Positions 1-64,000 of a DNA stretch of 64,000 bases are shown in pieces. This DNA is from Actinorugispora endophytica. GTDB taxonomy: Bacteria > Actinomycetota > Actinomycetes > Streptosporangiales > Streptosporangiaceae. The notes under the pieces were generated by a model. It was given only the letters and a program-made list of their open reading frames with translations, did no database searches and was not told the origin of the DNA. Position 1 is the first letter of the stretch; every line of letters starts with the position of its first letter. The stretch covers positions 186,001 to 250,000 of the forward strand of contig NZ_SNYN01000003.1 in NCBI RefSeq assembly GCF_004363075.1, read 5' to 3'. A program made the position numbers and the translations under genes.

Positions 1-1
1 G

Positions 2-619
2 GCGCTCGCCACCGTCGGCTCATGGGCGGCCCCCGGCGAGCTGCTCCGGAGCCTGGCGCAGCTGGAGACGGTGCTGCGCGGGGACGTCATCTCCAGGGCC
101 GCGGAGTCGCTGGCCGACTCGCCGCTGCACGTGCCCCCCTGCCTGAGGACCGACCTGGGGGCGGCCCGCGCCGAGGAGCTGGCCGATCGGTTCGCCGCGG
201 TCCCCGCCCGGGTCAGGGTGGCGCTGCTGCCCAGCGAAGCGGTGGAGTACGAGAGCGCGGTGGCGCGGCGGGGATCGGGGAACGTCGCCGAGCTGGTGCA
301 GGGCGAGAGCGACATGCCGGTCATCGTCTACCTGGTCGACCCCGGCGGCCGCGTCGTCTCCAGTGCCGCGAGCGGCCGGGTGTCCAACGACCGGTTCGGT
401 CTGCGCGGAGACGACCTGGCGGGCCTGGCCAACAGCGTCAGGGACCGCGACAGCGCCGACACCACCCTGACGAACCTGCTTCGGAGGCTGGGCGGCGGCG
501 ACGACGGCGGGAGCGCCGCCTTCGACCGGGCGGCCGAGTTCCTCATCTACGCGGCCCCCTTCCTCGCGCTCGTGGGCCTGGTGCTCGTCCTGCCCTCCCG
601 CCGCGCGGAGCGGGACTGA
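2..619 (+). CDS. C-terminal part of a putative membrane-anchored protein
   Basis: The reading frame is open to the left edge of the window, so the start lies outside and only the last 205 or so residues are visible. The end has a hydrophobic segment (about 18 residues, FLIYAAPFLALVGLVLVLP) followed by a short Arg-rich tail, the layout of a C-terminal membrane anchor with a cytoplasmic tail. The middle contains VYLVDPGGRVVSS, a beta-rich stretch that I cannot place in a family. No catalytic motif is visible. It is followed by an AT-rich gap and the roadblock-like genes on the same strand, but the 249-base gap argues against one operon. Function unknown. Confidence 0.6.
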   Translation, partial: ALATVGSWAAPGELLRSLAQLETVLRGDVISRAAESLADSPLHVPPCLRTDLGAARAEELADRFAAVPARVRVALLPSEAVEYESAVARRGSGNVAELVQGESDMPVIVYLVDPGGRVVSSAASGRVSNDRFGLRGDDLAGLANSVRDRDSADTTLTNLLRRLGGGDDGGSAAFDRAAEFLIYAAPFLALVGLVLVLPSRRAERD

Positions 620-868
620 CCGGATCCGGCCGCGGCCCGCAGGGGAGAGGCGCCCCCCTCGGCCGTGACCTCGGTCTTCCACGCCGTCCGCGCCCGATTG
701 TTAAGTGACTTAGTAACTACTCTATGGTTTGAATTCTTTTTTTCGACCGAACCCCTGCGCAAGTCGCGCGCGGCCGAATATTCTCACTGCTGTCCCGAAG
801 CGATGACGTTTGCGGCGAAGCTGTTCAATTCGAAACGGCGAGCTGTACCGACACAGTGAAGGAACACG
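620..868 (+). promoter_or_regulatory. AT-rich promoter region before the roadblock-like genes
   Basis: This gap is much richer in A and T than its flanks, especially at 698-745 (TTGTTAAGTGACTTAG and a run of seven T). It probably holds the promoter of the gene starting at 869. TTGTTA at about 699 followed 17 bases later by TCTATG is a possible but weak -35/-10 pair. An AAGGA Shine-Dalgarno sequence lies at 859-863, five bases before the GTG start. Confidence 0.4.
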
Positions 869-1489
869 GTGTTCGCGATCGACGGCGACCTGAAGGCGAT
901 CCTGGAGATTCCCGGCGCGCGGAGCATATCCCTGCTGGATTCGGGCCGTGTCGTGGCCGAATTCGGCCACGACACCGCGTTTCCCCGGGAGGAGAACCGG
1001 GGAGCGGCAGGCGTCGTTCACGCGATCGCCGATAATCCGGCGTTCGTTTCGATGGAGATCGCCGGGGCCCTGGAGGACCTGGTGCTCACCACCCGGTACG
1101 AGTACCTGCTCGTGGCGGTCGTGCGGGTGCCGGGCCGCTCGCGCTGCCGGCTCCAGCTCCGGCTGGACCGGGGCGGCGGCAACCTCGCGCTCGGACGACA
1201 GGCGCTGCGTCGCCTGGCCGCGCGGCTGGGGGCGGACGCCGACGCGGGGCCGCCCGCCTGGACGGGGGGTCCGCTCCCCAGGCGGCGGTACGCGGTGGGC
1301 GGGGCCGACGGCGGCGCGGTGTCGCTCCGGCGGGCCCCGAACCCGGGCCGGCCGGCGCGAGGCACGGGAGGGGGGTGGTCCCCGCCGGACCGGGCCACCC
1401 TCGAACGAGTGCTCGGCGCGTTGAGGTCCCTGTGCGCGCCCCCGGCCGGACTGCCGGGGCGCGTCATGGTCAGGGCCGAGGCGACCTGA
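869..1489 (+). CDS. Roadblock/LC7-like protein, long form
   Basis: A 206-residue protein. The first 120 residues resemble the shorter protein encoded at 1597. Shared features are an N-terminal helix, a beta strand with SISLLDSGRVVAEFG, and the late strand-helix LDRGGGNLALGRQALRRLA, which matches LDRGRANLAMARHQLRGIE in the neighbour. These features fit the small roadblock/LC7 (MglB-like) fold, which usually binds small GTPases or forms dimers. The C-terminal 80 residues are Pro/Gly/Arg-rich and end with a predicted helix; they have no counterpart in the neighbour. GTG is used as the start because of the AAGGA five bases upstream. A perfect 28-base palindrome lies inside the gene. No GTPase gene is adjacent. 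Confidence 0.6.
   Translation: MFAIDGDLKAILEIPGARSISLLDSGRVVAEFGHDTAFPREENRGAAGVVHAIADNPAFVSMEIAGALEDLVLTTRYEYLLVAVVRVPGRSRCRLQLRLDRGGGNLALGRQALRRLAARLGADADAGPPAWTGGPLPRRRYAVGGADGGAVSLRRAPNPGRPARGTGGGWSPPDRATLERVLGALRSLCAPPAGLPGRVMVRAEAT
948..975. repeat. Perfect 28-base palindrome inside a coding region
   Basis: Positions 948-961 (GTGTCGTGGCCGAA) are followed immediately by their exact reverse complement to 975, with GAATTC at the centre. It encodes RVVAEFGHDT in the gene at 869. A gapless palindrome of this length is unlikely by chance, even at high GC. Confidence 0.85.
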
Positions 1490-1596
1490 GGGTGCGGATC
1501 ATCCGGCGCATCGAGAAGTTGCTGGTGAAGCGGTCGGAACAGCGGAGCGGACCACCGGAACCGACGTACTCGCCCCCCAACGGAAAAGGACTGACC

Positions 1597-1968
1597 ATGG
1601 CTGACCTGGACACCGGACTCAAGGAAATGATGGCGATCGGAGGCGCGATCGCCGCTTCTGTGGTCGACTACGGGAGCGGGATGGCCCTGGGCTCCCTGAC
1701 CACCGCCCAGAACCTCGACGTCACGGTCGCCTCGGCCGGGAACACCGAGGTGGTGCGGGCCAAGGTGCGCACCATCGACCAACTCGGCATCAACGACGCG
1801 ATCGAGGACATCCTCATCACGCTGGGGAAGCAGTACCACATCATCCGGCCGCTCAGCAGCCGGAAGGGGCAGGGGCTCTTCATCTACCTGGCGCTGGACC
1901 GGGGCCGCGCGAACCTGGCGATGGCCCGCCACCAGCTTCGCGGTATCGAGGAGGGCCTCGACATCTGA
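1597..1968 (+). CDS. Roadblock/LC7-domain protein
   Basis: A 123-residue protein that is essentially one roadblock/LC7-like domain. It has an N-terminal helix (LDTGLKEMMAIGGAIAASVVD), then strands around GMALGSLTT, then a helix and the strand GQGLFIYLALD, and ends in a helix (ANLAMARHQLRGIEEGL). In actinobacteria such proteins often act with small GTPases, as CvnB does in conservons, but no CvnA, CvnC or CvnD gene is present here. The ATG at 1597 is preceded by GGAAAAGGA with good spacing. The gene follows its larger relative by 107 bases, so the two are probably co-transcribed, and it ends just before a hairpin terminator. Confidence 0.72.
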   Translation: MADLDTGLKEMMAIGGAIAASVVDYGSGMALGSLTTAQNLDVTVASAGNTEVVRAKVRTIDQLGINDAIEDILITLGKQYHIIRPLSSRKGQGLFIYLALDRGRANLAMARHQLRGIEEGLDI

Positions 1969-1995
1969 CCCCGGGACCAGGACCGCGCCCACGCG

Positions 1996-2040
1996 GGACT
2001 CCCCCTCCGGCGCGGCCGGGGCAGGGGAGTCCTTGTTTTT
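1996..2040 (+). terminator. Rho-independent terminator after the roadblock-like pair
   Basis: GGACTCCCC (1996) pairs perfectly with GGGGAGTCC (ending 2032), and the stem is followed by TTGTTTTTT. It should end transcription of the 869-1968 unit and separates it from the large gene at 2207. Confidence 0.85.
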
Positions 2041-2097
2041 TCGGATATTCCCCACGCGCGGGGCCGCCGATCGCGACAATGCAATTGGTTGCTTTAC

Positions 2098-2113
2098 GTG
2101 ATGAATTCATCAC
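2098..2113. promoter_or_regulatory. 16-base perfect palindrome, candidate operator
   Basis: GTGATGAATTCATCAC is a perfect palindrome in an AT-rich patch (2080-2115), about 95 bases before the ATG of the caspase/helicase-like gene. This is the usual place and form of a dimeric repressor site. No regulator gene is adjacent, so the binding protein is unknown. Confidence 0.5.
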
Positions 2114-2206
2114 TTGGTGACACGGTCGGGTCGGTCAGCGGGGAGTCCAGGGGTGCCGCGTGCGGTCAATTCACATACTTCAGACACCGTTCGGGGCGGG
2201 CGCGCC

Positions 2207-5200
2207 ATGAGGAGGTGGGAGCGCAGAGCGCTGCTCGTGGCGGTCACCGGGACGGTGGGCGCCGTGGTCCGGCGCGACGGAGCCGGGGCGCAGAACAGGG
2301 CGCTGCGTTCGGCGCTGACCGGCGCGGCCTTCGACGAGGTCCGCACCCTGACCGATCCGGGCCGGTCACGACTGCTGGAGGGACTGCGCTCCTTCTTCGC
2401 CGCGGCGGGACCGGCCGACGTCCTCGTCCTCGCGCTGAACGGGGGGATCGTCAAGACCGGGGAGGGCGCCCTGTACTTCCCGGCCGCGCCGGAGGGGCGC
2501 CGCCCCGGGCACGACGCGGTCGAACTGGCCGCCGTGGGCGCGGCGATCCGCGAGGGAGCGGCGCGCTCCACGGTCGTGCTGCTCGGCTGCCACTACAGCG
2601 GCTGGTCCGACGACGGCCCGGACGGGCGCACCCGGACGGTCCCCCGGCTCGACATCCGCCGGGTGTTCCCCGCGGACCGGTGCGTCGTCATCGCCGACAC
2701 CGCGGCCGACCGCGTCCACCGGGCCGATGGCACGGCCGTCTCCTTCGCCCTGAGCGTGGCGGACGCGCTCGGGGGCGCGGCGCCCGACCGCGACGGCGAC
2801 GGCTGGATCGACACCGCCGACCTGGACGAGTACCTGCGCTCCGCCTTCGACGGGACCGGCTGCCCGCCCGCGCTCATCACCGGAGCGGAGCCCGTACCCC
2901 TGGCGCGGGCCCGCGTGGAGGGGGCCGGGGCGCCGCCCGCGGACCCCGAGCCGCCCCCGACACCCCCCGTGGAGAGCGGCGCCGACGCGGACCTGGCCGC
3001 CGAGATCGAGGTTCTCACCGCCGGGCTGCTCTGGGAGTGCCGAACCGCGCGGGAGCTGCGCGACCGACTCCGGATCGAACTGCCGTCGACCGGGCTGGCC
3101 CCCGAACTCGCGGCCGAGACCGCCGCCGCGGTCGAACTCCTGCTGGTGGACGGCGACGACCCGGACCGGACCGAGCCCAGGGAGTTCCCCGGACGGGGGC
3201 CCGACCCCGAGACCGAGGTCGCGGCGTTCGGCGCCGCCGCCGCGGCGCTCGCCCTGCGGCTGCGGCGCGACCGCGAGGCCGACGCCGCCCACGAGACGGT
3301 CCGGGCGCCCGCGGCCCCGCCGGAGCGGGTCGAGCCGCTGGACGAGGGGCGGTGGCGTCTCCTCCTGGCCCACCACCGTGAAGCCCTGGTGAGGACCGAG
3401 GTGCGCACGCACCTGTTCGACCCCGCCGATCCGGACGGCTGGGTGGTCCTCCCGGCCCGAAGGGAGTCCCTGATCAGCGGTGCCGCCGACGCGGTGGCGG
3501 CCACCCGCGCCGTCCTGCGCCTGGCCGATGCCGCGGCCCGGTGCGGGCAGGCGCTGCGCTACGGCTACCCGATGGTCCTGGAGCGGGGGGTCTCCGAAAG
3601 CGGGGACGTCCCGTCCCAGCGGGCGGCCCCGCTGTTCGTCATGGACGTCGAGGTCCGCCCCGGGGACGACGAGCCGGTGCTGCGCGCGCTCGGGCCGCCG
3701 GAGGTCAACCCCGCGCTCGTGGCCGCGGACGCCGAACACGAGCCGCTGCGCGCCTGGTGGCGCGCCCAGCGCGGGAAGGGCGGCGTACGCGACCTCGCGG
3801 CCACGACCAGGCTGGTGCTGGCCCACCTGGGCATCGATCGGGTGGACGACATCGACACCCGCGCGCTGGGCGGCGGGTTCGACCGCGCCGGGACGCGGCC
3901 GGGAGCCCGCAACGTCGCCGTCGTGTTCCGCGCCGGAGCGGAGGCGGTCAGCCCGCTGCTCGACGACCTCGACGACACCTCCGACGACGGGTTGGACGTG
4001 GCGCGCGTCGGGGAGACGGCACTGGACTGCCTCACCGGTGGGCCCGGACCCGGGGCCGGGAGCGCCGCGCCGGTCCTGCCCGTCGCCGCGACCGCCCTGA
4101 GCGAGTCCCACCACCGGGTGCTGGAGGCGGTGATGAACCGCCGTCTCACGGTGGTGGCGGCCCCGCCCGGAACCGGGGCCGACGCGCTCGTGACGGCCGT
4201 CGCGCACACCGCGGTCGCGGCCGGCCAGAGTGTGCTCTACGCCGGGCCGGACCGGGCCGCCGCCGACGCCTTCGCCGCCCGCGCGGGCGCGGAGGCGGGC
4301 GTGGACCACCTGGTCGTGCGTACCGGCGGGCCCGAGCTGCTGGAGGCCGAGGCCGAGTTCCTGAAGGGGCTGCCGCACACCGGGGGGGAGGAGGATCCGG
4401 CGGGGTGGTGGGCGGAGGCGAGCCGGACCTGGGCCGCGTCGTGCGTCGCACGGCTGGCCATCGACGCGATCTCGCGGACCGAGCGCGATCTCGCGCTCCT
4501 GGCGGACGCGCGCGGCCGGATCGTCGCCGCGGGCTGGGACCCCGAGGCGCTGTTCCGCGGCAGAAGACCGCAGGACTGGCTGCGCCTGGTGGAACGGGGG
4601 AGCGGCCGGTTCGGGATCGACCGCTTCCGGCGCTCGGTCGTCCGGCGGCGCCTGGGGGCGCTCGTCACCCCCGAGGACCTGGCGCGGGTGTGCGAGATCG
4701 CCCGGGTCGAGGCGGCCTGGAGGGCCGCGGTCGACGTGTGGCGCCGCACGACCGCGCTGGAGGAGCTCTACGGGGACCTGGAGGAGGCCGCGGCCGCGCA
4801 CCGGGACACGGCGACCGGGTACCTGGCGGCGGTGGTGGAGCGTCGGCGGGCCGAGGGGTACCAGGCCCTCGCCGGCCGCCTGGAGTGCCTGAACTGGCGG
4901 TCGGAGGACTTTGCCTGGCCCGGGCTGGAGCAGTCGCTCACCGCGGTCCCGGCCCGGGCGGTGGAGGTGGGCCGGGCGCGCTGGCTGCCCCCGAGGGCGG
5001 GGATGTTCGACCTGGTGATCCTCGACGCGGCGGACCGGTGCGGGGTCGCGGCCGCGCTGCCGCTGCTGTACCGGGCACGGCGCGTGCTGGCCGTCGGCGA
5101 CCCGGCGCGCCGCGCGCCCGCCCGGGTCCCGGCCGAGGAGGCCGGCCGCGGCGCCCGTTCCGACGCGGTTCCGCGCTGGATCGCCGAGCGCGCGCTGGGC

Positions 5201-6160
5201 GGCCCCGGGACCTCGGCGTACCGCGCGCTGGCGCGGGCCGGGACCGAGGCGGGCGGGCGGGTGCTGTGGCTGGACGAGCACGACCGCTCCCACCCGCTGC
5301 TCGCGGAGACGGCCGACCGGTACGGCTACGGCGGCCGGTCGGCCGTGCTCACCGACACCCGCGCGCTGGCGTGCGCCGACCGGCCCGTGCGGTGGCACGA
5401 CGCGGTGGGCGAGTGCGAGCGGGAGGGCTGGGGCTCCTTCGTCAACCGGGAGGAGGCGTACCGGGCGGTGGGGGTGCTGGCGGAACTGGACGCGCGGCTG
5501 CCCGAGCGGATGGAGTTGGGCGTGGCCAGCCCGTTCTTCCGGCAGCGCGCGCTGCTGCGCCGGCTGGTGGACCGCAGGCTGCTGCGCGAGGTGCGGATCG
5601 AGGCGCCGCACGCGTTCGGTCCGCGCCCGTGCGACGTGCTCGTGGTGTCCCCCGTGCTGAGCGGGGCGGGGGCGAGGAGTCCGACGGCGCGGGACCTGTC
5701 CGGGCCCGAACGGTGGAACCCGGTCCTGACCGCGGCGGTCGGGCTGCTCGCCGTGGTGGGGGACCGCGGCTTCTGGCGCGGCGCCGGCGGGGTCCTGGCC
5801 ACCCTCGCGGACCTGGCGGAGGAGCCGCCCGGCGCCGATCCGGACCAGGCCCTGGCCGCCCTGGCCGCCGCGCTGCGGCGGGTGTCGGGCGGGGTCGACC
5901 TCGCCCCCGTGGTGCGGGGCCACCGCGTGGACCTGAGGGTGGACACCCCGGACGGTCCGGTCCTGGTCCTGGTGGACCGCACCGGCGACGGCCGCGGGCT
6001 GCGCCGGCTGCTCAAGCGCCTGCACCGGCTCCGGGAGGTGACGGGACTGCCGGTCCTGCGCGCCCCGGTCTGGCGCTGCCTGCACGCCCCCGAAGCCCTG
6101 GCCGAGGAGGTCGTGCTGGCCGGGGGGAGAGGCTCCGCCGCCGGCCCCGACGGTGCCTGA
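2207..6160 (+). CDS. Caspase-like, SF1 helicase-like and nuclease-like fusion with replaced catalytic residues
   Basis: A 1,317-residue protein with three modules. Residues 1-210 resemble bacterial caspase-like (C14) domains: RRALLVAV at the start, LALNGG where the usual SGHG motif lies, LLGCHYSG where LDCCxSG is expected, and an EF-hand-like loop DRDGDGWIDTADL. By my alignment the catalytic His is Gly and the catalytic Cys is His. Residues about 440-1180 look like an SF1 Dna2/NAM7-type helicase. Its Walker A reads APPGTGAD (Lys lost, about 652-659), motif II reads LDAAD (Glu lost, about 939), and motif VI reads NPVLTAA (Arg lost, about 1171). The last 80 residues resemble the MTES_1575/Vsr-like nuclease often joined to such helicases, but lack the expected acidic residue. 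An upstream TTG at 2114 is in frame; I chose the ATG at 2207 because the caspase fold begins at once after it. Confidence 0.7.
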   Translation: MRRWERRALLVAVTGTVGAVVRRDGAGAQNRALRSALTGAAFDEVRTLTDPGRSRLLEGLRSFFAAAGPADVLVLALNGGIVKTGEGALYFPAAPEGRRPGHDAVELAAVGAAIREGAARSTVVLLGCHYSGWSDDGPDGRTRTVPRLDIRRVFPADRCVVIADTAADRVHRADGTAVSFALSVADALGGAAPDRDGDGWIDTADLDEYLRSAFDGTGCPPALITGAEPVPLARARVEGAGAPPADPEPPPTPPVESGADADLAAEIEVLTAGLLWECRTARELRDRLRIELPSTGLAPELAAETAAAVELLLVDGDDPDRTEPREFPGRGPDPETEVAAFGAAAAALALRLRRDREADAAHETVRAPAAPPERVEPLDEGRWRLLLAHHREALVRTEVRTHLFDPADPDGWVVLPARRESLISGAADAVAATRAVLRLADAAARCGQALRYGYPMVLERGVSESGDVPSQRAAPLFVMDVEVRPGDDEPVLRALGPPEVNPALVAADAEHEPLRAWWRAQRGKGGVRDLAATTRLVLAHLGIDRVDDIDTRALGGGFDRAGTRPGARNVAVVFRAGAEAVSPLLDDLDDTSDDGLDVARVGETALDCLTGGPGPGAGSAAPVLPVAATALSESHHRVLEAVMNRRLTVVAAPPGTGADALVTAVAHTAVAAGQSVLYAGPDRAAADAFAARAGAEAGVDHLVVRTGGPELLEAEAEFLKGLPHTGGEEDPAGWWAEASRTWAASCVARLAIDAISRTERDLALLADARGRIVAAGWDPEALFRGRRPQDWLRLVERGSGRFGIDRFRRSVVRRRLGALVTPEDLARVCEIARVEAAWRAAVDVWRRTTALEELYGDLEEAAAAHRDTATGYLAAVVERRRAEGYQALAGRLECLNWRSEDFAWPGLEQSLTAVPARAVEVGRARWLPPRAGMFDLVILDAADRCGVAAALPLLYRARRVLAVGDPARRAPARVPAEEAGRGARSDAVPRWIAERALGGPGTSAYRALARAGTEAGGRVLWLDEHDRSHPLLAETADRYGYGGRSAVLTDTRALACADRPVRWHDAVGECEREGWGSFVNREEAYRAVGVLAELDARLPERMELGVASPFFRQRALLRRLVDRRLLREVRIEAPHAFGPRPCDVLVVSPVLSGAGARSPTARDLSGPERWNPVLTAAVGLLAVVGDRGFWRGAGGVLATLADLAEEPPGADPDQALAALAAALRRVSGGVDLAPVVRGHRVDLRVDTPDGPVLVLVDRTGDGRGLRRLLKRLHRLREVTGLPVLRAPVWRCLHAPEALAEEVVLAGGRGSAAGPDGA

Positions 6161-6169
6161 GACGGAGGA

Positions 6170-6200
6170 ACCCCCGCCGGAGGGGGGCAACGGCGGGGGT
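6170..6200. terminator. Bidirectional hairpin terminator
   Basis: ACCCCCGCCG pairs with CGGCGGGGGT between two converging genes, the large fusion gene (+) and the HPr gene (-). No clear T-run is present, as is common at high GC. Confidence 0.6.
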
Positions 6201-6235
6201 CGTGCGCGTGTCCGGGGGCTCCCGAACGGAACAGG

Positions 6236-6511
6236 TCAGGCGGCGGCCGCGTCGTGGTCGATCTCGAGCAGGCGGACGAGGTCGTCCAGGGCGGCCTCGG
6301 CGCCGTCGCCCTCGGCGGTCAGGGTGACCTTGGCGCCGTTGCCCGCGCCCAGGGCCATGACGGACAGCAGGCTGCGGGCGTCGACGGGGGCGCCGTCCTC
6401 CTTGGCGATGGTGACGGCCAGGCCGGTCGCGGTGGCCGCCTGCACGAACAGGGTGGCGGGACGGGCGTGCAGGCCGACGGAGGAGCCGATGGTCGCGGTT
6501 CGCTGGGGCAT
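6236..6511 (-). CDS. ptsH: HPr family phosphocarrier protein
   Basis: A 91-residue HPr, the small protein that passes phosphate from enzyme I to sugar-specific EII proteins in the PTS. The active-site motif GLHARPA is present with His at position 15, and DARSLLSVMALG around Ser47 matches the usual helix 2 region. The length is normal for the family. It starts 23 bases after the fruK stop on the same strand, so the two genes probably form one transcript for fructose use. GGAGAAGAC just before the ATG provides a ribosome site. No enzyme I or fructose EII gene is in the window. Confidence 0.93.
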   Translation of the reverse strand: MPQRTATIGSSVGLHARPATLFVQAATATGLAVTIAKEDGAPVDARSLLSVMALGAGNGAKVTLTAEGDGAEAALDDLVRLLEIDHDAAAA

Positions 6512-6534
6512 GTCTTCTCCTTTGGGGGGACGGG

Positions 6535-7485
6535 TCAGAGTTCCTTGATGATCAGTGCGGGGTCGGGGTCCTCGACGATGTCGACCGCGGCGGGGTCGAT
6601 CTCGTCGGGGCCCGGGACGGTCGTTCCGGGAAGCGCCACGGCGGCCGCTCCCCACGCCACCGCGCTGCGCAGCCGCTCCGACGGGGCGGCCTCGCGCGCG
6701 GACAGGTATCCGGCCAGCGAGCAGTCGCCCGCGCCGACCGTGCTGCGCGGCACCACTTGGGGGCCCCGGGCGAGCCACGAGTGCTCGCGGCGCACCAGGA
6801 GCGCGCCGTGGGCGCCCAGGGTCACCAGCACGGCCTCGTTGCCCCAGTCCAGGACCTCCCGCGCGCCGGACACGACGTCTCCGACGGTGGGAAGTTCGCG
6901 GCCGAGGAGCTCGGACAGCTCCTCCTGGTTGGGCTTGAGCAGCGACAGGGAGCCGGAGCGGGCCGCGGTCTCCAGCGGGGTGCCGGAGGTGTCGAGGGCG
7001 ACCGGGACGCCGCGCTCGGCGGCGCGGCGGGCCAGACGCACGTAGAAGTCCCCGGAGACTCCCGAGGGGAGGCTTCCGCTGGCCACCAGCCAGCGCGGCT
7101 CCTCGGCGAGCCCGGTGTCCACGGCCGCCAGGAGCGCGTCCGTCTCGGCCTCGCTCAGCGCGGGGCCCGAGACGTTGAGCTTGGTGGTGGTGCCGTCGGT
7201 CTCGGTCACGGTGATGTTGCTGCGGGTCGCACCGGAGATGGGCACGGCCACGGCGGACACACCGCCCTCCGCGAGGAGATCGGTGAGCTGGGCGCCTTCG
7301 GCCCCGCCGACCGGAAGCACCGCGCTGGTGGCGACGCCGTGGCGGCACAGTGCCCGCGAGACGTTCACCCCTTTGCCGCCGGCCTCGGCCCGCGCGACGC
7401 GAGCCCGAAGGACCTCTCCGCGTACCAGAGCGTCGATCTCCAGGGTTCGGTCGACGCTGGGGTTGGGGGTGACGGTAAGGATCAT
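6535..7485 (-). CDS. fruK: 1-phosphofructokinase
   Basis: A 316-residue PfkB-family sugar kinase that turns fructose 1-phosphate into fructose 1,6-bisphosphate. The N-terminus MILTVTPNPSVDRT is the family signature, EAGGKGVNVSRAL is the first PfkB motif, and TVGAGDCSLAGYL near residue 240 holds the anion-hole glycines and catalytic Asp. LLKPNQEEL is also typical. I chose the Met just before ILTVTPNP; a start five codons upstream (MKRVR) is possible. It leads a fruK-ptsH unit. In many actinobacteria a DeoR-type fruR precedes fruK and a fructose EII (fruA) follows; both are missing here. Confidence 0.92.
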   Translation of the reverse strand: MILTVTPNPSVDRTLEIDALVRGEVLRARVARAEAGGKGVNVSRALCRHGVATSAVLPVGGAEGAQLTDLLAEGGVSAVAVPISGATRSNITVTETDGTTTKLNVSGPALSEAETDALLAAVDTGLAEEPRWLVASGSLPSGVSGDFYVRLARRAAERGVPVALDTSGTPLETAARSGSLSLLKPNQEELSELLGRELPTVGDVVSGAREVLDWGNEAVLVTLGAHGALLVRREHSWLARGPQVVPRSTVGAGDCSLAGYLSAREAAPSERLRSAVAWGAAAVALPGTTVPGPDEIDPAAVDIVEDPDPALIIKEL

Positions 7486-7617
7486 GCGTACTCGTTTCAT
7501 GGTCCGGCGGCCTGGGGTTCGCACACCGGGGACCGCCGGTGGCGTTCAGGGGCTGGCATGCCGCGCCAATACTCGCTTTCCGTGGGGCTTTGGCTTGGTT
7601 TCGTGTGTGTTTCTATT

Positions 7618-7647
7618 TGAATATGTCTGATTGTGTGGTGATGTCAA
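7618..7647 (-). promoter_or_regulatory. Sigma-70-type promoter for fruK-ptsH
   Basis: On the minus strand TTGACA (7647-7642) and TATTCA (7623-7618) are separated by 18 bases. The 7486-7796 gap has no gene. Its AT-rich centre, with repeated GTGTG/CACAC tracts just downstream of the -10, is the likely site of fructose control, but no operator can be named. Confidence 0.6.
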
Positions 7648-7796
7648 GAGGTCTGGCAAAAACAGGCCACCGAAAATACGAGGACAGGTGTTCGATCCGA
7701 GGGGTCCGGAGGCCCCGTCGAAGGCGGGGATAGGGTGCGAATCGGCCGGGCGGCCGCACCCATGGCCTGGCGACGACTGCGGGAGAGGACGGCACG

Positions 7797-8681
7797 GTGC
7801 CCGAAGGCCACATGCTGCACCGGTTGGCGAACCACTTCGCCGAGTTCTACGGAGGCCGGCGGTTGCGCGTCTCCAGCCCCCAGGGCCGCTTCGCGGAGGG
7901 GGCGGCCCGGATCGACGGACGGGTCATGGCCGAGGCGGAGGCGTACGGCAAGCATCTGTTCCTGGGGTTCGGCCACGGCGAGTGGCTCCGGATCCACTTG
8001 GGCCTCTACGGGGCCCTGACCTTCGGCGACGCCGACGGCGAGTACGGTCTGGCGATGCCGCGAGAGGCGGTCCCGGGCGCCTCGCGGACACCCGCGCGCG
8101 ATGCCGACGGCTTTTTCGCGGCGCCGCCGCCCGTCGGCGCGGTGCGGGTCCGGCTCGTCGCGGCCGACAGCTGGGTCGACCTGCGCGGCCCCTCGGCCTG
8201 CGAGGTCCTGGACGAAGCGGGCAAGCGGGCGGTCCAGGACCGGCTGGGCCCCGACCCGCTGCGCGCGGACGCCGACCCCGAACGGGCGTGGCGGACGGTC
8301 GGCAGGTCCCGCAGCACGATCGCGGCGCTGCTGATGCGCCAGGACGTCATCGCGGGGGTCGGCAACATCTACCGCGCCGAGGCGCTGTTCCGGGCCGGTG
8401 TCGAACCGCACCGCGCCGGACGCGACCTGACCCGCGCCGAATGGGACGCGCTGTGGGCGGACCTGACCGGCCTGCTGGAGGCGGGCGTGGAGTGCGGCCG
8501 CATCGTCACCACCCGGCCCGAGGACCGGGGCGACCCCGCCGCCGACCCGGTTCCGCGCGAGGAGTCCTTCTACGTCTGCTACCGCACCGGTGAACCGTGC
8601 CGTCGGTGCGGCGCGCCGATCCGCTCGGAGCGGCTGGCGGCCCGGACCCTCTACTGGTGCCCGGGCTGCCAGGCGCGGTAG
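7797..8681 (+). CDS. nei: Fpg/Nei-family DNA glycosylase/AP lyase
   Basis: A 294-residue base-excision repair enzyme that removes oxidised bases and cuts the abasic site. After removal of Met the protein begins PEGH, with the catalytic Pro1 and Glu2. GVGNIYRAEALF is the helix-two-turn-helix signature. The C-terminal zinc finger has four Cys (CRRC ... CPGC) that insert into DNA. The start PEGHMLHR is typical of the actinobacterial Nei-like (Nei2) group rather than classical MutM, which begins PELPE. The GTG start is fixed by the need for Pro at position 2. It stands alone and converges on the phospholipase gene. Confidence 0.9.
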   Translation: MPEGHMLHRLANHFAEFYGGRRLRVSSPQGRFAEGAARIDGRVMAEAEAYGKHLFLGFGHGEWLRIHLGLYGALTFGDADGEYGLAMPREAVPGASRTPARDADGFFAAPPPVGAVRVRLVAADSWVDLRGPSACEVLDEAGKRAVQDRLGPDPLRADADPERAWRTVGRSRSTIAALLMRQDVIAGVGNIYRAEALFRAGVEPHRAGRDLTRAEWDALWADLTGLLEAGVECGRIVTTRPEDRGDPAADPVPREESFYVCYRTGEPCRRCGAPIRSERLAARTLYWCPGCQAR

Positions 8682-8687
8682 CGGTCC

Positions 8688-8741
8688 CCGCCGGACCGCG
8701 CTCCCCCGGGCGGGCGCCGGGAGGGGCGCGGGACCGGCGGA
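8688..8741. terminator. Hairpin between converging genes
   Basis: CCGCCGG at the left pairs with CCGGCGG at the right, with further partial pairing inside. It lies between the stops of the glycosylase (+) and phospholipase (-) genes and may end both transcripts. Confidence 0.5.
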
Positions 8742-8752
8742 CCCGCGCCCTG

Positions 8753-9295
8753 CTACCGCGTGGCGTGCGCCGCCAGATGGGCCCGGACGTAGTTCTCGAC
8801 CCTCTCGTCGACGTTCGCCCTGCTCAGAGCCTCGGCGGTGCTGGAGCTGGAGCCGCCGAACTGCCGCACGGCGCTGTAGTAGATGTTGGCCACGCCCCGG
8901 CACAGCGGGTTGCCCCCGCACGAGGAGTACATGTCCTCGCGGAACCGGTCGTCGATGCGCAGCCGGTTCTCCTCGGTGAAGCGGGACTGGAGCTTGTAGT
9001 TGCGGTAGCCGAAGTCGTGCCGGTTGCAGCTGGTGGTGAAGTCGTAGCCGAGCGGTGCGTCGGGCGACCACGAGCAGGCGTCGGAGCTCCAGTCCAGCTG
9101 GTCGGCGTAGGGCTGCTGGGCCCGGGTGGCGGTGAACGAGGCGAGCGTGTACTCGAACAGGTACTGGTCGGTGACCGTTCGCAGCTGCTTCGGGGTGAGG
9201 GCGGCGTGGGCCACTCCCGAGCCGGACAGGACGAGCAGGGCGGCCGCGATCATGCTGATCGCGGCGGAGGCAAGGCGTCGGACGCGAGGACGCAT
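8753..9295 (-). CDS. Secreted prokaryotic phospholipase A2
   Basis: A 180-residue precursor. Residues 1-31 form a signal peptide: an Arg-rich start, the hydrophobic ISMIAAALLVLSGSG, then cleavage after AHA. The mature part carries CNRHDFGYRNY, the His-Asp catalytic helix of prokaryotic phospholipase A2 enzymes, which release the sn-2 fatty acid from phospholipids with calcium. Four Cys (in DACSW, SCNRH, SSCGG and LCRG) can form the two usual disulfides. The length matches Streptomyces homologues, and the single-gene layout is also usual. Confidence 0.92.
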   Translation of the reverse strand: MRPRVRRLASAAISMIAAALLVLSGSGVAHAALTPKQLRTVTDQYLFEYTLASFTATRAQQPYADQLDWSSDACSWSPDAPLGYDFTTSCNRHDFGYRNYKLQSRFTEENRLRIDDRFREDMYSSCGGNPLCRGVANIYYSAVRQFGGSSSSTAEALSRANVDERVENYVRAHLAAHATR

Positions 9296-9446
9296 GTGCG
9301 GTGGGACCTTCCGTCAGGAGACGCGACCCCTGAGTAATAAACGATCGCGGCCGCTCGAGGGAAGTGACGCGCCCGGGACGGAGGGTGACTTCTTGGTGGC
9401 TTTCCGGATACCTCGGAGAGGAGGTCCCCCGCTCCGTTCCGGCCGC

Positions 9447-9914
9447 TCAGCGGGGGGAGACCTCGCTGGTGACCTCCCAGGCGATCTCCTCGGCGAGCTC
9501 GTCGGTGAGCTCGGCCCCGTTGAGGCGCTCGGCGAGCAGGCCCGCGTGGTAGACCGCGACCATGCCCTTGTGCTGGGCGTCGGCGGAGCTCATCACCGCG
9601 TAGTCGTCCCAGTGGTCCCCGTCCACGGCCAGCACCGCGATGTCGTCGTTGTGCGGGACGGACCCGGGTTCGTGCGCCTCGTACATGTCCCGGATGTGCT
9701 CGGCCTCCACCACGGGAACGTCGCGCTCGGCGAGGTACACCTCGGCCAGCACCTCGGCCTGCTCCTCGCCCAGCGACCCGGGGGAGTAGCCGAAGTCCTC
9801 CGCGTACTCCGCCAACCGCGCGGCGATCGCCGTGACCTGCCGTTCCACCGCGTCGGCGCCGGCCGCCCCGTAGCTGGAGCGCCGAACCCGATCGGCCAAC
9901 TCGTGAACGTCCAC
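9447..9914 (-). CDS. Hypothetical acidic protein
   Basis: A 155-residue acidic, soluble protein that I do not recognise. It starts at a GTG (VDVHELADRVRRSS) preceded by GGGGGAAGGGCGG; the frame is open further upstream, but the composition there is that of non-coding DNA. The N-terminal 50 residues look helical, and the rest alternates strand and helix (DDIAVLAVDGDHWDDYAVM). No signal peptide or membrane segment. It lies on the same strand as the LURP-one gene, with a 98-base gap. Confidence 0.55.
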   Translation of the reverse strand: MDVHELADRVRRSSYGAAGADAVERQVTAIAARLAEYAEDFGYSPGSLGEEQAEVLAEVYLAERDVPVVEAEHIRDMYEAHEPGSVPHNDDIAVLAVDGDHWDDYAVMSSADAQHKGMVAVYHAGLLAERLNGAELTDELAEEIAWEVTSEVSPR

Positions 9915-10012
9915 CGTCCGCCCTTCCCCCGTTGCCCTGCCCGGCCTCCATGGTCCCACTGCTCGGAGGGGCGGCGGACGACGGGTTCGGGGCGGATGGC
10001 GGAGAGCCCGGG

Positions 10013-10591
10013 TCAGCGGCCCTGGAGCGCGTCCAGACCGACGGCCATGGCGATGACCAGGCGGCGGTCGATGTACGGGTTGGGGATGTCGATGGTGTAG
10101 CGGTCGCGCAGCCCCCACCTCTTGTCCACCGAGAAGACGACCTCGCCGTTGGCGACGAAGTCGAAGTGGAAGGGAACGTACGAGAAGATCTCGATGAAGC
10201 GGCGCAGCACGGCGATCGCGGTGTTGCGCTCCTGCCCGGTGACCTGGCCCAGGTTCGGCTGCTCGAGGTGCCAGGTGGAGCGCAGCAGCGACTGCTTGAA
10301 GTCCTTGCGGAACAGGCCGATCGGGGCGCCCGAGGGGTCGGTGACGTCGTAGGTGGCGCCCAGGTCGACGACGCTGCGCGCCTTGAAGCCCAGCACCGGG
10401 TACTGCTTGCTGTCGTCGGTGTAGAGGGTGACCTGCTCCTTGAAGGCCAGCCGCTTCTGCTGGGCGAACGCCACCATCGGGCCCTCGCCGCCCTCGGCGT
10501 CGGCCGCGTGGATCTGGTACTGGTTCACCATCGGGCGGATCCGCTGGCGCATGATGAGCCGCTGGAGTCCCTGGAGCTGCTGGATGTCCAT
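10013..10591 (-). CDS. LURP-one-related (tubby-like fold) protein
   Basis: A 192-residue protein of the LURP-one-related family, which shares the tubby/scramblase beta-barrel fold. The pattern of short strands fits: QVTLYTDDSKQYPVLGFKAR, a DPSGAPIGLFRKDF turn, and a late hydrophobic helix (DRRLVIAMAVGLDAL). Bacterial members have no proven reaction. The start at MDIQQLQGLQRLIMRQR is chosen because the upstream frame is Pro/Arg-rich and non-coding in character. No signal peptide. Confidence 0.72.
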   Translation of the reverse strand: MDIQQLQGLQRLIMRQRIRPMVNQYQIHAADAEGGEGPMVAFAQQKRLAFKEQVTLYTDDSKQYPVLGFKARSVVDLGATYDVTDPSGAPIGLFRKDFKQSLLRSTWHLEQPNLGQVTGQERNTAIAVLRRFIEIFSYVPFHFDFVANGEVVFSVDKRWGLRDRYTIDIPNPYIDRRLVIAMAVGLDALQGR

Positions 10592-10706
10592 GTTCGCCCT
10601 GTCGTACTCGGGGGGTGGGGGTCCGGCCGCCGTGCGACGGCGGCCGGATAGTGCGACGCGGCGCGGAGGGGGCGGGTTCCCGAAAAGAGGAAAATACACC
10701 TGTTTG

Positions 10707-11654
10707 TTATATTTCGAGGTCCGCGCGTTCCGCGGCCCGCGGTTCCGGGGCCGGGACGACCGGCTGCCCGTCGGCGCGCAGCAGTTCGGCGAACCGCTCG
10801 GCGTTGCGCGGGGCGTGGTCGCGCAGGCAGTTGTTGAACAGCACGTGCACGGTGTCCGCGTCCTCGGCGAGGCGGCCCAGCCGGGGCACCCACTCGGCCA
10901 GCTCCTCGTCGGAGTAGCGGTAGCCGAACCGCCGCTGCTTGTCCCCGCTCGCCCAGTGTTCGGAGCGGCCGTGGAAGCGCACCACGGCCAGGTCGGAGGT
11001 GGCCTCGGCGACCGGCGGGACCGAGCTGGAGTGGCCCTGCGGCATGTCCACGCAGACGTACGGCAGGTCGTTCCCGCGGAGGAAGCCCAGTGTCTCGTCC
11101 CTGTTCTCCTCGCTCATCCAGGTGCGGTTGCGGAACTCCACGCACACCCGCATGGGCGCGCACCGGTCCCGGCAGGCCAGCAGGTAGCGCCGGTTGGCCT
11201 CTCCGACGGGGAACCACTGCGGGAACTGGAGCAGGATCGCGCCGAGTCTGCCCGCCCGCTCCAGCGGCCGGAGCGCGGCCAGGAAGCGCTCCCACATCTG
11301 TTCCACCAGCTCGGGGGCGGTGTCGCGCAGGTACAGGTTGCCCTTGCGGTTGACGGCCCTGCCCGCGGCCGCGCGCAGGTCCACCGGTAGCGCCGAGACC
11401 CGGGTGGGGTGGTGGGTGAACAGGGAGAACGCCTTGATGTTGAAGGTGAAGCCGTCGGGGGTCCGCTCCGCCCACAGGTGCGCGGTCCGCTCCGCCGGAG
11501 GGGAGTAGTAGGTGGAGTCGACCTCCACGATCGGGAAGCGGGAGGCGTAGTGCGCGAGCCGGTGCGCGGGGGTGGCGGCGTCGGCGGGATACCAGCCGGA
11601 TTCGACCAGTGAGGGGTCCGTCCACGAAGCCGTTCCTGTTCTGATGTCGCCCAT
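10707..11654 (-). CDS. DUF72 family protein
   Basis: A 315-residue DUF72 (YecE-like) protein with a TIM-barrel type fold. Diagnostic pieces are RTGTASWTDPSLV at the start, VEVDSTYYSPP, FTFNIKAFSLFTHH, LGAILLQFPQWF, VCVEFRNRTWM and a late VVRFHGRSEHW. The length is normal. The biochemical role of DUF72 is not established. It is a single gene; the ATG at 11654 begins MGDIRTGTASW, as in homologues. Confidence 0.88.
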   Translation of the reverse strand: MGDIRTGTASWTDPSLVESGWYPADAATPAHRLAHYASRFPIVEVDSTYYSPPAERTAHLWAERTPDGFTFNIKAFSLFTHHPTRVSALPVDLRAAAGRAVNRKGNLYLRDTAPELVEQMWERFLAALRPLERAGRLGAILLQFPQWFPVGEANRRYLLACRDRCAPMRVCVEFRNRTWMSEENRDETLGFLRGNDLPYVCVDMPQGHSSSVPPVAEATSDLAVVRFHGRSEHWASGDKQRRFGYRYSDEELAEWVPRLGRLAEDADTVHVLFNNCLRDHAPRNAERFAELLRADGQPVVPAPEPRAAERADLEI

Positions 11655-11771
11655 GCCGCGACGCTACCCCCAGTCATCGGAACAATCCCGGGAATCGGGG
11701 CGACGGCGCGCCCCGAACGCGATCCACTGATACCCGCGCCGGGCCCGCCGGACCCGGCGGGCGGGTACCGG

Positions 11772-12158
11772 TCAGCGCCTGAGGGCGGTGCGCACGATCT
11801 GCACGGCCGTGATCCCGGCGATCACGGCCAGTGGGACGACCAGCGACTTCACCGGTTCGTGGATCGGTTTGAACACGGCCTGGCCGTCGGCGACCCGGAT
11901 GTAGCCGACGGGCACCGCCGACACGCCTCCGCCGCCTCCCCCGCCCTCGCCCCGCCCGACACGCCCGGTCCCCGTTCCGGTGCGGCCGCCGAACGCGTAC
12001 CCGACCCTGGCGATCGGGATGATCGTCACCCCGCCGCACTCGATGGGATCGCCGTGGACCGCGGCCGCCGACGCCCGGGCGCCCAGCTTCGCGGCCAGGG
12101 AGTCCAGGAGTTCGCCGGGGGTCGTGGTCCGCTCCGCCGGTGGCCGTGCGTGGATCAT
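11772..12158 (-). CDS. GerW/YtfJ-family sporulation protein
   Basis: A 128-residue protein of the GerW (YtfJ) family, found in spore-forming Gram-positive bacteria and linked to spore germination or spore coat function. It has HGDPIECGGVTIIPIARVGYAFG, a run of eight glycines, then SAVPVGYIRVADGQAVFKPI. A hydrophobic C-terminal helix (VVPLAVIAGITAVQIV) suggests membrane association. GAGAGGA precedes the ATG. It is transcribed away from the OsmC gene. Confidence 0.85.
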   Translation of the reverse strand: MIHARPPAERTTTPGELLDSLAAKLGARASAAAVHGDPIECGGVTIIPIARVGYAFGGRTGTGTGRVGRGEGGGGGGGVSAVPVGYIRVADGQAVFKPIHEPVKSLVVPLAVIAGITAVQIVRTALRR

Positions 12159-12546
12159 CGCCAGTCCTCTCGTGGGCCCGGAAGGGCCGTCGGCCCCGGG
12201 CGTTGCGTGGAGCGCACGAGCGTACCCGTCCGGGGCGGGAACGCCGCCGAACCGGGAGCGGTCCGGTGCTCGGTCTCTCCCCGGGGCCGACGGCCGCGAC
12301 GGGGCCGGTCCCGGGACCGAGACCGGGCCGCCCTGGTCGGGGCGGCGGGTGGTTCGTCATAGACCAATAGGTCTAAACCAATCGTGTGCCGGAAGTGAAT
12401 CGGCGGCGGGGGCGGGCGAGCGCGGCGCGCCCGCGACGGCCCGGTTGTGAAACCGGGCCCGGAATCGGGGATGATCGGTGCCGTGCGCGCCTTTGGCGGG
12501 CACAGCGTCAAGAACAACCGCAGAACCGACATACACGGGAGTTGCC
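12159..12546. other. Intergenic region between gerW-like and OsmC genes
   Basis: No gene is visible in these 388 bases. They hold the divergent promoters of the two neighbours. At 12359-12375 an AT-richer patch contains TAGACC-AATA-GGTCTA, a small inverted repeat overlapping a near direct repeat (GACCAAT, AACCAAT). This is a possible regulator site, but it is not a clear match to a known operator. Confidence 0.35.
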
Positions 12547-12975
12547 ATGCCGATCGTCTCCACCGCGCACGCCGAGTGGGAGGGAAGCCTGTTCGAGGGG
12601 AGGGGAACGGTCTTCTTCGACTCGTCGAACCTGCCCCAGCAGGAGGTCAACTGGAAGGCCCGCGCCGAGTCCCACGGCGGGCTGACCAGCCCCGAGGAGC
12701 TCATCGGGGCCGCCCACTCGTCCTGCTTCTCCATGGCCCTGAGCAACGGCCTGGCCCAGGCCGGGACCCCGCCGACCAAGCTGCGCACCCAGGCCGACGT
12801 GACCTTCCAGCCGGGTGAGGGCATCAAGGGCATCCACATCACCGTCCGCGGCGAGGTCCCCGGCATCTCCGCCGAGGACTTCGTCAAGGCCGCCGAGGAC
12901 GCCAAGGCCGGCTGCCCGGTGAGCCAGGCCCTGGCCGCCACGCCCATCACCCTGGACGCGGCGCTGGAGCAGTAG
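12547..12975 (+). CDS. OsmC family peroxiredoxin
   Basis: A 142-residue OsmC-type thiol peroxidase that reduces organic hydroperoxides. The two reactive Cys are present in HSSCFSMALSN and in AGCPVSQAL, and PEELIGAAHSS is the usual lead to the first one. Length and motif spacing are normal for the OsmC branch. The ATG at 12547 follows CACGGGAG. It is a single gene; no OhrR-type regulator is adjacent. Confidence 0.93.
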   Translation: MPIVSTAHAEWEGSLFEGRGTVFFDSSNLPQQEVNWKARAESHGGLTSPEELIGAAHSSCFSMALSNGLAQAGTPPTKLRTQADVTFQPGEGIKGIHITVRGEVPGISAEDFVKAAEDAKAGCPVSQALAATPITLDAALEQ

Positions 12976-13119
12976 CGCCCCGGGGCCGCGTGCGGCCTCC
13001 GCCCCCGCCGGACGCGCTGCCCCAGGCGCCGGCGGGGAGACACGCCCTTCCCGGGTCCCGCCCGGCGGACGTCCCGCTGCCTAACGTTGCCGCAGGACGA
13101 CAGAGGGGAGCGGAGTTCG

Positions 13120-13869
13120 ATGGCGGACTACGGACTGGACGGCAGGGTCGCGGTCGTCACGGGGGCGGCGTCGGGGATCGGCCTGGAGTGCGCCCGGGTG
13201 CTCTCGGCGTCGGGGGCGCGGGTCGTCCTCGCCGACATCGACGAGGACGCGGCGGCGCGCGCCGCCGAGGCGCTGCCCGGCGAGGCGCACCCGGTGCGGG
13301 TGGACGTCACCGACCCCGACTCCGTCGACGCCATGGCCGCCGCCGCCGTCGAGCGGTTCGGCGGCCTGCACGTGGCCGTCAACAACGCGGGGATCGGCGG
13401 AGAGTCCGCGCCCGTGGGCGACCACAGCACCGAGGGGTGGCGCCGGGTGATCGGCGTCAACCTCGACGGGGTCTTCTACTGCACCCGCGCCGCCGTGCGG
13501 GCGATGCGCGGGAGCGGCGGCGGCTCGATCGTCAACATGGCCTCCATCCTGGGCGCGGTGGGCTTCGTGAACTCCAGCGCCTACGTGGCGGCCAAGCACG
13601 GGGTTGTCGGGCTCACCCGGAGCGCCGCGCTGGAGCACGCGGCCGACGGCATCCGCGTCAACGCCGTGGGACCGGGCTTCATCCGCACCCCGCTGCTGGA
13701 GGCCAATCTGGACCGGGAGGCGATGGACGCGCTCGTCGGCCTGCACCCCCTCGGCCGCCTGGGGGCCTCGAAGGAGGTCGCCGAGCTGGTCGGCTGGCTC
13801 GCCGGTGACGCGTCGAGCTTCGTCACCGGCTCCTACTACCCGGTGGACGGCGGCTACCTGGCCCGCTGA
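13120..13869 (+). CDS. SDR family oxidoreductase
   Basis: A 249-residue classical short-chain dehydrogenase/reductase. The cofactor motif TGAASGIG is near the N-terminus, followed by DIDED (an acidic residue at the end of beta 2, favouring NAD), NNAG, catalytic Ser in NMASILG and YVAAK for Tyr and Lys. It ends SYYPVDGGYLAR. The substrate cannot be told. I use the ATG at 13120 with AGGGGAGCGGAG before it rather than the upstream GTG-like start. It converges on the nitronate monooxygenase gene with only 12 bases between stops. Confidence 0.92.
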   Translation: MADYGLDGRVAVVTGAASGIGLECARVLSASGARVVLADIDEDAAARAAEALPGEAHPVRVDVTDPDSVDAMAAAAVERFGGLHVAVNNAGIGGESAPVGDHSTEGWRRVIGVNLDGVFYCTRAAVRAMRGSGGGSIVNMASILGAVGFVNSSAYVAAKHGVVGLTRSAALEHAADGIRVNAVGPGFIRTPLLEANLDREAMDALVGLHPLGRLGASKEVAELVGWLAGDASSFVTGSYYPVDGGYLAR

Positions 13870-13881
13870 CGCCCCTGCGGC

Positions 13882-15360
13882 TCAGCCGCCGCCCTCCCCG
13901 CCCAGGATGCGGGCCAGCACGTCGGCCGCCGAGTGGCCGCCGGGGTGACGCTCCTGGAGGTCGCGCAGGAAGTCCAGGTCCTGGCCCAGGGTGACCAGCG
14001 GGGCCTCGACGTAGCCGTCGGGGCGGTGCTGGCCCAGGCCGATGGTGGCCAGCAGGCCGTTGCACAGGCAGCGCCGGCCCTCGGTCTCCTCGACGGCGCC
14101 GCCCTTGCGCACGTAGTCGTCGACGGGTTCGGAGGGGCACCGGTACCCCACCGCCCCGTCGTCCTTGAGGTAGGGCGTGCGCAGGTAGCTGAGGTCGCAC
14201 AGGCGCGGCCGCGCGGCCGCCACGCGCTCGTCGGCCACCGTCCCGGGCAGTTGCGCGACCTTGAACGGGAAGCCGGTGGGGGAGGCGCGGGGGTCGTTGC
14301 GGACCTCCAGGACCTCCTCCGCCGCGTCGTCGAGCAGTCGCTGCTTCAGATCGGGGGAGAGCCCCGACTCCGCGCACAGCGCGAACGCCGTGCCCACCTG
14401 GACGCCCGCCGCGCCCGCGGCCCGGGCCCGGGTGAACCCGTCGTGGTCCGCGCGGCCGCCCGCCAGCCAGAACGGCAGGCCCAGCGCGGAGACCTTGGCC
14501 AGGTCCACCTCGTCGCGGGGGCCGTACACCGGCTCGCCGGCCTCGTCCAGCTGGAGCCTGCCGCGCGGCGGCGCGCTGTGCCCGCCCGCGACCGGCCCCT
14601 CGATGACGAAGCCGTCGGGGCGCGTGGCGGGGGAGCGGTTCAGGTACAGGGCCAGGGCGGTGGCGGAGACGATCGCCAGGAACTTCGGCCTGCGCGGCGG
14701 CGCGAGCCCGGGAGCGACGTCCCCGGGGTCGACGCCGATGCTGTGGCGCTGCCCGGAGGCGGCGCCCTCGACGGTGACCGAGACGCGGCCGGGCCGGTTC
14801 TCGGCGAGCGCGTCCAGCAGCGCGGGGATCTCCGAGGGGATGCCCGCGCCCATCAGGACGTAGTCGACACCGGCGAGCATCGCCCCGTACACGGCGGCGG
14901 GGGTGGCCAGCTGGATCTTCTCCAGGTAGTTGATCCCCACGACGCCGTCGTGGCCCTCCTTGGCGAGCGAGACCTCCACGAAGTTGCCCAGGACCGTCAG
15001 CTCGGTGCGGTGCCTGTTGTCGCGGAGCCCCAGCCGGGGGACCGGGCGGTAGGAGCGGCCCTCGGGAAGGCCGCCCGGCACGAAGTAGCGGTCCAGGAGC
15101 CGTTCGGCGATCTCGGGGACCGGGAAGCGGGCCACGGCCCGGCGCATCGCCCCGTCAGGGTCACCCTGCTGCAACCGCCGGGCCAGGAGCAGGTCCAGCG
15201 CGACTCCCGAGACGACCCCGAGCTGGCCGGCCCGCGCCACGGCGTTGGCGAGCCGGTGCCCGGACACCCCCACTCCCATACCCCCCTGGATCACCATGGG
15301 CGGCTCGTTCGCGGCCTCTCCTGGTGATCGGTCGCCGGTCGGTCCCACTGTGACGGTCAT
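13882..15360 (-). CDS. Nitronate monooxygenase-like FMN protein
   Basis: A 492-residue TIM-barrel FMN protein of the nitronate monooxygenase (2-nitropropane dioxygenase-like) family. The N-terminus PPMVIQGGMGVGVSG is the flavin-binding start, VLMGAGIPSEIP and EGPVAGGHS are further family motifs, and GAAGVQVGTAFALC binds the phosphate. It is longer than the 330-residue bacterial form and has a Cys-containing C-terminal extension. I start at MTVTVGPTG, preceded by GAAGGGC; the open frame further upstream has non-coding character. Confidence 0.82.
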   Translation of the reverse strand: MTVTVGPTGDRSPGEAANEPPMVIQGGMGVGVSGHRLANAVARAGQLGVVSGVALDLLLARRLQQGDPDGAMRRAVARFPVPEIAERLLDRYFVPGGLPEGRSYRPVPRLGLRDNRHRTELTVLGNFVEVSLAKEGHDGVVGINYLEKIQLATPAAVYGAMLAGVDYVLMGAGIPSEIPALLDALAENRPGRVSVTVEGAASGQRHSIGVDPGDVAPGLAPPRRPKFLAIVSATALALYLNRSPATRPDGFVIEGPVAGGHSAPPRGRLQLDEAGEPVYGPRDEVDLAKVSALGLPFWLAGGRADHDGFTRARAAGAAGVQVGTAFALCAESGLSPDLKQRLLDDAAEEVLEVRNDPRASPTGFPFKVAQLPGTVADERVAAARPRLCDLSYLRTPYLKDDGAVGYRCPSEPVDDYVRKGGAVEETEGRRCLCNGLLATIGLGQHRPDGYVEAPLVTLGQDLDFLRDLQERHPGGHSAADVLARILGGEGGG

Positions 15361-15934
15361 CCCAGCCCTTCTCGTCGTCGGGAGATACGCGCCCTGCTGG
15401 GGCGGTTCTCCAGTCGACAGTAGAACAGGTTCCGGAGAACCGGGGCCAAAGGGTGCGAAAGCGGGACCGAAGGTCCCGAAGGGGGCGACGAACCCCGGCC
15501 GTCGGCGGGAGGCCCCGCCCCGGCCGAGGGCGGAGGGGCGGCCGGGCGGCCCTCCGCGTCCGACCGGGCGGAGACCTCGCGTCAGCGGACGGTGGAGTCT
15601 CCCGCGGGGGCGGTCCGGGCTCTGTCGGGCCGGGGTCCGCTCGGGGCCTGCCACGGCGGGCGGCGACGGCGGGTGCCGGTCGGGGCCGCGCCCACGGTGC
15701 CCGTCTCGCGCGGTTCCTGTTGATGGTCTTGCTGTTTTCCCCCTGAGATCAAGGATCTCGGAGGAAGCGGCAGGATCACCGGACAGGGGCCTGGGGGACC
15801 GCGAACCGGGGCTCTCCGCGCGGCCCCGGCCCCCGCTCGTCGCCGCGCCGCACACGAGGACACCCCGACGATCCGGCCGGCGGAGTCCCGACACCGAACC
15901 ACCCCCGCGCCGGAGGTTCCCCGGGGGTACCGAC
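15361..15934. other. Gene-free region with a degraded copy (A) of the intergenic repeat
   Basis: No gene is visible. A small inverted repeat CGGGACC/GGTCCCG lies at 15462-15477. From about 15590 to 15750 the sequence matches one arm of the repeat seen at 22.2 and 32.8 kb (GGCGGGCGGCGACGGCGGG, then GTTGATGGTCTTG). After that the core palindrome is lost. Confidence 0.55.
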
Positions 15935-16681
15935 CTAGGAGACCAGGCCCTTGGGGAGGACCTCCTCGCGCAGGGCGCGCAGGACGTCCCAGGAGTCGCC
16001 GACGTGGCCGTAGTGGCCGGTGCGCCGGCGCACCTCCGCGCGGATGGCCTCCACCACGGAGGCGCTCTGCACGGCCTCGGCGAGAGGACCGCCCTTCAAC
16101 GCCTCGCGCCACTTGCGCAGGTGCTCCAGGCGTCCCTGCTCGACGGCCTCCTTGCTCAGGTGGAACAGGGCGTCCGCCTTGGCCGCGGGGTCGCCCTCGC
16201 CGAGCAGGTCGACGTCCAGGATCAGCTCGGGGGCCGCGTCGCCGGACTCCAGGTGGTACGCCTGCCACACCCCGCCGTTGGTGAGCAGCAGCCACTCGAC
16301 CTTCTCCTGGGCCGCGCTCGCCCGGGCCGGACGCAGATTCCGGGAACCGAGATTCTGCCCGCTGCGCTTGACTTCGAGGAAGGCGAAGACCGAATCCCCG
16401 ATTTTCAGACCGTAGTCGACGGATTCGCCCTTGGTCTGGTATTCGGTCGTAAGGTCGTCGTATTTGCTGTAGCCGAGTCCGTCGCCGAGGAAATCGGTGA
16501 CCAGGATACGGGTGTCGCCCTCGTTCGCGTCCCGGGACAGCAGGTCATTGAGGGGTTTGGTGAAACTCTCGATGGCCGAGGCCAGTCGGCTCCGCGTGTC
16601 CGCCTCCCATTGGGGGACGGCGTCCTCGGGGGCGGAGAACTCTCCGGTCCAGGTCAATACCTGGGTCTCTTCCGGGTCCAT
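15935..16681 (-). CDS. Type I restriction HsdR N-terminal-like protein
   Basis: A 248-residue protein resembling the nuclease module at the front of HsdR subunits (HSDR_N type). The PD-(D/E)xK core is visible as VDYGLKIGDSVFAFLEVKR (Asp ... Glu-x-Lys), followed by VEWLLLTNGGVWQAYHL, which is typical of this group. It has no helicase part, so it is a stand-alone nuclease-like domain. Its job is unknown; such proteins are common near DNA-processing or defence genes. I chose MDPEETQ as the start. It lies downstream of the metallopeptidase gene on the same strand, with a 233-base gap. Confidence 0.72.
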   Translation of the reverse strand: MDPEETQVLTWTGEFSAPEDAVPQWEADTRSRLASAIESFTKPLNDLLSRDANEGDTRILVTDFLGDGLGYSKYDDLTTEYQTKGESVDYGLKIGDSVFAFLEVKRSGQNLGSRNLRPARASAAQEKVEWLLLTNGGVWQAYHLESGDAAPELILDVDLLGEGDPAAKADALFHLSKEAVEQGRLEHLRKWREALKGGPLAEAVQSASVVEAIRAEVRRRTGHYGHVGDSWDVLRALREEVLPKGLVS

Positions 16682-16914
16682 TTCTTTTTCTATTCCATTC
16701 CATGCGATGTCGGCTCGCTCATGCGCCCCCCAATAAGGAATGCGCCGTCGAATCGAAACGATAACTCCCGGGGGACGCCTCTGGCAAAGCATCCCGGGCC
16801 CCGGATCGGTCCTGCCGACCACCGGCCGGTGCCGCCCGCCCTCGCGGCCGTGGGAGGGCGCGGACCAGGACCATTCCTACCGGATGGGCCCTCCGCCGCG
16901 GTGGGCGGGCCGCT

Positions 16915-18993
16915 TCAGACCTCCACCCCGTAGCGCAGCCGCACCAGGTGGGCGAGGTCGCCGGCCAGGTGCGGATCGGACCGGGTCAGCCGCCGGTACG
17001 CCGTCGAGGCGCGTCCCAGGCGCACCAGGTCGTCCCGCTCCAGCCAGGGCTCGGGGCGCGGCCGCGGGACCGCCGACAGGTCGAGGGGGAGGTCGTGCGC
17101 CCGTTCCAGGAGGTCGTCGAGGCAGCCGCTGACCGCGTCGCGCACGTCGCCGGACAGGGTCAGCGCCTGGCCCTGGACGACCAGGGTCCGGCTCCGCTCC
17201 CGCCGGGTCGCCGGGTCGCCGTCCGCGTCGACCGCCGAGACCGCGACGTCCACCTGGTAGTTGCCGTCCTCCGGGCGGTTGCGCAGCACCAGCAGGCCGT
17301 CGTCGCGGACCACGAAGTCCAGGGAGACGCGGACGCCGTCCCGCACCGTCGGCCGGACGCCGCCCTCGTACCGCTGGACCCGCGCGGTCCCGACGACCGT
17401 GCCGCGCGCGTCCGGTTCGCCGATGGCGGGGACCCGGACCGGCCGGCCCGCGACCGTCCAGGACAGAGCGGGGTCGTCGCCGGTCGGACCGGTCCCGCCG
17501 CCGTACCCGCGCGGTTCGACGCCCAGCGCCTGCTCCAGGGTGACCGCGTCGACCCAGAAGGCCGAGTCCATGCCCTGGGGGAAGCAGGGGGCCGTGATCC
17601 GGTCCCGGCCTCCGTAGAGCCGCTCGCGCCGGACCTCGCGCATCGAGGGGACGCCCAGCGGCAGCAGGTCGCGGAAGGAGGACCGCACCGGGGGGCCGAC
17701 CACCACGTCGACCCACGAGTGGTCGGGGGCGGCGTCGACGACCCGCAGGTACGGCGACGCGCCGTCGTGCCAGTCGGCGCTCAGCGGGCCGGGCACGGGG
17801 ACGCGCGCCCGGAAGTGCAGCTGGACGCCGTCCGACCGCAGGCGCCCCTCCCCGGTGTCCGCGCCCTCCCCCCGCGCGCACGCCGGGAGCGAGCTGTCGT
17901 ACCCGGGGACCCGCCGCCCCTCCCGGTCGCGCGGCGGGACGCAGGAGGAGGTGTCCCTGAGCTGGTGGACCACGACGGCGGGGCAGGCCCGCGCGCGGTG
18001 GGCCGGGTCGGTGACCAGGGAGCGGTCCCACCCCCGCCGCGGGCGGTACTCGACGTAGTAGGTGTCGCGGGGGTCCACCGGCGGGCCCGCTTCGCCGGGG
18101 CCGAGCGTCGCCGGGGGGCCGCTCCCCTCCAGCACGACGAGCTTGGCGCGCCCGGGGGTCCGGTCGCCCGCGGGGTGGAGCCGGAAGGGGCGCGGGGCGC
18201 CGCCGGTCCACTCCTCGTGGGCCAGGCGCCGGACGCAGCGGTCCTCCGCCGGCGCGCCCGGCCAGACCACGTGTACCGTGGCCAGCGCGGGGGCGGCGCC
18301 CGGGGAGGTGAACGTGCTGCCCGGCCAGTCGACGTGCACGGGGTTGCGCTCCAGCCACGCGGAGTCGTGCTCGGCGAAGACCCGGCCGGTGACGCAGAAC
18401 GGGTCGCCGTACTCGCGGGTGAGGTCGAAGGGCGGGTCGAACCAGCCCCACGCCGGGGTCCGCACGCCCCAGGTGTGCGGGAAGCCCAGGGCGTGCCCGA
18501 TCTCGTGGGCGAAGGTGAAGTGGTCGGCGCCGATGGGCACGATCGCGGCCGTGCCGACGGCCCCGCCGGTGAACGGGGCCACCTCGCGCCCCCCGAACCG
18601 CAGGCGTCCTTGGCGCACGACCACGACGAAGGCCGTGAACGCCTGCGTGTCCACGCCGCGCGCGCGGGCCGCGGCGAGCGCGGCGGCGAGCATCCTGCCG
18701 CGGCTCAGGCGCCACTCCGGGTCGCCGCGCCCGTCCCGGGGCGAGTCCGCGTCGACGACGTCCGCGACGTCGATCCCGAGCACCGGGGAGAGCCGCGACC
18801 CGCGCAGGTCCAGGTGGCCCAGGCTCGCGTCCCGCCAGAACCGCAGGAGGCTCCGCCGCCCCTGGGGGCCCACCACCTCCTGGTACACGCTCCCGAGAGG
18901 CCGGTCCGGGGTCCGCGCGCCGTTCACGACGGCGCCGGCGACGGGGTCCCCGAGGTCGCAGCGGAGAACGAGGACGGGAATTCGCTTCGGCAT
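16915..18993 (-). CDS. Zinc metallopeptidase-like protein
   Basis: A 692-residue protein with FTFAHEIGHALGFPHTWG near residue 162. This contains HExxHxxGxxH, the zinc-binding motif of metzincin-like peptidases. The N-terminal 150 residues (RIPVLVLRCDL, LGIDVADVV, AFVVVVRQG) lead into this domain. The last 250 residues look beta-rich, with a late helical end. No signal peptide or membrane segment is visible, which is unusual for this peptidase type and suggests a cytoplasmic or non-classical target. GAGGGGG precedes the ATG. It is divergent from the AAA/TPR gene pair. Confidence 0.72.
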   Translation of the reverse strand: MPKRIPVLVLRCDLGDPVAGAVVNGARTPDRPLGSVYQEVVGPQGRRSLLRFWRDASLGHLDLRGSRLSPVLGIDVADVVDADSPRDGRGDPEWRLSRGRMLAAALAAARARGVDTQAFTAFVVVVRQGRLRFGGREVAPFTGGAVGTAAIVPIGADHFTFAHEIGHALGFPHTWGVRTPAWGWFDPPFDLTREYGDPFCVTGRVFAEHDSAWLERNPVHVDWPGSTFTSPGAAPALATVHVVWPGAPAEDRCVRRLAHEEWTGGAPRPFRLHPAGDRTPGRAKLVVLEGSGPPATLGPGEAGPPVDPRDTYYVEYRPRRGWDRSLVTDPAHRARACPAVVVHQLRDTSSCVPPRDREGRRVPGYDSSLPACARGEGADTGEGRLRSDGVQLHFRARVPVPGPLSADWHDGASPYLRVVDAAPDHSWVDVVVGPPVRSSFRDLLPLGVPSMREVRRERLYGGRDRITAPCFPQGMDSAFWVDAVTLEQALGVEPRGYGGGTGPTGDDPALSWTVAGRPVRVPAIGEPDARGTVVGTARVQRYEGGVRPTVRDGVRVSLDFVVRDDGLLVLRNRPEDGNYQVDVAVSAVDADGDPATRRERSRTLVVQGQALTLSGDVRDAVSGCLDDLLERAHDLPLDLSAVPRPRPEPWLERDDLVRLGRASTAYRRLTRSDPHLAGDLAHLVRLRYGVEV

Positions 18994-19287
18994 GTCGTGC
19001 CCCCTCGCGGAGCCGCGTCCCGGGCCGGACCGTCCGCCGGCGGCCCCGTCTGTTCGCAGAATACGACCCGGGGCGCCGGCCCGCCCTCATGGCCAGGGAA
19101 AATCTCCACCCCCGAGGGCGCCGCCGGACTCGCCCCGGCCCCGGTCGTCATGCCGGCCGACCCGCCCGCGACCCCCGTCGACGCTCCGGGGCCCGCGGTC
19201 TCGGGGCCGGAGGAACGCGGACGGCGGAGCCGGGATCATAGAGGGCGACGCGGCCTTGGAACGGGGCAGAGGACAGAGGGAGTGATC

Positions 19288-20538
19288 GTGGACGTCAGCC
19301 CGGCACTGATCAACGGTCTGAGGACGGCTGTCGCGGCGGCGCCGCAGGACATCGCGCTGCGGCTGCACCTGGCGGAGCTCCTCGTCTCCCGAGGCGACAT
19401 CGGGGCGGCGATCGCCGAGATCGGACAGGCGCTGCACCTCGAACCGGAATCCGGGCAGGCACGGGCCCTGATGGCGCGGGCGCTGGCCCCCGCCCCGGTG
19501 GCCGGCACCGACAGGGGCGCGCCCGCCTCCGGCCCCGGCCCGCGCGGCCCGGACGACGGGGGCGCGCCCCCCTCCGGTTTCGACTGGGAGGCGGCCGAGG
19601 GGGAGGTCGAGCACATCGTCGAGCCCCGCTACGTCACCAGCACGCCGGAGAAGGCGGGGCGCGACGGCTACGAGGCGGAGCGCCCGCGTGTGACCCTGGC
19701 CGACGTCGGCGGAATGGAGCAGGTCAAGCAGCGCCTGAACGCGGCCTTCCTCGCTCCCGTGCGCAACCCCGGGCTGCGGAAGCTCTACGGGAAGAGCCTC
19801 AAGGGCGGACTGCTGCTCTACGGGCCGCCCGGCTGCGGCAAGACGTTCCTGGCCCGTGCCCTGGCCGGGGAGCTGGGGGCGGACTTCGTCTCCGTGGGGA
19901 TCTCCGACGTGCTGGACATGTACGTGGGGCAGTCCGAGCGCAACGTCAGCGCCCTGTTCGAGCAGGCCAGGCGGAGGGCGCCGTGCGTGCTCTTCATCGA
20001 CGAGCTCGACGCTCTGGGCCGCCGCCGGAACGGCGGGAACCCCTCCCACTCCACCGTCCACCAGCTCCTGACCGAGCTGGACAACGTCGACACCGACAAC
20101 GAGGGGGTGTTCGTGCTCGGGGCGACCAACCAGCCCTGGGACGTCGACCCCGCGCTGCGCCGCCCCGGGCGCTTCGACCGGACCGTCCTGGTGACCCCGC
20201 CCGACGCCTCGGCGCGCGAGGCGATCCTGCGCTCGGACCTGGAGGGGAGGCCCATCGAAGGCATCGACACGGGTGCGCTGGCGGCCGCCACGGACGGCTT
20301 CTCGGGAGCGGACATGGTGCACCTGTGCGAGTCGGCGGCCGAACGGGCGCTGCTGGACTCGGTGGACAGGGGCAGGGCGCGGATGATCGGCATGGGCGAC
20401 TTCGAGGAGGCGCTGACCGAGGTGCGCTCCTCGACCGGGCCGTGGCTGGAGGCGGCGCGGGGGGTGGCGATGTTCGCCAACGAGGGCGGCGCCTACGACG
20501 ACCTGGTGGCCTACCTCGACAAGGGCGGTGGGCGGTGA
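19288..20538 (+). CDS. TPR-AAA ATPase (CDC48/FtsH-like AAA module)
   Basis: A 416-residue protein. Residues 1-65 contain a TPR-like helix pair (ALRLHLAELLVSRGDIGAAI). A linker rich in Pro and Gly follows, and then a full AAA module: GPPGCGKTFLARALAG (Walker A near 181), VLFIDELDALG (Walker B near 233), the second region of homology with ATNQPWDVDPALRRPGRFDR (Arg fingers), and DGFSGADMVHLCESAA (sensor 2 area). This is the unfoldase type of AAA domain. GTG at 19288 is preceded by AGAGGG at ideal spacing; another in-frame GTG lies six bases upstream. It overlaps the TPR gene by four bases. Confidence 0.88.
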   Translation: MDVSPALINGLRTAVAAAPQDIALRLHLAELLVSRGDIGAAIAEIGQALHLEPESGQARALMARALAPAPVAGTDRGAPASGPGPRGPDDGGAPPSGFDWEAAEGEVEHIVEPRYVTSTPEKAGRDGYEAERPRVTLADVGGMEQVKQRLNAAFLAPVRNPGLRKLYGKSLKGGLLLYGPPGCGKTFLARALAGELGADFVSVGISDVLDMYVGQSERNVSALFEQARRRAPCVLFIDELDALGRRRNGGNPSHSTVHQLLTELDNVDTDNEGVFVLGATNQPWDVDPALRRPGRFDRTVLVTPPDASAREAILRSDLEGRPIEGIDTGALAAATDGFSGADMVHLCESAAERALLDSVDRGRARMIGMGDFEEALTEVRSSTGPWLEAARGVAMFANEGGAYDDLVAYLDKGGGR

Positions 20539-21932
20539 GCGGCCCGGTCGCCGGGGAGCGGCGGAACCGGCAGGTCCGCGTCAGAGCGCTGTTCGACATG
20601 GGCCGCTACGAGCAGTGCGAGCAGGAGGCCCTGCGGATCCTGGCCTCGGAGCCCGACGACCAGTGGGCGCTGCTCATGCTCAGCCGGACGCGGAACAGGC
20701 GCGGCGACGGCGGCGGGTCGATGGAGGCGGCCGAGCGGCTGCTCGCCCTCCACCCCGGTTTCCCGGCCGGGCTGGCCTGGTACGCGGCGCTCGTCGCCGA
20801 CGTCGAGGGGCACTACTCGCGGGCGCTGTCGTACGCGCGGCACGCCGTCCGACTGTCCCCGGACGGCGAGTTCGAACTGTGCGTCCTGGCCGTGGTCGCC
20901 GTCGAGCTTCGGGGCTGCGCGGATGAGGCCCGGACGGCGGCGCGGCGGGCCCTCCGGATCGCCCCCGACGACCCCGCCTGCCACGAGGCGCTCAGGAGGG
21001 TCCACGGCGTTCTGGGCGAGTGGGAGCAGGCGCTGGAGCCCGCCCGCGCGGCGGCGGCGCTCCGGCCCGGGGATGCCGGGCACTGGTTCCGGCTCGGCGA
21101 GGTGCTGATGTACCTGGGCCGCCATACCGAGGCCGAGGAGGCGTTCCTGGCCACGCTGCGCCAGCGTCCTTTGCCCGGGCAGCTGACCAGGATGGTCGGG
21201 GTGCTGCTGGGGGCGGGGGCTCCCGAGCCGCTGCGCGGCCTCCTGACGCGGGTGTGCGCGGCGCTGGGCAGGCCCGACCCCACCGTCCCGCACGCGGCGG
21301 GGACGGACCCCGGGCTCGTGCGGTGGCAGCTGGACGCCGTCGCGGACCTGGGCGCCTCTGACCTCGTCCCCCCGATCGTCGCCGCCCTGTACGAGGACAA
21401 CCCCGGCCATCCGGGGGTCCGCGCCAGGCAGGCGGAGGCGCTCCTGGAACGGGGAGAGTGCGAGCAGGCGTGGGAAACGGCCGGGGGGCTGGTCTGCGAG
21501 GGGCGCGCCGACGCCGACGGGTACGCCGTCGCGGCGCTGGCGCTGCACGACCTGGAGCGCCACGAGGAGGCGGCGGGGATCGCGCGCGAGGGCGCTCGGC
21601 GCTTCGAGGGAGGGGACTGGAACTTCCACTACGTGGAGGCGCTGGCCCTGTCCGCGCTGCGGGACCACGACGGGGTCCTGGAGGCCACGGCCCGTGCGCT
21701 GGAGGAGCACCCGGCGCACCCCGACACGCTCGTCCTGCGCGGCAGCACCCAGCTGCTCCGCGACGCCCGCGAGGCCGTCCCCACACTCCGCGCCGCCGTC
21801 GCCGCCGATCCGGAGTCGGGCGAGGCCCGGATCTGGCTCGCCAAGGGCCTGGAGCTGACCGGCGCGGCCGGGGAGGCGGCGGCCGAGCACGCGGAGGGCG
21901 AACGCCTCCTGGGACGCCCGGTGCCGAGGTGA
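20535..21932 (+). CDS. Tetratricopeptide repeat protein
   Basis: A 465-residue protein made almost wholly of TPR helix pairs, for example MGRYEQCEQEALRILASEPDD, LGEWEQALEPARAAAALRPGD and LGRHTEAEEAFLATLRQRP. Such arrays bind partner proteins. The GTG start overlaps the AAA ATPase stop (GTGA), so the two proteins are translated together and probably work as a complex, the TPR protein acting as an adaptor. No signal peptide. The next feature downstream is a repeat element. Confidence 0.85.
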   Translation: MSGPVAGERRNRQVRVRALFDMGRYEQCEQEALRILASEPDDQWALLMLSRTRNRRGDGGGSMEAAERLLALHPGFPAGLAWYAALVADVEGHYSRALSYARHAVRLSPDGEFELCVLAVVAVELRGCADEARTAARRALRIAPDDPACHEALRRVHGVLGEWEQALEPARAAAALRPGDAGHWFRLGEVLMYLGRHTEAEEAFLATLRQRPLPGQLTRMVGVLLGAGAPEPLRGLLTRVCAALGRPDPTVPHAAGTDPGLVRWQLDAVADLGASDLVPPIVAALYEDNPGHPGVRARQAEALLERGECEQAWETAGGLVCEGRADADGYAVAALALHDLERHEEAAGIAREGARRFEGGDWNFHYVEALALSALRDHDGVLEATARALEEHPAHPDTLVLRGSTQLLRDAREAVPTLRAAVAADPESGEARIWLAKGLELTGAAGEAAAEHAEGERLLGRPVPR

Positions 21933-22108
21933 GGCGCGGAAAAGCCCGTGGCGGCCCGGATCCGCCGCCCGGAGTGTGAGCCGGACCCACCCCGACCCCG
22001 AGGTCGCGTCGGCCGCCCGAAGCGCGCTGTCCCGGATCTGGGAGTCTCCGGCGCGGGGTGTTTCGGGCTCTGTCGGGGCGGGGTCCGCTCCGGGCCTGTG
22101 ACGGCGGG

Positions 22109-22318
22109 CGGCGACGGCGGGCGGGGCTGGAGGTCCGCGCGTGACCGCCGGGTGTCCCTGACGCGGTGGTTCGAGGGCTGGTTCCGCCCTCGCTCGAATG
22201 ATCTTGGGCTTTCCGCCCTCCAAGGCCCCGAAACGGGCAGAAGGCTCAAGACCATCAACGGAAGCCTCCTGCAACGGTCATCGTGGGCGCGGCCTCGACC
22301 CGCCCCCACCGTCGCCGC
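22109..22318. repeat. MITE-like intergenic repeat, copy B
   Basis: About 210 bases, bounded by GCGGCGACGGCGGGCGGGG at the left and an inverted version (CCCGCCCCCACCGTCGCCGC) at the right. In the centre (22200-22252) lies an imperfect palindrome: GATCTTGGGCTTTCCGCC ... GGCAGAAGGCTCAAGACC. The rest of the 21933-22467 gap has no visible gene; left of the element, 22055-22098 (GGTGTTTCGGGCTCTGTCGG) also matches sequence near copies A and C. No transposase is encoded. Confidence 0.75.
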
Positions 22319-22467
22319 GCGGTTCCGGAGCGCCGGCGTCACGATCATCGAGCAGGGCCGGCGGGGACCTTCGGCGCGGGGGTGGTGACGAGTGGCCCCA
22401 CGCGGGCGGGGGCGGCGGGGTGGATGGTGGTCACGGCAGTCCGGCCCGAAGCGGATGGAGCGCACCC

Positions 22468-22926
22468 ATGCCCCTCAGTCAGCTCGCGAGTATCCTGCTC
22501 ACCGCCGTCGGCGCCGCCATGCTGGCCGCCGGGCCGGTCATGGTGGTGCGGGGGGTGCTCGGCAGGAGGGAGATCCGGGCCGAGCTGGCGGAGCAGAGGA
22601 TCACCTTCCCCGAGAAGGAGGGCCTGCCCGCGGGGCGGCCGGTGACGACCGGGATCCAGGCCAAGGCGTTCGCGGACGTGATCAAGGGCAACCTCGCCAA
22701 GGCCACGGGCGGGCGCGCCTACTCGGAGATCAGCGCCGAGATCACGGCCGGGAACAGGGACGAGGCGCTCGCCCGGCTCCGCCAGACCGCCTTCACCGGC
22801 GAGACGCTGCGGGCCTCCCTCATGTCCGCCTACCAGGCGTGGCTCCTCACCACGCTGGTGACGGCCCTGGGTGCCCTCCTCGCCGCCCTGGGCGCGGCCC
22901 TCGTCGTCCTGGGGCAGGCGCTCTGA
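22468..22926 (+). CDS. Small membrane protein with two hydrophobic segments
   Basis: A 152-residue protein with one membrane helix at the N-terminus (LASILLTAVGAAMLAAGPVM) and one at the C-terminus (LLTTLVTALGALLAALGAAL). Between them is a charged, mostly helical stretch of about 90 residues. I do not recognise the family. The radical SAM gene starts 43 bases after its stop on the same strand, so co-transcription is likely. Confidence 0.65.
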   Translation: MPLSQLASILLTAVGAAMLAAGPVMVVRGVLGRREIRAELAEQRITFPEKEGLPAGRPVTTGIQAKAFADVIKGNLAKATGGRAYSEISAEITAGNRDEALARLRQTAFTGETLRASLMSAYQAWLLTTLVTALGALLAALGAALVVLGQAL

Positions 22927-22969
22927 CAGCGGCGCGACCCGCAGGACACCCGGCGACCACGAGACGGAC

Positions 22970-24166
22970 ATGAGACACATACGCGCACCCCGCCACGGCT
23001 CCTCGGAGCGCCCGTTCATCGTGATCTGGGAGGCGACGCGGGCGTGCCCGCTGGCCTGCCGGCACTGCCGCGCCGAGGCGGTGCCGGACCGGGACCCGGG
23101 CGAGCTCACCACGGCCGAGGCGCGCGGCCTCATGGACCAGGTGGCGGCGTTCGGCTCGCCGCCGCCCCTGTTCGTCATCACCGGCGGCGACCCCTTCCAG
23201 CGTCCCGACCTGTACGAACTGGTCCGGTACGGGGCCGGGGCCGGCCTGCCGGTGGCGGTCTCGCCCTCGGGCACCCCGACGCTGACCGCCGGGAACCTGG
23301 CCCGGCTGAAGGACGCGGGGGCCAAGGCCGTCTCGCTGAGCCTGGACGGTTCGACGAGGGAGGTCCACGACGACTTCCGGGCCACCCGGGGCGTCTACGA
23401 CTGGACCCTGGACGCCTGGCGCGCCGCCCGCGAGACGGGGTTGAAGGTCCAGGTCAACACGACCGTGACCGGGCACAACATCACGGACCTGCCCGAGGTC
23501 GTGCGTGTCGTGAGCGAACTGGGGGCGACCACCTGGAGCGCCTTCCTGCTCGTGCCCACCGGTCGGGGACGCCTGCTGCCCGGCCTCGACGCGCGACAGG
23601 TCGAGGACGTCCTCAACTTCGTCTACGACGCGGGCGCGTTCGTCCCCTCCCGCACGACCGAGGCGCACCACTTCCGCCGCGTCGCCGTCCAGCGCGGCGT
23701 CCTGGAGCGGCGCGGCGCCGACCACGTCGAGGCCCTCGGACTGGGCCCGCTGTACGAGCGCCTGCGGGAGCGGCTGTCCGGACTGGGCCTGCCCCGGCGG
23801 AGGGCCCGGCGCCCGCCCATGGACGTCAACGCGGCCCGGGGCTTCGTCTTCGTCTCCCACCGGGGGGCCGTCCACCCGAGCGGCTTCCTGCCGGTCGCGG
23901 CGGGCGACGTGCGCCGCGACCCGCTGCCCGACATCTACCGGTCGTCCCCGCTGTTCACCGGCCTGCGCGACCCCGACCGCCTGACGGGGCGCTGCGGCGC
24001 CTGCGAGTTCCGGACCGTCTGCGGCGGCTCCCGCTCCCGCGCCTTCGCCACCTCGGGCGACCCCCACGCCGAGGACCCCTGGTGCGCCTACGAGCCGGGC
24101 TCCTTCCCCTACCAGGACGACCTCGCGGAGCTCGGGATCCCGGCCGGAACCCGCGTCCCGGGGTGA
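22970..24166 (+). CDS. Radical SAM/SPASM protein, TIGR04053-like
   Basis: A 398-residue radical SAM enzyme. CPLACRHC near residue 26 holds the three Cys for the [4Fe-4S] cluster (CxxxCxxC), ITGGDPF binds SAM, and the C-terminal SPASM region has CGACEFRTVCGGSRSRAFA plus a late DPWCAYEP for auxiliary clusters. This C-terminal layout matches the TIGR04053 group, which is related to haem-maturation and peptide-modifying enzymes. No short precursor peptide gene is obvious nearby, so its substrate is unknown. The ATG at 22970 follows GAGACGGAC. Confidence 0.87.
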   Translation: MRHIRAPRHGSSERPFIVIWEATRACPLACRHCRAEAVPDRDPGELTTAEARGLMDQVAAFGSPPPLFVITGGDPFQRPDLYELVRYGAGAGLPVAVSPSGTPTLTAGNLARLKDAGAKAVSLSLDGSTREVHDDFRATRGVYDWTLDAWRAARETGLKVQVNTTVTGHNITDLPEVVRVVSELGATTWSAFLLVPTGRGRLLPGLDARQVEDVLNFVYDAGAFVPSRTTEAHHFRRVAVQRGVLERRGADHVEALGLGPLYERLRERLSGLGLPRRRARRPPMDVNAARGFVFVSHRGAVHPSGFLPVAAGDVRRDPLPDIYRSSPLFTGLRDPDRLTGRCGACEFRTVCGGSRSRAFATSGDPHAEDPWCAYEPGSFPYQDDLAELGIPAGTRVPG

Positions 24167-24281
24167 TCCGCTCCCGAGACGGCCATCTGACTCTGGCCCC
24201 GCCGGGGATGTCCGCGACGGGGAGGCGTCTGTAGCGTCGGGCACCGGAACACCGGAGACCAGACCTGGAGGGCAGTCCGGT

Positions 24282-24521
24282 ATGAGAGCGGTTCGGCGTC
24301 TGGGGAGGACACCAGCGGAACTGGGCAATACCACGGGTGTCAGCGGTTCCCCCGATATCCTGGAGCTCGATGACGGCGGTTTCGCGGTCATCGGGGTGGA
24401 CGTGACCGACGAGATCGGCAGGACGCCGCTGGGCGACGCGCGATGCGCGCCGAACGAGCGGATCGTGCGCATTCCCCGCAACACCCTCATCGCGGCCCGA
24501 GAAGACATCCCGGAGGTCTAG
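24282..24521 (+). CDS. Small hypothetical protein paired with DUF6879 gene
   Basis: A 79-residue protein with a central beta pattern (SPDILELDDGGFAVIGVDVTDE) and a basic N-terminus. I cannot assign a family. Its stop codon TAG overlaps the GTG of the DUF6879 gene (TAGTG), so the two are translationally coupled. Such small partners are usual before DUF6879 genes in actinobacteria, where the pair often sits near XRE regulators. Confidence 0.65.
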   Translation: MRAVRRLGRTPAELGNTTGVSGSPDILELDDGGFAVIGVDVTDEIGRTPLGDARCAPNERIVRIPRNTLIAAREDIPEV

Positions 24522-25114
24522 TGCAACCGCCTTCCTGGGCCGTGGAGGACGCGGTCCGCCTTGATCTGGACGGGTTCGGAACGGAGTTCTCCCGGGCCTG
24601 GTCCCGACTGGAGTCCAGATTCCTCAAGGTGGAGGCGTGGCAGTCCTACCGGGAGAGCGCGGACAACGAGTCCCAGCAGGCCTTCGAGCGAGGGGACGTG
24701 AAGCGCGCCCACGAACTCCTGCGATACGAGGCCGAGGCGGACCGCCCCCTCTACGAGGACGTCCAGGAGCGCGGGATCGACTTCGCCCGGATCCGGATCG
24801 TCCAACCGCCTCTGACCGACTACCTTCGGTACGAGATGGTCGGCTACCGGATCCGCTCGGAGATGGGAGAGAGCATCGAGGTCGTCCCGGCCTCCTCGGA
24901 ACGTGTCCTTCCCGACGGGGACCATTTCGACTTCCTGCTCTTCGACCGGGACACGGCACTGGTGCACGACTACGGGAGGGGGCCGACGGGTGTCCAGACG
25001 GGCGGATGGCTTGTCAGGGAGAGCGCGGTCCTGCGCCGCCTGGAGGCGCGGGCGCTGGAACTGCGCGCCAAGGCCGAACCCCTCGCCCGTTTCCTCGCGG
25101 CCGTCCGACCCTGA
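24521..25114 (+). CDS. DUF6879 family protein
   Basis: A 197-residue protein of the DUF6879 type: RFLKVEAWQSYRE near the N-terminus, IRIVQPPLTDYLRYEM in the middle, and a late DGDHFDFLLFDRDTALVHDY. The family occurs in actinobacterial gene clusters with XRE-DUF5753 and DUF397 proteins, but its activity is unknown. The GTG start overlaps the upstream stop. No signal or membrane segment. Confidence 0.75.
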   Translation: MQPPSWAVEDAVRLDLDGFGTEFSRAWSRLESRFLKVEAWQSYRESADNESQQAFERGDVKRAHELLRYEAEADRPLYEDVQERGIDFARIRIVQPPLTDYLRYEMVGYRIRSEMGESIEVVPASSERVLPDGDHFDFLLFDRDTALVHDYGRGPTGVQTGGWLVRESAVLRRLEARALELRAKAEPLARFLAAVRP

Positions 25115-25162
25115 GCGGAACGGCCCTGGAACCGCTCGGCCGCGATCGGTAACCTGCGTGCG

Positions 25163-25864
25163 ATGAGACAGCGATGGGTGCGTCCGGTCTTCACCGCTTC
25201 GATGGTCCTGCTCGGGGTCGGAGCGGTCACCGCGAGTCTCGCTGTCCCGGTGCTCCTGCTGTGGCGCACCGACGACAGGACGCTCGACCGCTGGTCCCAG
25301 ATCGGGCAGGCCGTCTCGCCCGTGGGGGTCTTCTTCTCGGGGGTCGCCTTCCTCGGGATCGCGCTGACCCTCTTCCTGCAGCGGCGCGACCTGCGCAACC
25401 AGCAGGTGCAGTTGGACATCGCCATCGAGGACCAGCGCCGGAGCAGCGAGATCTCACTGCGGCAGATCCACACCGACCTCGTGAAGATGGCCATCGACGA
25501 CGAGGAACTCCTCCGAGTCTGGCCCGAGATCAGCCCGGGGACGAGTGAGACGCGCAGGGACCACTACTGCAACCTCGTCCTCAATCTCCAGAAGGTGGCG
25601 TACGAGACGAGGACGATCGAACTCGACGAGCTGCGCGGCGCGCTCCGCCATCTCATGACCAGCCGCGATATTCACTCCTTCTGGGCCAAGGCGCGTGAGG
25701 CCCGCGCCGCGGTGACGGCCGGGGACGAGGCCGAGGACTTCTTCACCGCCGAGGTCGACGCGGCCTTCGCCGGGGCAAGACCTCCCCGGCCCCAGGCACT
25801 GGCGGCCGTCCTGACGGACGCGGTGGGCCGGTGGCGGCGCGAGCGCCGGTCCCGGCGGGGATAG
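25163..25864 (+). CDS. DUF6082-like membrane protein
   Basis: A 233-residue protein with two N-terminal membrane helices (FTASMVLLGVGAVTASLAVPVLLL and SPVGVFFSGVAFLGIALTLFL). A cytoplasmic helical part follows with QRRDLRNQQVQL, IHTDLVKMAIDDEEL and a late FWAKAREARAA. This is the layout of DUF6082 proteins. The function is not known. It follows the DUF6879 gene by 48 bases and may share its transcript. It is the last gene before the low-GC island. Confidence 0.72.
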   Translation: MRQRWVRPVFTASMVLLGVGAVTASLAVPVLLLWRTDDRTLDRWSQIGQAVSPVGVFFSGVAFLGIALTLFLQRRDLRNQQVQLDIAIEDQRRSSEISLRQIHTDLVKMAIDDEELLRVWPEISPGTSETRRDHYCNLVLNLQKVAYETRTIELDELRGALRHLMTSRDIHSFWAKAREARAAVTAGDEAEDFFTAEVDAAFAGARPPRPQALAAVLTDAVGRWRRERRSRRG

Positions 25865-25940
25865 CGGAGCGGGAACGCCCTGAAATCCGAAAGACGGTGA
25901 GCGGCGTCGTGCCGTCGACATCTCCGCCCTGTTCGCTCTC

Positions 25941-25990
25941 CTCTCCGGACCCTGCGGCGCAGCCGGTCGGGCGTGTGCTCGTCCTCGTGA
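25941..25990 (-). pseudogene. Remnant of a YezG-like immunity gene
   Basis: Read on the minus strand this encodes EDEHTPDRLRRRVRRGE. It matches the C-terminus DDEHIPDWLRRKLREAE of the intact YezG-like genes in the window, with several changed residues and no start or body. The rest of the 25865-26129 gap has no gene. Confidence 0.55.
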
Positions 25991-26129
25991 GGAGAACCTG
26001 GGGGCGAGAACGGGATCCCGTCCAGGCGGAGCCGTGAGCCCCGGTCCATCGTCACGGCTGTAGCCGGTCTTGTGGCGACTCGGCCTCGTGGCCGCCTACC
26101 GCCGGACTCTCCCTGTCCCTTGAGGCTCT

Positions 26130-26645
26130 TCAGGCTCCTTGCTCGAGGTCCATTGCGTCCAGCTTCTTCGGGTCCATGGGGGAGAGCGGCTTCGGAGTCA
26201 GGTACCTTTCTTTATTCCATTTCGGTATCCCGGTGACTCCGACTTCTATGTACCCGGCCCCTTCCATGCTGAACGAGTTCCCGCGTTCGTACATGAGGAT
26301 CAACGGGTCGAACGGACTCGGCAGGTTCGGGAGTGGGCCCTCTGACTCCCTCAAGGCTTCAAAATGCAAGGCCCAGGTGCATGTGCGGATCACCATGTGG
26401 AAAATCAGGGGAGGGAAGCGGTCTTCTATAGTGCGCACCAGTCTCGGGTCGGCTCGAACTGTTGGATCAATTCTCCGTGCAAAATCATCAAAAGGCCAGA
26501 CTGCGCCGATCCCGTCCGACCATAGGGCGGAGCGTCGTAGGTATTCGCTCATCAACCCCGCCTGAGAGGCTCTTCGCCCCTGACGTTCCTCCCAGTCGAG
26601 AGCCAGAAGCCGGTTTGCGAGATGCTCGGTCGAACCGTTTGGCAT
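26130..26645 (-). CDS. Hypothetical protein, possible immunity protein
   Basis: A 171-residue soluble protein that I do not recognise. Notable stretches are LLALDWEERQGRR, GIGAVWPFDDFARRIDP and PLILMYERGNSFSMEGAGYIE. It has lower GC and more AT-ending codons than the first 25 kb. Its place among YezG-like and Imm7 immunity genes on the same strand suggests, by context only, that it is also an immunity protein. No toxin gene is adjacent. Confidence 0.6.
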   Translation of the reverse strand: MPNGSTEHLANRLLALDWEERQGRRASQAGLMSEYLRRSALWSDGIGAVWPFDDFARRIDPTVRADPRLVRTIEDRFPPLIFHMVIRTCTWALHFEALRESEGPLPNLPSPFDPLILMYERGNSFSMEGAGYIEVGVTGIPKWNKERYLTPKPLSPMDPKKLDAMDLEQGA

Positions 26646-26952
26646 GGGGATTCCTTGACGGGTGTGGTGGGTCGGGAAAAAGATCGTCAGGATTCTGCCG
26701 GGCGACGTGAGGCGAGTATCGAAACAGAATTAATCTATCGTGATCCGCCTGTGCTCCAATCAAGAAAGAATTTCCGAGGACCCTTGGGTACTCGATGCTC
26801 ATCGGCGTGGCGGCTGGGGCATCGCGGAGGGCGGCGAGTTTCACCGTGGCGCATTAAGACCCCCTCCGTGAGCCTTATCTTCGGAACCGTTCGCCGGGTA
26901 CGGAGGAGAATCATCCCCGGTGCTGAGGACTGGACAACGAGTAGCGCAGCCA
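26646..26952. other. Low-GC gap with no confident gene
   Basis: I see no convincing gene here. A short minus-strand frame (MSIEYPRVLGNSFLIGAQAD, around 26740-26805) could be a gene fragment, but it lacks support. The region probably also carries the promoter for the gene at 26130-26645. Confidence 0.3.
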
Positions 26953-27432
26953 CTATTCGTTCTTCTCCTCCTGGAGCTTGCGGCGCAGCCAGTCGGGGAT
27001 GTGCTCGTCGTCCCGGGGGAAGTACTGGAGGTCCAGTTTGCGGCTTCCGGCTACTGGAGGGATTGTGAAATCCGGCTCGGTCCCGTAATCGATGCTGTAC
27101 TTCCCTGGGCGTGTGGCGATGTGATGGTCGGTAAGCCAGGTCCCCTTCCCTTGGCTGTACATTCCGTTGCGTAGTTCTCTCATCTTTTTTGAAACGTCCA
27201 TGGAGGGGCGTGTGCGATCTCTGGAGTCGCCGGGTCGGACTACTCCGAACTTCACGTTGGCGGTATCGACGAGGGCGTCGCATTGGAAATGTACCTTCTT
27301 CCATTCGTCAGGGGAGGCGCTGGCGAGAGAGATGCCGATTTCTTGCAAGACGACTTCCTGTTCAGTAACTGGCATTGGGATTCGGTTTCTCGTTTCCACT
27401 TCCTTCTGTGCATCCTGGGCAAAAATGCTCAA
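26953..27432 (-). CDS. YezG-like immunity protein A
   Basis: A 159-residue protein of the YezG-like antitoxin/immunity type. YezG in Bacillus neutralises the DNase toxin YeeF. Shared motifs with the copies at 27962, 32174 and 39254 are LRNGMYSQGKGTW, TRPGKYSIDYG, TIPPVAGSRKLDLQYFPRDDEHIPDWLRRKLQ. The N-terminal half is the most divergent of the set, as expected if it binds a different toxin. The upstream neighbour is an Imm7 gene, not a toxin, so this is an orphan immunity gene. Confidence 0.7.
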   Translation of the reverse strand: MSIFAQDAQKEVETRNRIPMPVTEQEVVLQEIGISLASASPDEWKKVHFQCDALVDTANVKFGVVRPGDSRDRTRPSMDVSKKMRELRNGMYSQGKGTWLTDHHIATRPGKYSIDYGTEPDFTIPPVAGSRKLDLQYFPRDDEHIPDWLRRKLQEEKNE

Positions 27433-27458
27433 CGAACCCTTTTTGTTCGATTTTGTGA

Positions 27459-27854
27459 CTATTCGAAATTTTCGATGACGGGGGTGATGGGAGAAAGAAA
27501 CGGGTCGCGGTGTTCGCTTATTTTTCCTCTTCTCATTATGAAGACTCTGAACTCGTTTCGATGGAGAGGGCCTTCGTCGTCGGATGTGTAGAGAACTCCG
27601 TACGACCCGGGTGCCACTCTTCCCGTGTGCTCAAGTAGAGAGAAGACTTCTTCGCCTTGGCTGGAATATCGGTTCAAGAATCCCCCTAGGTGAATCATCG
27701 GGAGTCCATTGACCCATCTGATGTCGACAAGTCCGCTGAACTCTCGCAAGACTTCGGTTCTTTTCTTGATCGAATCGAATGCCAGCGACAGGGAGCTGTC
27801 GTTGCCATCTCCTGGAGAGTCCTGAATAGTGATCCAAGCATGGTACTGGAACAT
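27459..27854 (-). CDS. Imm7-family immunity protein
   Basis: A 131-residue protein matching the Imm7 immunity family: MFQYHAWITIQ at the start, WVNGLPMIHLGGFLNR in the middle, PGSYGVLYTSDDEG and FLSPITPVIENFE at the end. It protects against a polymorphic toxin in related clusters. I chose the ATG at 27854 because GAGGAG lies nine bases upstream. It is 26 bases upstream of YezG-like gene A. No cognate toxin is seen. Confidence 0.8.
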   Translation of the reverse strand: MFQYHAWITIQDSPGDGNDSSLSLAFDSIKKRTEVLREFSGLVDIRWVNGLPMIHLGGFLNRYSSQGEEVFSLLEHTGRVAPGSYGVLYTSDDEGPLHRNEFRVFIMRRGKISEHRDPFLSPITPVIENFE

Positions 27855-27961
27855 GACTGAAATGCTCCTCAAATTTTTTGGGGGGTGTCATGTCAAGATT
27901 CTGAGGCTATCCACTTCCCGATCTCCGGTTCGCTTCATAGTCAGATGGGCGCCTTTCCTCG

Positions 27962-28417
27962 TCATTTCTCTGTTCTCTGGAGTTTCTGGCGCAGCCAGTC
28001 GGGGATGTGCTCGTCGTCCCGGGGGAAGTGCTGGAGGTCCAGCTTGTAGCTTCCGGCCACGGGTGGGATCGTGAAAGCCGGCTCCTCATCGTAGTTGTAG
28101 TCGACCCTGTAGTTACCCGGACGAGTGATCACATAGCGCGCGGAAAACCAGGTTCCTTTTCCGGGAATGTACATCCCCCTTCGGAGTTCCTTTAATTTTT
28201 TGAAGATTTCCAGAGGAGGGGAAAAGCGCTCCTTTGTCCCGTTCTCTCGAATGAATTCCGGGTCGGTGGTGGATCTTCCTATGACTGCACAGTGGGACAT
28301 GGTCAACTCTGACCAGTCCTCTGGGATTGAACTCAGGAGCATTTCTCCGATTTCACGAAGAAGTACATCCTGTTCAATTGAACTGATGGGACCTTTGATG
28401 GAGGGCAGCTACTTCAT
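27962..28417 (-). pseudogene. YezG-like immunity gene B with premature stop
   Basis: This copy is very close to copy D (39254-39718) from IEQD to the C-terminus. Its ATG at 28417 lies eight bases after the damaged toxin gene, but the third codon is TAG (28409-28411), so only MK would be made. The next ATG (MLLSSIPEDW, 28342) would give a 126-residue protein lacking about 25 N-terminal residues. The remaining part is intact through YFVEA-free core motifs LRRGMYIPGKGTW and PRDDEHIPDWLRQKLQ. It may still be made from the internal start, but I regard the gene as damaged. Confidence 0.65.
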
Positions 28418-28425
28418 CCTTTGGT

Positions 28426-29960
28426 TCAAGGTGTTACTTCGGGAATATTGTCGTAATTTTCAATCTGTTGCATTATGCCGTCTAGCCAGTATGTCACAAC
28501 AATTTCGTCCGGAGAATTTAAATCTCCACTGAAAATATTCTCGATCTTTACCCGCACTGTCTTCGGTGGGTTCTCTTTGAGGGCGTCGGCCCACTTTCTC
28601 TCCAGGATGTAGAAGTTGTCCTTGAAGGACCTCGGGGGCCCGCCGCCCGGAAGGTTCTTGTTGACGGTCTCAAGCATCGGTACCATGTTGACGCGTTCTC
28701 CGGAGCCGTAGAACCGCGTGCCGACGAGGTGTCCGCCGTTCCATCTGACATCTTCGTACAGCGTCGCCTCTCCCGGTTTCGGGGCCTGCCGTGCTGCTCC
28801 TCGAACTTTTCGATGACCGTTTTATGGTAGTCCTCGTAGTGGTCTCTTCCCTCTGTTCCGATCGGAGTCTGGTCGGGGCCGCGGAATCCTGTCCTGAGTT
28901 GGAGATTTCCCTCCATTGAAACGGTGCGCGATTTGCTGTCGGTTCGGTAGGTGTACCGGTCATCCCCCAGGTAGGTCATGTCGGGGCGGGGATGGCGCAG
29001 TTCGGGATTCCAGCTTCCGGGTTTCCCGGACTGGGTGCGGATCTCGATGACACCACCGTCAGTGTTGGTGACGTACAGGCCGCGCTTTCTGCCGGATTCG
29101 TCGAAGACCTCGTAGCGGGCGTCGGGGTCGAGGCCGCCGTTCTCCGCGAACAGCTGGTCGGTTTTAGGGGACAGGGAGGTTCCCTGTTCGATGCGGGTCC
29201 GGGCGACGTCGCCGTTCTCGTCGGTGACGTACACGCCGCGTTCCCGGCCCGAGGAGTCGACGACCCGGTACTGCGCCTTGGGTTCCAGGCCGCCGTTCTG
29301 CCCGAACACCTCCCCCGGCTTGGGGCTCTGGGGTCGTCCGCGTCGATGTCGACCGGCGGGGACAGTTCGGCGTCGTCGGGCCCCCAGGCGTCGTTGTCGC
29401 TCTGGCCGCTTCCCTGGACGGGCCCGATCCGCCGCTGCCGGAACCGGCGCCGCTGCCGGAGGAGACGTGGCCGTTCCCCGAACCGCCGGTACCGGAGCCC
29501 AGTACTCCGCTGCGGCTGGTGGGGTCGCCGCCTCCTCCCGGTCCGCTGGAGTTCCCGCTTCCGTCGACGGTCGTGACGCCGGGGGTGGGACCGTCCGCTT
29601 CCACGCGGGCGTCGGTTTCTCCGGCGTTGACGAGGGTGGGGTGGCGGTCGCCGCCCAGGGCGGCGGTGAGGCCGCCGGGTTGCTGTTCGGCCCGTTCGAT
29701 GTCGGCGTGGAGCTGGTTGACGAGGTCCTGGACCTACTGGGTGGTGGGCAGGTTCTGGGTTCCCCGGGCCGGGGTGTGGCCGCCGGTGTTTCCGGGGGTG
29801 GTGGGGGTGTCGGCGTGGTCGAGGGCGGTGTCGAGGCCGTAGACCTCTTCGCCGGTGTTGCGGATGGTGGAGCCGCCGGCGTGTCCGGCTCCGCTGAAGC
29901 CCTTGCCCGCCACGCCCGCCACCTCGCACCCGCGCCGCCCAGTGAATCGCGGATCACCCT
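28426..29960 (-). pseudogene. Decayed polymorphic toxin with DNA/RNA endonuclease end, copy 1
   Basis: The reading frame is broken several times. A TAG lies at 29734, after NLPTTQ and before VQDLVNQLHADIERAEQQ. Frame changes are needed near 29430, 29330 and 28787. Joined together, the product has a Gly/Ser-rich linker and two tandem repeats (NGGLEPKAQYRVVD and NGGLDPDARYEVFD). The endonuclease end follows: GGHLVGTRFYGSGERVNMVPM, ERKWADALKENPPKTV and IFSGDLNSPDEIVVTYW. This end resembles the Endonuclea_NS_2 type seen in YeeF-like toxins, which fits the YezG-like gene just downstream. Copy 2 has one more base at the 28787 site, showing a one-base loss here. Confidence 0.72.
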
Positions 29961-30083
29961 GGAGCCCTTGAGTGACAGGACGGGAGCGTGGTCGGTGTTC
30001 GCTGAGGCGTCGGAGAGTCGGGGAAGGGGCGCGACCTGCGCCTTCCCTCACGCTCCGTCGACGCGGGGCGTGAGGGAGCGCAC

Positions 30084-30113
30084 ACGGCGGTGGCCGGAGA
30101 CGGCCACCGCCGT
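30084..30113 (-). terminator. Strong hairpin after the P450 gene
   Basis: ACGGCGGTGGCC and GGCCACCGCCGT form a perfect 12-base stem with a six-base loop, 44 bases past the P450 stop. A second hairpin (CCCTCACGC/GCGTGAGGG, 30045-30077) follows. Confidence 0.7.
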
Positions 30114-30157
30114 GCCCCGCCCAGGACGGTGCCCGGGGAGCGGGCGCCCCGGAGGTC

Positions 30158-31411
30158 CTAGGCGAGTCGGAGGCTGGTCAGGCCGCGGAAGTAGAACTCC
30201 GGCGTCCACTCGGGTTTCCAGTCCTCGGCGATCCGGGCTTCCGGGCGGCGCTGGGTGAGCACCGTGAGCGCTTCACGCGCTTCGGTGCGGGCCAGGGCCC
30301 GGCCCAGGCACCGGTGGCTGCCGTGCCCGAAGGCCATGTGCTGCTTGATGTTGTCGCGCCCCGGGCGGAACTCCCCCGGCTGGTCGAACACGGTGGAGTC
30401 GCGGTTGGCGGCGCCGTAGAGCAGCATCACCTGCTGGCCGGCCTGGATTTCCACCCCGGCGATCGTGGTGTCGTGCAGCGCCAGGCGGGTCAGGCCCCGG
30501 TGCGGGGCCTCCAGGCGCAGCACTTCCTCCAGCGCGCCGCCGATGCTCTTCCGGTCGGCCACGGCCTGCCGCCAGGGTTCGCCGCCATCGGTCGTGAGCA
30601 GGGTCCAGACCGTCGAGACGATGGCGTCCTTGGTGGTGTGGATGCCGCCCGCGAACAGGCCGCGCAGCCACATCCGCATCTCCGCCAGGGACTCCCCCGG
30701 ATCGGCGCCGAGCTCGTCGTCGTAGACGGCGACCAGGGCGCTGGCCATGTCGTCGCGCGGTTCGGCTTGGCGGGCCGCGATCAGTTCGGCCAGGTAGTTC
30801 TCGTAGTCGAGGAACTGGTGCGCGAGCGCGATCTTGGTCTCGTGGTCCGTCGAGGGGGCCATGAGACCGAGGAAGCTGTTGTTCCAGGCGTCCACGCGCT
30901 CCATGTCCTCGTCGGGGATTCCGACGAGCCTGTTGAGGACCCGGTGCACGTAGGGGGAGGCGAACTGCGAGACCAGGTCGATCTCGCCCTCTCCCGCCGA
31001 GTCGAGCAGCTCGTGGGCCGCCTGCCGCATGTAGTCGATGGCGCGGTTGATGCGCGGGCCCCGCACGACCTGCTCGCCGATCCGGCGCATCGCGTCGTGG
31101 GCGGGAGGGTCGGTCTGGAGGACGCTCACCCCGGGCGGCCCGGCCTGGGCCAGGATCGCCAGCACGTCGGGCGGCAGGATCTTGTCCAGCGGCGGTACCG
31201 CGACGCTTGAGGAGAAGGTCTCGGGGGAGGTGACGACCTGGCGGATGTCCTCGTAGCGGGTGACCACCCACGCCTGGACGAGTTCGCTCCAGGCCACCGG
31301 CTGCTGCTGCTGAGCCCAGGCGTAGTAGCTGTTCGGGTCCTCGCGGTGGGGGGAGACGGTGGGGTTCCAGCTGGCGATCATCTCCGCCGGCGTGGTCATG
31401 GAGTCGGTCAT
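30158..31411 (-). CDS. Cytochrome P450
   Basis: A 417-residue soluble bacterial P450 monooxygenase. The haem-binding loop FGHGSHRCLGRALAR carries the Cys ligand, EEVLRLEAP is the ExxR helix, and the I-helix reads FAGGIHTTKDA, where AGxDTT is usual, so the conserved acidic residue is replaced by His. VLQTDPPAHDAMRRI is the typical C-helix lead. The start MTDSMTTPAEM follows a short leader. No ferredoxin or reductase gene is adjacent, so it must take electrons from elsewhere. Substrate unknown. Confidence 0.92.
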   Translation of the reverse strand: MTDSMTTPAEMIASWNPTVSPHREDPNSYYAWAQQQQPVAWSELVQAWVVTRYEDIRQVVTSPETFSSSVAVPPLDKILPPDVLAILAQAGPPGVSVLQTDPPAHDAMRRIGEQVVRGPRINRAIDYMRQAAHELLDSAGEGEIDLVSQFASPYVHRVLNRLVGIPDEDMERVDAWNNSFLGLMAPSTDHETKIALAHQFLDYENYLAELIAARQAEPRDDMASALVAVYDDELGADPGESLAEMRMWLRGLFAGGIHTTKDAIVSTVWTLLTTDGGEPWRQAVADRKSIGGALEEVLRLEAPHRGLTRLALHDTTIAGVEIQAGQQVMLLYGAANRDSTVFDQPGEFRPGRDNIKQHMAFGHGSHRCLGRALARTEAREALTVLTQRRPEARIAEDWKPEWTPEFYFRGLTSLRLA

Positions 31412-32173
31412 GGGGCCCCTGTTTCGGTCGCGGAATGGCCTGCCGTGCGACTCCCACGTCGTGAACGGACGCGGGCCGGAACCAGAGCGGCGCCGACCCG
31501 GCCGAGGGGTGGTGTGAGGCGCGGGTTCGCGGCAGCAGGAGGGTCCTGACCCGGTGCTGTGTGCGGACAGCGACCGTCGCGGTGCTCGGCCGACCGGGCG
31601 ACGACCGGGCGGCACGCCTCGCACGGACGGTGAGTCGCGGTGGGGGTGGACTCGTCTACGGCACGCATAAAACCCCACACAGTGGGAGCCATATTCGGCA
31701 CACCGGAGACTCTAGTGAGTCCGTGTTGCGAGGTCTAGGCGTATTGGGCCTTTTTTCTATTGAAGGTGCTGGTCACGGCCATACGCCGGTTGCCTGTCCC
31801 TTTTCTGAACACCAGAAAACCCCTGGTGGAGAAGTTGATGACCAGGAATCCCGGCACAGGCTCCGATGTCGCTCCGCCGCTCCGCGCCGCCGGGCCGGGG
31901 AGCGCTCCCCGTGAGGGGCGCTCCCCGCGTTTGGACGCCCGGTACCCCTCGAGGTCCGACTCGTCGTACTCCTGGAGGCGTTCGACCGTCACCCACCGGG
32001 TCCGGAGTTCGCCGAAGAACCGGCCGGCCCCGTCGACGTGGCCGTCGGTGGTGGCCGGCCCGGTGTACTCGGCGGGAGGGCGGCTCCTCGTCCTCCCTCG
32101 GCTGTGAGCCGGGGTGTCGACGCGGAACGGAGCCGTTCCTCTCCGCGCCCGGCGCCCGTGCCCCGGCGGGGTT
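31412..32173. other. P450 upstream region and a gene fragment
   Basis: The first 320 bases are the likely P450 promoter region, with a small CCCAC/GTGGG hairpin near 31672. From about 31735 to 32100 a minus-strand frame encodes AEYTGPATTDGHVDGAGRFF followed by WVTVERLQEYDESDLEGYRA. Its 64-base start region is repeated at 38697. It looks like the tail of a lost gene rather than a whole one. Confidence 0.4.
32032..32095. repeat. 64-base duplication, copy 1
   Basis: These 64 bases are identical to 38697-38760. On the minus strand both encode PPAEYTGPATTDGHVD, after which the two sequences differ. This is the pattern of a shared toxin region with exchanged ends. Confidence 0.8.
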
Positions 32174-32626
32174 CTACCGCTGCCCGTTCTCCGCTTCCCG
32201 GAGCTTACGGCGCAGCCAGTCGGGGATGTGCTCGTCGTCGCGTGGGAAGTACCGGAGGTCCAGCTCGTAGCTGCCGGCTACCGGAGCGGTGGTGAACTCC
32301 GGTTCGTTCTCGTAGTCGTAATCGATACCGTAATTCCCCGGGCGTGTGACGACATAGCGGGCGGAGAACCAGGTTCCCTTCCCCGGGATGTACATCCCTT
32401 TCCGAAGTTCGTCCATCTTGACCGAGACTTCGATGGGAGGAACGATTCGCTTGCTGATACCCCCGGGCAGCGCGACTTCGAGCTGAGAACTGGCGAAGTC
32501 GACAAGGGTCCGGTAGTGGAAGGAGATCCTCTCCCAGCCGGAAGGGGATGTCCGGGCGAGGGAGGATCCTATTTCTTTCAGTATGGAATCCTGTTCCGAC
32601 GGGGTAAGGGGGGTTCCGGTCGCCAT
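32174..32626 (-). CDS. YezG-like immunity protein C
   Basis: A 150-residue YezG-like protein: SEQDSILKEIGSSLA at the start, LRKGMYIPGKGTWFSARYVVTRPGNYGIDYDYE in the middle, and PRDDEHIPDWLRRKLREAE at the end. The frame is open and the start has GGAAGAGAG before the ATG. No toxin gene is next to it; the upstream neighbour is repeat copy C, so it is an orphan. It differs from copies B and D mainly in residues 30-75. Confidence 0.72.
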   Translation of the reverse strand: MATGTPLTPSEQDSILKEIGSSLARTSPSGWERISFHYRTLVDFASSQLEVALPGGISKRIVPPIEVSVKMDELRKGMYIPGKGTWFSARYVVTRPGNYGIDYDYENEPEFTTAPVAGSYELDLRYFPRDDEHIPDWLRRKLREAENGQR

Positions 32627-32686
32627 GAGGGCTCTCTTCCGTAGGTCGGATCGTCGGGGTGTTCCTGTGCCCGGTGCGGCGACGAG

Positions 32687-32901
32687 GCGGCGACGGCGGG
32701 CGGGGACCGAGGTCGTGTCCATGATGTCCGTTGTGTGTGGGGGGTTCGTTGACGGTCTTGGGCTTTCTGCTCGTTTCGGGGCCTGGAAGGGCGGAAAGCC
32801 CGTGATCATTCCGAGCGGGGGCGGGACCGGCCCTCGAACCGCCGCGTCACGGACATCCGGCGGGCACGCGCGGGCCTCCGACCCCGCCCGCCGTCGCCGC
32901 C
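32687..32901. repeat. MITE-like intergenic repeat, copy C
   Basis: About 215 bases with the same inverted ends as copy B (GCGGCGACGGCGGGCGGGG at left, CCCGCCCGCCGTCGCCGC at right). The central palindrome at 32754-32810 contains GGTCTTGGGCTTTC and GGGCGGAAAGCCCGTGATC. It lies in the opposite orientation to copy B. Bases 32902-32976 continue the match to sequence left of copy B (GGTGTTTCGGGC, inverted). Confidence 0.78.
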
Positions 32902-32976
32902 CGCCGTCACCTCGCAATCCGCGTGGCGTGAAGCCGGAAGGCCTCCGAAGCACCGGTGCCCGAAACACCCCGCGCC

Positions 32977-33480
32977 CTAGTCGTTGGGGAACGCGTAGGC
33001 GATGACGTGGACCACCGCGCTCTCCGCACTGGGGAAGACCACCACGACCTTGCGGCTGGCCCGTGAGCCCGGGTCCCCGCCGCGGCAGGTGACCGTGCCC
33101 TCGATGGTTTCCCCGGTGATCCCGAACTCCTCCCGGGTCTCCCGGTCGGGGGCGTCGGGATCCCGGTAGGCGTTGAATCCGGCTGTCGTGCAGAACCGCT
33201 CGGCGCCTCCGCGGCTGGTGGTGAACCGGACCCGGTAGACGGGAAGGTTCGCGGAGTTGTTCTCCGCGGCGACCTCCAGGTCTGTCGCGTCCTGCGGGAT
33301 GGTCAGGCCGCTCAGGTCCTCGAAGGCCGCGTGCAGGTTCGCGCTCGCGGTGGGCAGGGGAGAGGCCGCCTGCGGTGTCGACTCCCGGAAGGAGCCTTCG
33401 GGATCCCCGGTCGCGGCGCAGCCGGTCGCGCAGAGGATCACCGCCAGTGTGAGAGCGGGGAATCCACGGCCCATCGTCAT
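32977..33480 (-). CDS. Putative lipoprotein
   Basis: A 167-residue protein with a lipoprotein signal: hydrophobic FPALTLAVILCATGC, with the lipobox Cys at residue 21, so it should be anchored outside the cytoplasmic membrane. The mature part has two more Cys (RFCTTAG and VTCRGG) that could pair, and ends in a beta-rich stretch (RKVVVVFPSAESAVVHVIAYAF). Family not recognised. Its ATG overlaps the stop of a truncated gene upstream (ATGA), so it was once the second gene of an operon. Confidence 0.7.
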   Translation of the reverse strand: MTMGRGFPALTLAVILCATGCAATGDPEGSFRESTPQAASPLPTASANLHAAFEDLSGLTIPQDATDLEVAAENNSANLPVYRVRFTTSRGGAERFCTTAGFNAYRDPDAPDRETREEFGITGETIEGTVTCRGGDPGSRASRKVVVVFPSAESAVVHVIAYAFPND

Positions 33481-33625
33481 TCACTCCCCGGACTACTGAT
33501 CTGGGAACTCCCCGTCACCCAGAACTCCTGGGCCATTCCGTGCCGGTGGAGCTCCCACAGTTCCTGCTGGGTGAAGGAGAAGGCGCTGTAGGGGCTCGGG
33601 GGAAAGCCTACCGCGATGTCCTTTA
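33477..33625 (-). pseudogene. C-terminal gene fragment cut at repeat copy D
   Basis: The minus strand encodes KSYIKDIAVGFPPSPYSAF followed by QQELWELHRHGMAQEFWVTG and a stop that overlaps the lipoprotein start. Nothing upstream continues the gene: within about 20 bases the sequence becomes repeat copy D. The fragment has the codon pattern of a real gene and no start codon of its own. Confidence 0.6.
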
Positions 33626-33642
33626 TGTAGGACTTTTGTTGA

Positions 33643-33705
33643 TGATCTTGGGCTTTCCGCTCGTTTCGGGGCCGAGAAGGGCGGAAAGCCCGTGATCATT
33701 CCGGG
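33643..33705. repeat. Intergenic palindromic repeat, copy D
   Basis: Core palindrome only: GATCTTGGGCTTTCCGCTCG, then GAGAAGGGCGGAAAGCCCGTGATC. The long arms seen in copies B and C are missing. It sits between the gene fragment and pglW. Confidence 0.78.
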
Positions 33706-33840
33706 TGGGGAATCCGCGGCACGTCGTCTCATGGGTTCTCCCGACGGCAGGGGAGCGGATGACGCGGACGCACGGAGGACGGGTGTCCGGGGCACCCCCT
33801 ATCCTTGGCCCGGAGCACGGAGCGGAGAGAGGGCGTTTCT

Positions 33841-36800
33841 ATGGCCGACCGGTGGTGGGGGCAGCGCTCGGAGTACGTGTGGGAGCAGGAGGCGCTCGAC
33901 CACGTCAAGGCGCAGATGCCCGACCGCGATCCCTACCGCGCGTGGCAGTGCTTCTCCTTCACGGCGAACTCGGGGCAGATCCGTGAGTGCGACCTGTTCG
34001 TCGTCACCTCCGTGGGCGCCTTCCTCGTCGAGATCAAGAGCCATCCCGGACGGGCCACCAACCACGGGGGCACCTGGTTCTTCGACGGTGAGGACCGCAG
34101 GCGGACCATCGACAACCCGCTCCACCTGACCCGGCTGAAGGCCCTCCAGTTGAAGACCCAGCTGGAATGGGCCGCCCGGAAGCTCAAGATCCGCGACTAC
34201 CGGTCGCCGTTCTTCGAGGCCGCGGTCTTCCTCTCGGCGCCCGACCTGCGCTGCGCTTTCGACGAGGTCCAGGTCCAGCACGTCTACGGCCGCGACGGGC
34301 TGGACGGGCAGACCGGGCTCCCGGGGATCTGGAACGGACTGCTCAACAAGCCGCGGGGCAAGGAGCGGCCCGATCCGGTCTTCCTGCGCAACGTCTCCCG
34401 GCTGATGCAGGAGATCGGCGCGCAGGCCATCGCCCGCGACCTCAAGTTCGGCGCGTACACACTGGACAGCAGGGCGTTCGGCAGCGGCCCCACCTGGACC
34501 GACTACCTCGGCCAGCACGAGGTGCTCAAGAGCAAGCAGAGCCGGGTGCGCGTCTACCACTACGGCGAGGCGGGCAGCGAGGCGGCCAGGGAGTCCATCA
34601 AGCGCGCGGCCGACCGGGAGTTCCGCTCCCTCGACGGCATCGCGCACGAGGGCATCGTCAAGGCCGAGCACTACGACGTGATCGACGGCCGCGGACCGGC
34701 CATCGCGTTCTCCCATCGCAGGAACTGGCAGCGCCTCGACCACTTCATGCAGGAGAAGGGCGCGGACCTGGACGTCTCCACCCAGGTGGAGATGGTGCGC
34801 CAGCTCGCCGAGGCGGTCAACCACGCCCACCGCAACCGGCTGTTCCACCGGGCGCTGGCCGCGCGCAGCGTCTGGGTGGAGATGGACGGAAGCTACCCGC
34901 GGCTGCGGATCGCCGACTGGCAGGTGGCCTCCCGCCAGGGCTCGGCGTTCAGCAGCGGGGGCCACACCACCCACCAGGTCACCCGGCACCTGGGCGCCCG
35001 CGTCCTGGCCGACCACGTCGAGGCGGCCGCGCAGGCGTACCTGGCGCCGGAGTTCCCCGCGTTCGACGGCGACCCGCGCGCGCTCGACATGTTCGGGCTG
35101 GGGGCGCTGGCCTACCTGGTCTTCAGCGGTCGCCCCCCGGGGCAGGACCGCCACGAGGTCAGCGAGCAGATCAGGGAGCACGGCGAGTTGACCCCGGCGT
35201 CGGTCAACGACGACGTCACCCCGATCATGGACACCCTCGTGCGCGAGGCGACCCGCCGCGAACCGGGCGAGCGCACCCGTTCCCCCCGCGACTTCCTGCG
35301 CCGGATCGACGAGGTCGAGGAGCATCTGACCCGTCCCGACGCCGTCACCGACCCCCTCACGGCGGTCCGGGGGCAGGAGGTCATCGACGGCTGGACGGTC
35401 AAGAGCGTGCTGGGCAAGGGGGCCACCTCCCGCGCGCTCCTGGTGGAGCGGGACGGGGCCGAGCGCGTCTTCAAGGTCGCCGTCAACCAGACCGGCGCGG
35501 TCCAGAAGCTCAGCGCGGAGGCGGCGCAGCTCAAGGAGCTGCGCAACCACCGCATCGTCGCCATCGTCGACGACGGGCTGCTGACCGTCGGCGAGCACAC
35601 GGTCCTGCAGCTGGAGCTGGCGGGGGAGCACACCCTCGCCGACTACCTGCACATCGGGGGCAGCCTCGGTGTCGAGGAACTGCACCGGTTCGGCGTCCAC
35701 CTGTTCGAGGTGGTCGACTACCTGGAGGACCGCAAGGTCTTCCACCGCGACATCAAGCCCGCCAACGTGGGGGTCCGCGAGCGCAGGAAGAAGGGGCGCG
35801 CGCTCGTCCTGTTCGACTTCTCGCTCGCGGGGGCCGACCCCGCGGACACCAGGGCGGGAACCCCCGGCTACCTCGACCCGTTCCTCGAACTGGACGAGCC
35901 GAAGCGCGTCTACGACGCCGCGGCCGAGCGCTACGCCCTGGCCGTCACCCTCCACGAGATGGCCTCGGGAGAGCTTCCCGTCTGGCACGAGGACGGTGTC
36001 GACCTCCGCTTCCTCCCCGCCGACCTGGAGCTTCCCCGGTTGCGTGAGGAGAGCTTCCCCGACCAGCTGCGCAGGCCGCTGACCGCGTTCTTCAAGCAGG
36101 CCCTGCACCGCAGGCCCGAACGGCGGTTCGACACGCTGGAAGGCATGCGCGACGCCTGGGAGCAGGTCTTCCGGACCCCCGCGGAACGGCCGGTCACCAC
36201 GCCCGACAGCGCCGGGGCGGTTCCGCTGGACGACGAGGCGACGCGGCTGCGCAACGCCGAGACGGCCACCGCCGAGACCCCGCTGTACCTGGCGGGGCTC
36301 ACCCCGAACGCCCTGGACGCCGCCACCCGCGTGCTGCGCTGCGAGACCGTGGGCGACCTCCTGACCCGCCCGGCCGCCGACCTGCGCCGTGTCCGGGGGG
36401 TCAGCTACCAGGTGCGCAACGAGTTGGCGGCTCAGGTCAACCGGTGGCGCAGGCGCCTGGAGGTGGCCGAGCCGGTCGACTCCTCCGTCACGGTCCGACT
36501 CCCCCAGGGCGGCGGAGAGGAGGCCCGGAACCTCGCCAAGAGGCAGGCCAACCTCGACAAGGTGATCCGCCAGTTCATCCCCAAGAGCACCGAGCAGAAC
36601 AGGGCGTGGGTGCGGGTCACCCGTGAACTGCTGGGCCTGCCCGAGGACGCCGCGGCCCGCCCCGTCTGGCCCACCCAGCGCGAGGTCGCCGAACGGCTCG
36701 GCCTGGACCAGGTGTACGTGTCCCAGCAGTTGGCCAAGGCGCGCCGGCACTGGAAGAAGAGCGACCTGCTCACGGCGGTGCGCGACGACGTCGTCGCGAT

Positions 36801-38103
36801 CCTGGAACGCCACGGCCGCTTGCGCGAGGTCCGCCAGATCGCCGAGGAGCTGCTCAGCATGCGCGGCTCCACGCTGGAGGTCTCCGACACCCGTCGGGCG
36901 CACGCCTTGGCGGCGGTGCGCGCGGTCGCCGAGTGCGAGGAGCGAGAGGACAGCCCGGGGTTCGCGCTGCGGCGTGTGCACGGCAGCGCCGGCGTGCTGG
37001 TCGCCCAGGTCATCGACGACGACCCCGGCGTCCCGGTCGAGGCCGACCTTCTGGACTACGCGGTGGCGCTGGGCCGGACGGCCGACCGGCTGGTGGATTT
37101 CGGCGACGACGCCCCGCTCCCCTCGCCGGGGGACGTGCGCGCCGTACTGCGGGAGGTCCCGGTCGAGGAGGGCATGGCGCCGCTGTCCGACGTCGACCTG
37201 GTGACGGTCGCCGCCGCCGCGTCGGAGCGGGCCAGGGTCACCGCCCGCCTGGAGCTGTACCCCGAGAGCCTCGGTTTCGACAGGGCGCTGGACCTGACCC
37301 AGGCGGTCAGCTACCTGGGTGATCCGGGGATCACGCCGCAGCAGATCCGGGACCGGGTCAAGGCGCGGTTCCCCGAGCTGGGAATCCCCGGCGAGGCCGA
37401 GCTGTGGGCCCTGCTGCACCGCAGGTACCCCAGGCTGGAGAGGCGCGCCGACCCCGACGGCGTCGAGTACTGGTCCCTGCCGGCCGTGCTCAGCCGAACC
37501 TCGACGGGCACGCTCACCCAACTCGGCGGAGGCCCCGCGGCGGCGCCCGCCGAGCAGCGGGCGGCCGGGCGGCGCCTCGACCAGTCCGCGCTCAGGGGCG
37601 GCTACCTGGCGGTCAAGACCTGGCTGGGCGACGCCGAGCGCGTCGCCGCGCGGCTGGGCGCGCGTCCGGACGTCGCCGCGATCGACGTCTCGGCGGAGTT
37701 CGTGTCGATTCTCACCGGGATGATCGAGGAGTTCGGCGGCCCGCCGTGGAGCATGGTGGTCGACGCGGACCGCCCCGGCGGTCCGGTCGAGTTCGCCGCC
37801 ATGGTGGCCGAGGCGTGCGAGAACCTGGGCGGCCGCGTCCGCTCGGCGGGTGCGGACCGCCCCGTGCTGCTGTACAACGCCACTCCGCTGGGCCGCTACC
37901 CGGCGGGCCGGACGCTGCTGCGGGCGCTGTCGCAGGAGGCCCGCGACAGCGGAGCCGCCCCGTACGGCCTGTGGGTCCTGTGCCCGATGCGCAGTCCCCA
38001 GGGCCCGGCCACCCTGGACGGCGCGTCCGCCGAGACCATCATCGAGTCCGAGCAGCTGGAGCTGCCGCGCGGCTTCGGCGCGGAGATGGCGCTGGCGGGG
38101 TGA
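33841..38103 (+). CDS. pglW: BREX type 2 kinase PglW
   Basis: A 1,420-residue multidomain protein of the phage growth limitation/BREX type 2 system. Residues about 15-110 form a NERD-type nuclease-like domain (ECDLFVV ... FLVEIKSHPG). A first kinase-like domain has HRALAARS near 336 in place of HRDLKPxN, so it looks inactive. A second kinase domain has the Gly loop VLGKGATS (523), FKVAV and HRDIKPANVG (635), with DFS for DFG, so it should be active. The C-terminal third has helix-hairpin-helix and helix-turn-helix-like parts (TQREVAERLGLDQVYVSQQL). GAGAGAGGG precedes the ATG. The rest of the system lies 8.2 kb downstream. Confidence 0.93.
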   Translation: MADRWWGQRSEYVWEQEALDHVKAQMPDRDPYRAWQCFSFTANSGQIRECDLFVVTSVGAFLVEIKSHPGRATNHGGTWFFDGEDRRRTIDNPLHLTRLKALQLKTQLEWAARKLKIRDYRSPFFEAAVFLSAPDLRCAFDEVQVQHVYGRDGLDGQTGLPGIWNGLLNKPRGKERPDPVFLRNVSRLMQEIGAQAIARDLKFGAYTLDSRAFGSGPTWTDYLGQHEVLKSKQSRVRVYHYGEAGSEAARESIKRAADREFRSLDGIAHEGIVKAEHYDVIDGRGPAIAFSHRRNWQRLDHFMQEKGADLDVSTQVEMVRQLAEAVNHAHRNRLFHRALAARSVWVEMDGSYPRLRIADWQVASRQGSAFSSGGHTTHQVTRHLGARVLADHVEAAAQAYLAPEFPAFDGDPRALDMFGLGALAYLVFSGRPPGQDRHEVSEQIREHGELTPASVNDDVTPIMDTLVREATRREPGERTRSPRDFLRRIDEVEEHLTRPDAVTDPLTAVRGQEVIDGWTVKSVLGKGATSRALLVERDGAERVFKVAVNQTGAVQKLSAEAAQLKELRNHRIVAIVDDGLLTVGEHTVLQLELAGEHTLADYLHIGGSLGVEELHRFGVHLFEVVDYLEDRKVFHRDIKPANVGVRERRKKGRALVLFDFSLAGADPADTRAGTPGYLDPFLELDEPKRVYDAAAERYALAVTLHEMASGELPVWHEDGVDLRFLPADLELPRLREESFPDQLRRPLTAFFKQALHRRPERRFDTLEGMRDAWEQVFRTPAERPVTTPDSAGAVPLDDEATRLRNAETATAETPLYLAGLTPNALDAATRVLRCETVGDLLTRPAADLRRVRGVSYQVRNELAAQVNRWRRRLEVAEPVDSSVTVRLPQGGGEEARNLAKRQANLDKVIRQFIPKSTEQNRAWVRVTRELLGLPEDAAARPVWPTQREVAERLGLDQVYVSQQLAKARRHWKKSDLLTAVRDDVVAILERHGRLREVRQIAEELLSMRGSTLEVSDTRRAHALAAVRAVAECEEREDSPGFALRRVHGSAGVLVAQVIDDDPGVPVEADLLDYAVALGRTADRLVDFGDDAPLPSPGDVRAVLREVPVEEGMAPLSDVDLVTVAAAASERARVTARLELYPESLGFDRALDLTQAVSYLGDPGITPQQIRDRVKARFPELGIPGEAELWALLHRRYPRLERRADPDGVEYWSLPAVLSRTSTGTLTQLGGGPAAAPAEQRAAGRRLDQSALRGGYLAVKTWLGDAERVAARLGARPDVAAIDVSAEFVSILTGMIEEFGGPPWSMVVDADRPGGPVEFAAMVAEACENLGGRVRSAGADRPVLLYNATPLGRYPAGRTLLRALSQEARDSGAAPYGLWVLCPMRSPQGPATLDGASAETIIESEQLELPRGFGAEMALAG

Positions 38104-38196
38104 TCGGGCGTCCGTGCGGACCCGGCGGTCAGACCCGGTCGGCCGGTTCCTCCCCGCACTCCTCGCGGCCGGGGGAGGGGCCGAGGGGAGGCTCTG

Positions 38197-38520
38197 TCAA
38201 GTGTTCTCCGTGGACTCCACGGAGAGGCTTGCGTCAATTATCTCCCGGAGTGCGTCGGCCCAGCTCCCGTCCGTGGCGTCTCCGGGCTCGTAGCCGCTCC
38301 CCCAGGTGTTTTCGAAGATGTCTTCGAGGGCCCTTTCGGACAGGCTCTCTGCCAGCAGTTTCTCTGCGTCGCTCCGAATTCCGGGAACAACTGGAGCCAG
38401 CTCCCGCTTGCTTCTCATGACCTCTTCGATGCTTCCTCCTTCGATCCCCCAGTCTTGGTGAAGATATGCTTCGACGAAATAAGTCAGGTGGCTGAACTCT
38501 TCTCTGAAGTCCCGGTCCAT
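38197..38520 (-). CDS. CdiI-like immunity protein
   Basis: A 107-residue acidic protein resembling the CdiI_2 type of contact-dependent inhibition immunity proteins: FSHLTYFVEAYLHQDWGIEGGSIEEVM near the N-terminus is the typical part. The rest is helical and ends AREIID-like with a short acidic tail. The region just upstream on the same strand carries only a fragment of a possible toxin, so it is an orphan. It is transcribed toward pglW. Confidence 0.7.
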   Translation of the reverse strand: MDRDFREEFSHLTYFVEAYLHQDWGIEGGSIEEVMRSKRELAPVVPGIRSDAEKLLAESLSERALEDIFENTWGSGYEPGDATDGSWADALREIIDASLSVESTENT

Positions 38521-39253
38521 GGTGGTTCCCTGTGTTCTCTGGTGCGCGGGTCTGCGGCCCGGCGTTCGGTGGCCGCAGCCGCTGAGGAGCCTCGGGCACG
38601 GGGTGTTTCGGGGTACGGGTACTTCACGTAGTCGGAGATCCCCGTCTCGGAGAGGAGGCCGGCGACGTCGGCCGCGTCGACGAACCGGCCGAACGTGTCG
38701 ACGTGGCCGTCGGTGGTGGCCGGCCCGGTGTACTCGGCGGGAGGGCGGCTCCTCGTCCTCTGCTCTCCCCGCTGGTTGTGCCGTTCGGTCCTCGGCGGCG
38801 GACTACGCGCGGGGGACGTCCGGATTTCGGGAGTCCCGTTGGCGGTCTTGACGCCGGCGTCCCTCGGAACGGACATATACCCGGGCGGGCTGCGGCGCGT
38901 CCCAACCGGCCCGTTCGGGTGGGTGGAGGAGCTGGTGGCCCTGGGGACGCCGGCTTTCCCGAAAGCCGTGAACGATCAACCGGGAGAGGGAAGACGCGAC
39001 CGCTGGTCAGGGACCAGAACGCGGTAGCCCCGTGTCCGCCGGAGTGCGACTCGTACCCCAGTGGCCACGGGGTTCTTTTCGTCAGGGCGGGGTCATGGGG
39101 GCCCGGAGGGGTCGGGCCGAAGCGTTTTGGCGCCCTTGTCCTACTCGGGATCACACGCGAACAGACCCGGACGACACGGCATCGTGCCGAGGCCCTGGGA
39201 ACGGAGTCTCCCAACCACCGGTCCGCATCGCAGCCAGAGGGGCGCGGGGCCCT
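38521..39253. other. Gene-poor region with a toxin-like fragment
   Basis: No complete gene is visible. On the minus strand, about 38600-38770 encodes PPAEYTGPATTDGHVDTFG and then FVDAADVAGLLSETGISDYVKYPYP. This may be the end of a lost toxin gene that belonged to the CdiI-like gene. From 38880 to 39253 I see nothing. Confidence 0.4.
38697..38760. repeat. 64-base duplication, copy 2
   Basis: Identical to 32032-32095. Here the minus-strand frame continues into VDTFGRFVDAADVAGLL, whereas copy 1 continues into VDGAGRFFGELRTR. Confidence 0.8.
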
Positions 39254-39718
39254 CTACTGCTGCTCACCCTCCGCTTCCTGGAGCTTGCGGCGCAGCCAGT
39301 CGGGGATGTGCTCGTCGTCGCGGGGGAAGTGCTGGAGGTCCAGCTTGTAGCTTCCGGCCACGGGGGGGATCGTGAAAGCCGGCTCCTCATCGTAGTTGTA
39401 GTCGATCCTGTAGTTGCCCGGACGTGTGATCACATAGCGCGCGGAAAACCAGGTCCCTTTCTTCGGGGTGTACATTCCGTTTCGAAGTTCGTCCAGTTTC
39501 TCGAGGATTTCGGAAGGCGGGAAGAAGGATTCTTTTGATCCATCGTTCCGGATGAATTCCGAATCGGTGGTGGATCTGTCCACAACTGCGTAGTGGGACA
39601 TCGTCACTTCTTCCCAGTCCTCTGGGGCTGAGCTCAGAAGCATTCCCCCGATTTCTTGGAGAAGTGCATCCTGTTCAATTTCGCTGATGGATCCTTCGGA
39701 GGAGTTCAATTGTCTCAT
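39254..39718 (-). CDS. YezG-like immunity protein D
   Basis: A 154-residue intact YezG-like protein, the closest relative of damaged copy B. It has ISEIEQDALLQEIGGMLLS, LRNGMYTPKKGTWFSARYVI and FPRDDEHIPDWLRRKLQEAE. Its ATG overlaps the TGA of the toxin gene (ATGA), the normal layout of a toxin-immunity pair with coupled translation. It should neutralise the endonuclease encoded just upstream. In Bacillus, YezG does this for YeeF. Confidence 0.78.
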   Translation of the reverse strand: MRQLNSSEGSISEIEQDALLQEIGGMLLSSAPEDWEEVTMSHYAVVDRSTTDSEFIRNDGSKESFFPPSEILEKLDELRNGMYTPKKGTWFSARYVITRPGNYRIDYNYDEEPAFTIPPVAGSYKLDLQHFPRDDEHIPDWLRRKLQEAEGEQQ

Positions 39719-40544
39719 CCTTTGGTTCGGGGTGCCGTCTTGGGAATATTACTGTAGTGCTCTATTCCTTGGGTGACGCCGTCTGTCCAATATTCTACGA
39801 TGATCCTGTCCGGCGAATTTGAATCTCCACTGAAAATATTATCGATCTTTATCCGCACTGTCTTCGGTGGGTTATCTTTGAGGGCGTCGGCCCATTTTCT
39901 CTCCAGGAGGTAGGAGTTGTCCTTGAACGTTCTTTGCGGTCCGCCGCCCCGAAGGTTCCTGTTGACGGTCTCAAGCATCGGCACCATGTTGACGCGTCCT
40001 CCGGAGCCGTAGAACCGCGTGCCGACGAGGTGTCCGCCGTTCCATCTGACATCTTCGTACAGCGTCGCCTCTCCCGGTTTCGGGGGTCTGCCGTGCTGCT
40101 CCTCGAACTTTTCGATGACCGCTTTATGGTCGTCCTCGTAGTGGTCTCTTCCCTCTGTCCTGATCGGAGTCTGGTCGGGCCTCGGAATCCTGTCCTGAGT
40201 TGGAGGGACCCCTCCATTGAAACGGTGCGGGATTTGCTGTCGGTCCGGTAGGTGTACCGGTCATCCCCCAGGTAGGTCATGTCGGGGCGGGGGTGGCGCA
40301 GTTCGGGATTCCAGCTTTTGGGTTTGCCGGACTGGGTGCGGATCTCGATGACACCACCGTCTGTGTCGGTGACGTACAGGCCGCGTTTTCTGCGCCCGGT
40401 GCCGGAGGCCGGATCGACTCGCACACCGCCGTGCCTCCGAGCCTGGAGCGCGGTGATGTCGGCCTGCGGCTTTCGGCGGACCGCTCCGGGGACGGCGAGC
40501 ATCCGCGCCGCAGCGATCTCCTGGGAGGAGCGCTCCTCAGCCAA
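39715..40544 (-). pseudogene. Truncated polymorphic endonuclease toxin with frameshift, copy 2
   Basis: Relative to copy 1, one base is missing near 40185 (TCGGGCCTCGG against TCGGGGCCGCGG), which breaks the frame between LQLRTGF and PDQTPIRTEGRDHYEDDH. The 3' frame is open over the whole catalytic end: GGHLVGTRFYGSGGRVNMVPM, NRNLRGGGPQRTF, ERKWADALKDNPPKTV and IFSGDSNSPDRI. The 5' part keeps only one of the two tandem repeats and is joined to an unrelated 45-residue start (AEERSSQEIAAARMLAVPG) overlapping the upstream immunity-like gene. So it is N-terminally truncated and out of frame. Confidence 0.7.
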
Positions 40545-41130
40545 GGGTTTCCAGCCCGTCGTACTGGTCGTAGTTGAGGCGGCTCTCCCGTTCCTCCTGG
40601 CTCATGTCCTGTTTCCTGGGCGCCCGCCACCACCAGTGCGAGTCCGGGAGCCAGGAGGGGATGTCCTCCTCCGGAACGGGAGGGGCCTCGTCAGAGACCT
40701 CCCTGAGAGTCTCGTCAATCTCTTCGAGTTCTTCACGGTCGGGTTCAGGAGCTACTTGGTCCCAGGGGGCGAACGCGTCGTCGAGGATCTGAAGCACCGA
40801 GCGTCGCCGGCACGCCTCCTGGAAACCGTCGAGACGGCCCCGTTCCGCGTACACCATGCACTCGAAGCTGTACAGACTGAGCCCGGATGGGTTCTTGCCT
40901 TTTTTGAGCAGTGTGACGACCTGATCCTTGAAGGCGCGCATTTCCTCCGTTTTTATCGGGGTGTCGAGAGAGGCCTGGTAGAGGTGTGCGAGCCTTTCCA
41001 GCGCTGACTGCGCGAACGAACTGTCCCCACCGGCATCCGAAGCGCCCGCATCGAGTAGGCGGATAACATCCCGCATCAGCTCAGTCGTTCCGGGTGCTCG
41101 ATCCTGGGAGGCGTTTGTTCGACTTCTCAC
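40537..41130 (-). CDS. Putative immunity protein for the 41127-42302 toxin-like protein
   Basis: A 197-residue soluble, acidic protein with no family I can name. The N-terminal half is helical (LMRDVIRLLDAGASDAGG, SALERLAHLYQAS). The C-terminal half is Glu-rich and contains EEDIPSWLPDSHWWW. It starts with a GTG that overlaps the stop of the toxin-like gene (GTGA). This coupling, and the order toxin then partner, is the main reason to call it an immunity protein. Confidence 0.55.
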   Translation of the reverse strand: MRSRTNASQDRAPGTTELMRDVIRLLDAGASDAGGDSSFAQSALERLAHLYQASLDTPIKTEEMRAFKDQVVTLLKKGKNPSGLSLYSFECMVYAERGRLDGFQEACRRRSVLQILDDAFAPWDQVAPEPDREELEEIDETLREVSDEAPPVPEEDIPSWLPDSHWWWRAPRKQDMSQEERESRLNYDQYDGLETLG

Positions 41131-42302
41131 CCGGGCCTCCTCCCGTAGGTCATGGTGACCAGCATTCCATCGGATCTGACAAGGACGATTGCTTTCATTG
41201 TGTCGACCCTCCCCGTCGGGTCGGGCACTTCGCGCTGGTATACGAATTTTTCCCCTACGCCGGGAAATGGGATCCAGTCAACAAGGGTCCCATTGCGGAT
41301 GGTCAACTCCATGCTGTCGTGGTAATCCCGGACCCGGTCTCCGGTGGTCTCGCTTTCGGGAAGCTCATGGTAGTGCTTACGCAGATGGTATGCGGCCGAG
41401 GCCTCGTGGCCCATGTTGCTCTCCCCGGCCTGGTTGCGCACAGCCTGGTCCAGTTCGTCTGCGGAGAGTCCTTCCGGGTCGATCCGGACCACGCCGTTCC
41501 GGACTTCGAGCACCGCATCGCGGTCGGCTCTCAGCATGGCACCGACATCCATTTCCATCATATTGTCTGCGGCTGCCTGCCTTCTCGACCGCCCTGGATG
41601 TCTAGTCCCCCCGGGATCGTCTTCGCTAAGTCGCCGTACCTCGTCTTGGAATATTGCCTTGTAGTGCTCGTGGCGATAGGCGAATTCTCTCGGATTGCCG
41701 GCGCCTTCGAAGGCGAAACGTGTCGCCTCGGGGTGTAGTCGTCCGTGGACATTCTTGTCGAAATTCTGTCCGAGGGCGTCGGCGGCCCGCTGCCAGGAAT
41801 CTCCGCCGCGCGGGTTGTCACCTCGAAGCCGGACGATCTCCTCCTCGGTGAGTCCGCCATCGCGTAGAGGCTCTTCGAGACTTGCAGCCCTCTTCAGACG
41901 CCCCTCTTTCCGGGGATCGAAGTCCTCCTCGGCGCTGCTGTCCGAGTCGTTGCCTGGCCTGCCGTTCCCGTCCCCAATTCCTGGATCCCCGTTTTCGGTC
42001 GAGGTTCCTTCTATCCCGTTGAAGCTCCCATCACCAGAACCGAAATGGTTGCCGTCGTGATTTTTCGGTTCGCTGTAGGAGAGGTCGGTCCCCTTCTCGG
42101 ATCCACCTGGATTGTCGCTGTCATTCGAGAGCTCGTTGGACCCTCCGGATCCGTCGCCGGTGGTGGTGTGGGCGGTGGGGGACAGGCTGCCGGAAGCAGC
42201 GCCGGTGGTGGCGTCGGAGCCGGGGCGGTGGCCGGAAACGGCCGCCGGCGGAGAACCGGTGCGGGCCGTCCGGGGCGGGACCTCCGGTGCCGAAGCCGTC
42301 AA
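41127..42302 (-). CDS. Putative polymorphic toxin, N-terminally short
   Basis: A 391-residue protein. The first 130 residues are disordered (Gly, Ser, Asp, Asn rich), like linkers in secreted toxins. The middle is charged and helical. The last 100 residues (AYHLRKHYHELPESE, ... FVYQREVPDPTG, KAIVLVRSDGMLVTMTYG) look like a compact C-terminal toxin domain; the His/Lys pattern and closing beta strands recall RNase-type toxin ends, but I cannot name the family. The start is a TTG at 42302. No export domain is present, so the gene may have lost its 5' part next to the AbiEi-like gene. Confidence 0.5.
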   Translation of the reverse strand: MTASAPEVPPRTARTGSPPAAVSGHRPGSDATTGAASGSLSPTAHTTTGDGSGGSNELSNDSDNPGGSEKGTDLSYSEPKNHDGNHFGSGDGSFNGIEGTSTENGDPGIGDGNGRPGNDSDSSAEEDFDPRKEGRLKRAASLEEPLRDGGLTEEEIVRLRGDNPRGGDSWQRAADALGQNFDKNVHGRLHPEATRFAFEGAGNPREFAYRHEHYKAIFQDEVRRLSEDDPGGTRHPGRSRRQAAADNMMEMDVGAMLRADRDAVLEVRNGVVRIDPEGLSADELDQAVRNQAGESNMGHEASAAYHLRKHYHELPESETTGDRVRDYHDSMELTIRNGTLVDWIPFPGVGEKFVYQREVPDPTGRVDTMKAIVLVRSDGMLVTMTYGRRPG

Positions 42303-42354
42303 CGCCTCACGGCGGTCCGGCGGCCCGCCGGACCACCTCCGCGCCGGAGGCCCC

Positions 42355-43299
42355 CTACCGGGCGAGGGCTGCGCGCACGGTGTGCGCGATGTAGCGGGGG
42401 AACGCCAGGTCGGCCCAGGTGAAGCGGAGGATGCGGATGCCGGGGAAGGCGAGTTCGAGGGCGTTCTGCCGGCGGCGGTCGTGCAGCAGCGCCTTGGGGC
42501 GCTCGTGCGGGTCGCGGCCGTCGGCCTCGACCAGGAGCCCGCGGTCGCGCCACCACAGGTCGCCGATGGCGACCAGCCGTCCCCGCGCGTCGTGGAAGGG
42601 GTGTTGCAGGGAGTCGGGCGGGACGCCGCCGTCCGCGCAGACCAGCCGGACCCTCGTCTCCAGCGGGCTCTGCGCGCGGCCGTCGGCCAGGCCCCACCAC
42701 GGCAGCGAGCGCGCGCACCCCGGACGGCCCGTGTTGGCGGAGGCGAGCGCGGGCAGGTCCTCGGCGGCGACGAGCCCCTGGTTGAGGGCGGAGTCCAGCA
42801 GGCACACCGCCGTGGAGCGGTCCACGTCCAGCAGGGTGTCGCGCAGGGTGCGCCGGGGGGTGGTGGCCCGCAGCCCGCCGCGTGCGACGACCTCGGCCGG
42901 GTCGGTGGCCCAGGTGCGCCGGATGATCCCGGGGACCTTGCGCCGGGCGTCCCCGACGGGGACGGTCATGTGCACGGCGCCGGTCCAGGGCGGCAGCCCC
43001 CGGACGCCCCAGAGGCGGGCGGCGGTCCGCCCGCTGGCGAACGCGGTGGGGCCCAGCGTGAGCTGGGCGGCCATCACCGCCGACAGCAGCCGCTCCCGTT
43101 CGGTGACGGGCGCGTGCCCCGCGACGCGGTAGACGCCCCGGTGCACCCGCGTCCAGCCGCCCCGGCGCACCAGGTTGCGCAGCGCGGAGTCGGAGAGCCC
43201 GCACCGCATCACCTGGTCCCTGCTCACCACCCCGTACTGGCGGGCCGCGAGCGCGCCCGCCGCCCAAGTCGCGTCCATACGGTCGAGCATGGCCCGCAC
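42355..43299 (-). CDS. AbiEi-like N-domain with DUF559 nuclease-like domain
   Basis: A 314-residue protein. Residues 10-55 form a winged helix of the AbiEi antitoxin N-terminal type (QYGVVSRDQVMRCGLSDSAL, then GGWTRVHRGVYRVAG). The C-terminal 90 residues are DUF559/Vsr-like: IGDLWWRDRGLLVEADGRD, then RRRQNALELAFPGIRILRFTWADL. This combination is common in actinobacteria and annotated as a type IV antitoxin-like protein, but no AbiEii toxin gene is near. Whether it cuts DNA is unknown. It stops 52 bases before the toxin-like gene starts. Confidence 0.82.
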   Translation of the reverse strand: MRAMLDRMDATWAAGALAARQYGVVSRDQVMRCGLSDSALRNLVRRGGWTRVHRGVYRVAGHAPVTERERLLSAVMAAQLTLGPTAFASGRTAARLWGVRGLPPWTGAVHMTVPVGDARRKVPGIIRRTWATDPAEVVARGGLRATTPRRTLRDTLLDVDRSTAVCLLDSALNQGLVAAEDLPALASANTGRPGCARSLPWWGLADGRAQSPLETRVRLVCADGGVPPDSLQHPFHDARGRLVAIGDLWWRDRGLLVEADGRDPHERPKALLHDRRRQNALELAFPGIRILRFTWADLAFPRYIAHTVRAALAR

Positions 43300-43415
43300 G
43301 CCCGGGCCGCCGCGATCCGGATCTCCCGGCTGTGGACAACCGGCCGGAACACGTGATCGGCCGCGCGGTCCTCACGGCGGCCCGTCGTCGGGGTTCTGCC
43401 CTTGACCGCCACCGC

Positions 43416-43463
43416 CTTGGGCTTTCAGCCCTATTCAGCCCCGAAAAGGGCTGAAAGCCCAAG
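43416..43463. repeat. Intergenic palindromic repeat, copy E (most regular hairpin)
   Basis: CTTGGGCTTTCAGCCCT (43416-43432) and its exact reverse complement (43447-43463) form a perfect 17-base stem with a 14-base loop. Only the core of the repeat is present. It lies between the start of the AbiEi-like gene and the end of the next minus-strand gene. Confidence 0.88.
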
Positions 43464-43495
43464 ATCCTTTCCAACTCCAACGCCAGGATCCGTGG

Positions 43496-43960
43496 TTAAG
43501 GGGTCGTGGAGAGGAGGAGGGCGGCGCGCAGGGCGCGGCGCAGGGCGCGGAGGGTGCGGTGGAGTCGGGTGGGGCGGGTCTTGCGGGCGTAGTAGGCGGG
43601 GGTGGCGTGGGCGGGCCAGTGCTGGCCGGGGCGGTGGGTTCCGGCGGCGATGGCGCGCAGGCGGGCGATGGAGTCGGCGCGTTCGCGGTTCGCGGGGAAG
43701 TCCTCGCGGGTGGGGGTGCGGCCGGTGACGGGGTGCGGGGCGAGCGGGTCACGCAGGCGGGGCCAGGGCAGCGGCCGCGGCGTCCGGGCGGGAACCGGCG
43801 GCGCGGACGGAGCAGGGACGGGTGCCGGAGGCGGGGTCCAGCCCATGGCGATCTCGGGGCGGCGGACGGCGAGGAGCCGGATGAGCGAGGCCAGCTCGGC
43901 GTCCTGCGCGGCGTCCCGGTCGGTGACCAGGAGGTCGCGGTGGGTGGTGGTCATGGTCAT
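43496..43960 (-). CDS. Hypothetical Pro-rich protein
   Basis: A 154-residue basic protein that I do not recognise. It has an acidic start (LLVTDRDAAQDAELASLIRLLAVRRPEIAMGW), a Pro-rich linker (PPPAPVPAPSAPPVPA) and an Arg-rich C-terminal helix (RLHRTLRALRRALRAALLL). Similar short proteins accompany regulatory modules in actinobacteria, but I cannot give a function. It is on the same strand as the ATPase gene, 173 bases downstream. Confidence 0.5.
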   Translation of the reverse strand: MTMTTTHRDLLVTDRDAAQDAELASLIRLLAVRRPEIAMGWTPPPAPVPAPSAPPVPARTPRPLPWPRLRDPLAPHPVTGRTPTREDFPANRERADSIARLRAIAAGTHRPGQHWPAHATPAYYARKTRPTRLHRTLRALRRALRAALLLSTTP

Positions 43961-44133
43961 GGGTGTGTTCCTCTCTCGTGCGGGCGTGCGGGGGCCGGGT
44001 GAGGGCCGGGAAGGTTCAAGGGGCGGGGGCGAGCGGGCGCGGACGGCTTACGGCCCGGGCGGGCCTGCGTGGAGGCTCGCCCCACGGAAGGGATGTGCGG
44101 TCCCCTCGGGTGCTGCGGGTGCTGCGAGTGCGG

Positions 44134-44595
44134 TCAGGAGTGGGGGAAGGCCGGGGGCGGGGGCTCGAACAGCGCCCACACGGCGTGGCCGCCCTCCTCG
44201 GTCACCCAGTACCCCCAGTCGTCGGTGACCTCGGCGACCAGGCCCAGCCCCCGGAAGGCGCAGGCGTCCGGATCGGACGCCACCACGCGCGGCGCCAGCG
44301 GCCGCCGGGTGCCCGGACTCAGACGCGGGCCGTCGTCAGCGACCGACAGGAACACCAGCCCGGTGCGCAGCGCCGACACGCTGACGGCGACCTTGCCGCC
44401 CTCGCCGCTGCGCGTGTGCCGGCAGGCGTTGCCGAACAGCTCCGACACCACCAGCTCGGCCTCGTCCACCACCCGGGAGAAGGAGGCCAGCGCGGCCCGG
44501 GTCCGATGCCGGACCTCCCGACACCACACCGGCTCGCCCGGATACTCCCAGAACTCCGACACGGCCGTCAGGCGGCCGAACGGACGCGGCCCCAT
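44134..44595 (-). CDS. ATP-binding protein, anti-sigma kinase-like (HATPase)
   Basis: A 153-residue GHKL-type ATP-binding domain like RsbW/SpoIIAB relatives in actinobacteria: DEAELVVSELFGNACRHT is the N box, VADDGPRL the G1 box and GLGLVAEVTDDWGYW the late Gly box. Such proteins often pair with XRE-DUF5753 and DUF397 proteins in development or defence regulation. Its ATG overlaps the upstream stop by one base (TGATG), so the two are coupled. Confidence 0.83.
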   Translation of the reverse strand: MGPRPFGRLTAVSEFWEYPGEPVWCREVRHRTRAALASFSRVVDEAELVVSELFGNACRHTRSGEGGKVAVSVSALRTGLVFLSVADDGPRLSPGTRRPLAPRVVASDPDACAFRGLGLVAEVTDDWGYWVTEEGGHAVWALFEPPPPAFPHS

Positions 44596-44954
44596 CAGGC
44601 CACGGCCTTGAGCGAGGCGTGACGCCCGGACGCCGGGACGCCGTCCGGGCACGCGGGGCCCGGGCCGGGGGCGGGGGTGGGGGCGGCCAGGGTGGCGGCG
44701 ACCCGGTCCACCTGCGAGGAGTCGGCCCACCCGGACCTGCCCCAGATGAACCACCACCCTCCGGTCACCCCCTGCACGAGGACGACCGGGACGGTCCGGT
44801 CCTGGGAGCGGACGTACAGCACCGGGTGCTCCCCGTCGGCCAACGCCAACAGGGCCACCCCACCGAGGGCCCGGACCCGTCCGGCCAGGTCGGAGAGGAG
44901 TTGGGAGCGAGCGGCCGCAGGGGGCCGCAGGGGCGGGGGGTTGTTTACGGGCAT
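44595..44954 (-). CDS. Hypothetical protein coupled to the ATP-binding protein
   Basis: A 119-residue protein that I do not recognise. A helix (AAARSQLLSDLAGRVRAL) is followed by strands (GVALLALADGEHPVLYVRS, then VPVVLVQGVTGGWWFIWG) and a Pro/Gly-rich tail. It is co-translated with the ATPase gene and divergent from the XRE regulator, with 135 bases between the starts. This places it in the same regulatory module. Confidence 0.6.
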   Translation of the reverse strand: MPVNNPPPLRPPAAARSQLLSDLAGRVRALGGVALLALADGEHPVLYVRSQDRTVPVVLVQGVTGGWWFIWGRSGWADSSQVDRVAATLAAPTPAPGPGPACPDGVPASGRHASLKAVA

Positions 44955-45025
44955 GGAGAAACCTCCTACATAGCCGGTCTCAAGCTGCCAAGCTTGGCCT
45001 TGGCTGCCTACCCTCCATAGTGAGT

Positions 45026-45036
45026 TAGGTTACCTA
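45026..45036. promoter_or_regulatory. Small palindrome in the divergent promoter region
   Basis: TAGGTTACCTA lies midway between the divergent starts of the hypothetical gene (-) and the XRE regulator (+), in AT-rich sequence. It is a candidate binding site for the XRE protein. A second repeat, GCCAAGCTTGGC, lies at 44987-44998. Confidence 0.4.
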
Positions 45037-45089
45037 GAGTCGTCAAGAAGAAAATTAGATAATGCTAAAAACTTGGGGAGGTGGCTAGG

Positions 45090-45956
45090 ATGCCGCGTAT
45101 GCAGAAGCCCTACAGTCCGAGCGTTCGGCGTCGGCGTCTCAGCTCCAGGCTGCGTAGCTATCGGGAAGCAACCGGTAAGACAACCGGCCAGGTGGCGCAG
45201 GCCCTTGGCTGGCAGCAGACGAAGGTCTCCCGTATTGAGACCGGGATCAAGAAGACGGTCCAGCCTGACGAGCTGGACGCGCTCCTGGACCACTACAAGG
45301 AGGAGAACCCGGAGGTCCGCGCTGAGCTGCACGAGTGCGCTCGGATGGCTAAGCAACGCGGCTGGTGGGCGCGTTACAAGGGTGTCCTCTCCATGGCTCT
45401 ACCGGACTTCGAGACTGAGACGTCGGTGATCCGGACCTACGAGTGCCAGGTGATCCCAGGACTTCTCCAGACCGCCGAATACGCGGAGGCGATCTTCCGG
45501 GCGAACCTGGTTCGCAGTGATGAAGAGATCCGGGAGCGGGTGGTTGCCCGACTCAAGCGTCAGGAGATCCTCAACCGTGTCGATCCCCCCGCTTACTGGG
45601 TGATCCTCGATGAGGCGGCCTTGCGGCGTACCGTCGGGTCCCGAGAGGTGATGAAGGTGCAGCTGCGCCATCTCACCCATATGGCCGCACGCCACAACAT
45701 CAACATCTACGTACTACCGTTCTCGGCGGGCGCCCATCCCACGACGATGGGCAGCTTTGTCATCATGGATTTCCCCAACCCCATGGACGCGAGTATCGGC
45801 TACGTGGAGACACCGACATCCAGCGTGTACGTAGAAGAAGAGGACGAACTGGCCGAGCTCAACTCCATCTTCGGCGGAGCACAGGGATCTGCACTCAGTC
45901 CCGCGCAGTCGCTGGAGTTCATCACCGACGTCATCAAGTCACTAGAAGAAGAGTGA
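45090..45956 (+). CDS. XRE-family regulator with DUF5753
   Basis: A 288-residue transcription regulator. Residues 20-70 form the helix-turn-helix (LRSYREATGKTTGQVAQALG, then QQTKVSRIETG). The rest is DUF5753 with its usual marks: IRTYECQVIPGLLQTAEYAEAI, PPAYWVILDEAALRR and INIYVLPFSAG. I use the ATG at 45090 because GGGGAGG lies eight bases upstream; the GTG at 45081 would leave no room for a ribosome site. The DUF397 gene overlaps its stop. WhiJ-like proteins of this type repress with DUF397 partners. Confidence 0.9.
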   Translation: MPRMQKPYSPSVRRRRLSSRLRSYREATGKTTGQVAQALGWQQTKVSRIETGIKKTVQPDELDALLDHYKEENPEVRAELHECARMAKQRGWWARYKGVLSMALPDFETETSVIRTYECQVIPGLLQTAEYAEAIFRANLVRSDEEIRERVVARLKRQEILNRVDPPAYWVILDEAALRRTVGSREVMKVQLRHLTHMAARHNINIYVLPFSAGAHPTTMGSFVIMDFPNPMDASIGYVETPTSSVYVEEEDELAELNSIFGGAQGSALSPAQSLEFITDVIKSLEEE

Positions 45957-46147
45957 GAACAGTGTCTGACCAGCAAACATGGCGTAAGAGCAGTTACAGC
46001 GGCGCCAACAACTACTGCGTCGAAGTGGCCGAACTTCCCGGTGCCGCTGCTGTCCGGGACTCCAAGCATCCCCAGGTCGGGCAGCTCTCCTTCGCCGCGT
46101 CCGAGTGGCGGGCGTTCCTCGCCGCGCTGAAAGGGCGCGAGGTGTAG
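45953..46147 (+). CDS. DUF397 small protein
   Basis: A 64-residue DUF397 protein: WRKSSYSGANNYCVEVAE, VRDSKHPQ and FAASEWRAFLAALKGRE are all family marks. It is the standard partner of XRE-DUF5753 regulators, acting with or against them. The GTG overlaps the regulator stop (GTGA); another GTG three codons later is possible. The system lies immediately upstream of pglX. Confidence 0.9.
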   Translation: MRTVSDQQTWRKSSYSGANNYCVEVAELPGAAAVRDSKHPQVGQLSFAASEWRAFLAALKGREV

Positions 46148-46311
46148 AGGGGCCGGAACGGAGCAGTCCGGCGGGGCGTCCGGTGGCGTGGGAGCCTCCT
46201 ACCGCGCCACCACGTGTGCGAGATGCCCTCATCTGGGGCTTCCCGTGCGGATGGTCACCGGCGTCGGTGACAATGGGCAGGTCGGTTCCCCCAGCATCGC
46301 CAGGAGTGCCC

Positions 46312-49300
46312 GTGATCAATCGCGAATCGTTGCTCAAGGACCTGAGGAAACAGGTCGCGGTCCTTGAGGGGGATCTCCGGGAGCGGAGCGAAGATCCTCA
46401 AGCGGTCAACGAGCACACCGGCAAGACCTTCGAGGAGGAGCTGAAGGTCGAGTACCACCGCGCGTTCCAGGCCGAGCGCACCGCCGCCACCTACGGGGCG
46501 TGGCGCGACGACCGGGTGACGCAGGCCGCGGTGGCGTGGGTGCTGGCGACGGTCTTCGTGCGGTTCTGCGAGGACAACCTGCTCCTGGAGCAGCCGTTCA
46601 TCACCGGCCCCCGGGACGAGTCCAACCGGTACGACATCGCCCAGGAGCTCAAGGACGACTGGGTTCTGCAAGAGCGCAAGCGGAACCCGGACGCGCCCGA
46701 GCGCACCGACCGCGACTGGCTGGTGCACGCCTTCGAGCAGATGAGCGTCTCGTCGGTCATGGCGGGCCTGTTCGACCGGGCCCACAACCCGATGTGGACC
46801 ATCACCCCGTCGCACCAGGCCGCCAAGAACCTCATCGAGTTCTGGCGCACCGTCGGAGACAACGGGCACCTGGTACACAGCTTCTACGACCCGGACTGGA
46901 ACACCCGGTTCCTCGGCGACCTCTACCAGGACCTGTCGGACGCGGCGAAGAAGAACTACGCGCTGCTCCAGACTCCGGAGTTCGTCGAGGAGTTCATCCT
47001 CGACTACACCCTCGAACCCGCCCTCAAGGAGTTCGGGCTCGACGGCAACAAGATCTACCAGGTGGAGAGCAAGGGCTTCCGCCTGATCGACCCGACGTGC
47101 GGGTCGGGGCACTTCCTGCTGGGGGCGTTCCACCGGCTGCTGGCCAAGTGGCGCGAGGCCGAGCCGGGGGTGTCGGACTGGGACTTGATCGCCCGGAGCC
47201 TGCGCAGCGTCCACGGCGTGGACAAGAACCCGTTCGCGGTCGCCATCGCGCGGTTCCGCCTGCTGATCGCCGCGATGCGGGAAGGCGGCATCACCACGCT
47301 GTCGGCGGGAAACCCGGACTGGCCGATCGTGGTGGCGACGGGGGACTCGCTGATCCACGGTGACGGAGCCCCGGGACGCAAGACCAGCCTGTTCGACACG
47401 GAGGAAGTCCACCGGTACGCCACCGAGGACGTCTACGACTACGCCGAATACGACCTGCTCGACGCAGGCAGCTACCACGCGGTGGTCGGAAACCCGCCCT
47501 ATATCACCGTCAAGGACAAGCAGGAGAACCAGAACTACCGGGACCGCTACGCGACCTGCGCGGGGACCTACGCGCTCTCGGTGCCGTTCGCCGAGAGGTT
47601 CTTCAACCTGGCGAAGCGCGCCGGTGGAGACCGGGTGGGGGCGGGGGTCGTCGGCCAGATCACCGCGAACTCCTTCATGAAGCGCGAGTTCGGCAAGAAG
47701 CTCATCCAGGAGTTCTTCCGGGACGAGGTGCGGCTGACCCACGTCATCGACACCTCGGGTGCCTACATCCCTGGACACGGGACGCCGACGGTCATCCTCA
47801 TCGGTCGGAACATGAGGAACTCGCACAAGAACGAGGTGCGAGCTGTTCTGGGTATTCGTGGAGAGCCAGAGCAGCCGAAAGATGCGGCGAAGGGGTTGGT
47901 CTGGTCTGCGATCGTCGAGCAGATTGAGGATTCCACAAGTGAAAATGACTGGGTGAGTTCTGCTGATTTGGGGTGGGGGAACTTTAAAAACCACCCTTGG
48001 AATTTGAATGGCGGTGGCGCGGTTGGTCTCGTTGGGGTTCTAGGGGGCAATTCGAAGCTCGATGGCCTTGTTGAGCGGATTGGATTCTACGGTGATACCC
48101 ATGCTGACGAAGCCTTCACCTTGCCAAAGACAATTTCTGTTGGGCTGAGGGCTAGGGATGAGTGGTTTGCTTTTCCATCTTCGCGTGGGGAAGATGTTAG
48201 AGATTGGGGGGCAAAAGAAGAGGATTTTGTAGTTTTTCCTTATGGCTCAACTAAAAATCCTCTACTGGCCCACGAAATTGGGCAATCTTTTATTCGACGC
48301 TTCTGGGGTTTTCGTACTACTCTTTGGGGGCGTGGGACGTTTGGAGGAGGAACTTACCTTTCTAGTGGGCGTTTGTGGTGGGAGTGGCATCAGCTTCCTA
48401 AAGATGATAAATCTCATCGTTGGGCAATTGCTTTTGCGTTTGTTGCCACCCATAACCACTTTGTTCTGGATCGTGAAGGGAAGGTCTTCAATCGTTCCGC
48501 GCCGGTGATCAAGCTGCCCAAGGATGCTACGGAGGACCAGCACCTGGAGCTTCTCGGGGTGTTGAACTCCTCGACGGCGTGCTTCTGGCTGAAGCAGGTG
48601 AGCCAAGGAAAGGGGGGAAGTGGTCTCGGGCGAGGACTCCAGGATGAGGAATGGGAGGAACGTTACGAATTCACCGGAACCAAGCTCCAAGAGTTCCCCC
48701 TCCCCGCCACCCTCCCCCTCTCCCGTTCCAAGGAACTCGACTCCCTCGCTCAGCGCCTTTCCTCCCTCGAACCCTCCTCCGTCGTCGAGTCCGACACCCC
48801 TTCCCGTTTTCTCCTGAGCAAGGCCCACACCGAATACGCCGCCATCCGCGCCCGGATGATCGCGCTCCAGGAAGAACTCGACTGGGACGTCTACCACCGC
48901 TACGGCCTCATCTCCGATGCCGAGCACGCCGAGCTGGTCGTCCCCGACACCGCAGACGTCCCGAACCTCAACCTCGGTGAGCGCGCCTTCGAGATCGTCC
49001 TCGCCCGGAAGGTGAAGGCGGGCGAGGTCAAGACCGAGTGGTTCAAGCGCCACAACTCCACCCCCGTCACCGAACTCCCCTCCCACTGGCCCGACGCCTA
49101 CAAGCAGGTCGTCGAAAAGCGCATCGCCCTCATCGAGTCCCGTAAGGACATCGCGCTCATCGAGCGTCCCGAGTGCAAGCGCCGCTGGCAGTCCGAGCCG
49201 TGGGAGAAGAAGGAGAAGGCCGCCCTCAAGTCGTGGCTGCTCGACCGGTGCGAGGACCGCGCCCTCTGGTTCGCGGCCGACGACACGGGCGCGGAGGTGC

Positions 49301-50019
49301 CCGTCGTCCGGTCCGTGCTGGCTCTCGGGAACCGGCTGCGCGACCTGCACCCCGAGGCCGTCGAGGTCGCCGCGCTCTACGACGCGGACAAGGACTTCGC
49401 CGACGTCGTCAAGGAGGTCGTCGAGACCGAGCACGTCCCCTACCTCGCCGCGCTCCGGTACAAGGACACCGGGATGCGCAAGCGCGCGCAGTGGGAGGAG
49501 GTGTGGGACAAGCAGCGCGAGGAGGACCGGCTCAACGCGGACCTGGCCGAGGGCGAGAAGGAGAAGCGGCTGCCCATCCCGGTCCCGCCCAAGTACACCT
49601 CCGCCGACTTCCGCAAGTCCTCCTACTGGGCCAACCGGGGCAAGCTCGACGTGCCCAAGGAGCGGTTCACCTCCTACCCGGGCGCGGAGACCGAGCAGGA
49701 CGGCTCCCTGGTGCTCGGCTGGGCCGGGTGGGACCACGCCCAGCAGGCCGACGCGCTCGCCACGCTCGCGCTGGACCGGGTCGGGGAGCACGGGTGGGGG
49801 AGCGTCCGGGAGAAGGCGACGCCGCTGCTCGCCGGGATCGCCGAGCTCATGCCGTGGGTGCGGCAATGGCACTCCGAGCCCGACGACTACGGGCAGAGCC
49901 CCGCCGACTACATCGCGCAGGACCTGGAGTCGCTGATGAACGACACCGGCGTCACCGAGTCCGACATGAAGGCGTGGCGGCCCCCCGCGCCGACGCGGGG
50001 GCGGCGCAGGAAGGCGTAG
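46312..50019 (+). CDS. pglX: BREX type 2 adenine-specific DNA methyltransferase PglX
   Basis: A 1,235-residue N6-adenine methyltransferase that marks host DNA in BREX type 2. DPTCGSGHFLLGAF (near 259) is the SAM-binding motif and NPPYITV (near 394) the catalytic motif. The GTG at 46312 follows AGGAG by five bases. A central stretch (about 47.86-48.55 kb, residues roughly 520-745), where the recognition domain is expected, is clearly AT-rich: I count 53 G/C in 120 bases at 48181-48300, against 45 in 60 at 46501-46560. This points to a recognition domain acquired by recombination. The frame is intact throughout. Confidence 0.93.
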   Translation: MINRESLLKDLRKQVAVLEGDLRERSEDPQAVNEHTGKTFEEELKVEYHRAFQAERTAATYGAWRDDRVTQAAVAWVLATVFVRFCEDNLLLEQPFITGPRDESNRYDIAQELKDDWVLQERKRNPDAPERTDRDWLVHAFEQMSVSSVMAGLFDRAHNPMWTITPSHQAAKNLIEFWRTVGDNGHLVHSFYDPDWNTRFLGDLYQDLSDAAKKNYALLQTPEFVEEFILDYTLEPALKEFGLDGNKIYQVESKGFRLIDPTCGSGHFLLGAFHRLLAKWREAEPGVSDWDLIARSLRSVHGVDKNPFAVAIARFRLLIAAMREGGITTLSAGNPDWPIVVATGDSLIHGDGAPGRKTSLFDTEEVHRYATEDVYDYAEYDLLDAGSYHAVVGNPPYITVKDKQENQNYRDRYATCAGTYALSVPFAERFFNLAKRAGGDRVGAGVVGQITANSFMKREFGKKLIQEFFRDEVRLTHVIDTSGAYIPGHGTPTVILIGRNMRNSHKNEVRAVLGIRGEPEQPKDAAKGLVWSAIVEQIEDSTSENDWVSSADLGWGNFKNHPWNLNGGGAVGLVGVLGGNSKLDGLVERIGFYGDTHADEAFTLPKTISVGLRARDEWFAFPSSRGEDVRDWGAKEEDFVVFPYGSTKNPLLAHEIGQSFIRRFWGFRTTLWGRGTFGGGTYLSSGRLWWEWHQLPKDDKSHRWAIAFAFVATHNHFVLDREGKVFNRSAPVIKLPKDATEDQHLELLGVLNSSTACFWLKQVSQGKGGSGLGRGLQDEEWEERYEFTGTKLQEFPLPATLPLSRSKELDSLAQRLSSLEPSSVVESDTPSRFLLSKAHTEYAAIRARMIALQEELDWDVYHRYGLISDAEHAELVVPDTADVPNLNLGERAFEIVLARKVKAGEVKTEWFKRHNSTPVTELPSHWPDAYKQVVEKRIALIESRKDIALIERPECKRRWQSEPWEKKEKAALKSWLLDRCEDRALWFAADDTGAEVPVVRSVLALGNRLRDLHPEAVEVAALYDADKDFADVVKEVVETEHVPYLAALRYKDTGMRKRAQWEEVWDKQREEDRLNADLAEGEKEKRLPIPVPPKYTSADFRKSSYWANRGKLDVPKERFTSYPGAETEQDGSLVLGWAGWDHAQQADALATLALDRVGEHGWGSVREKATPLLAGIAELMPWVRQWHSEPDDYGQSPADYIAQDLESLMNDTGVTESDMKAWRPPAPTRGRRRKA

Positions 50020-50054
50020 AAGCCGACGCCCCGCCCCCCCGCCGGGAACCGCGT

Positions 50055-50094
50055 GCCCCGCCCCGGAGCGCCCCCGAGTGCTCCGGGGCGGGGC
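50055..50094 (+). terminator. Strong hairpin between pglX and pglY
   Basis: GCCCCGCCCCGGAGC pairs perfectly with GCTCCGGGGCGGGGC (15-base stem, ten-base loop). No T-run follows, except GTTGT. It could terminate or attenuate transcription, or protect the pglX message 3' end. Confidence 0.65.
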
Positions 50095-50180
50095 GCCGTT
50101 GTCCCCGGCGGTGAATACTGTTAAGCGGTGTGCACCTCCACGCCTTCCCCCGACGCGCGTCAGAAGGGTTCCGCTCGGCG

Positions 50181-53100
50181 ATGACTTCCTCCCCCAGCTC
50201 CGACGGCAAGCGGTTCATCGGCGACCTCATCGAGATCCCCGAGGCCGTCCACGACGGCGACCTCGTGTTCAAGGTCTCCGACGGGGTCGAACAGCAGGCC
50301 GCGCAGGCCGTGCGGGACTACGTCGTCACCCCCCAGCTCGCCGCGTGCTTCGACGAGGCGCTCGGCACCATCAAGGGCGCGCTCGCCAAGGGGCAGTCGC
50401 GGGCCACCTACCTCAACGGGTCGTTCGGGTCCGGCAAGAGCCACTTCATGGCGGTGCTGCACGCCGTGCTGCGCCACGACCCGGCGGTGCGCGGCGTCGA
50501 GCGGATGCCCACCGTCCTCGCCAGGCACGACGACTGGCTGGAGGGCAGGAAGTTCCTGCTCGTCACCAGCCACCTCGTGGACGCCGACTCCATCGAATCG
50601 GCCATCCTCGGCGGCTACGCGCGCCACGTCCACCGCAACCACCCCGAGGCGTCCGTCCCGGCGGTCTACCGGACCGAGGGGCTGCTGGCCGACGCCCGCG
50701 GTATGCGCGCCGCGCTCGGCGACGAGAAGTTCGCCGAGGGGCTGTCCGCCGCGGCGGACCCCGGCTCCGGCGGATCCTGGGGCAAGTGGTCCGCCCCCGC
50801 CGAGTGGACGACCCAGCGCCTCGACGAGGCGTTCGCCGTCTCGCCCGCGAGCACCGACGAGAGCGAGCTGGCGCTGCGCCGCGCACTCGTCAGCGCCCTG
50901 CTCAAGAGCCACTTCAAGCGCTACGCCGACACCGTGCACGGCGACGCCGAGGCGTTCGTCACCCTCGACGACGGGCTGTCCGCCATCAGCCGCCACGCCA
51001 AGGAGGAGCTGGGCTGCGACGCCGTCATCCTCCTCCTGGACGAGCTGGTCCTGCGGTTCACCAAGTTCATCGGCGACGAGAGCCGCATCAACGAGGAGGT
51101 GCAGAAGGTCTCCAAGCTCGTGGAGTCCTCCGAGAGCCACCGGCCCGCGCCCATCCTCAGCTTCGTGCCGCGCCAGCGCGACCTGCGCGACCTCGTGGGC
51201 CTCTCCGGCAGCACCGAGGGCGTCGGCCAGACCATCAAGTACTGGGACGGGCGCTTCGGGCACATCAGCCTGGAGGACAGGAACCTCACCGAGGTCGTCC
51301 GGCACCGGCTGCTGCGGCCCAGGAGCCCCGAGGCCGCCACCGAGATCGCCGCCGCCTTCGAGCGCATGGTCAACACCCGGCCCGAGGTGCGCGACACCCT
51401 CCTGGACACCGAGGGCGGCGACGCCGACACCTGGGACGACTTCGGGGCGCTGTACCCGTTCAGCCCGGCGCTGCTGCACGTCATGGTGGACCTGTCGAGC
51501 GCGCTCCAGCGGCAGCGCAGCGCCCTCAAGCTGATGCGCCAGCTGATGGTCAACCACCGCGCCACCCTGCCCGTGGGCCAGCTCGTGCCCATGGGCGCGG
51601 TGCTGGACGTCCTCGTCGAGGGCGAGGACCGGCCCTTCCGCGACCGGCTCAGCGCCGAGTACGACAAGATCCGCGGCTTCTACCGCGACCGGGTCCGGCC
51701 CTGGCTGCTGCGGCGGCACGGCATGAGCGACGGCGACACCGGCGGCCTGGAGGTGCGCCACCCCTTCCGGGCCGAGGACCTGCTGGTCAAGACCCTGCTG
51801 CTGTCCGCGCTGGTGCCCAACGTGCCCGCCCTGAAGGAGCTGACCGCCGGGCGGCTCATCGCCCTGAACCACGGCATCGTCCCGGCCCGGCGCACCGGCC
51901 AGGACATCGCCCGCGTCGCCCAGTTCTTCCGCGAGCTCAACGCCCAGTTCGGCGAGGTCCGGGTCGGGGCGGAGAAGAGCAACCCCACGGTCGCGCTCAA
52001 CCTGCTGCGCGTGGACACCGAGTCGCTGATGCGCAGCAGCTACACCGCGGCCAACGACCAGGCGCTGCGGCGGCTGTTCAAGCGGATGCTGTGGGAGGAG
52101 ATGGGCCTGGGGCCCGACGCCGCGAGCACCACGACCACGTGGCGCGGCACCCGCCGCCTCGTCGAGCTCGACTTCGGGAACATCCGCTCCGAGGACTCGC
52201 TGATGCGCCAGCGGTTCGTGCCCGAGGCGCCGGGCGCGGTGCGCGTCGTCATCGACTACCCCTTCGACGACGGCGACCACAACCCGGCGGAGGACCGCCA
52301 GCGGGTGCGGGACCTGCGCGAGGAGTTCGACACGCCGCCGGCCACCCTCGCCTGGATCCCGCACTTCCTGTCGGCCAACCGGCAGCAGGACGCGCGGCGG
52401 CTGCTGATGATGGAGCACCTGGTCCAGCCCGGCGTCATCGAGGAGAAGGCGCCCAACTGGAGCTCCGAGGACCAGCGCGAGGCGCGCGCCCAGCTCGACA
52501 ACCAGCGCTCCCAGATCGAGCGGCAGCTGCGCGACCTGCTGCGCGGGGCCTACGGCGCGGCCAACCGCAACGACACCGACTTCGGGCACGGCATCGACGA
52601 GCACATCGAGGCGCTGCCGCCCGGCGTGCGCATCCGCGTCGAGGCGGGCAGCCAGCTGGGCGCCGCGCTCCACCGCGTCGCCGGGAAGCTCCTGGACCAC
52701 CTGTACCCGGAGCACCCCAGGTTCGCGTCCCCGTCCGGGGCGACGCCCGAGGTGCGCCGGGCCGACCTCACCGCCGTCCTCCAGGCGGTCGAGGAGGCCA
52801 AGGCCGACAAGCTCCAGCGCTACGAACCCGTCAAGGGCGAACTCGACGCGCTGTACCGGGTCGCCCACAACCTGGGGATCGCCAAGGTCACCGAGGTGTT
52901 CTCGCTCAACAGGACCTGGCTGGCCGCCCTGGACGAGGCCGCCCGCACCGCCAAGGCCGACACCACCGAGATCCGGGTGCGCGAGCTCAAGGAGTGGATC
53001 CGCGACCAGGAGCAGGGCAAGGGGCTGCCGCCCGACATCGTGGACCTGCTCGTCCTCGTGTACGCGGTGCAGTCCGACCGGGCCTTCATCCGGGGCGGCA

Positions 53101-53939
53101 GGCGCTACACCGACGTCGGGATCGGCAGGCTCGAAGGCGACATCGTGCTGCGCCGCCAGGCGCTGCCCTCGGAGGAGGACTTCGACCTCGCCAACCGGCG
53201 CGCCGAGCAGGTCTTCAGACTCGCCCGGCAGCCGGTGCTCAACGTCCGCGCCGTGCAGCGGCTCGCCGAGGACCTCAAGGAGCGGAGCGGCGCGTGGCTG
53301 GCCGGGACCGAGGCGCTGCTCGCCCAGCTGGAGAAGCGCGCCGGCCTGCTCGGCCTGGACGAGGAGTCGCCGCGCCTGCGGACCGCGCGGGCCACCCACG
53401 CGCTGCTGACGCGGCTGCGCGGAATCGCCGACGACACCGAGCTGGTGGTCGCCCTGGCGCGGGCCGGCCTGCCGGGTGAGGGCGCGGTCTACCAGGCCGG
53501 CCTGGCGGCCGCCGGGACGGTGGCCGCGAAGCTGGAGAGCACCGGCTGGGCGAACCTCGAGACGCTGAACGACCTCGCCAACGGCGGCGGCGACCACGCC
53601 GAGGCCGCGGCGCGGCTGCTGGAGCGGCTGGCGAAATCGGCCCGCTGCGACGAGCAGCAGCAGAAGCTCGCCACCGAACTCGACGCGGTGTCGGCCGACG
53701 CGGCCGTGCTGATCCGCAAGGCGGTGACGCGGCCGCAGCCCCCGAAGCCGCCGGTCGTGCGGCCGGACACGGGAGACGGCACCCCTCCGGGCGGGACCGA
53801 GCGCGCCGCCGGGGACGGGGAGGCCGTCGCGACGATCGGCGCGGCGGACGACCCGGCGAAGGTCATCGCGGAACTGCGCGAGCGGCTCGGCGCCTCCCCC
53901 GCCGCCACCATCGAGGTCACGGTCCGGGTGGTCGGATGA
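50181..53939 (+). CDS. pglY: BREX type 2 ATPase PglY
   Basis: A 1,252-residue P-loop protein of the BREX type 2 system. The Walker A is GSFGSGKSHF near residue 80, preceded by RATYLN; a DELVLRF-like acidic segment (VILLLDELVLRFTKF) is the Walker B. Large helical parts follow, and the C-terminal 120 residues end with a Pro-rich linker and ASPAATIEVTVRVV. PglY-type proteins are the large ATPases of Pgl systems. I use the ATG at 50181 (MTSSPSSDGKRFIGDLIEIP) rather than the upstream GTG. It overlaps pglZ by ATGA. Confidence 0.92.
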   Translation: MTSSPSSDGKRFIGDLIEIPEAVHDGDLVFKVSDGVEQQAAQAVRDYVVTPQLAACFDEALGTIKGALAKGQSRATYLNGSFGSGKSHFMAVLHAVLRHDPAVRGVERMPTVLARHDDWLEGRKFLLVTSHLVDADSIESAILGGYARHVHRNHPEASVPAVYRTEGLLADARGMRAALGDEKFAEGLSAAADPGSGGSWGKWSAPAEWTTQRLDEAFAVSPASTDESELALRRALVSALLKSHFKRYADTVHGDAEAFVTLDDGLSAISRHAKEELGCDAVILLLDELVLRFTKFIGDESRINEEVQKVSKLVESSESHRPAPILSFVPRQRDLRDLVGLSGSTEGVGQTIKYWDGRFGHISLEDRNLTEVVRHRLLRPRSPEAATEIAAAFERMVNTRPEVRDTLLDTEGGDADTWDDFGALYPFSPALLHVMVDLSSALQRQRSALKLMRQLMVNHRATLPVGQLVPMGAVLDVLVEGEDRPFRDRLSAEYDKIRGFYRDRVRPWLLRRHGMSDGDTGGLEVRHPFRAEDLLVKTLLLSALVPNVPALKELTAGRLIALNHGIVPARRTGQDIARVAQFFRELNAQFGEVRVGAEKSNPTVALNLLRVDTESLMRSSYTAANDQALRRLFKRMLWEEMGLGPDAASTTTTWRGTRRLVELDFGNIRSEDSLMRQRFVPEAPGAVRVVIDYPFDDGDHNPAEDRQRVRDLREEFDTPPATLAWIPHFLSANRQQDARRLLMMEHLVQPGVIEEKAPNWSSEDQREARAQLDNQRSQIERQLRDLLRGAYGAANRNDTDFGHGIDEHIEALPPGVRIRVEAGSQLGAALHRVAGKLLDHLYPEHPRFASPSGATPEVRRADLTAVLQAVEEAKADKLQRYEPVKGELDALYRVAHNLGIAKVTEVFSLNRTWLAALDEAARTAKADTTEIRVRELKEWIRDQEQGKGLPPDIVDLLVLVYAVQSDRAFIRGGRRYTDVGIGRLEGDIVLRRQALPSEEDFDLANRRAEQVFRLARQPVLNVRAVQRLAEDLKERSGAWLAGTEALLAQLEKRAGLLGLDEESPRLRTARATHALLTRLRGIADDTELVVALARAGLPGEGAVYQAGLAAAGTVAAKLESTGWANLETLNDLANGGGDHAEAAARLLERLAKSARCDEQQQKLATELDAVSADAAVLIRKAVTRPQPPKPPVVRPDTGDGTPPGGTERAAGDGEAVATIGAADDPAKVIAELRERLGASPAATIEVTVRVVG

Positions 53940-56704
53940 CCCCCGCCGGCACCAGGACGGTTCAGCAGGCCACGGTCGAAGCGGTCCGGGGCGGGCTGCG
54001 GCGGGCGCTGGAGAAAGAGGACCTGAGGGTCGGCAAGGGGTGGCTGCCCTCCGGGGCGCGCGCCGTCGCGCTGCGCGCCGCGCCCGTGTGGCACGGACCC
54101 GACGAGGTCGAGATCGAGCACGGGGGACGCCCGGTGCGCGCCAGGGTCGCGGTCGCGCCCACGGTGCTGGCCGCGCTCGCCGAACTGGGCCGCCCGCCCG
54201 CCCCGGGCGCCGACCGCCTCGTCCTGCTCACCCCGTGCGAGGAGGCCGAACTCGGCCCCTCCCTGCTGGGGCGGCTGCTGTGCCACGAGGTGTTCACCGT
54301 CGACAGCTGGGAGCTGCTCGCCGACGAGCTCGGCCTGCGCATGCTGGACCCGCGGCTGCACTCCAGGGAGTGGTCCTGGCTCGCCGAGGCGCTGCGCGAC
54401 GTCGGATCGGCCGCCGAGTGGCGGCGCGCCGCCGCCGTGCTCAAACTCGACGACGCGGTGCGGCGGGTCGCCGCGATCCGGTTCGGCCAGGAGGCCGGGG
54501 ACCGGATCGACGCCGCCGCGCTCCTGGACTGGACGCGCAGGCCGACCCTCGTCACCCGGTTCGGCGAACTGCGCGAGGACGAGCACCGCGGACTGCGCGC
54601 CCACCTCGAACGGGAGACCGGCGCGGTCGCCCGGGTGGTCTTCCGCATGCTCGACAAGGGCCAGGTCCACGACGCCATCCCCGCCGGGCTGGTGTTCCGG
54701 GAGCTGCTGGCCGCCGACGGCGCGGGCCGCCCGGGGGCGCCGGAGGCGCGGGCGCGCGCCGAGGAGCGGTTCGTGGGCAGCCCCGCGCCGCGCCCCGAGA
54801 CGCTGTCCCGGTTCGCCGAGAGCAGCGAGGCCGTGCTGCTGCGCATGATGGACGGCGAGGAGCACGACGCCGCCGTCCAGGCCGGCGACCGGGCCGAGGA
54901 GATCCTCGCCGAACTCGGCGCCGACGGGATCGCGGCCGACAGCCGGGTGCTCGGCACCGGCCTCCAGGCGCGGCTGGCCGCGCTCGGCGCGGAGATCGGC
55001 GCCGCCGTCCGGCCGGGGGCGCCCGACCCCGAGCCCAGGGACCTGGCGCCCGTCGAAGAAGCGCTCACCCGGCTGTGGGAGCACCGCCGCTTCGACGCCG
55101 CTTCCCCCTGGGGCGCCGACGCGGTCGCCGCCGTCCGGCTGACGCGCTGGCTCGCCTCCGCCCCCAAGGAGCCCCGGACCGTCGCCGAGGGCGTCGCCGC
55201 GCACATCGCCGACACCGCCTGGACCGACCGCGCGGCCAGCCGGATCTGGTCCTCCCGCACCGAGGTCGCGGCGCTGCGCTCGGCCTACCGCGGCCTGTAC
55301 GCGCGCGTGCGCGACCGGCGCGCGGAGATCGACGAGGCGTTCGCCCGGCGGGTCGCCGCGTGGACCGAGGTGTCCGCGCACACCGACGGCCTGCTGCTCG
55401 CCGAGAACATCCTCCAGCGGATCGCCCGGCCGCTCGCCGCCGCCGGGCACGCGCCGCTCGTCGTGGTGCTCGACGGGATGAGCGCCGAGGTCGCCGTGCA
55501 GATCGGCGCGGAGATCGCCGCGGGCGGGCGGTTCACCGAGATCGCCCGCAGCGCGAGGGGGCGCGAGGGGGCGCTCGCCACCCTGCCGTCCGTCACCACC
55601 TGCTCGCGCGCCTCCCTCCTGTGCGGCCGCCTCACCACCGGCGGCCAGAGCGAGGAGCGCGAGGGGTTCGCCACGCTGTGGGGCCAGCGGTCCGGGAGGC
55701 CCCGGCCCGCCACCCTGCTGTACCAGCGCGACCTGGAGGCGGGGGTGGGCGAGGCGCTGCCCGAGGCCGTCCAGGACGCCGTCGCCGACACCGAGCGCGT
55801 CGTCGCCGCCGTCGTCAACATCGTGGACGACGCGCTCGGCGACGGCCGCGAGGCCGACAGCGCGGGCTGGCGGATCGAGCAGATCGGCAAGCTCGGCGCG
55901 CTGCTGGAGGCCGCCGCCCGCGCCGGCCGCCCGGTGGTGCTGACCTCCGACCACGGCCACGTGTGGGACCGGGGCGAGAGCACGAGGACCGAGAAGGGCG
56001 AGGCGGCCCGCTACCGCACCGGGGAACCGGGCGAGCGCGAGCTGCTCGTCACCGGCGACCGGGTGCTCGCCGGAGGCGGCCGGATCGTGGTGCCCTGGGA
56101 CGAGCGCGTCCGCTACACCTCCCGCAAGGAGGGCTACCACGGCGGGATCTCCACCGCGGAGATGGTCATCCCCGTCCTGGTGTTCGCGCCCGACGCCGCG
56201 CTCGCGCCCAGAGAGTGGGCGGCGCTGCGCCCGGCGCAGCACGAGCCCGCCTGGTGGACCCAGCCGCTGACCGTCGAACCGCGCGCCGGGGCCGCGCCGG
56301 AGGGGGCCGGACCGGCCGGGAAGACCAGGAGGAGCGCCCCGGCCCAGGAGGCCGCGCTGTTCGGCGCGGACGAGGCGCACGGCGGAACCCTGGGCGAGCG
56401 GGTCACGGAATCGCCCGCCTTCGAGGCGAGCCGGAGCCAGGTCCCGCGCGGCCCCTCCGGGGAGGAGGTCGCCGCCGTCGTCGACACGCTCGTCCAGGCC
56501 GGGGGAGCCCGGCCCAGGCTGCCGGTCGGCGCCGTCGCCGAGGCCGCGGGGAAGGAGCCCTACCGCGCCGTACGCTTCCTCAAGATGGTGGCCAAGGTGC
56601 TGAACGTGGAGACGTTCCCGGTGCTCACCCTCACCGACGCCGAGCGCGCCGTGGAACTCAACACCGGGCTGCTCAGGGAGCAGTTCCTGCCGGGGGAGAG
56701 GTAA
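53936..56704 (+). CDS. pglZ: BREX type 2 PglZ, alkaline phosphatase-fold protein
   Basis: A 922-residue PglZ. The alkaline-phosphatase superfamily core is visible: VVVLDGMSAEV (metal ligand, near 509), PSVTTCSRASLL around the nucleophile, TSDHGHVWDRGES (near 671) and YHGGISTAEMVIPV. PglZ is the hallmark protein of BREX. The N-terminal 450 residues are helical. The start codon overlaps the pglY stop (ATGA), so the two are translationally coupled. The C-terminus carries a winged-helix-like tail (VGAVAEAAGKEPYRAVRFLK). Confidence 0.94.
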   Translation: MTPAGTRTVQQATVEAVRGGLRRALEKEDLRVGKGWLPSGARAVALRAAPVWHGPDEVEIEHGGRPVRARVAVAPTVLAALAELGRPPAPGADRLVLLTPCEEAELGPSLLGRLLCHEVFTVDSWELLADELGLRMLDPRLHSREWSWLAEALRDVGSAAEWRRAAAVLKLDDAVRRVAAIRFGQEAGDRIDAAALLDWTRRPTLVTRFGELREDEHRGLRAHLERETGAVARVVFRMLDKGQVHDAIPAGLVFRELLAADGAGRPGAPEARARAEERFVGSPAPRPETLSRFAESSEAVLLRMMDGEEHDAAVQAGDRAEEILAELGADGIAADSRVLGTGLQARLAALGAEIGAAVRPGAPDPEPRDLAPVEEALTRLWEHRRFDAASPWGADAVAAVRLTRWLASAPKEPRTVAEGVAAHIADTAWTDRAASRIWSSRTEVAALRSAYRGLYARVRDRRAEIDEAFARRVAAWTEVSAHTDGLLLAENILQRIARPLAAAGHAPLVVVLDGMSAEVAVQIGAEIAAGGRFTEIARSARGREGALATLPSVTTCSRASLLCGRLTTGGQSEEREGFATLWGQRSGRPRPATLLYQRDLEAGVGEALPEAVQDAVADTERVVAAVVNIVDDALGDGREADSAGWRIEQIGKLGALLEAAARAGRPVVLTSDHGHVWDRGESTRTEKGEAARYRTGEPGERELLVTGDRVLAGGGRIVVPWDERVRYTSRKEGYHGGISTAEMVIPVLVFAPDAALAPREWAALRPAQHEPAWWTQPLTVEPRAGAAPEGAGPAGKTRRSAPAQEAALFGADEAHGGTLGERVTESPAFEASRSQVPRGPSGEEVAAVVDTLVQAGGARPRLPVGAVAEAAGKEPYRAVRFLKMVAKVLNVETFPVLTLTDAERAVELNTGLLREQFLPGER

Positions 56705-56707
56705 CCG

Positions 56708-58041
56708 TTGAGCAACGTCAGCGCGGCGCGCCGCCGCGAGGTCGTCGACGCGCTGCGGCGCGGCACCGTCCCGGCGTCCGGGCTCGACCTGTTCGCGGTC
56801 GGGCTGGAGCGCTTCGAGGGCGTCCTGGACAAGGAGCTCGCCGCGGTCGCGTCGGGGAGCGCCGGGTTCAAGGCGGTGCGCGGCGAGTACGGGTCCGGCA
56901 AGACCTTCTTCTCCCGCTGGCTGGGCGAGCGCGCCAAGCGGATGAACTTCGCGGTCACCGAGATCCAGGTGTCGGAGACCGAGACGCCGCTGCACAGGCT
57001 GGAGACCGTCTACCGGCGGCTCACCGAGCGGCTGTCCACGGCCACCCTGGCGCCCAGCGCGCTGCGCGAGATCGTCGACAACTGGGTGTACACCCTGGAG
57101 GAGGACGTCCTCGACCAGGGGGCCGTCCCCGGAGGACCGGACGGTCCCGACCCCGGGCGCCTCGCCGAGGAGGTCGAGAAGCTCCTGGAGCGGCGCCTGG
57201 CCAACGTCGCGCGCGGCAACCCCGGGTTCGCCGCCGCGCTGCGCGGCTACCACCGGGCGCAGACCGAGGGGGAGCGCGCCGTCGCCGAGGCGCTCATCGC
57301 CTGGCTCGGCGGGCAGCCCAACGTGGCGGCCGCCGCCAAGCGCTACGCCGGGATCAAGGGCGACCTCGACCACTACGGGGCGCTCACCGCCCTCCAGGGG
57401 CTGCTGACGCTGCTGCGCGACTGCGGGCACCCCGGACTGCTCGTGGTCCTGGACGAGCTGGAGACCCTGCAGCGGGCGCGCACCGACACCCGCGAGAAGG
57501 CGCTCAACGCGCTGCGCCAGCTCCTCGACGAGATCGCGGCGGGCCGCTTCCCCGGGCTGTACCTGGTGATCACCGGCACGCCCGCCTTCTACGACGGGCC
57601 CCAGGGCGTGCAGCGCCTCGCGCCGCTCGCCCAGCGCCTGGCCACCGACTTCACGGCCGACCCCCGGCACGACAACCTGCGCGCCGCGCAGGTCCGGCTC
57701 GGCGGGTTCGACCTGGAGAAGCTGCACCGGCTCGGCGTCGCCGTGCGGGAGCTGTACGCCGACGGCGCGGAGCAGCCCGGCCGCGTGCGGGAGCGGGTCG
57801 ACGACGCCTACCTGATGGAGCTGGCCGAGGCGGTCGCCGGAGAGCTCGGCGGACGGGCGGGCGTCGCGCCGCGCCTGTTCCTGCGCAAGCTCGTCGACGT
57901 CGTCGACCGGGTCGACGACATCGACGGCTTCGACCCGCGCAGGCACTACCGGCTGACGGTGAGGGCCGCCGACCTCGACGACGTCGAACGCAACGCCTGG
58001 ACCCAGCGCGCCTCCTCCGCCGACGAGGTGGACCTCGACCT

Positions 58042-58045
<4 letters not shown>
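56708..58045 (+). CDS. brxD: BREX type 2 ATP-binding protein BrxD
   Basis: A 445-residue ATPase of the BREX type 2 set. Walker A is EYGSGKTFFSRWL near residue 62, Walker B is LLVVLDELETLQ, and LYLVITGTPAFY is a sensor-like strand. It starts with TTG three bases after pglZ stops; the start is supported by the immediate MSNVSAARRREVVDAL, typical of BrxD. It overlaps brxHI by four bases (GTGA). Confidence 0.92.
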
Positions 58046-60168
<2,123 letters not shown>

Positions 60169-60348
60169 CCCCAAGGACATGGGGGTGGGGCCGATACGGA
60201 TCCACCGTTGTCCGGAGGCTGCTCTTCCGGTCCCCGAGGCCGTGGCGGAGGCCGCGCTGGGATGGAGGTTCGGTTCGGGCCATCACCCCGTCCTTGCACC
60301 CGGAACCACGAGTGAGGGGCCGCGCTGGCGGCTGAACGCGCTGGGTTT

Positions 60349-60600
60349 TCAAGCTGCGGCGGTTCGGACCGACGCCGAGAATCTCTCGATGAGCTGGTTC
60401 ATGGACAGGAAGTACCGTCCGTGTGTTTGCAGCAGGTCGTCACGAGACTGGGCGCTGAGCACCACGACCTCGATGTTCTGACCCTGGTAGGCGTCCTCGG
60501 CTGCGAACCGGGCGCGCATGGCCTCGCGGGTGTTGTCGAACTCCGTCTCGCGGAGAAGCTCGCCCCGTGAGCGGTCATAGACCAGAAGGAAGTTCGTCAC
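60349..60600 (-). CDS. Small hypothetical protein downstream of the RelA/SpoT remnant
   Basis: An 83-residue protein with a compact alpha/beta pattern: FLLVYDRSRGELLRETEFD, then AMRARFAAEDAYQG, IEVVVLSAQSRDDLLQTHGRYF. The GTG start lies directly after the stop of the RelA/SpoT-domain remnant, so the two belonged to one transcript. The pairing of an alarmone-synthetase-like domain with a small protein recalls toxic small alarmone synthetase/antitoxin pairs, but this is only a guess from layout. Confidence 0.55.
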   Translation of the reverse strand: MTNFLLVYDRSRGELLRETEFDNTREAMRARFAAEDAYQGQNIEVVVLSAQSRDDLLQTHGRYFLSMNQLIERFSASVRTAAA

Positions 60601-61120
60601 TTATCCACCGTACCTTCCGTTGAGTGCATCGGCCAGGTTGGAGAACACACGCTGAAGACGTCTGAGGTTCGCCAGGATCTCGGCCTCGGCCTGACTGGTC
60701 TGGGTCGCTTCAGGAGCCAGACGTCTCTCTTGTTCATGTCGGATGATCAGATCCGACAGCTCGCTCAGGTGGTGGATGGCAGGTGTGCCCGTATCCGATC
60801 CCAGTCCTGCCCCCTCGCCACGGAAGGGGACAGTGATCCAGGTATTGTTCTGCTGGTCGTAGACCATCTCGTACTTCGGGGGCTCACCGTAGCGGACCCC
60901 TCTCCCCACGGCATCCGCGAACCTCTCGAACGCCTCGGCCCACTCGTGCTGGAGGCGGGTGCGCACCTGGACCTCCACCGGTATGCCGTGGGGATAGACG
61001 ACGACGTGGACGGCCCGGTAGCCGTGGCTCGGTGCGGCGCGCCGGTCGATGACCCTGGGGAGCTTGGGGCAGTCGGAGAAGAGGGACTCGACCCGGTGGC
61101 ACAGCCGGTCCTGACGGGCC
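60601..61120 (-). pseudogene. RelA/SpoT-domain gene truncated at a repeat element
   Basis: The remaining 170 or so residues contain RLCHRVESLFSDC, then RAAPSHGYRAVHVVVYPHG and VEVQVRTRLQHEWAEAFERF. These form the second half of a RelA/SpoT (p)ppGpp synthetase domain. The first half, with the ATP-binding and DIxGxR segments, is missing: upstream of RQDRLCHRV the sequence turns into repeat copy F within about 30 bases. The only in-frame start lies inside the repeat. Synthetase activity is therefore not expected. Confidence 0.72.
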
Positions 61121-61149
61121 GCCCTGGTCGTCTGTGTGGGGGCGTTGGT

Positions 61150-61250
61150 GGTCTTGGGCTTTCTGCCCGTTTCAGGGCCTGGAAGGGCGGAAAGCCCGTG
61201 ATCATTCCGGGTGGGGGCGGGACCGGCCCTCGGACCGCCGCGCTGCGGCA
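61150..61250. repeat. Intergenic palindromic repeat, copy F
   Basis: GGTCTTGGGCTTTCTGCCCG and GGAAGGGCGGAAAGCCCGTG form the core (61150-61207). The right flank GGGGGCGGGACCGGCCCTCG matches copy C base for base over about 25 positions. The rest of 61251-61466 has no gene apart from the SEC-C gene promoter. Confidence 0.8.
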
Positions 61251-61466
61251 CGGCGGACGCACCGTGGCGGTCATCGGAACCGGGACCAACCGCTGCTGTC
61301 CCAGTGAGAACCGGGAGCTCCAGGACGAGACCGCCGAGCGGGGGACGGTGCTCGGCCAGTTCCTCCCCGACGCGCCGCCCACGGGGCGGGGCTGCCGTCC
61401 GGGAGTGGACCGCCGGATCCCGTGCGGTCCCGTACCCGGTCGGGCCGTTTCTCGTAGGCTTTCCGC

Positions 61467-62441
61467 ATGGCGAGGAGAAAGAGATCCGGGCGGCGCGCGG
61501 ACGACAGGCAGGTCGGGTCCCTGTTCCGGGTCATGGAAGGCGAGATCGGCCAGTACCCCGAGGCCGCGGGGGAGACCATGCTGGACACGATCGACGAGCT
61601 GAACCGGATCGGGCGGCCGGAAGAGGCCCTCGACCTGACCGCGCGGATCATCGCGGACTTTCCCGGAAGCGAGTACGTGGGATACGCCTACGGCGTCCGC
61701 GTCGAGACCCTGTTCGGCCTGGGCCGCGACGACGAGGCCGAGGCCGCGATCGCGGAGCTGTGGGAGCGGGACGAGGAAGCGCGGACGGTGGCGTCGCTGA
61801 TCGCGGAGTTCCTGGAGGAACGGGGGGAGACGCGCCGGGCGCTGTGGCGGGACGACCGGGGTGTCGAGGGCTGGCTGGCCCCGGACGGCGTCGAAGAGGC
61901 CGGGGACACGGGCGACCTGCTGGCCGCCGAGGTGCGGGCCCGACTCCGCAGGAGGCAGGGCCTGGCCCCGGACGACATCGACCGGATGGCCGAGCGCGAG
62001 ATCGGGTTCCGGAGGGATCGGGGGGTCGAGGCGCTGGGAGCGGCCGCCCCTTCCCCGGCCGAGGACCGGGACGGTCCGGTCCTCTCCCACGTCGTCCGCT
62101 CCGACGTCGCGGCGGCGCACGCCGAGAGCCTGCTCGCGGGTTTCGAGGGCGGGGAGGAGCCCACCCCGGAGCGCTACTTCCGGGAGACCGAGCTGGACCG
62201 GCGGCGGATGCGGGCGGAGACGGACTTCTCCAGGGGGCCGGACATCCCGCTCTCCCTCGTGGAGATCCGGGAGTTCGCGGAGAGGCGGGGAACCGGCGTC
62301 CTCACCCGGGAGACCCGAGACGACGCGGCCCTGGACAAGTACCGGCGCGGCGGGGACTTCCCGGTGTGGCCGCCGGAGCGGAACCAGCCGTGCTGGTGCG
62401 GGTCCGGCCGCAAGTACAAGAAGTGCTGCGGCAGGCCGTAG
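61467..62441 (+). CDS. SEC-C motif protein
   Basis: A 324-residue acidic protein. Its last 17 residues, RNQPCWCGSGRKYKKCC, form the SEC-C zinc-binding motif known from SecA and many stand-alone proteins. The N-terminal half is made of TPR-like helix pairs (RIGRPEEALDLTARIIADFP, GLGRDDEAEAAIAELWE). The middle is Arg/Glu-rich and disordered. Such proteins are often adaptors; no partner is evident. ATG at 61467. Confidence 0.82.
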   Translation: MARRKRSGRRADDRQVGSLFRVMEGEIGQYPEAAGETMLDTIDELNRIGRPEEALDLTARIIADFPGSEYVGYAYGVRVETLFGLGRDDEAEAAIAELWERDEEARTVASLIAEFLEERGETRRALWRDDRGVEGWLAPDGVEEAGDTGDLLAAEVRARLRRRQGLAPDDIDRMAEREIGFRRDRGVEALGAAAPSPAEDRDGPVLSHVVRSDVAAAHAESLLAGFEGGEEPTPERYFRETELDRRRMRAETDFSRGPDIPLSLVEIREFAERRGTGVLTRETRDDAALDKYRRGGDFPVWPPERNQPCWCGSGRKYKKCCGRP

Positions 62442-62640
62442 CCGCCACGCGGCCCCGGGGACACGCGGACCGGCTCCCGGGTCCGGGGAGCGGTCCGGCC
62501 CCCCGCGCCCGGTCGGCGGCCCACCGCCTCAAGAGGGCCGGAGCCCGCGCGGTCGTCGCGGTCGTCCTCGCCCGCCGGGTCGATCCCGTCCGCGAACCGG
62601 CGGAACCGCTGTCCACCCCGGCTTCCTGACCGGTCAACGG

Positions 62641-62735
62641 ACCGGTTCCGCCCTCGCTCGTGGCGGTCGCGGACTTTCCGCCCTTTCGGACCCCGGAACA
62701 GGCGGAAAGCTCAAGACCACCGGCCAGGCTCCCGG
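62641..62735. repeat. Intergenic palindromic repeat, copy G
   Basis: A more diverged copy: GGTTCCGCCCTCGCTCG (as left of the core in copy B), then GGACTTTCCGCCC ... GGCGGAAAGCTCAAGACC. It lies between two converging genes, and its right end overlaps the last codons of the membrane protein gene at 62711. Confidence 0.65.
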
Positions 62736-63136
62736 TCCCGGGGGTCCGGTCCGCCGCGCCGGGGCAGGCGGGCGGCCAGCTCGGCCCAGTCGGCGGGGTG
62801 GGCCAGGTGGCGCCAGACCGGGAGGGGGACGCGCCGGTTCCCCGCGGCGATGACGACGACGCGGTCCCCCTCGACGGCGAGGCGGTCGGGCCCGCCGATG
62901 CCCGTCCGCCGGTAGGGGCCGAGCTGCAGGGGGAGGACCATCTGGGTGTCGGTGAGGACGAAGTAGGGGAGCCGCCACTGGAGCAGGGCGTAGGCGCTTC
63001 CGGCCGCGCCGGCCGCGATCACCGGGACCCCGGTCTCGTAGTCCGCGGTCGCGCACAGCCACGCGCCGAGGGCGAGGAGGGCGGCGCCCGCGATCCAGAC
63101 GGACACCGGTATCCAGCGTGCGTGGCGCACCTTCAT
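62711..63136 (-). CDS. PH-like domain membrane protein
   Basis: A 141-residue protein with two N-terminal membrane helices (WIPVSVWIAGAALLALGAWL and TGVPVIAAGAAGSAYALL), followed by a small beta domain (LPYFVLTDTQMVLPLQLG, then DRLAVEGDRVVVIAAG). This layout matches bacterial PH-like (bPH/DUF2244-like) membrane proteins. The start MKVRHARW has GGAG nine bases upstream. Function unknown. Confidence 0.6.
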   Translation of the reverse strand: MKVRHARWIPVSVWIAGAALLALGAWLCATADYETGVPVIAAGAAGSAYALLQWRLPYFVLTDTQMVLPLQLGPYRRTGIGGPDRLAVEGDRVVVIAAGNRRVPLPVWRHLAHPADWAELAARLPRRGGPDPRDREPGRWS

Positions 63137-63315
63137 GTAGGGGACTCCGATTCGCGAGGGGGGCCGACGAACATACCCGGTTCTCCGGCCGCCGCCACGT
63201 CGGACCTGACGTAGTCCGGGGCCGCGGCGTCCGTTCTTCCCGGTGGTCGTGACCTTCCGGGGGCTCGGAAGCGGTTGGGACCCTGGAGAGGTCACGGTCG
63301 CCGGGACGAGGGGGG

Positions 63316-64000
63316 TCACAGCGCCACGGGGACGCCCTCCTGCCCCAGGGCCCACCGGCGGCGCTCGGCGGTGAGGACGCGGCCGAACTCCTTCTGGTGG
63401 AACGGGACGCCGTGCACCAGGCTGACGCGGGACGCGTCCACCTCGCGGACGATCTCCAGCAGACCCGGCCGGTCGGCGTGCGCGGACAGCCGCATGTCGG
63501 CGACCCGCGCCCGGACCTCGACCTCCTCCGGGCCGTCCGGGCCGTCCAGGGTGAAGCGCCGGCCGTCGCCGTCGCGCAGCCGCTCCAGGCGGCCGCCCGG
63601 GGCCTCCTCGTCGGTGTGGCCCGAGATGAGCACCGCGCTGTCCGGGTCCGGCAGGATCGCGCGCGCCCACTCCACGACGGGGCCGCCCGCCAGGCTCCCC
63701 GCCGGGCTGATCACCACCCCGCCGCGCAGCGACGCGACCTCCTCGGCGCGCCGCCGCGGGTCCACCCGCGCCACGTTGCCGCCGAGGATCGACAACGGGG
63801 CCGGGCCGCCCGCCGTGGCCTGCTCGAACTGCCGGGCCAGCAGGGCCGCCATCCCGTCCAGGAGCACCGGGACCTCGGGCAGCCGGCGGCGCATGATGCC
63901 CGCCAGCTCCTGGGCGCGCCCCAGCGACATGGCGGGGATCAGCACCCGCCCGCCCCGCTCGCAGGTCCGCGCGACCGTGGACACCAGCCGGTCGACCCCG
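63316..64000 (-). CDS. MBL-fold beta-CASP nuclease-like protein, 3' part
   Basis: The gene runs off the right edge; only about 228 C-terminal residues are visible. It contains the beta-CASP part (RVLIPAMSLGRAQELAGIM, VLLDGMAA) and the closing RNA-metabolising metallo-beta-lactamase segment (VADMRLSAHADRPGLLEIV, then VSLVHGVPFHQKEF). These are typical of RNase J/CPSF73-like enzymes or their relatives. The metal-binding HxHxDH motif would lie outside the window, so activity cannot be judged. Confidence 0.8.
   Translation of the reverse strand, partial: GVDRLVSTVARTCERGGRVLIPAMSLGRAQELAGIMRRRLPEVPVLLDGMAALLARQFEQATAGGPAPLSILGGNVARVDPRRRAEEVASLRGGVVISPAGSLAGGPVVEWARAILPDPDSAVLISGHTDEEAPGGRLERLRDGDGRRFTLDGPDGPEEVEVRARVADMRLSAHADRPGLLEIVREVDASRVSLVHGVPFHQKEFGRVLTAERRRWALGQEGVPVAL

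What the first reader, a model, noticed from the sequence alone, without database searches (positions are those of the whole stretch)
2207..6160. An intact three-module fusion in which every catalytic centre looks disabled
One long open frame joins a caspase-like domain, an SF1 helicase-like domain and a Vsr/MTES_1575-like nuclease domain. Read against the family motifs, the caspase His and Cys are Gly and His (LALNGG, LLGCHYSG). The helicase lacks the Walker A Lys (GTGAD), the motif II Glu (LDAAD) and the motif VI Arg (NPVLTAA), and the nuclease lacks its central acidic residue. Yet the 1,317-codon frame has no stop and keeps all the scaffold motifs and an EF-hand-like loop. This suggests selection for a non-catalytic role, such as a sensor, scaffold or decoy in a conflict system. 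I know of caspase-helicase fusions in bacteria, but not of one where all parts are inactive.
Basis: partly seen in the sequence, partly recalled or inferred. Interest (0 to 1): 0.75.

Follow-up and report, generated by a model that had tools for sequence, protein, structure and literature searches.

The report
Conserved dead caspase-helicase fusion protein
This actinobacterial gene encodes a large protein that has lost the catalytic residues of its protease and helicase parts, yet close to fifty related bacteria carry an intact copy, nearly always at the same chromosomal place, so evolution appears to have turned an old defence enzyme into a non-catalytic housekeeping protein.

Summary
The frame, coordinates and motif losses are real. 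Window 2207-6160 is an intact 1,317-codon gene: paracaspase-fold domain (MALT1 E=2e-8), UPF1/senataxin-type SF1 helicase fold (pLDDT 90, E=8e-21) and a degenerate PD-(D/E)XK-like tail. Comparison with 54 relatives changes the interpretation. Relatives with intact motifs are the known EACC1-caspase conflict systems. The window protein belongs to a single-origin clade (100/100 support; 46 loci, about nine genera, Nocardiopsis/Thermobifida group). In all 46 the Walker-A lysine is gone. All seven that keep the caspase domain have lost both catalytic His and Cys. EACC1 was not found at these loci, nor anywhere in the window genome. The gene sits at a fixed place, followed by an Fpg/Nei glycosylase in 44/46. 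Selection is purifying (omega about 0.11 in every domain; neutral simulation 0.52-0.79). Seventeen residues are newly fixed, ten in the helical arm. The nuclease Glu loss is older (missing in active relatives too), while two Asp are invariant. So this is a domesticated pseudoenzyme, probably a protein-binding scaffold. It is not decaying, and it cannot be a decoy for an active EACC1-type paralogue in its own genome, where none was found. Partner and function remain untested.

The parts
2207..6160 (+). Pseudo-caspase / pseudo-helicase / nuclease-like fusion gene, 1,317 aa
   Evidence: open frame; single copy in genome; 46-member clade
2207..2956 (+). Paracaspase-like domain, aa 1-250, catalytic His and Cys replaced
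   Evidence: NCBIfam NF047832 E=7.7e-11; model pLDDT 82, MALT1 E=2e-8; alignment A1
2444..2446 (+). Catalytic His position, now Gly80
2591..2593 (+). Catalytic Cys position, now His129
2786..2821 (+). EF-hand-like loop DRDGDGWIDTAD, aa 194-205
   Evidence: conserved 7/7 in pseudocaspases; caspase profile also matches calmodulin loops, whole-sequence E=2.7e-4
3332..4066 (+). Pre-helicase domain aa 376-620, conserved between active and inactive relatives
   Evidence: median retention 0.98 of residues invariant in active relatives
4163..4183 (+). Degenerate Walker A PPGTGAD (Lys to Ala658)
4397..4897 (+). Helical arm inserted in the helicase region, aa 731-897; carries 10 of 17 newly fixed residues
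5018..5041 (+). Degenerate motif II ILDAADRC
5717..5743 (+). Degenerate motif VI NPVLTAAVG (Arg to Ala1176)
   Evidence: Arg kept in 40/46 of the clade
5819..6121 (+). C-terminal PD-(D/E)XK-like domain aa 1205-1305 with invariant Asp1242 and Asp1257, ExD Glu absent
2018..2033 (+). Terminator-like hairpin between the small upstream gene and the fusion gene
   Evidence: 1 found, 0.5 expected by chance; weak
1597..1968 (+). Small roadblock/LC7-like gene (RB2), linked to the fusion in a few clade members but widespread without it
   Evidence: no Pfam/NCBIfam match, so the name is by eye
869..1489 (+). Paralogous small gene (RB1), linked in five clade members
7797..8681 (+). Fpg/Nei-type DNA glycosylase, conserved downstream neighbour (44 of 46 loci, same strand)

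Best explanation
The gene is a vertically inherited pseudoenzyme of the Nocardiopsis/Thermobifida group, derived once from an EACC1-linked caspase - SF1 (UPF1-like) helicase - PD-(D/E)XK-like conflict effector. Inferred order: the nuclease-like tail lost its Glu before the split; the common ancestor of the clade lost caspase and ATPase chemistry and the EACC1 partner, and became fixed between a PucR-type regulator and an Fpg/Nei glycosylase; one branch then deleted the dead caspase, while the window/Thermobifida branch kept it with its EF-hand-like loop and also lost motif VI Arg. The shown part is a conserved fold without its catalytic residues, under purifying selection. The inferred part is how it works: not by ATP-driven movement, since ATP-binding motifs and the nucleic-acid-contact motifs Ia, Ic and V are eroded together, but as a scaffold. 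In that model the helical arm is the new docking surface, and in this branch the pseudocaspase with its EF-hand-like loop is a second, possibly Ca2+-responsive, docking module. The partner is unknown; the best positional candidate is the neighbouring Fpg/Nei glycosylase.
For: Inactive clade is monophyletic with 100/100 support and nested within active relatives, after catalytic columns were removed. Walker-A Lys lost 46/46; caspase His and Cys lost 7/7 with different replacement residues. Synteny: Fpg 44/46, PucR 36/46 upstream on the same strand, 0/9 in active copies, which have EACC1 instead. Near-universal in the genus with most sampled species. omega 0.106/0.110/0.113 for caspase/helicase/tail in the window branch and 0.09-0.11 in other branches, against 0.52-0.79 and frequent stops in neutral simulations. 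Seventeen newly fixed columns, ten in the 731-897 arm, expected 3.1, p=1.7e-4. High-confidence folds.
Against: No partner, phenotype or expression datum. Motif VI Arg is kept in 40/46, so a residual nucleotide-binding role cannot be excluded for other branches. Two invariant Asp in the tail leave a metal-dependent activity possible. omega is about 1.4-2 times that of Fpg, so constraint is moderate. Conserved synteny may reflect shared ancestry rather than shared function. In the window a 1-phosphofructokinase gene lies between the fusion and Fpg.
Confidence: 0.62

Rival explanations
1. Decoy or dominant-negative regulator within a conflict system: the dead copy binds invader proteins, or the active EACC1-caspase effector, and blocks them.
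For: Several genomes carry both an active EACC1 copy and the inactive copy (G021, G045, G192, G196, G198, G185, G190). Kaur et al. 2020 (PMC7159879) report inactive enzyme versions as effectors in related systems and propose decoys.
Against: The window genome and the six other pseudocaspase-bearing genomes tested have no EACC1 homologue at E<=0.01, and the window genome has no other EACC1-type caspase. The gene is core and syntenic, not patchy; no match in phage or plasmid collections.
Confidence: 0.15
2. Hidden activity: the tail is a working nuclease using Asp1242/Asp1257, or another active site, and the rest is a targeting module.
For: Asp1242 and Asp1257 invariant 46/46 and in 8/9 active relatives; secondary-structure order helix-strand-strand-strand-helix-strand in the model.
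Against: The ExD Glu present in an outgroup (VEIDG, L153) is absent in the caspase-fused relatives; no Lys follows in the ExK position; profile support for MTES_1575 is weak.
Confidence: 0.1
3. Nucleic-acid clamp: a pseudohelicase that still binds DNA or RNA without ATP hydrolysis, perhaps assisting the neighbouring glycosylase.
For: Precedent: Deinococcus radiodurans PriA pseudohelicase keeps DNA binding (PMC4504706); Fpg/Nei neighbour 44/46.
Against: Residues of motifs Ia, Ic and V, which contact nucleic acid in UPF1-like helicases (general knowledge), are lost too (S680, N682, N683, T920, T1133, Q1138).
Confidence: 0.11
4. A decaying pseudogene that has simply not yet acquired a stop.
For: Loss of many catalytic residues, each replaced variously.
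Against: 46 intact long frames; omega about 0.1 in all domains; 44-45% of differences at codon position 3 even at about 50% protein identity; newly fixed residues.
Confidence: 0.02

Closest known systems
EACC1-caspase two-gene conflict system (Kaur et al. 2020, PMC7159879, System 4)
   Same: N-terminal caspase of the EACC1-associated family fused to a variable C-terminal effector module; the clade's nearest relatives are such systems with an SF1 helicase module.
   Different: No EACC1 gene; caspase dyad and ATPase motifs lost; fixed core chromosomal locus; caspase deleted in most members.
UPF1/IGHMBP2/senataxin family SF1 helicases
   Same: Fold of the helicase core.
   Different: Walker-A Lys, motif II Glu, motif III Gln, motif V and (window branch) motif VI Arg lost.
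Deinococcus radiodurans PriA pseudohelicase (PMC4504706)
   Same: A bacterial helicase fold conserved after loss of ATP hydrolysis.
   Different: PriA is a replication-restart protein with shown DNA binding; the present protein also lost its protease site and nucleic-acid-contact motifs.
c-FLIP, an animal caspase-like protein without a working active site (general knowledge; its inactive caspase domain is noted in PMC8195603)
   Same: Conserved dead caspase domain kept for binding.
   Different: No homology beyond the caspase fold; c-FLIP regulates active caspases, whereas no other EACC1-type caspase was found in this genome.

Membership tests
EACC1-caspase conflict system | EACC1 gene immediately 5' | tested here: not met
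   No EACC1 hit next to any inactive locus; none in the window genome at E<=0.01. EACC1 abuts the active copies L028, L031, L034, L036, L136, L138.
EACC1-caspase conflict system | N-terminal caspase domain of the EACC1-associated type | tested here: inconclusive
   Homologous (E=7.7e-11) but 41.9 bits against a curated cut-off of 140; fold confirmed.
EACC1-caspase conflict system | Catalytic His/Cys for autoproteolytic activation | tested here: not met
   Gly80 and His129.
EACC1-caspase conflict system | Patchy distribution with variable effector | tested here: not met
   Core and syntenic.
UPF1-like SF1B helicase | Fold of the helicase core | tested here: met
UPF1-like SF1B helicase | Walker A Lys and DE of motif II (ATP hydrolysis) | tested here: not met
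Vsr/MTES_1575 nuclease | alpha-beta-beta-beta-alpha-beta core and family profile match | tested here: inconclusive
   Secondary-structure order fits; Pfam MTES_1575 only E=0.057 in a paralogue, none in the window protein.
Vsr/MTES_1575 nuclease | Acidic ExD catalytic pair | tested here: not met
   Glu absent; Asp1257 kept.
Pseudoenzyme under selection | Shared loss of catalytic residues, intact frame, omega well below neutral | tested here: met
Pseudoenzyme under selection | Absence of enzymatic activity in vitro | not testable with these tools
   needs purified protein

The most novel reading that the evidence does not exclude
A whole conflict-system effector has been domesticated as a core, all-non-catalytic protein: protease and motor were switched off in one ancestor, the activating partner was dropped, and the helical arm of the dead helicase gained a new conserved interaction surface. 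Such a lineage, with active counterparts still present in some of the same genomes, would be a bacterial model for how immune enzymes become regulators.
Probability: 0.5. Interest if true: 0.75.

Novelty: new variant of a known kind. Interest (0 to 1): 0.6.

Why it matters
Inactive domains in bacterial conflict systems are usually seen as scattered variants. Here a whole multi-domain effector appears to have lost two catalytic centres in one common ancestor and then been kept in a fixed genomic place across about nine genera, including the workable organism Thermobifida fusca. That makes the question of what dead immune enzymes do directly testable, with active paralogues in some relatives as natural controls.

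Tried and rejected
Pfam alone found only AAA fragments; neither the caspase nor the nuclease scored in Pfam. A naive NG86 dN/dS was misleading in this >70% GC genome (median 0.80 across largely saturated pairs) and was replaced by a codon model with F3X4 plus neutral simulations. A first synteny count used wrong minus-strand coordinates and was redone. An attempt to fix omega at 1 for a likelihood-ratio test failed in IQ-TREE. Functional linkage to the two small roadblock-like genes was considered and down-weighted: RB2 relatives occur in 219 of 343 family genomes, adjacent linkage holds in few clade members, and a terminator-like site lies between. The same-genome decoy idea was rejected for this genome. 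The whole-family search with the full protein failed twice and was done with the 431-aa C-terminal part, so distant or N-terminal-only relatives may be missed. Literature searches found no description of this inactive family, but only open-licence papers could be searched.
Full report
WHAT IS THERE. The frame at 2207-6160 is open for 1,317 codons and is the only homologue in its 5.25-Mb genome. GC by codon position over the slightly longer mechanical frame is 82/58/95%, as expected for a real gene in this high-GC genome. Residues 1-250 form a caspase-fold domain: NCBIfam caspase_w_EACC1 E=7.7e-11 but below its cut-off, model pLDDT 82 with MALT1 as best solved match, E=2e-8. Residues 376-1200 form a UPF1/IGHMBP2/senataxin-type helicase core with a pre-helicase domain and a long helical arm; model of residues 362-1317 pLDDT 89.6, pTM 0.91, best match senataxin E=7.5e-21. 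Residues 1205-1305 form a small domain whose secondary-structure order fits PD-(D/E)XK nucleases; the MTES_1575 profile reaches only E=0.057, and only in an active paralogue.

CATALYTIC RESIDUES. Caspase His is Gly80 and Cys is His129. Walker-A Lys is Ala658, motif II Glu is Ala941, motif III Gln is Arg968, the motif V Q/G/E residues are gone and motif VI Arg is Ala1176; motif IV Arg remains. No substitute Lys or Arg lies near the P-loop, and the whole protein has four Lys. The nuclease part needs correction: the Glu of ExD is absent in the caspase-fused relatives, including those with intact helicase and caspase, and is present (VEIDG) in one outgroup; Asp1242 and Asp1257 are invariant in 46/46 inactive and 8/9 active copies. 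It is therefore an older, family-wide change, and activity of this domain is undecided.

RELATIVES. In 343 genomes of the family, 68 match; wider flanks were fetched for 54 relatives. Together with the window they fall in two groups. Group 1 (nine loci) has GTGKS, DEASQC and an intact motif VI Arg; eight of the nine have the SGH/DCC caspase dyad, and an EACC1 gene abuts or overlaps the fusion in most. This is the EACC1-caspase conflict system of Kaur et al. 2020 (PMC7159879, read). Group 2, 46 loci including the window, lacks the Walker-A Lys in every member (replaced by A, V, L, G, I, M or D). Only seven of group 2 keep the caspase domain (window, Nocardiopsis ansamitocini, four Thermobifida-type genomes, Marinitenerispora); in all seven both dyad residues are gone, with differing replacements. 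In the other 39 no caspase homology was detected. A tree built without the catalytic columns makes group 2 one clade with 100/100 support, nested among active relatives.

GENOMIC CONTEXT. In group 2 an Fpg/Nei glycosylase follows on the same strand in 44/46 loci, usually within 80-300 bp, and a PucR-type regulator precedes on the same strand in 36/46; group 1 shows neither (domain calls). In the window a 1-phosphofructokinase gene on the other strand lies between the fusion and Fpg. The gene is near-universal in the most densely sampled genus and has no match in phage or plasmid collections. The window genome has no other EACC1-type caspase and no detectable EACC1 gene. Two small roadblock-like genes and an apparently membrane-anchored protein gene lie upstream in the window, but each is conserved in only about four or five of the clade's loci, and RB2 relatives are common without the fusion.

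SELECTION. Under GY+F3X4, omega in the window branch is 0.106 (caspase), 0.110 (helicase) and 0.113 (tail); Nocardiopsis and Streptomonospora-type sets give 0.09-0.11; Fpg controls 0.05-0.08; the active helicase 0.04. Frame-free neutral simulations give 0.52-0.79 and usually several stops per copy. The dead caspase is thus as constrained as the rest. Among residues invariant in active relatives, non-catalytic helicase residues are retained at a median of 0.80, while most catalytic ones are at 0-0.15 (motif VI Arg and Thr are the exceptions). Seventeen columns have become newly fixed in group 2; ten lie in the helical arm 731-897 (expected 3.1, p=1.7e-4). This is the pattern of a new function, not of decay. 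The arm boundaries were taken from the structure model; the test is simple and ignores phylogenetic dependence.

MECHANISM. Shown: a conserved helicase fold without its ATPase residues, a dead caspase with a conserved EF-hand-like loop in one branch, purifying selection, and newly fixed residues in the arm. Inferred: the protein works as a scaffold through the arm, with the pseudocaspase as an extra docking and perhaps calcium-sensing module. Nucleic-acid clamping is less likely because motif Ia, Ic and V residues are eroded together with the ATP site. Fpg/Nei is the best positional candidate for a partner, with no direct evidence.

VERDICT. The finding is not a singular oddity but a single-origin, core pseudoenzyme family derived from a known kind of conflict effector.

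Noticed in passing
window 1597-1968 (RB2) and 869-1489 (RB1): Two small paralogous roadblock/LC7-like genes without Pfam or NCBIfam match; RB2 relatives are found in 219 of 343 family genomes, listed matches mostly 65-80% identical, so a widespread family without a profile.
   Followed up: partly
window 1-619 (start lies upstream of the window; L038 10499-11620): Gene for a protein with an apparent N-terminal signal and C-terminal membrane segment, without known domain, conserved next to the fusion gene in Thermobifida-type genomes.
   Followed up: partly
L153: Outgroup helicase-nuclease protein of an uncultured bacterium keeps ExDG in the tail, showing the probable ancestral motif.
   Followed up: yes
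loci L028, L032, L136, L137, L163, L164, L166: Active EACC1-type caspase-helicase copies coexist with the inactive core copy in the same genomes, a natural control pair.
   Followed up: partly
window 26001-30000 and 38001-42000: Stretches of clearly lower GC (56-63% against about 74%) that may be acquired DNA; not examined.
   Followed up: no
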